Source: Helianthus annuus
Lineage: Eukaryota > Streptophyta > Magnoliopsida > Asterales > Asteraceae
Length of the DNA stretch: 64,000 bases
NCBI RefSeq assembly: GCF_002127325.2
Contig: NC_035437.2
Location: 110,314,821-110,378,820, forward strand
Direction of reading: 5' to 3'
Shown here: one piece after another, positions 1 to 64,000 of the stretch
Numbering within the stretch: position 1 is the first letter of the stretch
Layout: each line of letters opens with the position of its first letter
Program-made: the position numbers and the translations under genes
The notes under the pieces: generated by a model
Seen by the model: the letters and a program-made list of their open reading frames with translations, nothing else
Told to the model about the DNA's origin: nothing
The model's database searches: none

Positions 1-589
1 TTTTCACCATGATTGAATCAGAGATGACGAAGATGAAATGAAGATGATGAGGGTTGTGAGAATTTTTGGGGAATTTTTTTTAGAAAGGAATTTTGAATCC
101 GATTCGGCAGTAAAAATCCTGTTTGGGTTTTTGATCAGGGTTTTATAGACATGAAAAGTGAATGTTGACGTGGCAGCGGTTACAAAGGGTCTGACGACTA
201 TATACTGTCCACGTGCCAACCCCTGATGAAATGAAGGACAAGTATTTTTATGAAAACCACTGATGGAATAAGATCAGTGGTTGTAATGGTAACAAATGAA
301 AGCAGTGGGTAATTTTTACTATCAGTGGATAGCATATCAGTGGATAAAAACACTAATTTTGTACAACAGTGCTTATCAAGGAAATGAGAGAACAGAGGTT
401 GGCTTTCAGCAGTGGACAGAATTTTAGGTATAGCAGACTTTTAGGATCTTAATGAAAAATTCATTTTAAATGAATCTTTATCATTAGTGGTTAGGGGTAA
501 AGTGATGATAAGGATTTGAAAGCTACTTTGTCAACAACTGTTAGTGCATCAGTGGATGAGCTTTAACAACTGTTTTGTACATCTGCTGC
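1..589 (-). mobile_element. Interior of retroelement F, left part
   Basis: This stretch lies immediately left of element A and joins 29702-31412 once A is removed, so it belongs to the interior of the minus-strand element F whose 5' LTR is at 31413-54704. It has no convincing coding sequence. It carries many copies of a word like ATCAGTGG, which also appears as CAGTG/CACTG inside F's LTR. A 71-codon minus-strand open frame at 4-219 has no recognisable domain and I do not call it a gene. The far end of F lies outside the window. Confidence 0.6.
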
Positions 590-1086
590 TGTTAATGCAT
601 GGAATGTCTGTTGACTACGTCTGCATTACGTCTTAGGTCAAGATAGGTCAACATAGGGTCTTGAAAGTCAAAATCATGTATTATGTAGTAGATCTGCTTT
701 TCTGAACATGTGTTGTAATAGGTCCGCTTATAGGGTCTTAGATAGGTCCGCTTATATGGTCTTCATATGGTCCGCTTATTTGTCATATTATAGGTTCGCT
801 TATAGGGACAATTTGATAGGTTCGCTTATACGGCATGTCGTATAAGCGGAACCATGCAGACTATAAATAGTCAGTTCAAGCGAACCTGATTAGTTAGTGG
901 TGTATGTTGAAGCGGATCTGTTGAGAGCTTTTGTTACCGAAACTATGTCAAATCAATATCAGAAATCAATAAAATGAAATGAATTGAATAGGAAAGCTGT
1001 TGTAACTTCATTTACGTTGATTCCGCCTTCGTACATGAAGATGAACGTTCTCTACTGACTATTCAGGGTCGGAACACGGTCCAACA
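590..1086 (+). repeat. 5' LTR of element A
   Basis: 497 bp, TG...CA ends, matched by the 3' LTR at 29205-29701. U3 contains several GGTCCGCTTAT or GGTTCGCTTAT words and an inverted repeat before a TATA box. The target duplication GCTGC lies immediately to the left (585-589). Confidence 0.95.
819..870 (+). promoter_or_regulatory. U3 hairpin and TATA box of element A
   Basis: An inverted repeat at 819-853 (arms GGTTCGCTTATACG and CGTATAAGCGGAACC around a short GCATGT-type centre) is followed 8 bp later by CTATAAATAG at 861-870, a good plant TATA box. Transcription would begin about 30 bp further on, which would define the R start. The same arrangement appears in the 3' LTR near 29430-29490. 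Confidence 0.7.
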
Positions 1087-1088
1087 AG

Positions 1089-1100
1089 TGGTATCAGAGC
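1089..1100 (+). other. Primer binding site of element A
   Basis: TGGTATCAGAGC, two bases after the LTR end, complementary to the 3' end of plant initiator tRNA-Met. This is the usual Copia first-strand primer site. Confidence 0.95.
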
Positions 1101-1309
1101 TCAGGACGAGGAGTTCATACTACTACAGCTTGAATCTGCAGAATTCTCTCATTTCTACTCACTTTCTCTTATACATTTTCAGTTTGAACTGGTTTCTACG
1201 GTTGAAATGGCCTGAATTTTGACTATAACGTGTGAAATACAGTAATAACAAACCCTATAAAGTTTCAAGTTAAAATTCAGACTAAAACATGGTGAAAACT
1301 GGTTAGAAC

Positions 1310-1735
1310 TAGGTTCCGCTTATCCGGACATTGAGGTTCCGCTTATAAGACCTAGTTTCTTTTGAAGGTTCCGCTTGAAAATACATAGTTCCGCTTGAAA
1401 CGAACTGATAGTCTCGCTTATTCAGACAAGTAGTTCCGCTTATTTGTGCAGTTTCGCTCAAAGGTTTCGCTTGAAGGAACATAGTAGTTTTGCTTGTAGT
1501 GACAATTAAGTGGTTTCGCTTTTCAGTCACTGATAGTTTCGCTTATCCGGACCTGTTGGTTTCGCTTATTGTGACACTTTGATAGTTCCGCTTATACGAA
1601 CCTGTGACTTTCGCTTATTTGAACATTATACACTTTCTCTTATTTGTTCAAGTGATACTTTCGCTTATCTGTCACAAGCTGGTTTCGCTTATCTGTCATA
1701 CCCTGTTTCGCTTATTTGTCACATTTTTCAAAATC
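1310..1735 (+). repeat. Leader array of TTCGCTTAT-type words, element A
   Basis: About twenty irregularly spaced copies (roughly every 20-30 bp) of TTCCGCTTAT, TTCGCTTGA and close variants fill the untranslated leader between PBS and gag. The same word forms the U3 hairpin of this element. The array has no ORF. Its spacing is uneven and the intervening sequence is unrelated, so it is a word-dispersed array and not a simple tandem repeat. Confidence 0.85.
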
Positions 1736-1781
1736 TCAAAAATTTTTCTAAGTGTTGATTGACTTTGCAGGTACTTTCACG

Positions 1782-4700
1782 ATGGATGATATTTTCTTGA
1801 ATCCGTTCAGCGACATGTATGCGTTCACGGGAAATTCCAGAAACGATGATATTTCATCAAGCAAAGAAAATGAGAATCCGCCAAAAGAAAAGAAAAAGGA
1901 AGCTTGGGAATCGGAAAGTGCCTTCGGAACATTCAATAAACCCCAAAGCTAATGGCTATCGAGGAGTACAGTCGGTGGTCTAGGAAGTTTGAAGATTGGC
2001 TGATGGCATTCGCATTTCTCAGCTGGAAAAGTTTGAAGAATGCTTATGCCAATGGAAACAAAAATGGTGAAACGTTAAGATCAGCTGAAGAGATTGATGC
2101 ATTTGTAGCTGAGCAAAAGTGTGTGGCTTTGTTATTTCAGTCTGTTTGGGAGGACATAATCTCTTTGATCGATTATTCAAATGCAAAAGATCTTTGGCAA
2201 AAGCTAGAAAAGAAATGTCTAGGAAGTGCTGAAATTGTGAAAAGTAAAAAGAAACTTCTTAGGAAAGAGTTTGATATGTTTGGTTGTCTCAAGAATGAGT
2301 CAGTTTGTAAAATGATAGAAAGGTTTGGTCATCTGAAGCTGGAATTAGCAAGACATGATATCAGATATTCTGATGAAGAACTTGTTGACAAACCGTTCGA
2401 TTCATTACCAGACGAGATAGATTGGAGATATTATGCGCTGATGCTGAAGAACACTATTGCTCCTGAAGAGTTGAATCCAGATTTGGTGATTGAAAGGCTT
2501 GAAAGTCATGAACTAGAACTGAAGAAGACGTACAAAGTCAATCACTCATTTTACCAGCAGAATTTGGATCTATATTATCCGAAAAGCAAGATGCCAAAAG
2601 CAACTTCTCCAAAGACTGCATTTTCTGCTGAGAATGTGTCGACAGCAAGCAAAGAAAGTCAAAGCAGTCAAAGCAGTGGAAGTCACAGTGGTTATCACGG
2701 TGGATCTTCATCATCCGCAAGTCATTCTGATGCAAAGTTTCAGTGCAACATCGCAATAGATTTGAAGAATGCACAGAATTTTGACGAGGAGTCGGCTAAG
2801 CAGCGGATGGTCTTCTTGGCGTCGGTGTTGGAATCATACGAAGGGTTAGTAGCTGAAAAGATCGGCAATACCAACCTGATTAAGGAAGATTATGATCAGA
2901 TAGATCCGGAAGAAAAGGAGCTGATCGATATTCGTTGGGCGATGGCCAGTGCAGTTCGTCGAGCACAGCGTTTCATGGAAATAACTGGCAGGAAGACAAT
3001 TGGTGATCCATCTACCAAGCTGGGGTTCGATAAGTCCAAAGTGACTTGCTTCAAGTGTAAGCAGAAGGGTCACTTCAAGCGAGAATGCAGGAACGCTTAT
3101 GCTGATGAGTCAGAGAACCCTTTCAGAGATGATTACTACAAGAAGGCGATTTATCATCAAAATAAATCTGAGCCGCCTAGATTGAAGCAGTCTGAAGATA
3201 ACAGAGAGAAATCTAGAGCTCTTGCGGTGATTTACAATGATGAGGGGTATGATTGGAGCAAAGAAGTTTTACCAGAAGAAGATGCGGTTGGTTACGCATT
3301 CATGGCGAAAAACGATGAACCTATTCCGTGGAAAGATGATCGTACTGAAGAGCAGAAGTATAACTATAGGAAAATGATTGCTGAAAACAGAATCATTAGA
3401 ATTTCTCGTATCTATCTGGATGCGAGGAGAGCGAGAAGATGGGATCCGGATAGGGAATGTTATCTTGATGAGTATGGAAATATTGCGATTGATGACAAAA
3501 CGCTTGATCTGGAAGCCATCATCAAGGAGTTGAAAGAAGAGGATGAGTATTGGCAAAATAAATGGTGGGGAACTCCAACCGAGAAAATGAAAGAAGAAGA
3601 AAGAGAGAAAGAAGAGAAAGAGAAAAAGGAGAAAGAAGAGATCGAGAAAGCAAAGAAGATTGATACTGGCATTATTGATACAACGCAGGAGTTGACTGCA
3701 GAGAACCTGGGAAAAATGGCTGACAAAGTGCCGGCTGCTAAAGCACTTGAGGTAGACTCTAACTCCGTGTCTGAGTCAAAAGGCCAGGTCAGTCCAAACT
3801 CGTCAACGAATGCGTCAGGTAAAAAGATCGAAGGAAATGTTGATTGCAAAAATTGCAACAAAGAGTGCAAATTTTGTAATACTGTCACGTATCTCAACGG
3901 TGAGAAAATTAAAGATCTGACAGCAAAGGTCAGAAGTGTTGAGAATCAGATTCTTGGTCGTGACAAAACAGTTAAAGCTTCAACTGAACGGATTAAAGAA
4001 TTAACTGCTCAAATTGAAACTGACAAAATTAAACATGAAAAAGTTAAACATGAAAATGAAAGGTTAATTCTTGAAAACCGTCAAACTTCTGAAAAGTTTG
4101 AAAAACTTAAAACCACAATGAAAGATAGTGATGATCGAAATGGTAAAACTTTTAAAGAAAACGAACATCTAAAAGCAGTGCTGAGAGTTAAAGAAGAATC
4201 AATCAACAAACAACTGGATGAAATCGCTAAATTGAAACTTAAATTTCAAGAGGCTGAAATTGAAAATGAGCGAATCCAGTTGAAGCTTAACAGCTACAGC
4301 TCCGCAAGCTTTGTGTTGCAGCACATTGTTCCCAAACCCATCGGGAAATACAAAGCTGGCGAAGACGTGTATTCTGATGGAACAGGGGTGGGTTTTCACA
4401 AAGTTCCACCGCTGATTCTTGATAACTACACGAAAAAGCAATCTGGGTTGGTTGAACTTGAGGAAGGAAGTGAAGTGAAACTTCCTGAGAACATTGATGT
4501 CACGTTCACATCTTCCAATGACGATAGTGTCCAAAATGATGTAGTAAAAAGTGTTGTCGAAAAAGTTCTAAAAACAGATAGTGACACTACTGAGGAAGAT
4601 GGGTGTTTCTTGGACAAATACATTCCGAAACAAAAGTCCAAGAACAACTTAAGTGAAGAATCAAATCTTGTCATGTACAAGATGTTGGGTTTGGATAAGT

Positions 4701-5502
4701 TGTTTTCGGATTCAGAGTTTCCGATTGAGAATGTAAACATGAACAAATTGACAAATGTTTTCAAGTTGGTTGAAGTTGAGTTGTCAGAAGTGAACAATCT
4801 GAGTCAATCAAAGAGAAAAATGAGTTTTGAGAAACAAAAAGTTTACAACAAGAAATCTGTTAATCCACCACATTTTTATAATAACAACAGCAACAACTGG
4901 TCAGGTGGTTATCAGGGGGTAAATCATATCAGAAAAGAAATGTTCCAAACAAGAGTTTTGTCGAGAAGAAAAGGTTTGTGAACAGTTCGAGTTCACTTGC
5001 TGATGAAGAGAAAGAAATTTTTTCAAAATCAAACAAAGAGTTCATTGAGAAAAGAGCTTCTCAGCCTCAGTCTGAAGGCACAAGTCGAGGTGTTGATACT
5101 CGAACATGCTTCAGATGCAATCAAGTTGGTCACATTGCACGAAAGTGTACCAATGTGAAGCCTAAGACTGAAACTGTGAAAACTCAACAGAAGAAAGTTG
5201 ATGTGAAGGGTAAAACACCAATCGTTGTTGAGAAAAAGAGTGTGAAAAATGAACCCGTAAAGAAGTTGGTAACTAAAAACGAAAAATTTTACAAAAGGGT
5301 TGCATTATCTCAACAAGTTTGGAAGCCAAAAATTGAAAAGAAAATTTCAACTTTGGAGGTGAAAAAGGCTGAAGAATCAATTACGGTTGATTATGATGCA
5401 AATTTCCCACCTCTCAAGGCTGAAAATTTCAAAATTCAAATTGCGAGAGTCAAGGTTACACCTAAGGCTGATGAGGCCTGGGTGGACTCGATGTTTGACT
5501 AA
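1782..5502 (+). pseudogene. gag: Gag polyprotein of element A, frameshifted
   Basis: The structural protein that would form virus-like particles in the cytoplasm. The likely ATG is 1782, after a TTTGCAG at 1764-1770. The frame is lost near 1940 (run of C then A), where a second frame takes over at 1952 and runs 1009 codons to 4981. A second shift near 4915 moves the end into another frame, ending at 5502. The N-terminal third is a UBN2-type Copia gag domain. A zinc knuckle (CFKC...GHFKREC) lies near 3047-3088, a Lys/Glu-rich coiled coil at about 3850-4300, and a second knuckle (CFRC...GHIARKC) near 5107-5148. The C terminus carries D-A-N-F-P-P-L and a final W-V-x-x-M-F. Two widely separated knuckles and a gag above 1200 residues are long for Copia but fit the SIRE type. 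Domain calls come from motifs, not a search. Confidence 0.88.
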
Positions 5503-5591
5503 GCAGTTTGAATTGCCGGAGCTTCTTGGATAGCGAAGCATGAATCGGCATCTTTCTTGAAGTTGTTTAAGTCAAAGTTTGTTATGTGCAG

Positions 5592-5684
5592 GATCTTCCA
5601 AAACTTTTATCCAGATGGATCATGGATAGTGGAGCCTCAAGACATATGACAGGGAAGACTACGTTACCGTATGATGTGAGAAAT
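5592..5684 (+). pseudogene. pol: Start of pol (protease N-terminus) of element A, cut by insertion
   Basis: This frame begins right after a TGCAG at 5587-5591. It reads through the retropepsin active-site block W-I-M-D-S-G-A-S-R-H-M-T-G, with the catalytic Asp codon at 5625. It stops being A sequence at 5684, where the composite insertion starts after the target duplication GAAAT (5680-5684). The homologous protease resumes in the same register at 24179. The pol frame differs from the gag frame and is closed by a TAA at 5568-5570, so pol is not a simple read-through of gag in this copy. Confidence 0.88.
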
Positions 5685-6087
5685 TGTAGGACCGGTTTTG
5701 AAGCCGTTCGATTGCGTAACGAACGTTCGACGTGCGGAATCCGTGAACGTGTGTGACCGAACACACAATAACGTACTAGAAACGTGATTTTATTGATGAA
5801 GATGACGTGTACAATGTAAAATCACATGGAGAGTATACTTTCTCTCTCTAGACTTTCTCTCTCTAGACTTGAATCACCAAAATCACCAATGGAGCAAAAG
5901 TCTTCAAAAGTCTTAAACATTAAATCTAAGGCTCCTATTTATAGGCCTTGGAATTAATGAGATTCCTCATTAATTACCAAAATGCCACCTTGCTAATTCT
6001 AACTAGATATTACAATATAAGCTCGATTTCTTCAGTTTCTCGCTACGGCTCAGATTGACGAAGGCGATAGACATTCGTGCACCAACA
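5685..6087 (-). repeat. 3' LTR of element X (minus strand)
   Basis: 403 bp. On the plus strand it starts TGTAGGACC and ends GCACCAACA; on the minus strand it reads TGTTGGTGCA...GGTCCTACA. A TATA box (minus CTATAAATAG) lies near 5935-5944. The adjacent AACTCCCCCTTGG at 6088-6100 is the polypurine tract on the minus strand, which fixes the orientation. No matching second LTR is in the window; the right edge of the composite carries a different U3. Confidence 0.82.
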
Positions 6088-6100
6088 AACTCCCCCTTGG
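6088..6100 (-). other. Polypurine tract of element X
   Basis: The minus strand reads CCAAGGGGGAGTT directly before the LTR, the same purine core found before the 3' LTRs of A, B, C and E. It would prime plus-strand DNA synthesis. Confidence 0.85.
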
Positions 6101-7660
6101 ATATTGCCGCAGTCAATCCGTAGTGAAACTCGTAGTGACTTGTCTTTCTCTCTCTCTTGAGTCTTCTTTAAGATTTAACATCTTCAGCAAATACAGACTC
6201 TCTCTTCCTCGAACAGAATCCCGGTGGATTCGTCTTTAGCTTCAGCTCCCCCTTTCGGTAGACTCTTCAGGCTCCCCCTTTCGTCAAGCTTCCGTGCTTT
6301 TGGGATCGACGCCTGGCTTTCCGTAGCAATAAAATCAGAAGCCTGCACATCTCAACCTCTCGATTACAAACCAATAAAGTTGTGATTCAAATTAATGAAT
6401 CATCTAAACATTTGAGGATTATTTACAATTAAAAATGATAAAAAATTTGAAACATTCCAAATTCTGATTAAACTTAATGAATCATCTTAAACATTTCAAA
6501 CCAATTAACCAAACCGTCTGTTCATCATGTTTAGCCTTTGAGATTTTGAATATCAGCTTTTCACCATCAGTTGTCGAAAATCTTTTTGGATTTTTCAAAA
6601 TAAGAAACATAAATGCAAAGACAGAAATTAAATGCAGAAATGAAATATATACAAACATATTTTTGTGAGTTTGTGCAAGAGGATCATATCAGTTTTTGAG
6701 ACATATCACCAACACCGTTAAGCTTTTAATCGTTTTAAGTTCTAAACGATTCACATAGATTGACGATATAACTGTCCTCTTAAGCTCAATCTAAAAACTT
6801 TCGAAATGCTTACTGATATGTTAAGGTATATTAATTTTGCACTAAGTTCTTATGGACCCCACGATCTCAACATATCCCCTCATCATGCAATACACTAACT
6901 CAAGTAATGCCTTTAAACTTTCATCAACTGTGATATGTGCGAAAATAAAGCAGAATGTTTAAACATTAACAATCAGGTCGATACTTCCGTATACGCAGAG
7001 AAAGTCCAATGTTTAAACAAAATAAGAAAATAAAACAAGTTGAAGTTGTTTAGGCTTTAACCACCAGGTCGATACTTCTGTATACGCAGAGGAGGTCCAA
7101 AGCTTAAACGAAACACCAAAGAAAATAAAGCAGAACGTTTTAGGCAACAACATCCAGGTCGATGCTCACGTATACGCAGAGGATGTCCGATGCTTAAACA
7201 AAATAAAGAAATCAAACAAGTTTAAATATTTGCAAAATGAAATGCACAATCACAGCGACTTTTCAGCAAAGTAGTGAAAGTTCACAAACTTAACCGGTTT
7301 TATGTCTTTCGACAATCAGCGATTACTGAGCAGGCACACAGTCAAGAAGGACAAAACTAAGTACTATGCTTTCAACCATGTTTCCCACTAGAACTAGGCT
7401 TTTACATTTAAGTTTGTATCGTTATCGCAAATCTACTAGTCTAGCTGAGCCTATCGTCACATCTTTAGTGAGACCGTTTATCACATTTGACAATTCATAT
7501 CTTTAGCATGCTGTGATAGTCCGCTGATTTACTATCATTTCCTCTTTTTCGCAATGAAAATCGTTTTTGATTTTTTTCGATGTTTTTGACATTTTCAAAT
7601 TTTCTATTTTTTTTTTAAATTTTTCTCCCCCTAAAATCAAAATATGTTTCAATTTTGATT
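6101..7660 (-). other. 3' non-coding region of element X with hairpin array
   Basis: No coding sequence. Read on the minus strand it parallels the 3' regions of A, B, C and E: an internal purine tract (7625-7632), the block AATGATAGTA...GCTAAAGAT near 7495-7545, and three copies of the motif CTCTGCGTATAC...GACCT at about 6974-7000, 7066-7092 and 7156-7182. In these the four-base loops are GGAA, AGAA and GTGA, closed by ATAC/GTAT-like stems. Two further CTCCCCCTTTCG tracts at about 6246-6290 resemble extra polypurine tracts. See the findings for the RNA interpretation. Confidence 0.7.
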
Positions 7661-8079
7661 TTCTGGGAAAATTTGAAAACAAACTGTACAAACTTGACAA
7701 CTTGATGAGAATCACTTCAATTCTCCATCCACGTAGCATAAACAATCAGAACTCCCCCTAACAACAAACTATTTTCCCATTATGATTTCAAAACACTTAA
7801 GTTTGTTTTAATCAAAATGGTTTTTCCGGAAAAGTTAGTTTGTTTACCAAACATTTGTAGGTTCAGGGTCACTTCATCACATTGCTTTCTTCATGCACAT
7901 GACAGATTTTACAATTTCGGTTGTAAATTTCAAACATCACTTGTAGAAAATCAAGTACAACTTAATGTCCCTGATTTACCACATGTAAGGCGAAAAATCA
8001 CCAGAGTGAAATTTCTCAAGAAATGTGCCGATTCATGTTCCACGCTTACCAACCTGGGAACTCCGGCAAGTCAGGTTTT

Positions 8080-9848
8080 TCATTTGAACAGTTTCACCCA
8101 AGCCTGACTGTCCTTGGGTGATTTTGAATTCTTGTTCAACAGTGGTGGAAAGTTTGCATCATCCATTGTTAAACCTGAATTCTCAGTTTTTACCTCCACA
8201 ACTGGCTCTTCTGGCTTTACCGTACCAGAATCATTGCCTGAGTGTGGCTTGTCTGACTTTGACGAGCCAGATTCATCGCCGACATGTGGCTCCTTTGTTT
8301 CCGAAGAAACGGATTCATTGCCACCAAATGTTACCTTCTTCTTGTCCTTTTTCGTCCTCAGATTTGTATCTGATGAATTCGTCTTGCTTGACTTTGCAGT
8401 CGAGGGAGTTGATTCATTAGAACTCTTATTCGATCTGTCCGGTGAACCCGAGGACAAAATCTTCTCAAGATATTCTCTGGCCTTCTTCCTCTTCTTTCGC
8501 AGTTTGTCTTTTTGCCCTTGTGAAAGCTTCACTTTCTTTTCTTGAACTTTAGGTTCTTGAACCTTCTGTTCTTTGGGCTTGACATTGACTGGTTTCTTTG
8601 CCAACTTCTGAGAATTAACCCTCAATCTTTCACTTGATTTCCTTGGGCAATCTCTGGCAATGTGACCTCTGATTTGACAGTTAAAACATCTTCTCGTCTC
8701 AAAATTCCTTCTCTGGCAGTTAACAACAATGTGTCCTTGATAACCGCATCGGTAACACACTCTGTTATCATACCAATCACCATTTTCAGTCCAAATGCTC
8801 AAATCAAAGCACTGTTTGGCTTGGTGATACTCTTTCCTCCTCTTGATTGCTGGATTTGACTTTAGAGCACTGTGGTCAAACCTGCACCACTTATTACCAA
8901 CAATTTTTGAATTATCATTTTTTACTTTTTGTAATTTTTTATTTTGATTGGATGATCGATCTGATGAGCTGTTATTTTCTTTTTGAACAATTTTCTCCTT
9001 TTAAATTTTTTGTTTCTGTTCCGCTTTCTTCTTCAAAGGTTTTTTCTTAGAGCATTCACCTTTTTCAGTTGATTGTAGAACAGTTTTCTGAAATGTTTCT
9101 TTTAATTTCAAAAACAATTTTTGTTTTTCAATTTTTTCATTTTCATCATCAGATTTCACATCAAAATCTTCAACTTTGACATTGTCAAAGTTTGCGACAT
9201 TGTCACTTATTGGAATTCCATTGATCGGTTCTGGACACACATACGGTGCAGAAGTCACAAAACCTTTCAACTTATTTTCTAAATCAGCAATTTTATTCCG
9301 ATCGCTTTCAGCTTCTTTTTCAAGCTGAATGATTTTAGCAAAATGAGAATTTATTGCAATTTGTTTTTCAAGATTATTTTTATCAAAAATATCTTTCTCA
9401 TCTTCTAAAATCTTTATTTGAATTTGAAATTCTTTTTCAATTTTTATTTTTTCAATTTCTGAATTTTTTATTTGAATTTTCAAAACATTTTCTGAATTTT
9501 TAAGATTTTCGTTTTCTAATGTCAAACTCTCTAAATCCCTCAAGAGTTTGGCGTTTTCAAATTTCAGATTTTCACAGTTTGAGCACTTCTCTGTCATCTT
9601 TTCAGCTTCAGCTTTCTTCTCCACCTTGATAGCTGAAATTTCTTTAACCTGCTCCTCTTCCACTTGAACATTTTTCTCAGGTTCGAATTTTTTATCAACA
9701 GACTTCATTTTTCTAATCTTTTGGAGTTCAAGTTCTTGATCTTCGATCTTCTCGATAAACAAGCTCAAATTCACGTCTTAATATATCTTCCTCAAATCTA
9801 ACAAATACGTTCTCCACCTATCACCCGGTAAAACAATTTTTCTCGATA
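8080..9848 (-). pseudogene. gag: Gag of element X, 5'-truncated at an inversion point
   Basis: Two minus-strand open segments (9001-9774 and 8080-8802) with broken sequence between them form most of a Copia-type gag. From N to C: the end of the UBN2-like domain (S-L-F-I-E-K-I-E-D-Q-E-L-E-L), a long Lys/Glu-rich coiled coil, two zinc knuckles in tandem (CYRC...GHIVVNC and CFNC...GHIARDC, about 8660-8765), a basic/acidic tail, D-A-N-F-P-P-L and a terminal W-V-K-L-F-K. It is closely similar to gag of element C in layout and wording. The first roughly 200 codons are missing: at about 9848 the sequence flips to a plus-strand gag tail. No pol follows; the 3' region begins directly after the gag stop. 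Confidence 0.82.
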
Positions 9849-10173
9849 AACATCAGAGGAGCCACAAGTTGAGCTCAAAAGTGAAAATTCAGTTCCGCCA
9901 ATGGATGACACAAACCTTCCACCATTACGAACTAAAAATTTTAAACAAAAAGTTAGTAAAGTGAAAATTTCGAACTATTCTGAAAAGAAAGAATTCAATG
10001 TCGAAAAGGCTTTTAATAACAAAGTGAAAAATATTTTTGGAAAAATGGTTGAGGGTAAGGTAAAAGGGGTTAAAGAATTTTATGAAACAAAAAGGAATGT
10101 TCAAACCCTAAGTGAAAATAACTCAAATATACCCAAGGCTGGTCAGGCTTGGGTGCCTGCATTCGTTGCTTAA
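9849..10173 (+). pseudogene. gag: Inverted gag C-terminal fragment
   Basis: This plus-strand frame reads E-E-P-Q-V-E-L and then the D-D-T-N-L-P-P-L motif at about 9901, and ends Q-A-W-V-P-A-F-V-A before a stop at 10173. It matches the last part of gag in C (46880-47017) and X, not B. It has no upstream gag on this strand, because it abuts the X gag head-to-head near 9848. It is best explained as a piece of X-family sequence copied after a strand switch. Confidence 0.75.
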
Positions 10174-10410
10174 AATCCCGACTTGCCGAAACTCCCAGGT
10201 TGGTAATTGGGGAGTAGGAATCGGCATCATTCTAGTTTTTGAAAAGTTTGTTTGAAAGATTTTGAATAGTGTTTAAATTTTATAGGTGAAAGGACTACGC
10301 CGGAGCTTCCAGGTTGGTAATTGAGAAGCAGGAATCGGCATCTTTCTGACTAATCTTACAAGTGGTAAAGAGGTTTCTGTAGATGTTTTATTCCTACGGT
10401 AAAACCTACA
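10174..10410 (+). other. Post-gag spacer of X/C type ending at a chimeric junction
   Basis: Non-coding. It carries two copies of a block around CCAGGTTGGTAATTG and AATCGGCATC and runs parallel to 47140-47335 of element C up to AAAACCTACA at 10401-10410. From 10411 the similarity ends and a primer binding site begins. Confidence 0.7.
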
Positions 10411-10424
10411 ATTGGTATCAGAGC
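10411..10424 (+). other. Primer binding site of element B without a preceding LTR
   Basis: ATTGGTATCAGAGC, matching initiator tRNA-Met like the other Copia PBS copies here. The sequence before it is an X/C-type post-gag spacer and not an LTR, so B lacks its 5' LTR at this site. The preceding CCTACA equals the last six bases of the LTRs of C and E, which may have guided the join. Confidence 0.85.
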
Positions 10425-10604
10425 CAGTTGTGAGCTAGTTACCAAGATTCAAAGCCTTTTACCCACACTTTTTGAGATTCTGACATTTTGGACGGTTAAA
10501 ATGGACTGAAAAGTTGACATAAGGTGTAAAATCAAGTAATATCAAACCCTTGAAGAGATTAGACTCAAATTCAGCCTAAAAGTGTCACAAAACAGCTCGT
10601 GAAA

Positions 10605-11085
10605 TAGATCCACTTATTTGTCAGTTATGTGGTTCGCTTATTAGGTCCGCTCCAAGGTTCATCATTGACAGATTCGCTCCAGAGATCCGCTCGAAATGTC
10701 ATGTTTTTGAGTGGTTCGCTCGTGAGATCCGCTCATAGGCACCTGTTTGCTGGAGATCCGCTCATTAGGTTCGCTTGTGGTTACATTTAAGTGGTTCGCT
10801 CTTAGGTTGTTATCAGGTTCGCTCGAAAGGTTGTTATCAGGTTCGCTCGAAAGGTTGTTATCAGGTTCGCTCGAAAGGTTGTTATCAGGTTCGCTCGAAA
10901 GGTTGTGATCAGGTTCGCTCTTGAAGAAAAAGTCTGGTTCGCTCTTGGAGTAGTCTTCTGGTTCGCTCATAGTGTTTGGTCTGGTTCGCTAATAGTTGTT
11001 TGATCTGGTCCGCTCATTGGACTGAGACTGGTTCGCTCATTGTTACAAAGTTGGTTCGCTTATTTGGTTTTTAAAGATTCGCTTA
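10605..11085 (+). repeat. Leader array of GGTTCGCTC-type words, element B
   Basis: About twenty GGTTCGCTC, GATCCGCTC and GGTTCGCTTAT words fill the leader. At about 10804-10925 they become a regular tandem repeat of a 24-bp unit (GGTTGTTATCAGGTTCGCTC plus GAAA), about five copies. The position between PBS and gag matches the array in A. Confidence 0.85.
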
Positions 11086-11124
11086 TTTGATCTGTTGTGT
11101 GTTAAGTTCACAGTTGTGGTTAAA

Positions 11125-14100
11125 ATGGAAAACCAAGATTTCTACAACATGTTTGCTGGTAGTGGTGGAGCTGTTCACAGTTTGGCAAGCATCATGCAAA
11201 ACGTCAACTTAGAAAACGAATTGGGAACCATGCAGAAGCCGCCAAAGTTGATGAGTTTAGACGAGTATTCAGGATGGTCCGGGAGATTCAAGAACTGGGT
11301 ACAGGCTAATCATCTTGAATGCTGGATGAAGATTGAACGAAAATATGTACCTCCAATGGATGGGTTGAGTATGTTGAAAACTATTGGAAGTCTTACGGAA
11401 ACGGAACAGATAGATTTTAAGGCAGAGAAGAAGATGGTGAGTATACTGCAGCAAGCGATCAAGGAAGATATTCTGGTGCTGCTACAACATGATGAGAGTG
11501 CGCAATCTATCTGGCAAGCCTTAGAACAAAAGTTTAAAGGTAGTGCTTCCATGATAAAGAGCAAGAAGGCGCTGATTAAGAAAGAGTCTGATATCTTCAC
11601 CGGGATTAAAGGAGAGTCGACGAAGCAGTTGATAGAAAGATATTGTCATTTGGTTGTTGAAATAAGAAGATTAAAAATTGAGAAATCAAATGAAGAGTGG
11701 ATTGACAAACTCTGTGACGCGCTTCCCTATAAAGAGTGGGGAACTTATCTGATGATGTTGAAGAATAGTTCTGACTTTGTGAACTACAGTCTGAGTGTGT
11801 TTATTGAGAAGATAGAAGCTCATGAGCTTGAGCTGCTAAAGATAAAGAAGATGAACTCAGCCAGTATGCCGCAAGACGTGTCGTTGTATACAAAGGTAGT
11901 CCGTCAGCAGCAAATTTTCAAAGTCCCAAGATACAGACCGGGTTCAGTGCTGACAACACCTCAAACGTTACATCAAATGCTTATCAGTCAAGCCATTCTA
12001 CTCCGTTTGCAAATTTTAAGCCAAACGTTAAAGTTCCAGAACAGAGTTCGCCTCAAAGCTCTACTAGATCGAACCAACAGGCATTTGTTTCTGGTGTTCA
12101 ATGCAATATCGCAGTAAACATCAAAAACGGGAATGAGATAACGGAGAATGCTGCCAAGCAACACATTGCATTACTAGCTTCAGTTCTTGAGGCTTATGAT
12201 GGCTTAGTGGCAGGGAGGATCGGTAATCCTGACATGACGAAGGAGGATTACGACCAAATCTATCCCGAAGAGCTTGAATTGATCGACATCAAATGGTGCA
12301 TGGCGAGTTTGGTACGCAGGGCTCAACGTTTTATGGAGATTACTGGCCGGAACAGTCTATCAGGCCCCGATCAAAAGTTAGGGTTTGATAAGTCGAAGGT
12401 TACATGCTTTAAATGTAAAGAACGTGGTCACTTCAAACATGAATGCCCCAACCGTGAAGTGAACAATCATCAAAACCCGTTCACAAACGACTACTACAGA
12501 CAGGCGATCTATCACATACCAAATCAACAGCCAGCTGTCCCGAGGCCTCAGATAGAGAATAAACCGGAGAAGGCGCTCATTGTGAATCAAGATGATGAAA
12601 GAGTCGCTGATGGGTTTAGTTGGGATAAGTTTATTTCGGGAAAAGATGATCAGGCCATGATGGCAGAGGTAGTTGAAATTACTGAGGTTGTTGCTGAATC
12701 AAAGGTTGTTGATGAGGTGGTTCCTGAGATTGCTGATGAAGTGGTTCCTGAGGTTGTTGAAAAAGTTTCTACGGAAAGTGCTGCAGAGATGGAAGAAACA
12801 GTGGCTGAAGTTCTCAACTATCAATCACAGTAGGAGGAATTTGTTTATACAATGAAATCTATTATGCCTCCTAACGTTTTTGATTCTTTTGCAGATTACT
12901 TCGAGGAGCCGAGAACTGGAACTTGCCCCAGATTTGAGGAAGAGAAAGAAGCGGTCGAGGAGGTGATCGACGTTTCCAAAGAAATGACCGGGGAGGTTCT
13001 GAAGGATATTGCAGACAAAGCTTTGATGAGCAAGCTTAAAGAGGTAGACACAGATCTCCAGGAGTCAAAGTCAGTTGATAAGGTGTCGGTTATTGGAGAG
13101 GAAATTGGTGTTCAGGGAGTCGATTTTGTCAAATCGTCTGTGTCAGAGTCAAACCAAGTCGGTAAAATTATGTGTGAGGATAAGATTGTTGTAGAGAATG
13201 TTTCAATCCCCGAAACACCATGTCAAAGTTGTTCACAACCTTGCATGGAGTGTCTTGAAAAAGACACTAAGTATCAGGAATTGAAACAACATACTGATAT
13301 GGTGAAGTTTGATCTAGAACAATTAAAAGAGGCGTATGATACGTTAGCTAGGTCAATCAAAATGATTCAAAAAGAGAGCACTGAAAATGATAAAGCAACA
13401 AAATTGGCACAAGCCACATTGTTTGACAAACAAAGAGAAGTTAATTTTCATCTTGACACGATCGCATCATTTAGAAAAGAACTTGAGTTGGTTAAAATAG
13501 AAAACGACAGAATTGATCAAAAGTTAATGAGCTATGTGGCTTCATCTTATGTGTTAGAACAAATTGTACCTCAACAGCCACATGCTACACCTGTCTTCAA
13601 CAGTGTTCCACCCCCAATGTGGAATCATTACACTTAGAAATATCCAGATAGGGTGGAAGCTGCGTTAAACCTTAAGTTGAAAACCATTGAAAGTGATTTA
13701 CCGGACAACATTGATATCACTTTCACTGCATCTGACACTGATAACGAATCTCGGGTTATCAAAAATGTTATCGATCAGGTGTTGGATGATGAAAGTGAAA
13801 AATCTGAGAAGGCTAATTCTGTGGAGGCTGTCAGTGATTCTGAAGATGATGGGAATTTCGTAGATCGTTATGTGTCAAAATCGGATAAAAGTGCGAATGA
13901 TGATCCGATCATGGTGGTTTACACTATGGTTGGAACTGACAATCTCGAAACCCTCATTTGAAATCAAGAAAATGGAAAATGTTTTGAAAAATGATTCAAA
14001 TCTTGTTAAAGACGATGATGTTGAGTTTGAGTCTGAGCTTGATAAGTTTTTGTCAGAATTTCCCACAATTAACAACAAAATAAAACAAGATGTGAAAGAA

Positions 14101-14208
14101 AAATCTTCAAATGTCACATTTAATTTTCCTAAAACGAATGAAAAGTGCGATGTAGTGTTCGGGTCTGTATCAGAAGTAAAGAAGTCATGGGCATCATTGT
14201 TTGAGTAA
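11125..14208 (+). pseudogene. gag: Gag polyprotein of element B, several breaks
   Basis: ATG at 11125. An intact UBN2-like N-terminal domain runs to about 11880, then a shift near 11900. The next frame (12207-12833) has the zinc knuckle CFKC...GHFKHEC at about 12405-12450. In-frame TAG codons at 12831-12833 and 13635-13637 interrupt the coiled-coil region (about 13200-13560). A last shift near 13960 leads into the C-terminal frame, which ends K-K-S-W-A-S-L-F-E at 14208. No second knuckle is visible, unlike A and E. The protein would be the particle shell; this copy cannot make it whole. Confidence 0.85.
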
Positions 14209-14217
14209 TGTGTTTGT

Positions 14218-17200
14218 GTGTTGGTTGCAGGGGCTGCCCAAGTCGATTCTTTCAAGGTGGATTATGGATAGTGGAGCATCACGCCACATGACTGGGTCTT
14301 TAGCTCTTCTGTATGATGTCAAGTCGATAAACGGAAGCTACGTTGGGTTCACAGGGAACCAAGGAGGCAGAATTGTTGGCCAAGGAAAGTTTACTAATGG
14401 AGTGATATCTTTCGACAAAGTGAACTACATCGTAGAGTTAACAAACAACTTGTTGAGTATATCACAAATCTGTGATAAAGATTTCAGTGTGCATTTTACA
14501 AAGTCTGAGTGTTTGGTTTTGAAACCAGGGTTTAAAATCCCTGATGAGTTGGTGTTGTTGCGCGCTCCGAGGGTTAACGATCTTTATATTTTAGATATGA
14601 GTGCTGCAACGCCAACAACTCATCAAAAACAATGTTTTGTCACAAAATCAAAAGCTACTGAAAAAGAATCGGTAATGTGGCACCGGAAAATGGGTCATAT
14701 TCATGTTCAAAAAATGAATTTTCTGGTGCATAATGATTTAGTTGAGGGTGTAAATGTAAAAAACTTTCATTTGTTCTGATGATTGTATTGCTTGTAAAAA
14801 GGAGAAGCAGATTCGAAAGTCACATCTGCCGAAGATGCTCAACACTATCAGGTTACCTCTTGAGAGATTACACATGGATCTCTTCGGGCCTGTCAACGTC
14901 AAAAGCATCAGCGGGGATTCATATTGCTTGGTGGTGACAGATGATTATACGAGGTTTTCGTGGGTTGCATGCTTGGAGAGAAAAGATGAAACATTCGAGT
15001 CTTTGATGATACTGTTTAAGAAGATGGAAACGGTGTACAAACTGCCAATCCGGAGGATTCGGAGCGATAACGGAACGGAATTCAAGAATAACAAGATGTA
15101 CGAGTACTGCAACGAGAAGGGAATTCTTCATGAATTCAGTGCGCCATACACGCCACAGCAGAACGGCGTAGCTGAACGAAAGAACAGGACCCTGATCGAG
15201 ACTGCGCGTACGATGTTGGCCGATTCCAAGCTTCCGATTTACTTCTGGAGTGAAGCAGTTTCAGCGGCATGTTATACTTTGAATAGAGTTCTAACTGTGA
15301 AGAAATACAAAAAGACATGTTTTGAGCTGCTGCACCGTTACAAGCCAAATCTTGAGTTTCTAGAACCTTTTGGTTCACCCTGCACTTTTATCGATGAGAA
15401 TGGTAAATTCGGAGCATAAGCTAACGAAGGGTTCTTTGTAGGTTACGCCAGCCCGCTAAAAAGGGTGTTCTTGCCATGTCTGGGGAAGGTGATTCAGGTC
15501 CGACACGTGGATTGTCAGAAGCACACTCCATCGCAACAACTTCCCGGACAAAGATTCTTGTTCGACTACGACAAACTCTGGGAGTCGTTTCATTTGCCGT
15601 CCGAGCCGAGTGATGAGGAACTTGCTCTTATGTACCTGTATCAGCAGAATATATCACAGGAGCCAGTATCTAGACCGCTAGATGTTCCTACACCCACCGT
15701 GGGTATTCACGATGATGAAGCAGGACCAAGTGGAACTATTCATGAACCGCCAGAGGAACCAGCTCCGTCATTTGACGTTTCTGACGACTCCGAGGAGGAA
15801 CCCGATCCTACCTTTGACGAGGAACCAAATGAGACATCAGAGGATGCTGTTGATCAAACCGTTGATCTCGATATTTCGAATCTGGAATCGGAAGTAGTTG
15901 TGCCTGATACGGTGATGCCACGGACGTTGTCTTACCACACTTCAGAACAAATCATTGGCGACCTACAAAGTGGTGTCAAGACGAGACATCAAATAGACCA
16001 AGCTTTTACTTGTTTTTACTCTTCTATTGCTGATATGCAGAAAGAAGTCTCACTTAAATGTTTTATTTCGCAGATAGAGCCCAAAACCTACAAAGAGGCA
16101 TTGACCGAAGACAGCTGGGTTAATGCAATGCAGGAGGAACTGCAACAGTTTGAAAAACTGGGCGTCTGGAGACTTGTTGATCTGCCGAAGAATCAGAGGT
16201 TTATCAAGACGAAATGGGTCTTTAAGTGTAAACGAGATGACAGAGGAGTCGTGGTGAGGAACAAGGCACGACTTGTGGTCCAAGGCTTCAGCCAAAAGGA
16301 AGGAATAGACTACGATGAAGTTTACGTACCGGTTGCAAGGCTTGCAGCAATTCGAATTTTTCTAGCCTTTGCATCTTGGAAAAATTTCAAAGTCTATCAA
16401 CTCGATGTTAAATCAGCGTTCTTGTATGGCAAAATCCGAGAAGAAGTATATGTGGGGCAACCGCCGGGGTTCACAGACCCACAACACAAAGACAAAGTGT
16501 ATCTACTGGACAAAGCGCTTTACGGACTTCACCAGGCCCCGAGAGCCTGGTATGAGACGCTTTCGACTTACTTGATGGACAACGGGTTCACAAGAGGCAC
16601 AGTAGACAGCACTTTGTTCACGAAAGAAGAAGCAGGCCACTTGCTGATCGTGCAGATATACGTTGATGATATAATTTTTGGTTCCACCAACGACGATTTG
16701 TGCAAAGAGTTTGAGAGAGTAATGAAGAAGAAGTTCGAAATGAGTTCTATGGGGGAGATGAAGTTCTTCCTCGGGCTGCAGGTAGACCAAATGCCCGACG
16801 GAATCTTCATTCACCAGTCAAAGTATGTAAAGGACGTGCTCGACAAGTTCGACATGACTGATTGCAGTCCTGCATCCACCCCCCTCGCGCAGAATCATGG
16901 TATTTGTCCTGACGAACAAGGCGTGAAGATGGATGAAACATTATACCGATCGATCATTGGTTCGTTAATGTATCTCACAGCTTCCCGTCGCGACATCATG
17001 TATCCCACATGTCTCTGCGCCAGATATCAGTCGAATCCGAAGCAGTCGCACCTGACCATTGCCAAACGCATTTTACGGTATTTGAAGGGTTGCCCAAGCA
17101 TCGGCTTATGGTACCTTCGCTCGAGTGACTTTACTTTATCCGGTTTCGCTGATTCTGATTTTGGTAGCTGTAAGCAGAATGCTAAGTCCACCATTGCTGG

Positions 17201-17651
17201 GTGCCAGTTTTTTGGAACTCGGCTTGTTACCTGGCAGTGCAAGAAACAAACTGCAGTTGCGCTCTCCACGTGTGAGGCTGAGTATGTCTCGACTTCTAGC
17301 TGTTGCTCGCAGATCCTTTGGATCCAACAGCAGATGCGCGACTTCGGTCTGCAATTCTTGGATACACCGATATTTGTGGACAATGAAGCGGCCATAAATG
17401 TTACTAAAAATCCAGTTCACCATTCGAAAACCAAACACATTGAAATCCGTCATCATTTTATACGTGACTGTTATGAGAAGAAATTAATACAGATTGAACA
17501 CGTGAGCACCGATGATCAGAAAGCCGATTTTTACACAAAACCTTTTGATAAAAAGAGATTTTACTATCTTTTGAGGTTAAATGGGTTGAAAAATCTTCAA
17601 TCTGGGAGGGTAATCGTATGTGAAGCCGAGTTGGGCGGCGATCTGACATGA
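14218..17651 (+). pseudogene. pol: Pol polyprotein of element B (PR-IN-RT-RH), broken in integrase
   Basis: Pol starts in the +1 frame relative to the gag end, just after TTGCAG at 14225-14230. The protease D-S-G-A-S is at about 14268. The integrase zinc domain begins W-H-R-K-M-G-H-I-H near 14677; a frameshift near 14775 separates it from the catalytic core (M-D-L-F-G-P, S-D-N-G-T-E-F, N-G-V-A-E-R-K). A TAA at 15417-15419 interrupts the integrase C-terminal part, and the same frame continues to 17651. Reverse transcriptase has Y-V-D-D at 16658-16669. RNase H has A-D-S-D-F-G, S-T-C-E-A-E-Y and the usual end. All catalytic residues I can locate are present. The order PR-IN-RT-RH is diagnostic of Ty1/Copia. 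Confidence 0.92.
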
Positions 17652-18420
17652 ACCTGTGTCGTGTTGTCATTTTTCTTTTGTACAGTTGTATTTCCTGCTT
17701 TTCGATAAAAACAAAAACACAAAAAATATGTTTTAGTTTTAGGGGGAGATATTCGCAGAAAAATACAAAAACATGATAAAATAAAAAATCCAAAAACATT
17801 GAAAAATTCAAAAAGAGTTGTGTAGAATAGGGGAAATGATAGTACATCAGCTAGACGGACACAGTACGCTAAAGATTTGTAATGTAAAAATGTAATTAAG
17901 TAGTCTTGCTAAAGATGTGCTGGTAGGTTTTTACAGAATTAGTAGATCAGTTTGGGATATAAACATAAATTTCACTTGCGTTTACGTGGGGAACACCTCC
18001 AGGATATATAGGTAACCCCTGAAATCCTGTTTGAATGGTCCCGTATTCTGAGATACTAGGTCTTTATGCTCGGTGATATCTGGGGTATTATCCCGGGACT
18101 TCTGCTGTATGGAAATACTGACCTAGTCCCCAGATAATACTTTCCGTAAAAAGCTTTGAAACATAAGCTTCACCCTCAGCAAGCTGATGAAACAATAAAA
18201 TTGATAGTCGCTGCTGTTGAAAATAAAAGATCCTCTAAAGGGGACCCACCTTAAAGTCGAACCGTCATCTCTCTGCTGAACGAAAGTTCTGACCTGAGCT
18301 CTCACAGTTTCGCGTCTACCCCTTTACAGATATCAGCTGTGGTATATTCACCTGTAAGACTGAATACTGGGATCCGGATACGGGAGTATATACTAAGGTG
18401 GGACACATGTAAATGTTTAA
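17652..18420 (+). other. 3' non-coding region of B with conserved structured block
   Basis: It contains an internal AGGGGGAG purine tract (17741-17748), the conserved AAATGATAGTACATCAGC...GCTAAAGATTTG segment (about 17833-17880), and a block at about 17948-18400 shared with A, C, E and X. Within the block is a hairpin at 18085-18140 whose outer arms start GTATTATC and end GATAATAC, and whose inner stem GTAT/ATAC is capped by GGAA. A second small hairpin (GAAC-GAAA-GTTC, 18278-18289) follows. No ORF is conserved here. Confidence 0.75.
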
Positions 18421-19009
18421 GTCTTAAAACACTAATCACGTATCCCGAACAGATTGAAAATTTTGTGAGAATTTAAGTGGATCAATATATCGGCAATCTA
18501 CGTGAACTGTTTAATGCTTAAAATGTAATATCAGCTTAACGGTACTTGTGTTCTGTCGGCAGCTGATATGATCCCCTAACACGCTCACAAAAATATTGTG
18601 TGTACATTGTTTCAGTTTGTCCAGTTAAAATCCAAAAAGATTTTCATGTCTCAACTTATTTTTCGACAACCGATATTGGGGATTGAAAGATCAAAGCCTT
18701 TGTGCAGAACATGTCAGAGGTTGATGAGGGTTGGGTAAGCTGGAGATTGCAAACTGTGATTGGTATTGTGTTTGAAAGTTAAAATGTGTGAATGTTTGAA
18801 ATGTTCGAAAGTTCATTCAGTTGAACTGTTTTTGAAAAGAAACATCTGTATACTTCATAAATCTGATCATCTAAGGTCATTAATTTGGACTTGGTGGGTC
18901 AAACAGTTGACCAAGGTCATTGACTTGGACTTGGTCAGCTGGGTGTCACTGTGCTTAAATCTGAAAATGAAAAAAAAATGAATAAAAAATGATTTTTTTT
19001 GAAAAAAAT
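18421..19009 (+). other. B spacer without recognised genes
   Basis: An AT-rich segment between the structured block and the second word array. I see no coding sequence. It contains a short repeat of AAGGTCATTnANTTGGACTTGG near 18870-18935, also seen in A (about 28803-28865) and E (about 53690-53715). Confidence 0.5.
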
Positions 19010-19850
19010 CTAAAACAGGTTCGCTCTTATGTCACTAACCGGTTCGCTTTTTCATCAATAATGCATTGTGGTCCGCTCATTTGGTAGTGTCACATAAGCG
19101 GACCTATCCCCATATATATATATCACAGGGGTCCGCTTATAATGTCATTACTCACTATTATCCGGTCCGCTTTTCTGTCATACTCTCTGAGGCGATTCGA
19201 GCGATCCTATTTGTTTCATCACTTTCACTCATTGTTTTGCCCGTTTTACATCGATTCTTGTTAGATTGTCTCTATTTCAATCATGGGCAAGCTAAGTAAC
19301 CGTTTAATTTCTGCAATTTCTTGTTAAAATTGTTGGTTCGATTATCTGTTTTGAACGAATCTTGTATGTGTTCCTTTAACTGTCATAAATGTTCAAATTG
19401 AACATGTTATTGAAGTCGTCTGTAGTTGTAGATCATGGTATTATGTGTTAATTGCTTTAATTTGACTGATAACAGATGTATGTCGATGATGTGTATATTC
19501 AGGCTTAGATCTATGGGTGTAGGGAGGCCTTAGATGAAATTAAAGGTCACCCCAGGTCTCGAAATCATGTGTAGAATCTGGTTTTAAGATCAATTTTAGG
19601 TTTTGCCTGCTTTATCAATGATTCACAGTTGATTCACTTGTACAGACAAAGAGGTCCGCTCATTAGTCAACCTAGGTTCGCTCATAAGTCTCACTTTAGG
19701 TCCGCTCATTTGTACCTTGTGTGGTCCGCTTATTTGCATTATGTATGGTCCGCTTATGTGTTCTTTATATGGTCTGCTCATGTGTTCTTCATATGGTTCG
19801 CTTATGTGAACCTGTGTGATCCGCTTTTAAGTCAATGTTGAATTTTAATG
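19010..19850 (+). repeat. Second TTCGCTTAT/TCCGCTCAT word array of B, before the third ORF
   Basis: Two clusters (about 19016-19185 and 19645-19830) of GGTTCGCTC, GGTCCGCTTAT and GGTCCGCTCAT words. They lie just upstream of the third ORF, as the first array lies just upstream of gag. The intervening 450 bp has no such words and no coding sequence. Confidence 0.8.
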
Positions 19851-19854
19851 TATG

Positions 19855-19902
19855 AAATTTTTCTAAGTGTTCTGATTCATGGTTTCTGTGTTTGTTGTGC
19901 AG
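19855..19902 (+). promoter_or_regulatory. Candidate 3' splice site before the third ORF of B
   Basis: A T-rich tract leads to TTGTTGTGCAG ending at 19902. The first 17 bases (aaatttttctaagtgtt) are identical to those before the gag-proximal TTTGCAG of element A (about 1740-1770). A spliced subgenomic RNA for the third ORF is inferred; no transcript evidence is available here. Confidence 0.45.
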
Positions 19903-22900
19903 GCTTCGGCAAATGTTGTATTTGACCCTGTACACAACAGTTGTTGTGATTTGGATGTCGAGAAAAATCCCGAATTGACGAATTTCAGTAGTATTTTGGA
20001 TTTCATGGACCGTATCCCTATTAAGAAAGCGCTGACGGATCAACGGCCGATCTACAGATCTCATTTAAGTCGTTTCTAGAAAAATGCTACTTACGATGAG
20101 GAGAACAAAGTAATCTCTTCGGTGGTTGAAGTGCATGGGAAGTTAGAAACAATTCTAGTGACTGAAGCTTTAGTACGTGAAGTTGTCAATTTTCCCGATG
20201 AAGCTAATTATCCTACACGGTTTCCCGAGAGGATGGTGAAAGGGTGCATGCTGAGGTTGGGATACAGAGGAGCTTTAAATACCGGAAATTATTTGAAGTC
20301 GAAGTTTCAGAAGTCGTTCAAGTTTCTCATTCATTGTATTCTGATTTCTTTAAGTCACACGAAGGGAAGTTACGACCAAATGAGAGACTATCAGATGAAC
20401 ATGTTGACAGCTTTGGTATTGAACAAAAAGTATAATTTCTCTCACATAGTGTTTCATTACATGGCAGAGAATATAACAACCAAAGTTAGGGCGTGGAAAT
20501 ATCCTAGGTTTGTGCAAATGTTGATCGATCATGCATATCCGGAGATTGATAGGAACATTAAAGATGATTTATTGGTGCAAGCTCATATGTCGAACAACAC
20601 TTTGAAGCAGTTGGTGAAGTACCATCCAAATCATCCTGAACCATCACTTGTCATTGAAAATTTTGGCTATATCAAAGATGTAAAGTATGTTGATCCTGAT
20701 CCAGTGGATCATCTAAACTGGAGGAATCAGGAAGAGATGAAAGAGGCATTCTACGCTGATGAGCTGAAGATTCTTGAGAATTTCAAGACAAGAAAGAATG
20801 AATGGTACGTGAAAGAATCTGGAAGGAGACGCATATTGGTGACTCCTACAGCAGAACAAGGTGAAGGTTCTTCGTCTAAACCAAAGAAGAAGCAAAAGAA
20901 AAAGGCTCAAACTATGTTAGTTGATGAACCTGAAGATGATATTCCTGTTGATAATGCTGAAAAGGAACAAAATGTGACTGTTGGAGAAGATCTCTTGTTT
21001 GATATTAATATGCTTGAAACAGGTCCAGACTTTGTTGCAAATGTTGTACAGACTGTAACTGCTGAAGTTCAGAAAGAGAAAGAAAAGGTTATAGATGATA
21101 TTGAAGGTGACGATGTGGACAAAGATACAACTAGTTCATCAAGTTCATCAGATGACGAAGTTGTAGATGAGAATGAACGTCAGAGAAGGATGAAGGAGGA
21201 GATAGAAAAAGAGAAGTTGCTCAAGAAAAGGAAAAGATTAGAAAAGGATGATGATGCTCCTTATGTTCCTTCACCAGAGCATGTTTCTGAATCGCAATCA
21301 ACTCCAAGAGGTAGAAAGAAAGCTGCTGGTCGTAAGAGAGCAACGCCAAAGGTTAGAGTGTCAAAGAGACCTCAGAAGATTGTGCAAAAGAAGCAACCAG
21401 AAAAAGAAAGTCAAAAGCCACCTACACCTCCACATGAACCAACATCACCACAATCACCTATTCACCAATCTCCACCAAGACAACCTATCCCTCCACAACA
21501 ATCATCACCACCCAGACTTCCCACACCTCCAAGACAACCATCACCTACTCCTAAATCAACACCATCACAACAACCAACACTTTTCTCTACACAAGACTTA
21601 TTCGGTACACCTCCACTCACTCAATTGCAACCTGGTTCTTCTAGCAGAGGTCTTCAAACTCCGCAAGATAATTTGTTGGATATTGGTGACTTTGATTTTG
21701 CAAACAATGATCAAGTATTGAAGTTGGAAAAGAAAATGGAGAATGTGATAGCTGAAAACAAGAAGTTGGCAGCTGAGAATAAGAAGGTAGCTGATAGAGA
21801 AAAACTTCTTGCGGCTCGTGTGCAGAAGTTAGAAAGTGAAAATAAAGAGTTGGTGAAGAAAGTTGAAGCTGATCAAAAGAGATTGATATCTTAAAGGTTC
21901 GTGTGACTGAGCTTGAAGAAGAAAAGAATCGACGTGATGATCAGAATAAATACTTCAAGCTAAAAAACAAAGAGCTTGCAGCATCTAAGGCGTTAAAAGA
22001 TCATGAATTCTATATGCTGAACAGAGTGGTTGAAAGTATGCTTGGAACATCGGTCAATCAAAAGTTTGAAGAACTGAAAGTTGAAGACCTTCATGCTGAA
22101 CGTCAAGCTGAACTTGAAAGGCAGATGAAGGATAAGGGTAAAGGAGTTGAAGGAAGTTCATCTGTGCCTGAAATGGCTCTAGTACCTTCAATGGTTACAG
22201 AGAATCCTGAACCGATATCTGCAGTTTCTGGTTTGTTCAAAGAAGAAACTCCAATGCATGAGTTGATTGGTGATGAAGATGAGGAAGTTGATGAAGAGGA
22301 TGATGAAGAAGATGATGATGATGATGAAGTAGTGTTCTCTGCTAGCAGTCATAGTTCAAAAGGTGACGATGATGATGATGCTGCAGGTGGCACTGGTGTA
22401 AGGGTTACAGAAGCTTCTACCGAGAAAGTTGTTGAAGATTTGTTGAATGACACAGTTAATGAAGAATCTGGTGAAGCTACTGGAAAGGGGGAGTTAAGTA
22501 AGTCGCAGATAGTTGAACATTCTGAACAATTGTTCTTGCGCTTAGATGTCTATAGAGAAATGCTAAAAGATGTAAATCCTGAGATTCCATTTGACTTTGA
22601 AGAAGATTTGGAATCGTTTGATGTTAATAAACAGCCATATTACCCGTATAAGTATGTTGAAGAGGCTGATCTTTATGATAGAGTCGAAGTAGAGGATTGT
22701 TCGGATAATGAAGATGTCACTGAAGATACTTCTAAGTATCCATCTTTGATGGAATTCTTTGCTGAAGAGAACAGGGAGGAGTTGAGACAAAAAGTGACAG
22801 AGGCAGTAAATGAAAATGTCTTCGAGAATATGAAGAAAGACGTTGAAAAAGAAGATAGATCGAAGTGGTTTAAAGACAGTCACGAGAGAAAGTTCAAACG

Positions 22901-23753
22901 GCCTTTGAAGTATTTTCAGCGTGACAGAACTGTTTCTCTCGGTGATATTATCAGTTGGGGATTTCTGCCGCAAGTGAATGCGTACGCTATCCGTAGAGAG
23001 TATGGCGTCCAATATTTCGAACGTCTATATGACATTATGTCATTACCATGGTGGGACGTCGATGAATTGTCTAAAGTCAGGAGCTTGGATTATCCGGTGA
23101 GGAAGAATGATATGGCGATATGGGGTTATATAAAGTATGAATCACTGAAGTCATTTCGCAAGTGGAAGCCTCATCATCCTAAGCGTGTTCAAAGGATAGA
23201 TCCAGAGACTGGAGCTACTGAGACAATACTGAATGTAAAGCCACCAAGAACTATAAAGACAATTCCTATGCCTCAGATGGAGCAGGAATTCTACAAAGGC
23301 TTTATTAGTTGGGTGTACAGCTGCAGAACAACTGAAGCGATCATATCTTACAGAGCTGGTGGAGAAATTAGAGATATTCACGTCTACGATCCTATGTGGT
23401 TGGTTAACTGCTCGGTGAAAGATATTGAATGTCTATTCATCAACAAAATCCGTTATCAGCCAGCAGACAAAGAGCAAGCTCAACAATTTCAACGTGTAGT
23501 TTCACTGTGCTTTCAGAAAAGCATAAACTCTGAGAGCAAGTGGAAATCTTCATGGTGGTCGTTAGACGAAAAGATGAAGAGGAAAGCGAAGCGTGAGCGC
23601 GAACGTGAAAATCAGAGGATTGAAGAAAAGAGAGGAATGTTCATGAAACAACAAGCTGATGAAGAGAAAGCGAGGAAGAAGTTAAATGAAAGAATCAGAG
23701 TTGAGCTAAGTAAGAAACCAAAATCGCGAGAAGAATCGTACAAAGCTATTTGA
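19879..23753 (+). pseudogene. Third ORF of element B (env-like position, function unknown)
   Basis: The ORF lies between pol and the polypurine tract, where SIRE elements carry a so-called env-like gene. From ATG 19879 one frame runs to 21894, interrupted by a TAG at 20077-20079. A shift near 21885 leads to a second frame ending at 23753. Together these are about 1,290 codons. Layout: a folded-looking N-terminal part (about 20100-20780), Lys/Glu tracts, a Pro/Ser/Gln-rich stretch (about 21410-21600), a coiled coil (about 21715-22130), an acidic Asp/Glu run (about 22265-22390), and a C-terminal domain rich in Trp and Tyr (about 22850-23560) ending in a basic helix. I find no signal peptide and no hydrophobic membrane span, so I would not call it an envelope protein from this sequence. 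It resembles what I recall of uncharacterised proteins annotated in Asteraceae genomes. Confidence 0.75.
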
Positions 23754-23787
23754 AGACCTACAGACAAGACAAAGACTGCGGCTTCAT

Positions 23788-23800
23788 CCAAGGGGGAGTT
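23788..23800 (+). other. Polypurine tract of element B
   Basis: CCAAGGGGGAGTT immediately before TGTTAGTGCATAATG, the start of B's U3. It would prime plus-strand synthesis. Confidence 0.85.
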
Positions 23801-24178
23801 TGTTAGTGCATAATGTCTAAAGCCTGCGTCTTAGTCGTACTAGATTCATGTATAGGGTCTGGATAGGATGTTTTTGTATAGTTCAGGGGTTGAATATGTA
23901 ATTTTAGGGTTTACATGTTGGAGGTTCGCTTATGTATACATGTGACACAAAAGCGAACCTACTTAGTAGGGAGGTCCGCTCATGTGACATGCCACATGAG
24001 CGGACCTCCCTACTAAGTAGGTTCGCTTTTGTGTCACATGTACACATAAGCGAACCTCCAACATGTAAACCCTAAAATTACATATTCAACCCCTGAACTA
24101 TACAAAAACATCCTATCCAGACCCTATACATTAATCTAGTACGACTAAGACGCAGGCTTTAGACATTATGCACCAACA
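23801..24178. repeat. 378-bp near-perfect palindrome of B's U3 end
   Basis: The left arm (23801-23989) is the start of B's LTR. The right arm (23990-24178) is its reverse complement, with about four mismatches in 189 by eye. The centre lies in a CATG inside a short hairpin with GGAGGTCCGCTCATGTG and CACATGAGCGGACCTCC arms, the kind of U3 hairpin the other LTRs carry before the TATA box. No TATA box, R or U5 follows. The right edge CACCAACA abuts the GAAAT duplication. Confidence 0.92.
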
Positions 24179-27100
24179 GAAATATAAACGGTGGTTACGT
24201 AGGTTTTGCTGGTAATTAAGGAGGAAAGATTATAGGTGAAGGAACGTTATCCAACGGAATCGTAAAGTTTGAGAGAGTTAACTACATCGCTGAGCTTGAG
24301 AATAATCTGCGGAGTATCTCCCAGATCTGTGACAGGATGTATACTACTCACTTCACTGACATAGAATGTTTGATCTTGAAACCGGGATTTGTGATACCTG
24401 AGGAATGGATCATCATGAGGGCACCAAGAGTTAATGATCTGTACGTGTTAGACATGAACGTAGCTACTACAACCACGGGCCAGGCTCATTGTTTTGTGTC
24501 CAGAGCAACGGAAAAAGAATCAAGATTGTGGCACCGGAAAATGGGGCATATTCATCTTAGAAAAATGAATCACTTGGTACATAATGATTTGGTGACAGGA
24601 GTTCATGTCAAAGGTTTTCATCTGGAAGGGGAGTGCATAAGCTGTGTTAAAGGCAAGCAGAAGAAGAAGTCACACCCTACAAAGCAAGTCAATTCAGTTT
24701 CAAGACCTTTGGAAAGACATCACATGGATTTGTTTGGTCCTGTGAATGTCAAGAGTATTACAAGAGATTATTACTGTTTGGTCGTGACTGATGATTATTC
24801 CAGATTTTCGTGGGTTTCATTCTTGAAAACAAAAGACGAAACGTTTGACAGTTTAATGGCGTTGTTTAAAAGAATTGAGAATCTGTACCAGAGGCCTATC
24901 AGTAGAATTAGAAGTGATAATGGTACTGAATTCAAAAACAGTAAGATGGAAGAATTTTGTGATGAACGAGGTATACTGCATGAGTTTAGTGCTCCGTACA
25001 CTCCACAACAGAATGGAGTCGCAGAACGTAAAAATCGGACGCTAATCGAGACGGCTAGAACTATGCTTGCAGACTCTAAGTTACCGATTAATTTTTGGGC
25101 TGAAGCTGTTTCCGCCGTATGCTATACGCTCAACAGGGTTCTTACTGTCAAGAAGTTCAACAAGACATGTTTTGAGCTAATCAATAACCGCAAACCGAAT
25201 TTGAAGTATCTAGAACAGTTCGGGTCACCTTGTACAGTTATAGAGCCTAATGGAAAGTTTGGTTCGAAGTGCATTGAGGGTATATTTGTTGGTTATGCCA
25301 ATCCATTGCGATGTGTCTTCGTTCCAAGTGAGAAGCAGATTATTGAAGCTGCAAATGTTGAATCTCAAGGTTATACTATGCCGCCGCAGAATCCTGGTGA
25401 TTCATGGCGTTATCATTATGACAAACTTTGGAATTCGTTTGACATGAGAGAAGAATCAGAGGAAGATGAAGATTTCTTTGATGAGCTGGATATTTTGCAA
25501 GAGTATGAGTCGCAGCTCAGGTTCCCAGCAGAGTATTCTAGAAGACCTTGGGAAACTTCAAATGACGATGAAGCAGGTCCTAGTAATGCTGGTGAACATG
25601 ATGATGAAGTTGCTCCTGGTAATCAGTCGGCAGTGACTGATGATCAAGAAACTGATAACATGCAAGTATTTGATCATGGTGATTCAGATTCTGAGGGGGA
25701 GCAGATCCAGATATCAAGTCAAACAAACCAAGTTGGTGAACCAGATGCAGATCAGAATGTTACTAATCTGGAGGGAAATGTAGATGTTCCAAGCGAAGTG
25801 ATGCCGCGAACTCTTTCTTATCATCCAGAGGAGTTGATCATAGGAGAATTGCATTCAGGCGTTCGCACAAGACGTAAAATAGACTAGGGCTTAACATGTT
25901 TTTATTCTACAGTAGCACCTTTACAAACTGAATTTTCATTAAGTTGTTTTATCTCGCAGATTGAACCGAGAACTTACAAAGAGGCGCTTACTGAAGACTC
26001 TTGGGTCATAGCGATGCAAGAAGAGTTAAGTCAGTTTGAAAAGTTGGGAGTGTGGAAGTTAGTGGATTTACCGGATGGTCAAAGGAAAATCAATACAAAA
26101 TGGGTATTCAAGTGTAAGAAAGACGATACAGGAGTTGTTGTAAGGAACAAAGCTCGACTCGTTGTTCAGGGCTTTAGTCAACAGCAGGGGATTGATTTTA
26201 CAAAAGTCTATGCCACTGTGGCATGACTAGAGGCTATCAGAATTTTCCTAGCATTTGCGTCTTGGAAGAAGTTCAAAGTATATCAGTTAGATGTAAAGTC
26301 AGCGTTTCTTTATGGGAAGGTCAAAGAGGAGGTTTATGTCGGTCAGCCGCCGGGCTTTACTGACCCAATCCACAAAAACAAGGTCTACCTATTGGACAAA
26401 GCGCTGTATGGTTTACACCAGGCCCCGAGAGCCTGGTACGAGACTTTGTCTCAACACCCACTAGCCAACAAGTTCATACGTGGAAAAGTGGATGCCACTC
26501 TCTTCACTAAAGTCGTTGATGGTCATCTTCTGATAGTTCAGATTTACGTAGACGATATAATTTTTGGGTCAACTAATGAGAAATTGTGTAAAGATTTCGA
26601 ACAGGTGATGAAGCAAAAATTCGAAATGTCATCAATGGGGGAGATGAAATTCTTTCTGGGTCTACAAGTTGAACAACTACCTGAGGGAATTTTCATTCAC
26701 CAGACGAAGTACGTGCATGATATTCTAGAGAAATTTGGAATGTCAAGTTCTACTCCCGCTGCTACCCCACTTGCAACAAATCATGGGATTCACCCAGATC
26801 TCACCAGAGACAGGGCTGATGAAACGTTCTACCGTTCCATGATAGGTTCATTGATGTACCTAATTGCTTCACGTCCTGATATCATGTACCAAACGTGCCT
26901 CGCAGCAAGATTTCAGTCTAACCCGAGAGCTTCGCACATGATCATTGTCAAAAGGATATTACGCTACTTGAAAGGAACACCCACATTGGGGTTGTGGTAT
27001 CCTAGAAAAGGTGATTTTACGCTCGAAGGGTATTCCGATTCGGATTTCGGATGCTGCAAAGTCAATGCTAAATCAACAACTGCAGGATGCCAGTTCTTTG

Positions 27101-27588
27101 GTCCTAGATTGGTTACCTGGCAGTGTAAGAAACAAACGTCTGTGGCGTTGTCTACATGTGAAGCAGAGTATGTTTCTGCTAGCAGTTGCTGCTCTCAGAT
27201 CCTGTGGATACAGCAACAGATGCGCGACTACGGTTTGCAGTTTCTTAACACACCTATGTTTGTTGATAATGAGGCCGCAATAAACATAACAAAGAATCCA
27301 GTACATCACGCTAAAACTAAACATATAGAAATTCGTCATCACTTTATTCGCAATTGTTTCGAGAAAAAGTTGATACGAATTGAGAAAATCCACACTGACG
27401 AACAAAAAGGTGATTTGCATACCAAAGCTTTTGATAAAAATCGGTTTCAATATTTGTTAAAACTTAATGGTATGAAATTGCTTTCGGTGTCGGATGGGAT
27501 TGTGAGCGTTGATGAGAGTACTGTTGCGGATGAAGACGAGAAACAATCTGCAATGGTTTGTCAATTTTTTACAAGTTTTGGTATTTAG
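24179..27588 (+). pseudogene. pol: Pol of element A after the insertion (PR end, IN, RT, RH)
   Basis: The protease resumes right after the insertion; an in-frame TAA near 24217 is in this part. The integrase has W-H-R-K-M-G-H (about 24529), then the core with M-D-L-F-G-P, S-D-N-G-T-E-F and N-G-V-A-E-R-K. A TAG at 25885-25887 and a TGA at 26224-26226 break the frame before and within reverse transcriptase; relatives suggest these replaced Gln and Arg codons, that is C-to-T changes. Reverse transcriptase keeps Y-V-D-D (26545-26556). RNase H keeps S-D-S-D-F-G, S-T-C-E-A-E-Y and I-R-H-H-F-I-R. The final TAG at 27586-27588 overlaps an internal purine tract. Confidence 0.92.
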
Positions 27589-29191
27589 GGGGAGTAGTAG
27601 ATAGATGTATATAGTCTATTTTCAGAAAATACAAAAACAGTAAAAATGAAAAAATACAAAAACAATACAAAATCTGAAAAAGAGCTTGTGTATATAGGGA
27701 AAATGATAGTACATCGGCTAGACAATTACAGTATGCTAAAGATTTGGAAAGACAAAATGAGTTAAACAATCTTACTAATGATGTGTCGATAGGTTTTCAC
27801 ACATTTAGTAGATATATTCGGGATATAAACCTAAAATTTCAAACTTGCGAAATTCGTGGGGAACACTACTTGGATATATAGGTAACCCCTGAAATCTCGT
27901 TTGAAAGGTCTCGTATTCTGATATACTAGGTTTTTATACTCAATGATGTCTGGGGTATTATTCCAGGACTTCTGCTGAACGGAAGTTCTGACCTAGTCCT
28001 TGGATAATACTTTCACCAAATGCTTGAAACACAGCATAAACCCTCAGCATGCAGATGAAACAATAAAATTGATAGTCGCTGCTGTTGTAACAAAAAGATC
28101 CTCTAAAGGGGACATACTGAAAAGTCGAAGCTGATATCTCTCTGCGCATACGGAAGTATCGACCTGAGATCCCTCGGCCCTCGCATACCTAATTTATGTA
28201 CAGATATCATTGTAGTATACTCACCTGTAAGACTAAATATTGAGATTCTGGATACGGGAGTATATCCAAGAGGTGGGACACATGAATTAAGCTAAGTTCA
28301 TAAGTCATCTAAATTGTATCCTGAATAGTTTGAAATCTGTGTGAGAATTTAAGATGGATCAGTATATCGACAATCGAGGTGAATTGTTTAAGTCTGAGCA
28401 TGTAATAAAGCTTAATGGTACTAGTAATTTGTCTAAAAAGCTGATATGATTCCCTGACACGCTCGCCAAAAATAAGTTTGTATATAGTTCAATTTCTTTA
28501 TTTTCCGCAATTTAAGTTTTCTGCATTTTATTTCTTAGTTTAGAACACTTTATAAAATCCAAAAAGATTTTATTTCTGCTTTATTTTTGACAAACCAAAG
28601 TGGGGAGTTGATTGTTGGATTCTCAGAAGATTGAAGCAGATGCAGGAGATTCTGGACCGAAAAATGAGGAGAGCTTACTTTGTTGGAGTTTGAAGATATT
28701 TTCAAAGTTAAAACAAGTTCATTAAGTTGATGCTTGTTACATTGTTTTTAGAAAATGTGAAAATATTTTTACAAAATCAGTTTGATTCGTCAAATGATCA
28801 ACCAAGGTCATTAAATTGAACTTGGTAGATTAATTGAGTAATCAAGGTCATTAATTTGGACCTGAATACTTGAGTGGATTTCTAAAGCTGATTGAGTTTG
28901 TGATTTAAAAAAAAATAGAATTTTAATGTTATTGGTTGAGTAACAGGTTTGGACTTCATTATTCCTAACGGAAGCTAAATGTCAAAGCTTGAACCAGATT
29001 AAGACCTCAAATTCCAGCATACTGAGAGGGGGAGTCTGTGAAAGGGGGAGTCTGGATCAACATTCAAAGGGAAGATGGAAGTTAGAGCCAGGATGTGATT
29101 CTGGAGCCTGTGAAGAATGCTTATGATGTGAAGACAGAGTTGGAGAAAAGACCAAGACTGAAGGCTTAGGAGCTGAAGACTACGTCAACAT
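27589..29191 (+). other. 3' non-coding region of element A with conserved structured block
   Basis: 1.6 kb without coding potential and without the third ORF seen in B. It has AGGGGGAG at 27587-27594, the GATAGTACATCGGC...GCTAAAGATTTGG segment near 27705-27750, and the conserved block at about 27793-28290. Its two GGAA-capped hairpins have loops at 27981-27984 (stem GAAC/GTTC) and 28152-28155 (stem ATAC/GTAT). Two more AGGGGGAGTCTG tracts near 29030 and 29046 precede the true polypurine tract. Confidence 0.75.
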
Positions 29192-29204
29192 CCAAGGGGG
29201 AGTC
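29192..29204 (+). other. Polypurine tract of element A
   Basis: CCAAGGGGGAGTC immediately upstream of the 3' LTR. Confidence 0.9.
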
Positions 29205-29701
29205 TGTTAATGCATGGAATGTCTGTCGACTACATCTGCATTACGTCTTAGGTCAAGATAGGTCAACATAGGGTCTTGAAAGTCAAAATCATGTATTATG
29301 TAGTAGATCCGCTTTTGTGAACATGTGTTGTAATAGGTCCGCTTATAGGGTCTTAGATAGGTCCGCTTATATGGTCTTCATATGGTCCGCTTATTTGTCA
29401 TATTATAGGTTCGCTTATAGGGATAATTTGATAGGTTCGCTTATATGGCACGTCGTATAAGCGGAACCATGCAGACTATAAATATTCAGTTCAAGCGAAC
29501 CTGATTAGTTAGTGGTGTATGTTGAAGCGGATCTGTTGAGAGCTTTTGTTACCGAAACTCTGTCAAATCAATATCAGAAAGCAATAAAAGGAAAGGAATT
29601 GAATAGGAAAGCTGTTGTAACTTCATTTACGTTGATTCCGCCTTCGTACATGAAGATGAACGTTCTCTACTGACTATTCAGGGTCGGAACACGGTCCAAC
29701 A
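29205..29701 (+). repeat. 3' LTR of element A
   Basis: 497 bp, the same length as the 5' LTR and differing at about a dozen sites, many of them C/T. It is followed by the target duplication GCTGC at 29702-29706. Confidence 0.95.
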
Positions 29702-31412
29702 GCTGCTCTGATGAAGAAAATGATTTTGACTTATGAAACCACAATATCATATCCAGCATCTGTTAATAGTGATTGTGAGTTACCTACAGAACCAAATACT
29801 TGACAAGCATATTTTAAATGCAAGTTTATCAGAATTTATCATAACAGCAGAGTTTACAGGGATTTTTAATGTAGAGAGTTCACAGGTTTTTGCATTCAAG
29901 GTTTTATCACACATCTACTTAATGTTTTAAACATTCTATAGATTTTGGCAGTGATTGAGTATCCCAGATGATTTTCTCATTTTACTTTGACTGCATATTT
30001 TATGTTTTAAGCTTTTGAGAATTTAGAGTAAAACATATGCAGCCAAACATTTGAAGCTTGTTAACAATCATCTTTTGTTACTGATTTAAACTTAAGTCTA
30101 TGAATGAAATGATCCACACATTAACACCATCCCCTAGACAAAAATAAAAGGGTTTTACATCCTGACAGGTATTTAAATTTTTACTATAAAAAATGAGTAA
30201 AAATGCATAATATATCATTCTTAAAAAAATGAAGAATAATATATCTTGTTTTATTTAAACAAACCTTTTCAAGAAAAATAAGTAAAGGTTTTTAGAAAAC
30301 AACATCACCTAGATCTGATGTATATTCTCAGTCAAAGAACTTTTAATTAATTCAAAATCACTTCATTCTCAATTTTTAGGCAAATGGTCAGTGATTTGAT
30401 CCAAATTTCATAACCACTGTTTGATACCATTTTCCTATCAGATAGTTGTAACTATAAGGACCCTGGTCACAATGGTTTTAACAATCTTTTATAGATCTGA
30501 TTACCATGTGATGATTTTTGAGAAATTTTATTTAGTCCTCTTGTATGGTCAATAACCAGAGATACTTTTGTTACCTGAACTCCTCTGAATTAATGACTGC
30601 ACACAGTTGATTTGTAGCAAATAATCATGCAAGGATGTGAAGTTGTTTTGGTTTTCCTTTTATAGTACTAACCAATGGACTCTCAAGTGTTTTAGAATTT
30701 ATACTCTTTTACTTTTGATTTCAAAAGTTTTGAGCTAAAACACACTCTTGAGTTTTAGTAAATTTTCTTCTTTCCATTTTTACCCTTCCCATAAATAAAT
30801 CCCGAAATTCTCATTGCGAGGTTTTTATAAAAAGAATACTTAATCCAAGATCATTTTACAGTAATGTTTTGAGAGATTTGGTCATTTTTGCACATGCTTA
30901 TGCCAAATTTCATATTACATATGATCTGACTTGTGTGAGCAAAAAATGATAATGCCTTTGAAATCCTTTATGAGTTTTAAACAAAATTGGTTTTATCCTT
31001 TTGAAGGATTCTCAACCTGTTTTCGAGCATATCATCTCTAATAACTAAAGCTTTATGTTACCTCTTTTTATACTAACAAAGACACTAATGCTTTTTATCT
31101 GCACATAGGCCTTTGTCAACATGAGGTAAAACTTTAGCAGCTCCCATGATGAAGTCATCATAATTTTTCAACATAATCACTGGATCTATAAAGATTTGTT
31201 TCATGATACTACAGTGTTACGTGATTTCAGTGTGATAGATAACATATGGGTTGTTTTACATAGTTTTTGAATAATCAACTTTAGATGTGATTAACCGTTA
31301 CTCTGTTTTTCAACAAATTACGATCAACCTTAGTATCAATGAATTTTGAGCTGAACTGTTATGTCAAATTGATTGTTAGATCGAATTTGGCTATCCAAGC
31401 TTTGATACCAAT
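29702..31412 (-). mobile_element. Interior of retroelement F next to its 5' LTR
   Basis: 1.7 kb of AT-rich sequence between A and the F LTR. On the minus strand it begins with the PBS at 31399-31410 and would be leader or gag. I find no gag motifs and no ORF longer than about 65 codons, so it is either a long non-coding leader or heavily decayed. Confidence 0.6.
31399..31410 (-). other. Primer binding site of element F
   Basis: The minus strand reads TGGTATCAAAGC two bases beyond the LTR end, an initiator tRNA-Met-like PBS with one difference from those of the other elements. It sets F's orientation. Confidence 0.75.
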
Positions 31413-32019
31413 TGTTAGGATCTGGGGTCTTCATGATTGTGTTTGTTTGTAATAATTGAACAATGAATGGATGTAAAATAATGATCTAATGCAGCGGAAA
31501 TGAAACAAACTTTGTAAACACAATCAAAGGAACAATAGTTTTCATAAACATGTGAATCTCATTAGTGTCGAAAGATTATAATCAAGAGATTACATGCATG
31601 CTTACATACTAAAACTCCCCCTCACCTAGAGCTCCATGGTTGATTGTACAAGATGACAGAGTTAAAGGAGAAAACTCCTTAAATAGAACAGAGCAAACTG
31701 TTCTATTTATAGTGTACATCAAACCACTGAAGCATCTAAGCTGACGTCACCATGAAAGCGACATCTAACAAACTAACAACCTATAAGTACTGTTGCATAC
31801 AACTACTTATGACTAAACAACTGATTTAAATTACAGAACATGGGTGAACTACTGCTTCACTTTCCACTGTTGTAGTCTAAGCACTGATGTAGAACATCAG
31901 TGTTTTCTTCAAAGGTGATCAGTCCTTGAATGAGCAGCACTTTGGTCTTTAGCAGTACTTAGGAGACATCAGTAGATAGAACTTCAGTACTTTAACAACA
32001 TCAGTCTTTAAGAGCAACA
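31413..32019 (-). repeat. 5' LTR of element F, part 1 (interrupted by E)
   Basis: It begins TGTTAGGATC on the plus strand and continues after E at 54552, ending CCCAACA at 54704. The reassembled LTR length is about 760 bp. A minus-strand TATA (CTATAAATAG) lies near 31702-31712. CAGTG/CACTG words are frequent at 31720-32010. E's target duplication CAACA is at 32015-32019. Confidence 0.82.
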
Positions 32020-32379
32020 TGTTAGTGCATTACGTCTATTGACTTCGTCTTGTATCATGTAATAGAATAGGACAGGATAGGATATCTAGTGCACGAGGTT
32101 CGAGAAACGAAAGTTGGTGGTTTAGCAAATAGTTCCGCTCTTATGGACAGTCCATATAAGCGAAACTATCCAACTATAAATAGGTGCATGTTTAGTTCAT
32201 TTGGGAACTTCTGGAACTTGTAACGAAGTGCTGCCAATTTGCTTTCAGGTTGTAAACATTGTTAAAATCAATCAAAGAAGCATTATAATTAGTTTGAGTG
32301 TCTGATTCATTGTTTCCGCCTTTGAATTGGATAAACAACTCTTCTGATTGACTCATTCGGGTTCAACAACGATCCTACA
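32020..32379 (+). repeat. 5' LTR of element E
   Basis: 360 bp, TGTTAGTGCATTACG...GATCCTACA. A U3 hairpin (AGTTCCGCTCTTATGGAC / GTCCATATAAGCGAAACT, about 32130-32168) precedes CTATAAATAG near 32173. Confidence 0.95.
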
Positions 32380-32381
32380 AG

Positions 32382-32393
32382 TGGTATCAGAGC
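32382..32393 (+). other. Primer binding site of element E
   Basis: TGGTATCAGAGC two bases after the LTR, matching initiator tRNA-Met. Confidence 0.95.
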
Positions 32394-32579
32394 ACAGGAG
32401 GAAGAGTTTAGCTCAATTGGATCTGTTTTCTGTCTTCTACACCTTCTTTTTCGATCTGGACAAGTTTCCACGGTTAAAATCGGCCAAATTTTTCACAGAA
32501 TGTGTATTAGTGGATAATAACAAACCCTTGAAAGTTTCATACCAAAATTCAACCTAAAAATGGACAAAATAACCTTCGG

Positions 32580-33140
32580 ATGTAGTTCCGCTTATTCGGA
32601 CAGTAAATAGGTTCGCTTGAAAGACACATAGTTCCGCTTGAAATACATTAGTTCCGCTCAAAAATCATAGGTTCGCTCATGAGGTTCGCTCGAAACTGTT
32701 TAGTTCCGCTTATCCGAACTGTGTAGTTCCGCTCATCCGGACAATTTGAGTTTCGCTCGAACGGTCATATTAGATTCGCTTATTCGAACAATTGACTTTC
32801 GCTTGAACGAACAATTGATAGATCCGCTTATCCGGACATAGTCAGGTCCGCTTATTTGTCATCAAAGGTTTCGCTTATTCAGCTCAACAAGGTCCGCTTA
32901 TTGGTCCAATAAGGGTTCGCTTATTCGGTCCAATAGGAGATCCGCTCATTCGGTCAAGTTGGTGGTCCGCTCATTTGTCCAATACAGGGAGTTTCGCTTA
33001 TACAGACATTGGAGTTCTGCTCATATAGACAAAAGATAGCTTCGCTTATTTGTCCAACCAGTTTCGCTCATTAGTCAACTTGGGTTTCGTTCATACGTTC
33101 GATCTGATTTCGCCCGTGTGTCATATTTCGCTTGAAAGTG
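32580..33140 (+). repeat. Leader array of TTCCGCTTAT/TTCGCTTAT words, element E
   Basis: About 25 words (AGTTCCGCTTAT, GGTTCGCTC, GGTCCGCTTAT, GTTTCGCTTAT) spaced 20-30 bp apart between PBS and gag, with no ORF. The word matches that in E's U3 hairpin. Confidence 0.85.
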
Positions 33141-33267
33141 AACTTTATAGTGTCAAGATCATTTCACAACAATTAAGTATCAGTGTATTTCAGATTACTT
33201 GATATTGTTTAAAACAGATTGAGGTTGTTTGTTTGCTTTCAGGTAAATGACTTTCAGGTGATTAAAG

Positions 33268-36200
33268 ATGTCAAGCAATGGTGAGGAGTTCTACAACACA
33301 TTTTACAACGCGTTTACTTCCGAATCGACAGATAGAAGATCTGAGTTGAAAGAATATTCAAGAGAGATTTCGGAGAATTTGAAGTTTGAGAACATGTACG
33401 GTAGTCAACAGAAGTCACCAAAGCTAATGAAAGTTGAAGACTATAACTGGTGGAAAAAAAGCAGATTTGAGGGTTGGGTAAAAGTTTTCGCTCCTGAAAG
33501 CTGGTTAAAATTAGTAAGTGAATATAAAGCACCAGAAAAAGAAGGAGGAGAGTTAATAGATGAAAAAAGATTTTACCGAAAAAGATATAAAATATGCTGT
33601 GGCTGAATATAAAATGATAACGTTGATCAAACAGTCAGTGAGAGAGGATATTATCTCGTTACTTGAACAAGAGAAAACTTCAAAGAGTTTGTGGGAAGCG
33701 TTAGAGAGAAAGTGTGTAGGAAGTAATGAAATTGTCAAAAACAAAAAGAAATTGTTGCGTAAAGAGTTTGATTTATTCAGTTGTATGAAAAATGAATCTG
33801 TTTGTAAAATGATCGAGAGATTTGGACATCTGAAAATGGAGTTGGCCAGACATGAAATCAAATATTCTGAAGAAGAGATGGTGGATAAATTGTTTGATTC
33901 ATTGCCCAATGATCAAGAGTGACAATACTTCGCTCTAATGCTGAAAAATACAATCAAGCCAGATGATTTAAAAGTGGATTTGCTGATTGAAAGGCTTGAA
34001 AGCCATGAGTTGGAGATAAAAAGATCCAAAGTCAACAGTCCAGCTTATCATCAGAATGTGGAACTTTACTACATAGGAAATGCACCACAGACTGGATCTC
34101 CAAAAACAGCGTTTTCTGCAGAAAGTTCAAATTCAGTGAACAAGGAAAGTCTTCACAGTGGTTTTCACAGTGGATCTTCTTCAAACACCTCAGACAAATC
34201 TACTTCAAAGAATCTATTCCAGTGTAATATCGCAGTTGATTTGAAGAATGGGCAGAACTTCAGCGAAGAATCGGCGAAACAATAGATGGTTTTCTTGGCA
34301 TCTGTACTTGAATCGTATGAAAGCCTCGTTGCAGGGAAGATTGGCAATACTAATTTGACGAAAGAAGATTATGATCAATTAGACCTCGAGGAGATGGAAC
34401 TAATGGATATAAGATGGTGCATGGCGAGTGCGGTTCGTCGAGTACAGCGGTTCATGGAGATCACGGGGAGAAAGTCAATTGTGGGACCATCTACCAAACT
34501 GGGATTTGATAAATCCAAAGTGACATGCTTCAAATGCAAAGAAAAAGGTCACTTCAAGCGCGAGTGTAGAAATGCATATGCTGCTGATGATTCTGAGAAC
34601 CCGTTCAACGAAGATTATTACAAGAAAGCGATTTACCATCAGAATAAATCTGAGCCGCCTAGATTGAAGCAGGGTGAAGACAACAGAGAGAAATCTAGAG
34701 CTTGTGGTGATTTATGATGATGAGGGGTATGATTGGAGCAAAGAGGTTCTACCAGAAAAAGATGCAGTTGGATATGCATTTGTTGCAAATGATGATCATG
34801 ATACTTGGTGGCGAAGAGATAGTGCGAGATGGGAGATTAGCAAGTTGAATGAACCATTTCAAGAAGCACAAAGAGCCAAGAGATGGAATGAAGAGTTGGA
34901 ATGTTACATGGATCCACAGGGTAATCCAGTAGTTGATCCGTCAAAAGTGGATTTTGATGCTGTAACCAATTTGTTTCCAAGTGAGGGTACTTTCAACACA
35001 AGAAGGCTTTCTGATAAAAGTTATCTGCCAGATTTGATGAACAAGTTAAAGGAGGTTTTTGAAGAAAGTTTACCGAAGGTGGTAGAAATGAAGAAGAGAA
35101 AAGAAGAAGAATTGAAAAAGATGATTGAAGAAGTGAAGACTGTAGCAAAACTTGCTGTTGAAGAGGATCAAGAAGCTGAGGAAGAACAGAAGAAGAAAGA
35201 ATAACTGGTGCTGAAAGAGATTGAAGAAAAGATTGAGAAGGTGAAGATTGTTAGTGATAATGGTGCTGATAACGAGAAGATACAAGAGCTGAAACAGACA
35301 GAGGCAGCTGAGCACGCCGAGGTGTCAATCACTGAGGTAAATTCTGATTCTAAAATCTTAAAATCAATTGAACAATGCAAGAAATGCATGGAAACATGTA
35401 GAGCTTGTATTGATAAAGATGAACTGATAAAAATAAAAGATAATGAAATGAACAAACTTGAAAATGTTTTAAAATTAAAATGTAAAGAAAGAATTGAAAC
35501 AGAAGAAGTTTTAAAATTAAAAGTTGAGAAGTTAACACAGAAATGTCATCATCTTGAAGAAGAAAATAAGATTTTGAAAGAAAAATGTGCCGCAAAATGT
35601 GTTGATTGTGTTGAGAAAGAATCTAAGTTTCTAGAGTTACAAAAACAATATGATTCTTTAAAATGGTCGAGTCAGAGAGTACAAGAAGCTTATGATACTT
35701 TGAAGAGCCAAGTCAAAAGTTTTGATCAAAGACTGTCTGAAACTTTAACAACAAAAGAAATGTATGAAAGAAAGTTTAAAGAAAAGCAAATTGAATTGAA
35801 CAAGTGTGTTGATGAAATTCCAAATCTAAAACAAGTCTTGGCTGAAAAAGAAAAGATTGTTACAAAACTTCAAAGTTATCATAACTCTTCGTACATTCTT
35901 GAACGCATTTTCAACATCACACCAGATGACAAAGATACTAATAATTGCAAAAAAAGGTATTGGTTCAGAATTTCATCAGGTACCACCACCATTGAGAAAC
36001 AATTATACTTTTTATGATGAAGAAAAGGTAGCAAAGGGTTTGAACATAGCTGACCAATTACCTGAAAGTATCGATGTGACTTACACCAAATCCGATGATG
36101 CTGATGATTCAGAGGTGGTAAGTAAGGTGGTTGATAGTGTTTTGAAAGATGAATCTACAAAAGGTAAGTCTGAATCACGGGATGTAGATGAAGGAAATCT

Positions 36201-37156
36201 TTATGATGGATATCTGAAAAACACAAAATCCGAGAAAAATTTGAATGATGATTCAAAGGGATTGGTTTATACCATGATTGGATCGGACAAATTATTCTTA
36301 GATGTTGTATTCCCGATTCAGAATGTGATTTCAGAAAAGGTTGATAAAGTTTTCAAAATAGTTGAGATTGAAAAGTCTGAGATTCCAAAGTTTGCTGGTA
36401 AAGGTCATAAATCTTTTTATAACAAACATGGTTCTAAGAAGAAAAACATGAAGGCTGGTTTGGGTTATAAAAGGAAACATAATAGGAATCAAAGTAAAAA
36501 ACAAAATTTGCAACAAAAGATGAATTTTGTTCAAGGGAAAAGTTTGAAAGAAGAGGAAAAACTCAAATTTGGACAACAGTCTAATGAGGAGTTTGATGCT
36601 ATGAAAAAGAAACAACAACAGGCCAAGGATGTTTCAAAGAAAGTGTGTTTTAAATGTGATCAAATTGGACATGTTGCACGAAAGTGTCAAAATCCAAAGC
36701 CTGTTGATGTTGAAATGAGAGTGTGAAACAAAGGTTAACCAGATTTGATTCGAAACAAACTTGGCGATACAATACGAACAAGTTTGCTTCAAATCAAAAC
36801 TGGAAATCAAATCTGAAAAGGTTCGATTCAAGACAGACCTGGAACTCTCATACACCCAGATTGAGAACGACACAGAGTTGGAGAACATCTGTTGATATGA
36901 CAAAACCTCAAGAGTTTTGGAAACCTAAAGTGTTGTTCAAAATCAAAAGGGTAAAAAAGGAACAAACTTTTACAAAAGAGGTACTCCGAAAGATTAAGTG
37001 TGGAGTGCTAAGAAACAAGTGACGTCGGTAAAAGATGAAAAAGCTGAAATCAACGCTGGAAAAGTTTTAAGTGACAAAGATTTTCCAAAATTGAATGAAA
37101 ATTATTGTGTTGAAATGCCTAAGGTTCAACAGACCTGGGCTAAATTGTTCAAATAA
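33268..37156 (+). pseudogene. gag: Gag polyprotein of element E, heavily broken
   Basis: ATG at 33268 after two TTTCAG acceptor-like sites (about 33236-33256). The UBN2-like domain runs through 33268-34080 with a shift near 33560 and a TGA near 33920 where relatives have Trp. A TAG at 34283-34285, a shift near 34700, a TAA near 35202, a shift near 35940 and further shifts near 36725 and 37020 follow. The first zinc knuckle CFKC...GHFKREC is at about 34530-34570 and the second, CFKC...GHVARKC, at about 36647-36690. A Lys/Glu coiled coil fills 35200-35900. The tail has D-K-D-F-P-K-L and ends Q-T-W-A-K-L-F-K at 37156. It is most like gag of A. At least six breaks contrast with LTRs that are nearly identical. 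Confidence 0.87.
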
Positions 37157-37753
37157 TCAAATTGTTGAAATGTGCAGGTGCGCATCGGAACCAAAGACTA
37201 TGAGAATCAAAACAGGAGCAGCCTGGTACTTGGAGAGGAGGAAGAGGTTGTAGGACCTTGGTTTGGTTGAACAGGGAGTTTAGTTTGAGTGTTGTTTGTA
37301 CATAAATAAACAATATTTTCAAAACCCTAAAAACTTGAAAAAGTAAAAACCAAAAATATGGTATGTTTTAGTTTTTGTTAGAATAAATGTTAATTGAATA
37401 TGCTGAAACCCTCACGGCTGAACAAACATGATTACATTCATCAGATTGAAAAACGGTTTTCAAATTGTAAAAATCAATGTGTTGTAAATCATGGGGGTAA
37501 TTACTGCTTTTAGTATAATTCAGTGCATGATTAGCAGAAAATGGATGGTGAGACAAAGTTATCAGTATCGTATTGTCAAATTTCTTTTAATGGTTTTGCA
37601 TTTTAGGGGGAGAAAAATTATCAGAAAATACAAAAACATTAGAAAATTTGTAAAAGCCAAAAACATGATAAAATTCAAAAATTTGAGTTTTGCGTAAAAA
37701 GAGGAAATGATAGAACATCAGTAGACAGTTGCGGTAAGCTAAAGATTTGTAAC
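37157..37753 (+). other. 3' non-coding region of element E, left part
   Basis: It starts with a post-gag TGTGCAG (about 37173-37179), then an internal AGGGGGAG at 37605-37612 and the conserved AAATGATAGAACATCAG...GCTAAAGATTTG segment. It is cut at 37753 by D, with duplication GTAAC at 37749-37753. It has no ORF and nothing resembling protease, integrase or RT. Confidence 0.8.
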
Positions 37754-39188
37754 TGTCACGGCCCCCGACCCGGTTTTACCCGTTTCAGGAGCCGCAGGAC
37801 AGAAATCCTGCGGTATTTAAATTTTAGGCGATAGCGGAAGTCTTTTTAAAACAGGATCTTCAAATAATTCAAACTGCCCGTTTTATAACTTTAGGGATAA
37901 ATTCCCGTAATTTACAATAATGTGATTTCCCAGGGAAATCTTTATTTTTCAAAACATGTTTCTTTTATTTATTTACACTGAGCCACTTTTCTAAGCTGGG
38001 AGTGCGTCACGACACTTCTCTTTCTTTGCTCACAACATATCACCTGAAACATGTTTGAAAAAGGTTTTGTCAGCGGGGAAATACTGAGTGAATCATTCAT
38101 TTTACTAAAACGACACATTAGTTATAATTTACAGAATTAAGAGCGATTACAATGTTTCTGATTATCAAACTAACTACCCACGGTACTTTATCACTCGACC
38201 CACTGGCCCACCTGTCCAGTGGTGTCTGTGATTATGGTCATATCACCCATTGGCTGCCCCAATGTTGAAGATTATCAAGTAATGTATACAAAACCCCACA
38301 TACCGTTTGTAACTTGGTGATTACAAAGACTTAATCCCTGTAATTATAACTTTGAAAATAACTTGGAGTTTTGTAAAACAGTTGATAAAAAAGAGAATGA
38401 CTCACTTTGCAGATTTTACGAGCAGAGTTTAAGCCTTACTGATTTGCCTGCGATTAACCTAATTTAATTAACAATGTACACACAAACGGGTTAGTAACTA
38501 ATTCAGCAGTTACGTCAATTCACGAGATTAAACCCTCACAACAATTAATAAGTGCAATACTTAATAATTCAATGGATTCACAATGAATGACAGAGCATAG
38601 TCCGAATTCGAACAGCACTCAAACATTCAAGTCGAAATCACAATGAATAACAAAGTATCAGCTCAATTTGAGCAGCACTCAGACAATCGTTGGATAGTTA
38701 TAATCGATCGGACGTTGAATCGTAATAGCGATCGAGTTATTACCCTGATTGCGGCAGCACCTCGTGATAGTGTGTGTTTATTGTAGAATTACAGCCTTAA
38801 CTCGACGTACAGACAGCAACTTTACGTCGTTTTCATTTCCCAGTTCAAGTCCCAAGGTCGGCTATTTATAGTGATTTTTGGGACATGCTTACGGACCGTA
38901 AGCCCTTTCCCTTGCGGTCCGTAAGCTAAGCAGTCTAATTCATAGGCTACCTAGGCTCGGGACTAGCTTTGGTGATTCAACAATTGGGCCAATCAGAACA
39001 TAGCAACGTTTAATTTAGATAATTATTCAACTAGGGTTTGCCCCCTTCGAGTTTTAGGGGCCCTGATCCTGATTCCGATTGTTCTGAAAATTTTAGGGCT
39101 AATGCAGAATTACTTGGGTGTCTCAATTAGGGTTTTCTTATTGACTAATTATCATCCTAATTATTGATTTTAGTGACAGTTGTTACAT
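37754..39188 (-). repeat. 3' LTR of element D
   Basis: 1435 bp. Read on the minus strand, the inverted repeat CTTACGGACCGTAAG...CTTGCGGTCCGTAAG (about 38888-38928) lies just upstream of CTATAAATAG (about 38870-38880). Confidence 0.95.
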
Positions 39189-39199
39189 CCTCCCCACCT
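39189..39199 (-). other. Polypurine tract of element D
   Basis: The minus strand reads GGTGGGGAGGA directly before the 3' LTR. Confidence 0.85.
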
Positions 39200-39223
39200 T
39201 GAGAAAAATCTCGTCCTCGAGAT

Positions 39224-42200
39224 TTACTGGAATAGATGAGGGTACTTTCGCTTCATTTCTGATTCCAGTTCCCAAGTGTACTCTGGTCCTCTCCTGGATT
39301 CCCATTTGACTTTCACTAGCACTAGTCGTTTGTGTTTGAGAAACTTGATCTTCCGGTCTTCTATTTGTAAGGGTTTCTCTATGAATTTCAGCTTTTCATT
39401 TACCTCTATATCTTGAAGAGGTACTACCAGGGATTCGTCTGATAGACATTTCTTGAGATTGGATACATGAAACACATCATGTACTCCAGCTAATTCTTCT
39501 GGTAGTTGTAAACGATAAGCTACTGGTCCTATTCGTTGGATCACTGGGAATGGTCCAACATATCTTGGACTTAGTTTTCCTTTCTTACCGAATCGTACCA
39601 CTCCTTTCCAAGGAGAAACTTTCAAAAGTACTTTGTCTCCTAACTGAAATTCTAGTGGCTTGCGGCGATTGTCCGCATAGCTCTTCTGACGATCTCTAGC
39701 AGTTTCCAATCTTTCCTTGATTTGTGTTATTTTGTCAGTGGTTTCTTGCACAATCTCTGGACCTGATAATTGACTTTCTCCTATTTCTGCCCAACATACG
39801 GGAGTTCTGCACTTGCGTCCATACAGTGCTTCGAATGGAGCAGCTTCGATGCTCGAATGATAACTATTGTTATAGGAGAATTCAATTAATGGCAAATGGC
39901 TATCCCAATTACCACCAAAGTCAATTACACATGCTCGGAGCATGTCTTCCATTGTTTGTATCGTCCTTTCACTTTGTCCGTCCGTTTGAGGATGATATGC
40001 GGTACTTAAATTGAGTCGAGTTCCCATTGCCTCCTGGAAACTTGTCCAGAAACGGGAAGTGAAACGACTATCTCTATCCGATACGATGGAGAGTGGGACT
40101 CCATGTAAGGATACTACTTCATCTACATACAACTTGGCTAACCTTTCCATGCTAAAGGTTTCCTTCATTGGTAGAAAATGAGCTGATTTGGTTAATCGAT
40201 CCACAATTACCCAAATAGCATCATTACCTTTTCTGGTTTTGGGTAATTTAGTAACAAAGTCCATTGTTATGAGTTCCCATTTCCATACAGGCATTTCTAA
40301 CTGTTGTAGTAGTCCTGAAGGTTTCTGGTGTTCTGCCTTAACTTGCGAACAAGTAAGACACTTGGTTACATATTCAGCTATGTCCTTTTTCATTCCTATC
40401 CACCAGAAATTATTTCTTAAATCTTGGTATATCTTATTGTTTCCTGGATGTACAGTATACCTAGATTTATGTGTTTCTTCTAAAATTTTATTTCTTAGTT
40501 CTCCCTGCTTAGGTACCCAAATTCGTTTCTTGTGGAATCTCCAAATTCCATCCTTTCCTTGTTCTAGTTCCTTTAGGTAACCTTTCATTCCTTCGGCATC
40601 ATCCTTGATTGCCGTTTCCTGAATGTTCTTCAATTGTTCCATTAGATCTAATTGTAGATTTAACCTAAGAACACGGACTCGTTTTTGCTTTTCATGATAC
40701 TTACGACTCAAGGCATCTGCTACTACATTCGCTTTCCCTTCGTGATATTGAATATCACAGTCGTAATCACTTAGGATTTCCATCCACCTTCTTTGCCTCA
40801 TGTTTAGTTCTTTTTGCCCAAATATACACCTTAAACTCTTATGATCTGTATAGATAGTAAACTTACTTCCGTACAGATACTGTCTCCAAATTTTAAGGGC
40901 AAAAATTATGGCTCCTAACTCTAGGTCATGAGTTGTATAATTTTCTTCGTGCTTTTTCAACTGCCTAGAGGCATACGCAATTACCTTTTTGCGTTGCATC
41001 AACACACATCCATATCCTAATTTTGAAGCATCACAGTATACTTCAAAATCCTCGGTTCCTTCGGGTAAAGCTAAGATTGGAGCATTCGTCAATTTGTGCT
41101 TTAGAATCCTAAAAGCTTCTTCTTGTTTAGTTCCCCATTCGAACTTAACTGCCTTACAGGTTAGCTTAGTCAAACGTACAGCTATCTTAGAGAAAACTTT
41201 AATAAATCGTCTATAATATCCAGCTAAGCCTAGAAAACTTCTAACTTCCATAGCCGTTCGTGGAACCTTCCACTTAGTGATTGCTTCTATTTTAGCAGGA
41301 TCTACGTGAATTCCTTCGTGATTCACCATATGACCTAAAAATTGTACTTCCTGCAGCCAGAATTCACACTTCGAGAATTTGGCATAAAGCTTTTCCTTTC
41401 TTAACAAAGTTAAGAGCGCATGCAGGTGCCCACAATGTTCTAACTGACTTTTGGAATAAATGAGTATATCGTCAATGAACACGATTACAAATTTATCCAA
41501 GTATGGTTTACAGATCCTATTCATCATGTCCATAAATGCGGCTGGAGCATTTGTTAATCCAAAGGGCATGACTGTAAACTCATAATGACCATACCTAGTT
41601 CTGAAAGCAGTTTTAGGTATGTCCTCCTCTTGTACTTTCAACTGGTGGTATCCGGATCTTAAGTCTATTTTAGAGAAATACCTAGCTCCTTGTAATTGAT
41701 CAAAAAGATCATCAATCCTAGGTAGTGGGTATCGATTCTTGATTGTAACCTTATTCAATTCCCTATAATCGATACACATTCTCATCGACCCATCTTTCTT
41801 TTTCACAAACAACACTGGTGCACCCCAAGGGGATGAACTAGGTTGTATAAATCCTTTGCTTAGTAATTCATCTAACTGCTTTTTCAATTCTAGCATTTCA
41901 GTAGGTGCTAATCGATAAGGTGCCTTAGCTATTGGTGTAGTACCTGGAATTAGATGAATTCTAAATTCTACTTCCCTATCCGGTGGTAACCCAGGTAATT
42001 CTTCTGGAAAGATATCTGGGTATTCTGAAACTATAGGAATGTCCTGGAGTTCCTTACTTTTAGTGTTAATGATTATAGAAATCATATACACCATTTCTTG
42101 TTTCCTTGAATAACTAGACAATTTCATTACTGAAATGAATTTTAATGGCTTTCGAGGTCTATCTCCTGTAATTAAGATTACTTCTCCTGTGGGGGTACGG

Positions 42201-42292
42201 ATTTCTACGGAATTCTTATCACACAGGATTCGAGCATGGTTGGCGACTAACCAATCTATTCCTAATACTACATCAAATCCGGCTATATTCAT
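39224..42292 (-). CDS. pol: Pol polyprotein of element D (PR end, RT, RH, IN, chromodomain)
   Basis: 1022 codons without a stop. From N to C: the C-terminal part of protease ([11 protein letters not shown]), reverse transcriptase with Y-R-E-L-N-K and F-I-D-D-I-L (about residue 270), RNase H with Y-C-D-A-S and T-D-H-K-S-L, integrase with its H2C2 zinc domain (H-P-G ... C-L-T-C) and catalytic D-F, S-D-R-D and S-E-R blocks, and a final segment about 70 residues long ending [15 protein letters not shown], typical of the type II chromodomain region of Tekay/Del elements. The order RT-RH-IN marks Ty3/Gypsy. The frame overlaps none of gag; a shift in protease near 42340 separates the two. All catalytic residues I can place are present, so the enzyme part of this copy looks intact. 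Confidence 0.95.
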
Positions 42293-42330
42293 AGGTAATA
42301 GGTTTGCAGAAAACTTATGGCCTAACAGTT

Positions 42331-43722
42331 CTATCTTTCCTCTTGCAATACTTTGTCTATGTTGACAGAATTTCCATCTGCGGTTTCGACTGTAAAAATC
42401 TGCCTAAGGGTAGTTAAAGGTAGTTTAAGAGCTTGGCAGAATGAAGTATTGATGAAACTTTGGTTTGCACCAGAGTCAAATAATACATTTGCATAGACGT
42501 TATGTACTAAGAACGTACCAGCTATCACGTCTGGAATGAGTTCAGCTTCTTGAGTGGTCAGCTGGAATGCGCGAGCATTCTTCTTAGTTGCCCCTTCAGC
42601 TTGCTTGCCTTTATTATCTGCGGCTTTAATCAATTTAGGGCATTCTGTTTTGTAATGTCCGGTTTCTCCACAGTTATAGCCGACTATGGCTTTCTTTTTA
42701 CAATTATCTTCACTATGTCCTACTGATTTGCAAAAATTGCAGGTTATATTGCATCTTCCAAAATGCTTTCTCTTGCAATTTCTGCAGAATGGCGGGGTTG
42801 AGGATTGCCCTGTTCCTCTTCTTTTAAAGCGGTTATTATTACCCGTACGAAATCCCTGGGTAATCTTCTGAGCCAATTCCTTCTTTCGATCTTCTTCTCT
42901 TGTGCGCACCAGTTCATCGGTTAAGGTATTAGCTAATTCTACAGCATCGTCAATAGTGCGTGGTCTTGCAACTTTAACGATGTTACGGATTTCTCCAATT
43001 AATCCCCAAATATATCGGGAAATGAGTACCGGTTCTGGCGAAGCCAGGTTAGATACCACTCTCGCATATTCGAAGAATGTTGAAGTATATCCTCGACAGT
43101 CGACGCCTATCATACGATGACTCAGGAACTTGTTTGCCATTTGTTCCTTTTCGTATTCGGGACAGAATTTTCTTTCGACGAGACTCTTAAATTCGTCCCA
43201 ATTCATCGCATAGGGCACTCTTCTTCCTTTTGCTTGTAGCACTGCGTTCCACCATTCTAGCGCCCCTTCTTTGAACAAGTTTGACGCATACATCACTTGA
43301 TCTTCTTCAGCACATTTACTTATTGCAATTACTGCTTCGGTTTTCTCTAACCAACGCAGTGTTGCAGTTGCCCCTTCATTACCTGCAAATTCTGCTGGTT
43401 TACAGGCAAGAAATTCTTTGTAAGTGCAACCAGGCGTTGCAGCTTTTCTTTTCTTAGGGAGTGGGGCCTGATGCGGATCATGAGTGTCATGATTGCCGCC
43501 TCCATTTATGCTATTACTGCCGTTATCTTCCGGAATGCGTTTACTAGGAATGATTTGTTGTGATTCAACAGGTTTCCTAGCAGCAGCCATAATTTCTGGA
43601 ATAGCATTGGCTATCCCTTGAGTAATGATATTTTCAATATCTTGTCTAGTCATGTATTGGTTTTCCTGATTTTGCTCAGATTGATTCTCTTCATTAACTG
43701 CTTCATTACTAGCGTTTTCCAT
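42331..43722 (-). CDS. gag: Gag plus protease N-terminus of element D
   Basis: 463 codons from ATG 43722. A retrotrans_gag-type domain occupies about residues 95-270 ([17 protein letters not shown]). Cys/His clusters follow at about residues 325-375: [12 protein letters not shown], a proper knuckle CNFC...GHSEDNC, and a third whose first Cys is Gly (G-Y-N-C...GHYKTEC). The protease active site D-S-G-A-N-Q-S-F-I is near residue 425. The frame ends at 42331 inside protease, while the rest of protease is in the pol frame, so expression of pol needs a frameshift or this copy has acquired an indel near 42340. In relatives gag-pol is usually continuous, so I favour the indel. Confidence 0.92.
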
Positions 43723-43854
43723 CTGCTAATTTATATTGATAGGAATTATTAGTATCTAATTATTGGTAACAAAATCAGCACAGATAGACACATAGATTAT
43801 TATAACATACAAATATAACCAAAATTGTCGATGCCTCGACTTCTGTTTTGTTTT
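43723..43854 (-). other. Leader of D just upstream of gag
   Basis: Non-coding spacer between the D gag ATG and the C insertion. The duplication GTTTT (43850-43854) of C lies at its edge. Confidence 0.7.
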
Positions 43855-44278
43855 TGTTGGTGCAGTCATCTGTCGTCTTCGTCTTATGTCGAGTCTCGGG
43901 TTCGTTGGAGATCAGATTAGGCATGAAATATGAAAATATTGAAGGCTGGCCGTTTGAAGACAAACTTCCGTTTGAATTGTTGTTGGTCGTTTGAAGTCTC
44001 ACCGTTTGAAAGGTGACCGTTTGAAGGATGGCATGTCATCTTCAAACAGTCAGGTGTCTCCTATAAATACATGTCAAACAGTTTCAGTTGTAAGGGTTCT
44101 GATTTTCGACGGCGAAGCCCTGTCAAAGTGTATTTGTACTGTAAAAGTGTCAAAGATCAATAAAAGAGACAATTAAAAGTGAATACAAGCTGAACGAAGA
44201 CCGAATCAATGAATTCCGCCTCTGATTTGGTCTAAGTGCTCTTCTGATCGACTCATTAGGTCGATTCACGATCCTACA
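43855..44278 (+). repeat. 5' LTR of element C
   Basis: 424 bp, TGTTGGTGCAGTC...GATCCTACA. U3 has CCGTTTGAA words and an inverted copy (TTCAAACAG/GG) just before CTATAAATA near 44061. Confidence 0.95.
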
Positions 44279-44280
44279 TG

Positions 44281-44292
44281 TGGTATCAGAGC
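44281..44292 (+). other. Primer binding site of element C
   Basis: TGGTATCAGAGC two bases after the LTR, matching initiator tRNA-Met. Confidence 0.95.
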
Positions 44293-44484
44293 TCAGGAGG
44301 AAGAGTTCTTACAGTTTAGCTCGTTTTCGCTAGCAAATTCTGATTTTCTACATCTTCTGTTCAAAGCCGATACTTTTCACGGTTAAAATCAGTTCAAAAC
44401 TTCACACTGTGTTTGGAATTGATAATAGACAAAGCCTTGAAAGTTTCAGCTTAAAATTCGAAGTAAAAATGGTGAAAATTGACT

Positions 44485-44790
44485 AAAAATTGATGACCGT
44501 TTGAACGAGAACAGAATCTGACCGTTTGAACTTGTCATCCAATCGTTTGAAAGAGTACCCTTTCGTTTGAAAAGGAGTCTATCGTTTGAAACTGACATCC
44601 AATCGTTTGAATCAGGAACCTATCGTTTGAAATTGACACATTCCGTTTGAAATGATGGTTTCCGTTTGAACTGATCGTTTGAAGCAGTCCTATCGTTTGA
44701 AGAGTATCACTTCCGTTTGAAGTTTACTTCCTATCGTCTGAACCAACTTTAGTTTCAAAGCAGATATAGTTTGAACTTGATATTTCGCTT
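44485..44790 (+). repeat. Leader array of CGTTTGAA words, element C
   Basis: About 15 copies of CCGTTTGAA or ATCGTTTGAA at 15-25 bp spacing. It occupies the position where A, B and E have TTCGCTTAT words. The element's own U3 uses the same CGTTTGAA word. Confidence 0.88.
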
Positions 44791-44824
44791 ATTAATACTG
44801 TCTTGAAATACGTGTTTGCAAATC

Positions 44825-47017
44825 ATGGATATCAATTTCTTTAATATGACTCAAGAAACATTTGATAGAATAAAAATATTAAAGAAAGAATTTGATTCAT
44901 TTTCAGGTTATCCAGGAGAAAACACTAAGGATATCATTGGGAGATATAGACTTCTTGTTCGTTCAATGTCTAAAATTGGTATAACTAAAGAACCAGCATA
45001 ATGGGTTGAAAAATTTGTCAGTGCTTTACCGAAAGAAGAATGGGAAGATTACATCTTGAACTTGAAGAGTTCTGGAGAATTTTCTCAACTGACAATTTGT
45101 CCACTCGTTGAAAGAATTGAAGAACAGATGAGGATTAATGATGAAAAGAAGAAAAAACAAAATGGTGATCAAAGGGCAAAGGAAGAAAAAGCTTCAAAAG
45201 TTGGAGAATCTGTGAAAAATGCATCAGTGTGTTTCAAATGTGACAACTTTAAGACTAATAATGACAAACTCGTAAAAGTTGCAGAGAGTTTGGCATTGGA
45301 GATCAAGAAGTTGAAAGACGAGAAACAGAATGATGAGAAGCAGATTCTTATATTAAAGGAAACGTGTGAGAAGATGAAAATTGAAAAATCAAAAATTGAA
45401 AAAGATTTTCAAAATCAAATGAAAATTCTTGAAGATGGGAGAGATGTGTTTAGAAAAACAATATTGAAAAACAAAAATGATAAATTCCCATCTTCAGAAA
45501 ATTATAAAATTGGAAAAAGAAGGTGAATGTGCTAGAAAGAAAGTTGAAAAGTTGGAAAAAGAGCTTGAAAGCAAAAAGAAATCTTCAGAAGATGAGGATT
45601 TCTGGATTAAACTAGAAAACAAGAATTTGAAAGCAAATAAATCAAAATTCCAAGAACAGATAAAAACTTTGGAAAATGAAAAGTCTGTTCTTGAAAACAT
45701 GAAGAATGAAAATGAAAAATCAACCAAGTCTCATCTTATAAGAATATCTCAGCTTGAAAATGAAGCTGAGAATTCAAGAAACAAGATTGATGAACTTGAG
45801 AAGAAATTGAAAGGTTTTGTGACTTCCTCAAACAGTTTGAATTTTCCCTGTCCAAAACCAATCAATTCAGTTCCAATAAGTGACAATGTCACAAACTTTG
45901 ACAATGTCAAAGTTGAAGATTGTGATGAGAAATCTGATGATGAAAATGAAAAAATTGAAAAACAAAAATTGTTTTTAGAATTAAAAGAAAAATTCAAAAA
46001 TACTGTTTTGCAATCTACTGAAATAGGTGAATGCTCAAAGCAGAAACCTGTTAAGAAGAGTGTAGAACAAAAACAAAAGGGTAAAACTGAGAAAATTGTA
46101 CAAAAAGAGAATAAAAGCTCATCAGATCGATCATCCAATCGCATTCAAAAAGCACAAAAATTGAAAAATGAAAACTCAAAAATTGTTGGTAATAAGTGGT
46201 GCAGGTCGGACCACAGTGCTCAAAAGCCAAATCCAGCAAATAGGAGAAAGGAATATCACCAAGCTAAACAATGCTTTGATCTGAACATTTGGACTGAAAA
46301 TGGTGATTGGTACGATAACAGAGTGTGTTACAGATGCGGCTATCAAGGACACATTGCTGTTAACTGCCAGAATTGGAGCTATGAGACCAGGAGATGCTTT
46401 AACTGCAACATCAAAGGTCATATTGTCAGAGATTGCCCAAGGAGATCAAATGAAAGATCGAGGGTTGTATCTCAGATAGTGGCAAGAATTCCAGTCAAGG
46501 TCAAGCCCAAAGAACTGAAAGTTCAAGAACCAAAAGTTCAAGAACAGAAAGTTTAAGAGACGAAAATGAGGCTTTCTCAAGGGCAAAAAGACAGGCTGAG
46601 GAAGAAGAGGAAGAAAGCTTGAGAGTATTTGGAGAAGATCTTGTCCTCGGATTCATCCATTGGAAAGAATAAGAGTTCTGATGAGTCAACTTCCTCGGCT
46701 GCAAAGTTAACAAGATGAATTCATTAGATACAAATCTGAGGACAAAAGAAGAAAAGAAGACGGTAACATTTAGCGACGATGAATCTGACAGGTCAAAGTC
46801 AGACAAGCCACCTTTTGGCGATGAATCTGACGTGTCAAAGTCAGACAAGCCATGTGCAGGCAATGATTCTGGTTCGTCAAAGCCAGAGGAGCCATTGGTT
46901 GAGGTAAAAAAGGAGAATTCAGGTTTAACAATGGATGATGCAAACTTTCCACCATTGTTGAACAAGAATTCGAAATCACCCAAGGACCATCAGGCTTGGG
47001 TGAATCTGTTTAAATAG
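44825..47017 (+). pseudogene. gag: Gag of element C, broken and N-terminally shortened
   Basis: ATG 44825 opens a gag whose N-terminal UBN2-like domain is shortened: it starts near the F-x-R-I-K-I-L-K-K-E-F-D-S-F part. A TAA at about 44999-45001, a shift near 45520, a TAA near 46554 and further breaks near 46620-46720 interrupt it. A very long Lys/Glu coiled coil (45130-45800) is followed by a C-P-K-P-I-N-S-V-P-I-S-D-N-V segment, tandem knuckles CYRC...GHIAVNC and CFNC...GHIVRDC (about 46327-46437), acidic repeats with S-K-S-D-K-P, the motif D-A-N-F-P-P-L and the end Q-A-W-V-N-L-F-K at 47017. It matches X gag throughout. No pol follows. Confidence 0.87.
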
Positions 47018-47780
47018 AAAAACCTTTATAAGCGAACTGGATTGTTTGAAATGTTCACAAACGCGGATCTCTGATGTGACAGAAAAGCAAACCAGAGTTG
47101 TTCAAATAAGTGAATCATCCCAAGTTTATATCGTGGATCAGGAATCAGCATCATTCTAGTGTTTGAAAAGCTTGTTTGAAAGATGTTGAATAGTGTTTGA
47201 ATTTTACAGATTGAAGGACTACGCCGGAGTTTCCAGGTTGGTAATTGAGAAGCAGGAATCGGCATCTTTCTGTCTAATTCGACAAGTGGTAAAAAGGTTT
47301 CTGTAGATGTGTCATTCCTATAGTAAAACCTACAAATGGTTTGTGTTGGATTTACTTACAAGTGGTAGTTGTTAGCTATACTTTGAAGAGATTATGTTTA
47401 CAAGTGATGCAGAGGTTTCTGAACTGCAAATGGTAAATCAGGGACATTAAGTTGTACTTGATTTACTATTCATATGAGATTGATAAACAAGATGATGAAC
47501 CATATCCCCATGCTTCATAAGTGGTAAACTTAAAAGTGGTAAACACAAACTCATTTTTCGGAAAAATCATTTTGATTAAAACAAACTTAAGTGTTTTGAA
47601 ATCTAAATGAGAAAATGGTTTGTTGAAAGGGGGAGTTCAGATTGTTTATGCCTAGTGAATGGAGATTTGATGCGATTCGATGTCAGTTGTCAAGTTTCTG
47701 TACAGTTTGTGTTGTTTTCTATGTTTTCAAGTGGGTCAAGAGTCTAGTAGTTTTCAGATTTCCTTTGAAATGTGTTTGCA
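47018..47780 (+). other. Post-gag spacer of element C
   Basis: Non-coding. It has AAGTGGTAA-type short repeats (about 47284-47560) and the CCAGGTTGGTAATTG...AATCGGCATC block also found at 10190-10350, and it ends before an internal AGGGGGAG. I find no protease or integrase remnant. Confidence 0.65.
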
Positions 47781-48660
47781 TTTTAGGGGGAGTAGAAAAT
47801 TTCAGAAAATCCAAAAACATTAGAAAATTTGAAAAAGCCAAAAACATGATAAAAACCAAAAATGAGTTTGTTGTGAAAAAGAGGAAATGATAGTACATCA
47901 GCAGACTATCACAACATGCTAAAGATTTGGAAAGTTTAAAAGTGTTAAACAATCTTACTGTGGATGTGTCAGTAGATTTTTACACATTTAATAAACTATG
48001 ACGAGATATAAACCTAAATTTCAAACTTGCTTGTTCTGTGGGTTAACACAAACTTAGATATATAGGTAACCCCTGAAATCTTGTTTGAAAGATCCCTTAT
48101 TCTGAGATACTAGGTCTTTATGCTCAGTGATATCTGGGGTATTATCCCGGGACTTCTGCTGTATGGAAATACTGACCTAGTCCCCGGATAATACTTTCTG
48201 CAAATGCTTGAAAAAGCGCCGCCCTCAGCAAATCGATGAAACAATAAAATTGATAGTCATTGCTGTTGTAAAAAAGATCCTCTAAAGGGGACCCACCAAA
48301 AGTCGAGTCGTCATCTCTCTGCTGAACGGAAGTTCTGACCTGAGCTCTCACGGTTTCGCAATTAACCCCTTACAGATATCATCTGTGGTATACTCACCTG
48401 TAAGACTGAATATTGGGATCTGGATACGGGAGTATATTCAAGTAGTGGGACACACGGATAAGTTTAAGTTCTTAAAACATTAATATCGTATCTCGGATCA
48501 GTTGAACTTTGTGTGAAAATTTCAGTGGACCGATATACTGACAATCTAGGTAAATTGTTTAGAACTTAAAATGAAATCAAGCTTAACGGTGTTAGTAACA
48601 TGTCTCATAAACTGATATGATCCTCTTACATGATCTCACAAAAATAGTGTATGTAAATAT
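47781..48660 (+). other. Conserved structured 3' block of element C
   Basis: Internal AGGGGGAG at 47785-47792, the AAATGATAGTACATCAGC...GCTAAAGATTTGG segment (47886-47935), then the hairpin block. The first hairpin spans about 48139-48194, with outer arms GTATTATCCCGGGACT and AGTCCCCGGATAATAC and inner stem GTAT/ATAC capped by GGAA (48165-48168). The second is GAAC-GGAA-GTTC (48324-48335). A third pairs CTTACAG with CTGTAAG (about 48367-48404). There is no conserved ORF. Confidence 0.78.
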
Positions 48661-49408
48661 TTCTTTACTGCATTTTATTTCTCTTATGTCAAAAATCCAA
48701 AAAGCTTTTAGTGTGTTTTAGCATAAATTTTTGAAAATACAAAAACATTTTCGACAAACTGATGTTGGAAAGCTGATTATCAAAATTCCGAGTGCTAAAC
48801 ATGATGACATTGTTGTGAAGGGGAGTGCTTCTAATTGTCAATATATAGTTTTTAAATCAACAAATGGTTCATCATATGTGAATGATTTGAAAGAAAATTA
48901 GTGTTGCAAAATTGTTAAAATTAGAAAATTTATTTCCGGGTTAAGTAATTGCCAGGTTTTGATCTTGGATTTAAAGATAGAAAGCCAGGTTACAATATTC
49001 ATTGAAGAAAGCCAAGTTTCGATTCTGAAAATCAAATTTTGAAAAATTTTAAATGTGAAAGAGTCTCAAATGTTTAGTTGACTCAGTTAATTGAATCACA
49101 ATATTGTTTGTTCTTATTAGTGTTTGAGATTTTTGAAGGTGTTTGAGCTGATCAGAGAAAAAGCCAGGATATAATTTCAAAGGTGATAACAATTTCCAGA
49201 CATCGATCCCAGTTCGATGATAGGGGGAGTCTGACGAGAGTTTGAGCCAGAGAAAGATCCGGGCGCATGATTCCAGGAGGAAGTTCTTGAAGAAGACATG
49301 ATTCCAGGAGGAAGTTCCTGAAGAAGACATGATTCCAAGAGAAATTTCTGAAGAAGACCGATTAAGACTGAAGATTATGAAGACTCGACACTTAAGACTC
49401 GTCAACAT
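48661..49408 (+). other. C 3' spacer before the polypurine tract
   Basis: AT-rich and non-coding. It contains an extra TAGGGGGAGTCTG tract near 49221 and three short repeats of GATTCCAGGAGGAAGTTC type (49268-49345). Confidence 0.55.
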
Positions 49409-49421
49409 TTGAGGGGGAGTC
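49409..49421 (+). other. Polypurine tract of element C
   Basis: TTGAGGGGGAGTC directly before the 3' LTR. Confidence 0.85.
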
Positions 49422-49845
49422 TGTTGGTGCAGTCATCTGTCGTCTTCGTCTTATGTCGAGTCTCGGGTTCGTTGGAGATCAGATTAGGCATGAAATATGA
49501 AAATATTGAAGGCTGGCCGTTTGAAGACAAACTTCCGTTTGAATTGTTGCTGGTCGTTTGAAGTCTCACCGTTTGAAAGGTGACCGTTTGAAGGATGGCA
49601 TGTCATCTTCAAACGGTCAGGTGTCTCCTATAAATACATGTCAAACGGTTTCAGTTGTAAAGGTTCTGATTTTCGACGGTGAAGCCCTGTCAAAGTGTAT
49701 TTGTACTGTAAAAGTGTCAAAGATCAATAAAAGAGACAATTAAAAGTGAATACAAGCTGAACGAAGACCGAATCAATGAATTCCGCCTCTGATTTGGTCT
49801 AAGTGCTCTTCTGATCGACTCATTAGGTCGATTCACGATCCTACA
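49422..49845 (+). repeat. 3' LTR of element C
   Basis: 424 bp, about five differences from the 5' LTR, followed by GTTTT at 49846-49850. Confidence 0.95.
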
Positions 49846-49990
49846 GTTTTATATATTATACCTGCTTCAATACACACGGTTTATCTTACATTGTTTTATT
49901 GCCCATTTTACAGCGTTAATTTTACTGTATTAGTTATAATACAAACAAACTTTTCCAACCCTCCCCACTATTCTTGGATCAACTGACAGT

Positions 49991-50722
49991 TCAGTAGTGA
50001 CGTTCCCTTTCGTCATACTTCCAGGAAATCTGCTCCCCAATTTCCCTGATCCTATTCCCAGTGCCTATCAGTTCTTCACCAAACTGATGAAGCTCGGCCA
50101 GATTTTCATAGCTCATTGGCGGATGGGGGACAGGTTCTGGATCAAACTGTGGGAGAAAACTATAGGGACTATTGACTATATTCTGGAATTGCCAGTCATT
50201 GGTCCACCATTCTTCCATTTAGCCTAATGGTCGTGTGTGGACTAGTGGGTCTGGAATCACTGGTTCTAGGTTTATTGGGAGTTGGGCTGTAGCAGGATAA
50301 GAGAAGAGATTATTGTTGACAGGCTCTATGACATCACAATTGGCCAGTAGACGGTCTATTTGGTCCTGGAATGTGATCTCCTCCGGCTGTTTAGAGCTTT
50401 CTCCGATCTCTATTCCCTTTTGCTTTAGGTCTATCCCTATTTCTGTCTCTGCTTGTTTGGAACTTTCTCCGGTTTCTATTTCCTTTCCCTTGCTCACACT
50501 CACAGGGTCTTCTATTTTAGGGAGTCTCCTAGGTTTCCTTCTGCGCACCTTTCGCCACCCTACATATCTTCTCTTCTTTTTAGGTTTTGCTTTTTCCAGC
50601 GGTGGAGCTTGGAATTCCAGAGGTTCCTCTATGTCAACAATGTAACCAGTGAAGTTGTGGGAGACTTCAATTGGCACAGGATAGAGGTTGAGGTTCTGAA
50701 ACACCTCGGATAGCTCACTCAT
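49991..50722 (-). pseudogene. Pre-gag ORF 2 of element D, with one stop
   Basis: On the minus strand a frame from ATG 50722 (M-S-E-L-S-E-V-F) runs to a TAA ending at 50219. It continues in the same frame (M-E-E-W-W-T-N-D-W) to 49991, so it looks like one gene of about 240 codons with a single stop. It is Lys/Arg-rich in the first third (K-P-K-K-K-R-R, R-R-R-K-P-R-R), with two G-E-S-S-K-Q repeats and a Pro/Trp-rich C-terminal part. It lies between the 5' LTR and gag, now separated from gag by C. I do not recognise the family. A basic, possibly nuclear or nucleic-acid-binding protein is an inference from composition only. Confidence 0.6.
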
Positions 50723-50896
50723 GCTGTGTAGCATATATGCAAAAATGCACAAAAATGCTAAGTTAAAACTTTGGAACAAAATTTTAACAAATAAACATTT
50801 TTATTGCACACCAATTTGTACAACATAACAGCAAACAGAACACACTCAGATTTATTTATTTATTTACTGAGAAGTACTTATTTCTAGATTTAGAGT
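50723..50896 (-). other. Spacer between the pre-gag ORFs of D
   Basis: AT-rich, with no ORF of its own beyond an upstream non-ATG extension of the neighbouring frame. Confidence 0.5.
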
Positions 50897-51220
50897 TTAA
50901 AGATTTGCATTTTCTGCTACGGTAGCGAGCAGATACAGATTTGCCCATTTTTCATCTAGGTTATTTTCCCTTGGTGGATTATTGCTAATTTCCTGAATCT
51001 CCGGGTTAAACCTCACTCTCTTGGTTTGGGGTTTCTTTTTCTCTTGACCCTTCCTAATAATCAAATTCCTTTTCTCCAGGGTAAGTGGGTTTTCATAATT
51101 TGCCTTACGGACAAAGATTCCTTCTTCTAACTTGGTGGGAGATTTGGAGGAAGAGGTTCCCTGTTCTTTAGCTGTACTATCTAATTTGCGGTAGATAGCA
51201 GAAATCTTTTGTTTACCCAT
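50897..51220 (-). CDS. Pre-gag ORF 1 of element D, 107 codons, unknown
   Basis: ATG at 51220, about 130 bp inside the PBS. The protein is strongly basic (K-K-K-P-Q-T-K-R-V-R-F-N-P) with a Ser/Lys-rich N-terminal third and a short hydrophobic end (W-A-N-L-Y-L-L-A-T-V-A). It has no membrane span and no family I recognise. An ORF upstream of gag is known in Ogre (Tat) elements but is not the textbook layout for Tekay-type chromoviruses. Confidence 0.6.
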   Translation of the reverse strand: MGKQKISAIYRKLDSTAKEQGTSSSKSPTKLEEGIFVRKANYENPLTLEKRNLIIRKGQEKKKPQTKRVRFNPEIQEISNNPPRENNLDEKWANLYLLATVAENANL

Positions 51221-51351
51221 ACTGTAATTTCAACAATTAATAAGTTAATGCACATATAGTCACAGAATGACAACTAAAATTTTCCTAATTGTTTTTCAAT
51301 GGGCTTAAATCAATTAGAACAGTGAGCTTAATCAGTAAGCTTGAAACAGTG

Positions 51352-51363
51352 GCTCTGATACCA
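51352..51363 (-). other. Primer binding site of element D
   Basis: The minus strand reads TGGTATCAGAGC nine bases past the LTR end, an initiator tRNA-Met PBS with a slightly long spacer. Confidence 0.88.
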
Positions 51364-51372
51364 CCTTATTTC

Positions 51373-52806
51373 TGTCACGGCCCCCGACCCGGTTTTACCC
51401 GTTTCAGGAGCCGCGGGACAGAAATCCTGCGGTATTTAAATTTTAGGCGACAGCGGAAGTCTTTTAAAAACAGGATCTTCAAATAATTCAAACTGCCCGT
51501 TTTATAACTTTAGGGATAAATTCCCGTAATTTACAATAATGTGATTTCCCAGGGAAATCTTTATTTTTCAAAACATGTTTCTTTTATTTATTTACACTGA
51601 GCCACTTTTCTAAGCTGGGAGTGCGTCACGGCACTTCTCTTTCTTTGCTCACAACATATCACCTGAAACATGTTTGAAAAAGGTTTTGTCAGCGGGGAAA
51701 TACTGAGTGAATCATTCATTTTACTAAAACGACACATTAGTTATAATTTACAGAATTAAGAGCGATTACAATGTTTCTGATTATCAAACCAACTACCCAC
51801 GGTACTTTATCACTCGACCCACTGGCCCACCTGTCCAGTGGTGTCTGTGATTATGGTCATATCACCCATTGGCTGCCCCAATGTTGAAGATTATCAAGTA
51901 ATGTATACAAAACCCCACATACCGGCTGTAACTTGGTGATTACAAAGACTTAATCCCTGTAATTATAACTTTGAAAATAACTTGGAGTTTTGTAAAACAG
52001 TTGATAAAAAAGAGAATGACTCACTTTGCAGATTTTACGAGCAGAGTTTAAGCCTTACTGATTTGCCTGTGATTAACCTAATTTAATTAACAATGTACAC
52101 ACAAACGGGTTACTAACTAATTCAGCAGTTACGTCAATTCACGAGATTAAACCCTCACAACAATTAATAAGTGCAATACTTAATAATTCAATGGATTCAC
52201 AACGAATGACAGAGCATAGTCCGAATTCGAACAGCACTCAAACATTCAAGTCGAAATCACAATGAATAACAAAGTATCAGCTCAATTTGAGAAGCACTCA
52301 GACAATCGTTGGATAGTTATAATCAATCGGACGATGAATCGTAATAGCGATCGAGTTATTACCCTGATTACGGAAGCACCTCATGATCGTGTGTGTTTAT
52401 TGTAGTATTACAGCCTTATCTCGACGTACAGACAGCAACTTTACGTCGTTTTCATTTCCCAGTTCAAGTCCCAAGGTCGGCTATTTATAGTGATTTTTGG
52501 GACATGCTTACGGACCGTAAGGCCTTTCCCTTGCGGTCCGTAAGCTGAGCAGTCTTATTCATAGGCTGCCTAGGCTCGGGACTAGCTTTGATGATTCAAC
52601 AATTGGGCCAATCAGAACATAGCAACGTTTAATTTAGATAATTATTCAACTACGGTTTGCCCCCTTCGAGTTTTAGGGGCCCTTATCCTGATTCCGATTG
52701 TTCTGAAAATTTTAGGGCTAATGCAGAATTACTTGGGTGTCTCAATTAGGGTTTTCTTATTGACTAATTATCGTCCTAATTATTGATTTTAGTGACAGTT
52801 GTTACA
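51373..52806 (-). repeat. 5' LTR of element D
   Basis: 1434 bp, nearly identical to 37754-39188. It contains the CTTACGGACCGTAAG / CTTGCGGTCCGTAAG inverted repeat upstream (minus strand) of the TATA box. Confidence 0.95.
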
Positions 52807-54175
52807 GTAACGTATAAAGAATTAAATAGTTTTACTGATGATGTGTTGATAGATTTTCACACATTTAGTAGATTTATTCGGGATATAAACCTAAAATTTC
52901 AAACTTGTGAAATTCGTGGGGAACACTACTTGGATATATAGGTAACCCCTGAAATCTTGTTTGAAAGGTCTCGTATTCTTCCGGGACTTCTGCTGAATGG
53001 AAGTTCTGACCTAGTCCTTGGATAATACTTTGCCTCAAATGCTTGAAACATAACATAAGCCCTCAGCTGATTAGACAATAAAATTGATAATCATTGCTGT
53101 TGTAGCTAAAAGATCCTCTAAAGGGGACATACCGAAAAGTCGAAACTGATATTTCTCTGCGCATACGGAAGTATCGACCTGAGATCCCTCAGTTCTCGCA
53201 TTACCTAATTTATGTACAGACATCATTATAGTATAATCACATGTATGTCTTAATTCTGAGATTCTAGATACAGGAGTATATTCAAGAGGTGGGACACATG
53301 AATGAGCTAAGTTCATAAGACATCTAAATCGTATCCTGAATAGATTGAAAATTGTGTGAGAATTTAGAAATAGTCTACGTGAATTGTTTAATTCTGAGTA
53401 TGAATTAAAGCTTAACGGTACTGGTAATTTGTCAAAAACTGATATGATCCTCTGTCGCATACTCAAACAAAAATATTATCTATAAATATGTGTGTACATA
53501 TTTCTTTACTGCTTTATATTTTCAGAAATACAAAAAGATTTTATTTTCTATTTTATTTTCGACAACCGATATCTGAGATGCTGAGTTTCCAAAGTCTGAG
53601 AAAGCTGATTGTGTTTCTGAAAATAAAACAAGTTCATTAACTTGATACTTGAATTAAATTCAAAAATTTCAAAAATAGTTTGTGACATCTTCAAGGTCAT
53701 TAATTTGAACTTGGAAGATTAACTGTGAGGGAGTTGGATTCTTTAACGCTGCCATATCTGTAAAGTTTGTTGATAGGGGGAGTGGATTAGGGAATTTGAT
53801 TGATGGTTTTAAAATGTTGTTTTTTATATAGAGTTTGAGTGATTGCAGGATAGGATACCAGACTGCGATCCCGAATGCAAAGTCTAAGGTGGAGTCTGAA
53901 GACAAGCTGGAAGTTAGAAAGAGCTTGTAGCTGGAAAGCTAGGTGTCGATCCCTAATAGCACGGAAGCTTGACGAAAGGGGGAGCCTGCTGATGATGAAG
54001 CTGTTGATGATAGAGCCAGTGATGAGATCCTGGTGAAAAAATCAAAGTGTGAAGTTGATCAAAGAGAAAGATTGTAGGATACTTACATTGTTACAATCTG
54101 ATTGAGATGGCAAAATGATCAAGACCGAAGAGGTGGCATAACAGAGAATGGTCACTGAAGACTTCGTCAATATCC
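52807..54175 (+). other. 3' non-coding region of element E, right part
   Basis: It resumes E after D. The conserved block runs about 52850-53300, with GAAT-GGAA-GTTC (52994-53005) and ATAC-GGAA-GTAT (53163-53174). About 40 bp of the first outer stem's 5' arm is deleted here (near 52978). Extra purine tracts TAGGGGGAGTGG (about 53774) and AAGGGGGAGCC (about 53977) follow. No ORF. Confidence 0.72.
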
Positions 54176-54186
54176 GAGGGGGAGTC
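54176..54186 (+). other. Polypurine tract of element E
   Basis: GAGGGGGAGTC immediately before the 3' LTR. Confidence 0.85.
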
Positions 54187-54546
54187 TGTTAGTGCATTAC
54201 GTCTATTGACTTCGTCTTGTATCATGTAATAGAATAGGATAGGATAGGATATTTAGTGCACGAGGTTCGAGAAACGAAAGTTGGTGGTTTAGCAAATAGT
54301 TCCGCTCTTATGGACAGTCCATATAAGCGAAACTATCCAACTATAAATAGGTGCATGTTTAGTTCATTTGGGAACTTCTGGAACTTGTAACGAAGTGCTG
54401 CCAATTTGCTTTCAGGTTGTAAATATTGTTAAAATCAATCAAAGAAGCATTATAATTAGTTTGAGTGTCTGATTCATTGTTTCCGCCTTTGAATTGGATA
54501 AACAACTCTTCTGATTGACTCATTCGGGTTCAACAACGATCCTACA
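54187..54546 (+). repeat. 3' LTR of element E
   Basis: 360 bp; three differences from the 5' LTR, followed by CAACA at 54547-54551. Confidence 0.95.
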
Positions 54547-54551
54547 CAACA

Positions 54552-54704
54552 GTTGTTTGTAAGAACAGTGCCTTAGTGCATCAGATGTTAGATCCACTGT
54601 CAAGGGGAAAGTATTAGTGCAAACAACTGCTTATTCTTGATCCACTGATCTGATCCAATTTTGGCTTTAATTATCTGTTTCTCTGATAGGGTTCAATCCC
54701 AACA
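54552..54704 (-). repeat. 5' LTR of element F, part 2
   Basis: Completes the F LTR after E. On the minus strand it starts TGTTGGGATTGAACCC. The following GATAT (54705-54709) should be F's right target duplication; its left copy is outside the window. Confidence 0.78.
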
Positions 54705-54841
54705 GATATAGCGTGCTAAAATAAGCGTTGTAGTGCGAAAATATGCAATGTAGCGTAGTAAGCGATATAGTTTACATTATGATCTGAATCTGAGTGCTAG
54801 GCGTAACGAGAGTAACGAGCGCGAAAGTGCGAGTTGTTACA
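54705..54841 (-). repeat. Remaining end of the 3' LTR of element G
   Basis: 137 bp that match 60791-60927, the end of G's right LTR, with a few differences. F inserted inside this LTR, so the rest lies left of the window. Confidence 0.88.
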
Positions 54842-55384
54842 GTCTCCCCTGCTTTAGGAAAGTTCGTCCCGAAATTTATTCGAAAGGAAGACTGTGAGAA
54901 TTGACACGAATAAGTAGTGATACAAGCGTTTGGGTAAGCTGGGAATGGAGGAGCAATCGATCGAGGATTGACGAGTGAGAGCGTCTCGGTGGCATGGGAA
55001 AATCGATGAGAAAAAGCGACTTGCTTGACTAGGGAATAGAAACTCACGAGTTGGCAATCCATAAATGTTTTATGTTCTCGAAAAGTTTTGTTGAGTTATT
55101 ACAAAAAGATTTTAAGGAAAAACCTATTTTATGAAAATTTTCTTATGACGTGGTGTTAAACTGAGTCGATGTTTAAACCAACATTGTAAGAAAAGTTTTG
55201 TTTGTCCTAAAGTATTAATATAAATTTAAAAAAATTCAAAAAATTTTCCATTTATTTCCAAAACATTCGGTAAACAAAGAAGTTGCATTTATTTTCAAAA
55301 CATACGGTAACAAATGGGTTTTAACAGTATCAAAAGTTTAATTAGCGTCGAGCCTCACATGGCATCTTTCCACGAAAGTTTGTT

Positions 55385-55449
55385 AATATGGCTAAAACAC
55401 TTATATATAGGAAGTACCAGCGGCGTATCCACCATGCTTTAGCCATATT
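55385..55449. repeat. Constant-core hairpin, copy 1
   Basis: Arms AATATGGCTAAA (55385-55396) and TTTAGCCATATT (55438-55449) pair over 12 of 12 bases. They enclose a core beginning ACTTATATATAGG and ending TATCCACCATGC. Inside the core, GGA-AG-TAC can pair with GTA-TCC around a CAGCGGC loop. Flanks resemble those of copy 2. Confidence 0.8.
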
Positions 55450-56003
55450 GCCTCCGTCCCATGGAGCGATGTCATGTGTGTCGACATGATATGGATAGGT
55501 TTTAGTATCCTTGGTCCAAACAATAAATGGTTGGACCAAGTTCGAAAGGAAGATCAAGTAGACTGAGCGGTGAAGTTGATTGCAAACTTAGTTAGCGACA
55601 AGAGTGTGCGCGAACGATTCGGCGATTTGAAATATCGAAGTAGCGCGAACGATAGGTGAGAAAAGCGTTAAAGCGTCAAGAGGGAAAAGCGATGAGAGTA
55701 TCAAAGCGGTAAGAATGATAGATGCGATAAAGCGTTGAGAGGGGAAAGCGATAGATTTCAGCGAAGGTAAGATTGCGTTGCTGTAGACTTACGAAAAGTC
55801 TAGCGATGGTGAAGTGAAAAAGATTCTAGCGAAGGTGAGATCGCGTTGCTGTAGACTTACGAAAAGTCTAGCGATGATGCGATCGAGAAGTAATGAGGTG
55901 TTACGCCTTGCGAAGGAGTTTAGCGTGTTGAAAATAGTCTCAATAATATAAGAGGTCTAATAACATTCAACTCCACATGGCATTTTCTTCACGAGAGTTT
56001 GTT

Positions 56004-56067
56004 GGTATGGCAAAGCATTTATATATAGGAAGTACCAGCGGCGTATCCACCATGCTTTGGCCACACC
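56004..56067. repeat. Constant-core hairpin, copy 2
   Basis: Arms GGTATGGCAAAGCA and TGCTTTGGCCACACC pair with one bulge and one mismatch around the same core. The preceding CATGGCATTTTCTTCACGAGAG region parallels that before copy 1. Confidence 0.78.
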
Positions 56068-56105
56068 TCCTCTGTCCCATGAATAGATGTCACACTTTGT
56101 CGACA

Positions 56106-56161
56106 TGGTTAAGACGCTTATATATAGGAAGTACCAGCATCGTATCCACCATGCTTAACCA
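56106..56161. repeat. Constant-core hairpin, copy 3
   Basis: Arms TGGTTAAG and CTTAACCA pair perfectly. The core is the same except CAGCATC in place of CAGCGGC in the terminal loop. Confidence 0.78.
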
Positions 56162-56376
56162 CGCTTTTAACGTTATGGCATCATTAGGACTCACTATGTT
56201 CTCCATGCACTTACCAAAATAATCCTGTGTGCACCCGTGATTAATTTGGTCCTTGCATGTTTATCGTAACTTATTCCAAAGACGCATAGTCGGGGTAAAA
56301 CATATTATATCGTGATATACTACATAGTGCTAGTAATAGAATCTATGCGTGAACCTAGACTAAGTGTGAGTACGCG

Positions 56377-56395
56377 AGAGAGAGAGAGAGAGAGA
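56377..56395. repeat. GA microsatellite
   Basis: A run of GA dinucleotides followed by further purine-rich GAGAGA tracts to about 56437. Confidence 0.85.
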
Positions 56396-56539
56396 GGAAG
56401 AGAAAGAGCGAGAATGAGGGAGATGGAGAGAGAGAGTCGGCATCGCATATTGAGGCGACATCGGACAATAGATCAATTATAAGGTATAAGTACCAACGTC
56501 AAGAATCATACCATTAACAGCGTCGTTTTATGCCTGATT

Positions 56540-57500
56540 TGTGTTAATGTTGAAGACTCTTGCTTGGGTTGTGGTTGCTGTTGGAGCTTCTGTTGCGGGT
56601 GTTGCATCTGCTGGTGCTGCGGTTGCTGGGGCTACAGGTTGCGTCAGCGGTGCGGGGAGTGCTAGTACGCCTTGTTGCTGTGGCCCTATGCGGCAGTGGC
56701 TGGTGAAGTGACCAAAACAGTTGCAATTCGTGCAATAGCGGCAGTTGGCTCCAGCCTGGTGGTGATAAGTACAGCTCAGACACAGGGGAAGAGTTCCAGC
56801 ATAGTTACGCCTTGGGTAAGGTGCAATTGTTTAGAGTGGTTCAGGGTCTAAAACTGTTTGGAGTGGTGCTGTTGCTGAGTAATTAACACTCGAGCTCTTT
56901 ATCTTGCGGCTAGTCTTGTCGGTGTCTTGCGACAGTGCGGCGTCGTCGGATGATTTAGCGGTAGCTTGGTTAGCCTTCTTGGTGGAATCCTTGGAGTAGA
57001 ATCCAGCCGGTCTTGCAGCTTCGACAAAATCGCTCACACACTCAGGTAAAGCACGTATGTACTTCTTGATGGCCTTTTCGGGAGTGTCGACATGGCTTGG
57101 GCAAATGATGCTAAGTTGTTTGAACCTTACTGTGAGGCCGGCGTTGTCGCCTTCAACTTGCTTGATATCCCAAAATTCGTTTTCTAGCTTCTGGACTTCG
57201 TGGGGAGGGCAGTACTCTTCCTTCATGAGCTCCTTCAGCTCATCCCAGGAGAGCGCGTAGGCTGCATCGTTCCCACGTCTGCTACGCTCAGTTGTCCACC
57301 GGTCGAGGGCTCTTAATTGAAATACGCCTGTAGCGCATGTAGTGTGAAAATGGTCGGGGCACCCACTCTGACGGAGGGTAACCTCGATAGCATCAAACCA
57401 CTGAAACATCTGAGATACACCTTATTCGCCTGTGAAGACCATCGGGTCACAAGCTTTGAACTGCTTGTAGGAGAAAATAGACTTTGGTGCATCGGTCTTA
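56540..57500 (-). pseudogene. gag: Gag of element G, fragmentary
   Basis: The best segment is 192 codons at 56831-57409 (M-F-Q-W-F-D-A-I-E-V ... W-D-E-L-K-E-L-M-K-E-E-Y), a retrotrans_gag-type domain. Upstream, S-Y-K-Q-F-K-A-C-type sequence lies in another frame, so a shift occurs near 57415. After a stop at 56831 a zinc knuckle C-T-N-C...G-H-F-T-S-H-C is readable at about 56693-56740 in a different frame, followed by an Ala/Thr/Pro/Gln-rich tail. The normally following protease is not found. Similar to gag of Gypsy chromoviruses; the lineage is not certain. Confidence 0.78.
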
Positions 57501-58715
57501 GAGTCTTCCGATGTCTGAGAATTGCTGAGAGATTAAATCTGCGTGATGATTTAAGGATTAATCTTGACCATTTCCTTGGTGCACGAGCGAGGCGATCCTC
57601 TTATTGGCGTTTCTTCTGGATTGACATCGCGAGTTGGAAGCGTTTGAAGACATCAAGACAAAGAGATTGGAATGAGATTCGATCATAATGATTTTGAAAT
57701 TGCGATGCGATTTAGCGCATTAAAACTTGTCATAGTTGATATAGCAATACGTATTCACGTAGGAGACACGAAATTCCTAGATACTCACGTACTAACATAA
57801 GCACATGTAATCACATACTATATACATATAGCGCGAGGACGCGTTTAAGAGAGAGTTATTTGGCTTTAGTTTTGTTGCGGATATCTAGCTTCTGTTTTAG
57901 ATTGCAATGGCTGTGCGAGTTGTGCATATAATCGGAAAGCAAAAAAGCGGTAAAACGAGAAATTGATAAAGCGTAAAATCTTCAAATCGAAAAACACATA
58001 AACATGACGAAATTCGATGATGCGTAAAATCGGTGATTGCGGGCTTAAAATTAATAGAGCGTCTTAGGTTTGAGACAGCGACTACCCAAAGTGATTCGAC
58101 CATTCTCTTGAGTACGGGCACACACTTTGGCATAATAGGTAAGTGCTCTCACTGCATTGCGGCTAACGACACTACCCTTCTGGTTACTACGCGTCCCGAG
58201 TCATTGGAACAATCGAGACTTTGGTGAGATCTTTTAAAATTCAGATTAGGGAGTGGAACGGGTTATTAAGATGCGGGTTTCACCCTAACTTAACAACTTT
58301 GCTCCTAATTATGGTGGCTCTCACCGAATAAATTCGGGAGTTCCAATAGATAGAGATGTAGATTTCCGTCGAGATATGGATATCACTCCTAACTCAACGA
58401 AAGATTCTCGTGCGAGACATAATACGCAGAGCGAGTGATTTATTTAAGAGTTCTTGGTTTTCACGCCTAATCTTGAAGCAATCACTCGTTTGTGTCATAC
58501 AAGTCTTCAAACGTGTGTATTGTGTTAGCCTTAGGAAAGGCTCCCTTTGTACGAAGCTAGTGAGTTCGTACCAAGGTGCAATATGAGTTTGTTCAAGAAT
58601 ATAGCATGTGGGTTCGTACGAAGCCTCAAGTGGGTTTGTACGAGGGTGGTCTGTTGGTACTTAGACTATAGACTAGGTCTGTTTACATGACTCGACCTAA
58701 TTCCCTATAGTTATG
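57501..58715 (-). other. Leader region of G
   Basis: Non-coding as far as I can see, between the PBS and gag. It includes CTTCGTACGAAGC-like words at about 58550-58650 similar to those in the adjoining LTR. Confidence 0.5.
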
Positions 58716-58727
58716 GCTCTGATACCA
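58716..58727 (-). other. Primer binding site of element G
   Basis: The minus strand reads TGGTATCAGAGC three bases past the LTR end. Confidence 0.9.
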
Positions 58728-58730
58728 ATC

Positions 58731-60927
58731 TGTCACACCCCAACCGATGGCGGAATCATCGGGGCGCGGCACTAAGTGAATCAGCTTGCTCAAGAGAATC
58801 TATAACGAGTAATTTAGTGACAATATTTAACAAGTTCAACACCCATACAATCAAACAAATATTCCAACAAAAGTCATAACAGATTTCAAGTCTCTCAAAC
58901 AGAACCAATCCAACAACTTAGATTTTTAGGTGAGTTTCTAGCAATCTTATCCATTTGCAGCAAAACAATCCATCAACCTGTTACATATGTTAAAATAAAG
59001 TCAATACAATAATGTAAAGGTGAGTACACAAGTTTGCATAAGTATAGTATTAAAAGCGTTTATGCATAACCAGCATCCAACACATAGAGAGGTGAATCGA
59101 GTAAGCTATCGACAATGATACTAGCTAACCAACATGACTACGAGTTGTGATATGCACGATACGTGTTCACCACTGTGAGCACGTAAAGTAATAATCCTTA
59201 ACAACCCCTGAATAAACAGGTGTTGAGTCCAAACTATAGTACTATCGTTGCTAAGGGTGGTAGGGCAAGTAATCACTGTGTAAACATAGCAAACAACATT
59301 CATCGAATCACGTATAACATGCAAGAGCGGTTAGCGTTTCAAAAGAGTTTAAGCGTTGTGTGCGTCGTGCTTTGATAAAGAACGTATGTAACACCCAAAA
59401 GTGCGTTAAGCAAAAAAGGGTTCGAGTATACTCACAGTGCGTGTTTAACAGTAAACACGGTATGGAATGGATTGAAGGGAGCACCGGATCAGCCTGCGTA
59501 CGGGAACAGAAGTGCATAAGTCTTCCAAAGTGCTGAAACGGTCAAAATCGGAGTGCCGATTGAGAAACATGCTCCGTGTAAGAAGCTGCTGGCTTCGTAA
59601 GAAGCTGCTGGCTTCGTAAGAAGCTGGTGTCCTCGTACAACTTGCTTGTTTCATGTCCAAAATCGAGTGTTCTTTGCGTCTTTCTTCGGGAAATCGAGCG
59701 TGCATCCCTCCAGCCTTAAGCTACTGATTAAACTTAGAGCCGGAGAGGTCTTTTGAGCGTTGAGTCACTCGCGGAAAACCGGGCTGGTATGTACGAAGGG
59801 TGCCTTCGTACGAAGCCATGGCTTCGTACAAGCCAGTCTGTTTCACACAAGCGGCGGTTCAGTGTTTTTGAGCGTTCAGATATGTGTTTTCGCCTGAATC
59901 ATGTGTATTTTCGAGTCCTTTTCATGACGGTTTCAACACCACTTCGTCCTACTATCCGGTGAACGAAATATATGTCGGTTTTGGTCCGTTTTTATGTAAA
60001 ATCGAGTTTAAAAGAGTTTTTACTTGGACTAAACACTTGGTGAGTGTGAGATCTTCAGATCTACATCTTGGGAAGCCAAAGCTTAGCCCAAATCACTCGT
60101 TCAAGTGTAGATCCATAGTAATATAAGAAGTTTTGATGAAAAAAATGAAGGTTTTTGGTAAAAGAAGGAAGGTTTTCATAAATAAAGAAGTTTAGATGAA
60201 AAGGATGGAGTTTGGATGAAAATAAAGGAGTTTGGATGAAATCGGAGTGAATCTTGTGGAAAATCATAGTGGAAAACATTGTGTAACATGTAAAAATAGC
60301 GGATCTTACTTGGTAAATTGAGAGGCAGCAGGGCGGGTGCGATTTTGAGAGAAAAGGCAGCAATGAAGAAATGGAGAAGTGGCTTGGGTATTTATAGGCC
60401 CTGATGTTCATAAGAAGCTGGCTTCGTAAGAAGGGACCAGTTTTGTGTGAGAAATTCCCGTTGCGCTTGTTGGATGTTCGTTAGGTGCGTTTTGTTGCGT
60501 TAGTTAGTTCAAGTATTTTAAGTATTTTAGCGAGATATTAAGTGTTGCGTGGTGTTGCGTTTCTGAGCGATAAAGCGAGTTGTGTGGGTGAGCGTTTTGA
60601 GCGATTTCAAACACATAGATAATATATATATATATATATATATAACTTATAATATAATATAATATATATATATATATACAAGTAACCGCGTTTTGAGTTT
60701 GTGTTGTGATGGTGCGAGAGCGAGCGAGTAGTTTAGATACTCACATGATGTAGTAGTGTAAGCGTTATAAGCATAAGCATTGTGAAGTGCGATATAGCGT
60801 GCTAAAATAAGCGATGTAGTGAGAAAATATACGATGTAGCATAGTAAGCGATATAGTTTACATTATGATCCGAATCTCAGTGCTAGGCGTAACGAGAGTA
60901 ACGAGCGCGAAAGTGCGGGTTGTTACA
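58731..60927 (-). repeat. 5' LTR of element G
   Basis: 2197 bp, TGTCACACCCC...GGTTGTTACA on the plus strand. A minus-strand TATA (CTATAAATAC) is near 60391-60401. GCTTCGTAAGAAGCTG words lie upstream of it and are tandemly repeated at about 59578-59636. An AT microsatellite is at about 60628-60677. CTAAA at 60928-60932 should be its right target duplication; the left copy is outside the window. Confidence 0.9.
60628..60677. repeat. AT microsatellite in the G LTR
   Basis: Two runs of (AT)n separated by AACTTATAATATAATATA. Confidence 0.9.
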
Positions 60928-60945
60928 CTAAATAAGCAGTAAACT

Positions 60946-61042
60946 AGAAGTGACGAGTTAAACATGTCAAAACATGTTTAACTAAGTTGCAAAAACTGAT
61001 TTGGTATCAAAACTTTGTGTTTTGATACCTAAAAATGGTAGT
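60946..61042 (+). repeat. Direct repeat of about 95 bp in H, copy 1
   Basis: Starts GAAGTGACGAGTTAAACAT and ends with a hairpin GGTATCAAAAC...GTTTTGATACC. It is repeated about 2 kb away at about 62948-63040 with only a few differences. Confidence 0.85.
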
Positions 61043-61129
61043 CATGAATCCTTATGAAATGTTTTTATTTGTAAAATCATATGAATATCAATAAGAAAAT
61101 AAAATGATTTAAAAGATACGATGCATGGT

Positions 61130-61680
61130 TATATAAATAACCAACTGAAAATAACTTGTATAAAATATGTCATGTATTGTAATAAAATATCACGTCTTGT
61201 ATAAAAGATGTCGTGTTTTGTATAAAAGATGTCATGTCTTGTCTTTGTCGAAGTGATTTAGATAACGCCACGATATGTAATGTAATAAAAGCATTTATAT
61301 ATAGGAAGTACCAGCGGCATATCCACCATGCTTTTATCACATTACACACGTCTCGTTATTTAAATCACTTACCATAAACCATCAAATGAAATGTCTTGTT
61401 TAATCTAAAGTCAAATCTCATGTATAAACAATGTCTTGTGTAAATAATGCCATATATAAACAATGTCTTGTGTAACTATGTCATGTATAAACGATGGCTT
61501 GTATAACAAATGTCATGTATAAACAATGTCTTGTATAACAAATGTCAAGTAATAACCAATGTCTTGTACGGTAAGTAAAAAGTCTTTACTTAAACCATAT
61601 GTAATAATGTCTTGTATAACCAAAATGTCTTGTGTAACCAAATGTCGAGTACAAAACAATGTCTTTGAATAAACAAAGGT
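61130..61680. repeat. Imperfect short tandem repeats of ATGTCTTGTATAA type
   Basis: About 20 degenerate copies of ATGTC(TTG/ATG)TATAA(ACA) with 12-25 bp spacing, in two clusters either side of the constant-core hairpin copy 4. Confidence 0.75.
61277..61345. repeat. Constant-core hairpin, copy 4
   Basis: Arms GTAATGTAATAAAAGCA (61277-61293) and TGCTTTTATCACATTAC (61329-61345) pair over 16 of 17 bases around the same core (CAGCGGC loop, one A for G change after it). It lies in H, outside G. Confidence 0.8.
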
Positions 61681-62004
61681 TTTGCTTAAATCAAAAGTTA
61701 TGTTTTGAAAACCATTGCTTTTATTGTTATAAACATTTACTAGGTTTGTTGGAGAATACATTCAAGCCTTGTTGACTGTCGGATAAACCCTTATCGAGTC
61801 AAAGGTTTATCAAAATTTCATCGGATTCTGCCGTTCCCTAAAGTCACTTCCAAACAAACCTAGGAAGTGGGAACGGGATTGTCAATCCTATGGTACCATT
61901 ACATACTACCGGTCGGCGTGATCAATGTTAACGAATGTATCATGTCTCGTTCAACGCACCAAAATTTCATAATCAATGTAAGCATGTCATGAAAATGTCG
62001 TCGA

Positions 62005-62260
62005 AAACCATGTACTAGGTATGCTAAGTCAACATACGAAGTAAAATGTTCATGAAATCAATGTGCTAGATATGCTAAGTCAACATATAAAGCAAAAGTA
62101 TCTTTAAAATCAATGTGCTAGGCATCCTAAGTCAACATACGAAGAAAAATGTCCACGAAAACAATGTGCTAGATATGCTAAGTTAACATATGAAGTAAAA
62201 ATATCTTTGAAATCAATGTGCTAGGCATGCTAAGTTAACATACGAAGCAAAATGCAATTG
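62005..62260. repeat. Five tandem copies of an approximately 52-bp repeat
   Basis: Unit containing ATGTGCTAGGCATGCTAAG followed by TCAACATACGAAG and an A-rich spacer. The copies alternate two spacer types (TGTTCATGAAA and TATCTTTAAAA). Confidence 0.85.
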
Positions 62261-62947
62261 AAATCATGTACTATATGTGTACTAGATGAACATAGCATGT
62301 ATAATGTCATGAAAACAAGAAAGTAATGTAGGCACATATGTTTCACCCCAAAATATTTGAAATGGTAAAAGAGTGGACTATGTACTCACTTGGGATTACG
62401 TAATAGTCTTGTAATAAAGATCAAACAAAGCTTGAAGGATGAAGGAATCAAGTAGAACCTAGTATTGGATACGATGTTAATAAGTCGGGACTCTAATCGG
62501 TGGATAGGATAGAATGAAGTTTTGCAAACCAAATGAGTGTTGGAACTTATATGAAATGGTTCACTAAACTTAACATTCTGATTTGAAAGTAATCGTAAGT
62601 GCTTTTGACCCGTTAAGGTAGTTTACGTTACTTTAACGTGTCATTTGCGTAAGCGCGTGTTCGAATGGCTATACATGTCCTATGATAAGTCTTAAATGCC
62701 CAAACACGTTTGTAACTGTTATAACATCAGTTTATATGTCAAAAAGTTGGTTACATATACTTAAAATGAATTTATGCGTAAAAAGGGAATTTTGGTCATT
62801 TTTAAAGGGCATATGAATGACTTATCATATAACTAACCAAACGAAGTGACCATAAGGTATAACCTCAGGAGGTTATTCCATTTACAACTATGGTCACTAC
62901 TATGTGTTTGGTCAGATACTAAGATCGACCAAACGGGTCGGATTCGA

Positions 62948-63040
62948 AGTGACGAGTTAAACATATCAAAACATGTTTAACTAAGTTGCAGAAACTGATT
63001 TGGTATCAAAACTTAGTGTTTTGATACCTAAAAGTGATTT
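62948..63040 (+). repeat. Direct repeat of about 95 bp in H, copy 2
   Basis: Second copy of the segment at 60946-61042, including the GGTATCAAAAC/GTTTTGATACC hairpin. Confidence 0.85.
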
Positions 63041-63406
63041 CGTCATAAAATGCACAAAATGCACATTTTTGACCTAAACTTTGACTCGTCACTTCGACTA
63101 GTAAACGTGGTAATCAGTAGGTATAATCGCAAGGGATTATAACTTTCATGATTACAATCATGTTGCAAAGTTCAATTGAACTTTGAGTTGACCAATTATG
63201 GTCAAAACTGAAAGTCAAACAGAAAGTCATCTGTTTGATTTTCAGCTCAAAATAGCTGAAATAAATGAACAAGACTAGGAAGAACACTTGTGTTCTATGA
63301 TGGCAAGAATGCTCAGTAGGAGGTTTCCAAAAGATGGTAGCAACTCCAATTAGAGCAAATGAGATGAGAAGAAGGAAACGAGCAAGTTGTTTGGGCAGAT
63401 TTGAGG

Positions 63407-63656
63407 GATATTTATACTTGTTTTGAAGCTACAAGATCATGCCAAATGGCTAGAGTGTTGCCCAAGGATTAATATGCTCAATATAAGTGTTAGGACCAGA
63501 TTGAAAGACTTGGAAAACACTTATCTTGATCACCAAGAATAGCAAAACAATCAAAACCAAACAATGTGCATTCAGCTGTGTTTTAGAAACAACTTTCTGT
63601 CCAGGGGAGGCCTTGGCGTCGCGCGACCAGAAGGGCCTCTGGCCGTCGCGTGACGC
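63407..63656 (-). promoter_or_regulatory. Probable LTR promoter of H with upstream inverted repeat
   Basis: Minus-strand TATA box near 63407-63420. About 200 bp upstream on that strand is a GC-rich imperfect inverted repeat around CAGAAGGGCCTCTG (63613-63656) in otherwise AT-rich DNA. Confidence 0.5.
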
Positions 63657-64000
63657 CACCCCTTTGTGGCTGAAGTTTCATGTTTTGTCAAAACTGGCCC
63701 CTGCACATGAATTTAGGGTTTTTAAGGACGTTAAAGCATAGGGGATTTGAATTATGTCCGAAAATATCATGGATATCGGTTCGTTCGGTTGTACGGTCGC
63801 GTTTTTCGCTTAATTACGACGAACGCTTTAACGAACGCGAAAACAACCGAAATTACGAAACGAATGATGTTTTTGCATTCTTATCATTAAAATGCAATAT
63901 TTTAATGATTACAAAAATTTTTGGATGTGCGTACGTGTTCCGTATTTAAAAACACGAGAATCTGCAGACTTTCGCAATTTGACGCAAATAGTCCCTGTGT

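Follow-up and report, generated by a model that had tools for sequence, protein, structure and literature searches.

The locus examined here raises the question of why a block of non-coding DNA should remain recognisable in retrotransposons whose LTRs have drifted apart, and what in that block is being kept. The window analysed is a 64,000-nt stretch of Helianthus annuus DNA (C5:110314821-110378820, within a genome of 3.01 Gb and 334 contigs) that contains nested copia and gypsy elements. Five of these elements, A, B, C and E on the plus strand and X on the minus strand, bear hairpins in the block. An initial annotation of the window had described two recurrent hairpins there and had interpreted the block as a functional RNA structure.

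The block and its shared hairpin apex

The hairpin-bearing domain is placed between pol, or gag in the pol-less elements, and the 3' LTR. Pol is present in A and B, and a tblastn search within the window with the A integrase and the B reverse transcriptase found no pol at C, E or X. Element A has rve (24220-25884) followed by RVT_2 (26227-27585), which is the copia gene order of integrase before reverse transcriptase. The sequence TGGTATCAGAGC, which we take to be a primer-binding-like motif, occurs after the 5' LTRs at 1089, 32382 and 44281 and also at 10413 in B. Comparisons of LTRs cover A, C and E, the elements with delimited 3' LTRs. As the initial annotation had claimed, the block has been conserved while the LTRs diverged: it is 73-89% alike among A, B, C and E, whereas the aligned LTRs of A, C and E are just 47-56% identical (172/347 for A-E, 197/418 for A-C and 201/356 for C-E). 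The same annotation's view that no open reading frame is shared was also correct, each frame of the block in A, B, C and E holding 4 to 25 stops, and the hidden reading frame that it had named as the alternative was not seen in these frames. Many indels in the block are not multiples of three and the mismatches are without a three-base period. A coding explanation was rejected on the stops, the indels and the mismatch pattern.

The elements resemble Sireviruses in this same part. In the available portion of a survey of that group, the 3' LTR is preceded at a fixed, short distance by a polypurine tract, of which the linker contains several copies (Bousios et al. 2010, PMC2829016). In A, C and E the corresponding tract, AGGGGGAG, ends the linker and stands exactly 10 bp upstream of the 3' LTR (Table 1), and further copies lie at 27587, 29027 and 29043 in A, at 47628, 47785 and 49222 in C, and at 37605, 53775 and 53977 in E. 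The attachment dinucleotides of A, C and E are TC/TG, with TC at 29203, 49420 and 54185, whereas AT before the LTR is reported for 20 Sireviruses in the part of the survey at hand (PMC2829016). That part covers polypurine tracts, a tract/LTR inverted repeat and CGG-CCG palindromes, and does not describe a hairpin domain.

A location of the domain inside an LTR was considered when one genomic locus, L008, showed an X linker joined to B sequence at a polypurine tract. Two findings led to its rejection: A, C and E each have LTR pairs of their own 3' of the block, and an upstream pol is present both in B itself (locus L001) and in five of the six other B-like loci (L002-L007).

Two further features were observed downstream of the B domain. 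Exactly 10 bp past a polypurine tract at 23791 comes a spacerless inverted repeat with 189-bp arms (23801-23989/23990-24178, 98% complementary), as though an LTR start had been copied and inverted. Two long overlapping open reading frames of 604 and 626 aa lie between the B domain and this tract, at 20080-23753 (+); they gave no Pfam match at 1e-3 and could be an env-like or other linker gene.

A regular expression of the form TCTGC...GACCT matched 11 hairpins with one apex in the window, two each in B, A, C and E and three in tandem, about 90 nt apart, in X. Each consists of UCUGC, a short stem, a four-base loop, the other stem side and GACCU. More exactly, a UCUG/ACCU internal loop adjoins a C-G pair, a 4-bp stem and a tetraloop that is mostly GGAA and also GAAA or GUGA. 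Judged against the strands of gag and pol, the apex lies on the sense strand of its element in all 11 copies. The positions, arms, inner stems and GGAA loops that the initial annotation had given for hairpin 1 (H1) of B, A and C all match, hairpin 2 (H2) was located in B, A, C and E with GAAA as the loop in B, and the internal-loop sides that it had called common, UCUGC and GACCU, are identical in 11 of 11 copies. Its assignment of the loops to the GNRA class held for 10 of the 11 and failed for the second X hairpin (X2), whose loop is AGAA. Its claim of one block in five elements stood for A, B, C and E, which carry H1 and H2, and needed amendment for X, where the same apex sits on three tandem hairpins. 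These three hairpins, like the helix P0 that encloses H1 and H2 (Table 1), were absent from that annotation.

A structure-aware scan of the window returned eight zero-mismatch matches, all on the plus strand, and none in six Markov-simulated windows. The three minus-strand copies of X come from the plain regular expression and fail the strict stem rule of the scan; the first of them (X1) has an A-C mismatch in its inner stem. Folded alone, H2 of B and H2 of C are not minimum-energy structures; H2 rests there on covariation.

Table 1. Positions in the window of the hairpins, closing helix, domains and polypurine tracts, with the evidence for each.
Feature	Positions	Strand	Evidence
Whole domain of B (P0, H1, middle hairpins, H2)	18074..18335	+	RNAalifold; P0 closes minimum-energy fold, H2 absent there
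P0 5' side of B, TGATATCTG	18074..18082	+	RNAalifold, flank-duplex test
Hairpin H1 of B, apex 18101-18124	18085..18140	+	Regular expression, folding z -4.91, H1 alignment
Hairpin H2 of B, apex 18272-18295	18260..18309	+	Regular expression, H2 alignment; alone, not minimum-energy fold
P0 3' side of B, CAGATATCA	18327..18335	+	Three compensatory pairs vs family Y
Domain of A: H1 27955-28010, H2 28129-28179	27944..28209	+	Alignment, minimum-energy fold, RNAalifold
Domain of pol-less C: H1 48139-48194, H2 48306-48355	48128..48381	+	Alignment, RNAalifold; H2 absent from minimum-energy folds
Damaged domain of pol-less E: H1 52973-53028, H2 53144-53194	52973..53194	+	Alignment
Domain of X: three tandem hairpins, possible closing helix 7259-7244/6940-6923	6923..7259	-	Regular expression, alignment, folding
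X hairpin 1, apex at 7180	7148..7188	-	Regular expression, alignment; alone, not minimum-energy fold
X hairpin 2, apex at 7090, loop AGAA	7058..7098	-	Regular expression, alignment, folding
X hairpin 3, apex at 6999	6967..7007	-	Regular expression, alignment, folding z -4.34
Polypurine tract AGGGGGAG in B, upstream of domain	17741..17748	+	
Element A terminal polypurine tract, then 3' LTR from 29205	29195..29701	+	Tract/LTR mapping
Element C terminal polypurine tract, then 3' LTR from 49422	49412..49845	+	Tract/LTR mapping
Element E terminal polypurine tract, then 3' LTR from 54187	54177..54546	+	Tract/LTR mapping

The initial annotation had recognised no known RNA family, and no Rfam match above the gathering threshold was found. 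Rfam 15 gave no match in the window; at E up to 5 it gave none in 17948-18400 and three in 6900-7300, all far below gathering, the best being bxd_5 on the opposite strand (19.9 bits vs a gathering score of 50). Chance recurrence of the apex was rejected. The apex word TCTGC N6 GGAA N5 GACCT occurs in at least 120 IMG/VR loci, and the best of the 80 scored with model R1 reached 15.7 bits against 48.6-57 bits for the window copies, a gap that is partly built in because R1 was trained on those copies. Two more specific apex patterns had no match in viral contigs, the 101 matches in prokaryotes are about the chance expectation for 257 Gb (~120), and no relatives of the B pol were confirmed in viral contigs.

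A closing helix and compensatory changes

H1 and H2 sit in one branched domain of ~260 nt that is closed by P0, a 9-bp long-range helix pairing TGATATCTG with CAGATATCA. RNAalifold recovered H1, H2, the middle hairpins (a TCCTC/GGGGA and an ACAAT/ATTG stem) and P0 unprompted, from an alignment of eight sequences (A6) and then from one of eleven (A7). P0 closes the minimum-energy folds of B, A, C, X, the X copy in L008 and family Y, the last discovered through genome sampling; H2 of B, H2 of C and the first X hairpin of the window do not form in those folds. When the flank-duplex energy of P0 was compared with 1000 shuffles, 1, 0 and 1 shuffles were as good for B, A and C, respectively. The energy was weakly significant for Y (33/1000, with the 3' flank placed by hand), and 119 and 243 shuffles of 1000 were as good for X and for X in L008, so that a P0 of X is possible and energy alone does not establish it. 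In E, a 42-nt deletion has taken out the 5' side of P0 and changed one arm of H1.

Within the eleven sequences of A7, P0 varies only by G-U for A-U, besides two unpaired cells in L264, and in L006 and L008 its 3' side is CAAATATCA, one changed base giving one mismatch in nine. An independent test of the helix came from family Y. Its P0, TATCATCTG/CAGATGATA, differs from that of B by three compensatory pairs, and its H1 arms, GTATCATGG/CCATGATAC vs GTATTATCC/GGATAATAC, add three further compensatory changes. A search anchored on the words TCTGG and CAGA found a P0 helix of at least seven pairs in 10 of 12 further loci, which had been picked for variety from the listed places. It found none in L258 or L260; the P0 5' side TGATATCTG is present in L260, without a CAGA word in the stretch retrieved. 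In sequence comparison and folding models, P0 closes a branched sense-strand domain in which one to three hairpins present the same apex.

The initial annotation had expected stem covariation to emerge from a wider alignment, and it did so on the whole domain. In A7, 97.6% of 660 cells are paired against 36-41% with slid partners, a comparison that favours A7 in that its structure was derived from the same alignment. Its rows were taken from loci where P0 was found, so the pairing rate of P0 is partly selected. Both-side changes occur in 12 pairs, against 0-2 in slid versions and a shuffle mean of 6.0, and none of 500 shuffles, which ignore relatedness, was as high; the number of pair types was reached by 17 of the 500. 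A7 leaves out E (deleted), Y and L268 (middle not alignable), L258 and L260 (no P0 found), L265 (a near copy of L264) and L002-L008. Since the sequences come from one genome and few deep lineages, independent events are fewer than the counts of compensatory cells imply.

The hairpins were also evaluated singly. Orthologous H2 (nine sequences; alignment A4, in which Y is absent and from which L003 and L006 were left out) has 97.6% of cells paired, slid controls reaching 18-39%. Both-side changes were found in five pairs (10/500 shuffles as high) and eight cells (0/500), and the pair types were reached by 46/500. H1 (alignment A5, without Y, whose H1 apex is absent) is 97.5% paired over 11 rows with three both-side pairs, and 19/500 shuffles reach its pairing rate and score. 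Taken alone H1 is weak, since it comprises four distinct sequences and 99/500 shuffles reach three pairs. An alignment of all 11 window apices forms 91.7% of 121 pair cells, against 23-37% when slid and 66.9% when shuffled. Both-side changes occur in 9 of its 11 pairs (a number also reached by 81/500 shuffles) and its pair-type number was matched by 364/500, while the both-side-change cells (38 vs 15.2) and the covariation score lie above every shuffle. Since hairpins of the H1, H2 and X kinds are pooled in it, this alignment says more about the recurrence of one apex on different stems than about history.

Copies and families in the sunflower genome

Exact apex patterns occur 38,695 times in the genome against 26 times for the reversed patterns. 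The pattern with a 5-base 5' spacer accounts for 28,784 occurrences (reversed control 11) and that with a 6-base spacer for 9,911 (control 15), a few places among the listed matches of the latter not being hairpins (e.g. TCTGCATGAT...). The inner stem is fully paired in 99 of 100 listed apices among the 28,784, which are family members and not independent events. The stems are GTAC/GTAC, GAAC/GTTC, GTAT/GTAC, GAAT/GTTC, GAAT/ATTC and GTAT/ATAC, with one GTAC/GTAT and one broken. The second inner pair of these 100 is always formed, as T-A in 66 and as A-T in 34, and the fourth is T-G in 25. A T-G pair can form in sense RNA as U-G and not in the antisense as A-C, which indicates that the folding molecule is RNA of the sense strand. 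The loops of the same apices are GGAA in 89 and GAAA in 11, the genome patterns themselves having required a GNRA loop.

A first look gave 1720 candidate copies of B/C type, 1392 of X type and 282 of Y type, with 40 of each scored. A 200-kb sample of the genome (12 x 10 kb near the window and 8 x 10 kb elsewhere) gave one further copy, L146, at E up to 5. The same apex is borne by quite different outer stems in H1, H2, X1-3, Y and L258. Family Y has lost the H1 apex and kept a single copy, and family L258 has two hairpins, 81 nt apart, on still other stems. The apex is not invariant everywhere: the loop is GGTA in H1 of 3 of the 12 further loci, and H1 of L259 has UCUGA/GGCCU in place of the usual sides.

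In L008 a linker of X type runs into one of B type, so that five hairpins (3 + 2) stand in a row. The junction was seen at 1800-1880 (minus strand), inside the polypurine stretch AAGGGGGAAATGATAG. Its position points to polypurine tracts as sites where linkers are exchanged as cassettes by recombination, and such exchange may be how Sireviruses came to have multiple tracts.

Family Y offered observations of its own. In L146, at 8200-8400 (minus strand), four short AATAAGTGA.../...TCACA hairpins are visible by eye around H2, and their stems also change in step (GTGAT/ATCAC, GTGAG/CTCAC). The 40 listed Y-type copies are all 99-100% identical, and 17 of the 40 lie within the last 13 Mb of C13 (about 160-172 Mb), which suggests recent, regionally clustered insertion.

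Candidate partners of the apex

Pairing and covariation support the initial interpretation, and the domain is very likely a conserved functional RNA structure. Its helices change by compensation while the unpaired letters are fixed in the copies seen, with rare exceptions, and this suggests that the loops are read by something. The conserved apex is probably a docking site for a trans-acting partner, and its repetition would provide multivalent binding. Pol-less elements retain the domain, still placed between tract copies and the 3' LTR, which points to a role in cis for the RNA. In the best explanation, which we put at roughly 40%, the linker that follows pol or gag and precedes the 3' LTR in Sirevirus-like copia elements contains an RNA domain acting in cis, with the apex as the dock for Gag loading. 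The partner would most likely be Gag or its zinc-knuckle part, and the domain would mark element RNA for virus-like particles; packaging is a tentative candidate for its main role. Gag loading is favoured because a pol-less element cannot do without it, and pol-less elements may have kept the domain because loading needs machinery that they partly borrow. A second reason is the steadiness of the knuckle region within Gag: in A, B and E it is nearly the same (CFKCKxxGHFKxEC, with similar upstream residues). Beyond the single gag knuckle, a second knuckle was observed downstream of gag in A (5107) and E (36646). Against packaging, the familiar signals of retroviruses are situated close to the 5' end, and multi-hairpin signals of this kind present several hairpins with similar recognition loops, mostly in that same place. 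The sunflower domain likewise has several hairpins with similar loops but lies in the 3' part.

All five elements, X, C, A, B and E, share the apex despite their divergent gags. Local matches of the B gag elsewhere in the window are 35-42% identical, and C and X encode a different double knuckle (CYRC.../CFNC..., at 45468-46553 and 8083-9000). A packaging signal might drift with its Gag and the apex does not, so a host partner is possible. A CTE-like export or stability element (CTE, constitutive transport element) read by the host is a rather improbable but serious reading, which keeps its standing because the apex has outlasted both this Gag divergence and the change to a second knuckle type in C and X; such persistence would suit a slowly changing host partner. 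CTEs lie near the 3' end, and the site of the domain before the 3' LTR and its two or more loop copies are similar. The CTE of Mason-Pfizer monkey virus, as described in the accessible part of the source, recruits NXF1-NXT1 directly and consists of a long stem-loop bearing two internal loops (PMC7551171). The likeness to it is a structured RNA with repeated internal loops; the difference is that the viral loops share one long stem-loop, whereas RNAalifold places those of the sunflower domain in separate tetraloop hairpins of a branched structure. The literature search returned no CTE-like element in plants by title or abstract start. A related and doubtful proposal is a portable hairpin tag that recruits one conserved plant factor, for export or RNP assembly, across divergent Gags and in autonomous and pol-less elements alike. 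The candidate tag is carried at one to three copies per domain, with some 38,700 exact copies in the genome.

An RNA-RNA contact is unlikely. Copies would in that case bind one another, GNRA loop into UCUGC/GACCU loop, and so fold the domain or dimerise genomes. The tetraloop and internal loop do lie at a nearly fixed distance, a spacing required by both genome patterns, and domains carry one to three copies, with five in L008. However, the classical 11-nt GNRA receptor is UAUGG/CCUAAG, and the internal loop here, UCUGC/GACCU, is a different one. The loop departs from GNRA in the X2 hairpin and from GGAA to GGTA in three further loci, and Y has a single copy. GGAA loops with receptors of their own are used in RNA engineering, but the part of the source at hand contains no receptor of the UCUGC/GACCU sequence (PMC5745442).

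A 3' translation or RNA-stability element of the element mRNA is more doubtful again. On a gag or gag-pol transcript the domain does belong to the 3' untranslated portion, and the Arabidopsis copia element Evade protects its RNA through a 3' UTR structure, the ENE, according to the accessible text (PMC12501189). The likeness is thus a structured RNA in the 3' part of the transcript. The ENE, however, has U-rich loops that pair with poly(A), neither of which is evident here, the loop sides being UCUG/ACCU. Retrozymes, in the available part of their description, are likewise structured RNA modules of plant LTR elements that are conserved while the rest diverges (PMC4918200), but their module lies in the LTR and the sunflower domain is internal; no Rfam match to a hammerhead core was found in the window or in two domain stretches.

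Hairpins or palindromes acting at the DNA level, in recombination, integration or transcription, are very improbable: palindromes are known from Sirevirus LTRs and from before env, as far as the accessible text goes (PMC2829016), and the L008 junction has linkers recombining at a polypurine tract, but the wobbles described above pair on the sense strand, the tetraloops are conserved and the apex keeps to that strand in every window copy. Shared ancestry or recombination alone, without selection on structure, was already disfavoured and is just as improbable, for although the best-scoring listed copies are 98-100% alike and the block may have moved between elements (A and E are 89% alike in the block and about 50% in the LTR), no shuffle of 500, relatedness being ignored, reached the compensatory counts, and the same apex sits on unrelated stems.

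In the text available, a 2025 survey of plant structured RNAs is without the words retrotransposon, transposable, GNRA, Helianthus, Asteraceae or copia (PMC12218528). Nothing in the open-licence literature searched describes, by title or abstract start, such a hairpin domain in Sireviruses, LTR retrotransposons or sunflower. To our knowledge, how a plant LTR retrotransposon chooses its own RNA for export or packaging is poorly known. The domain, a candidate new RNA family, looks like an apparently undescribed handle by which some protein or RNA would recognise the element transcript. Fixed unpaired letters on variable stems, in tens of thousands of natural copies, make the apex a ready pull-down bait and a defined mutation target. 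It could likewise help to connect autonomous elements to their pol-less relatives. If the host-read tag were true, the domain would be a CTE-like element of plant retrotransposons.
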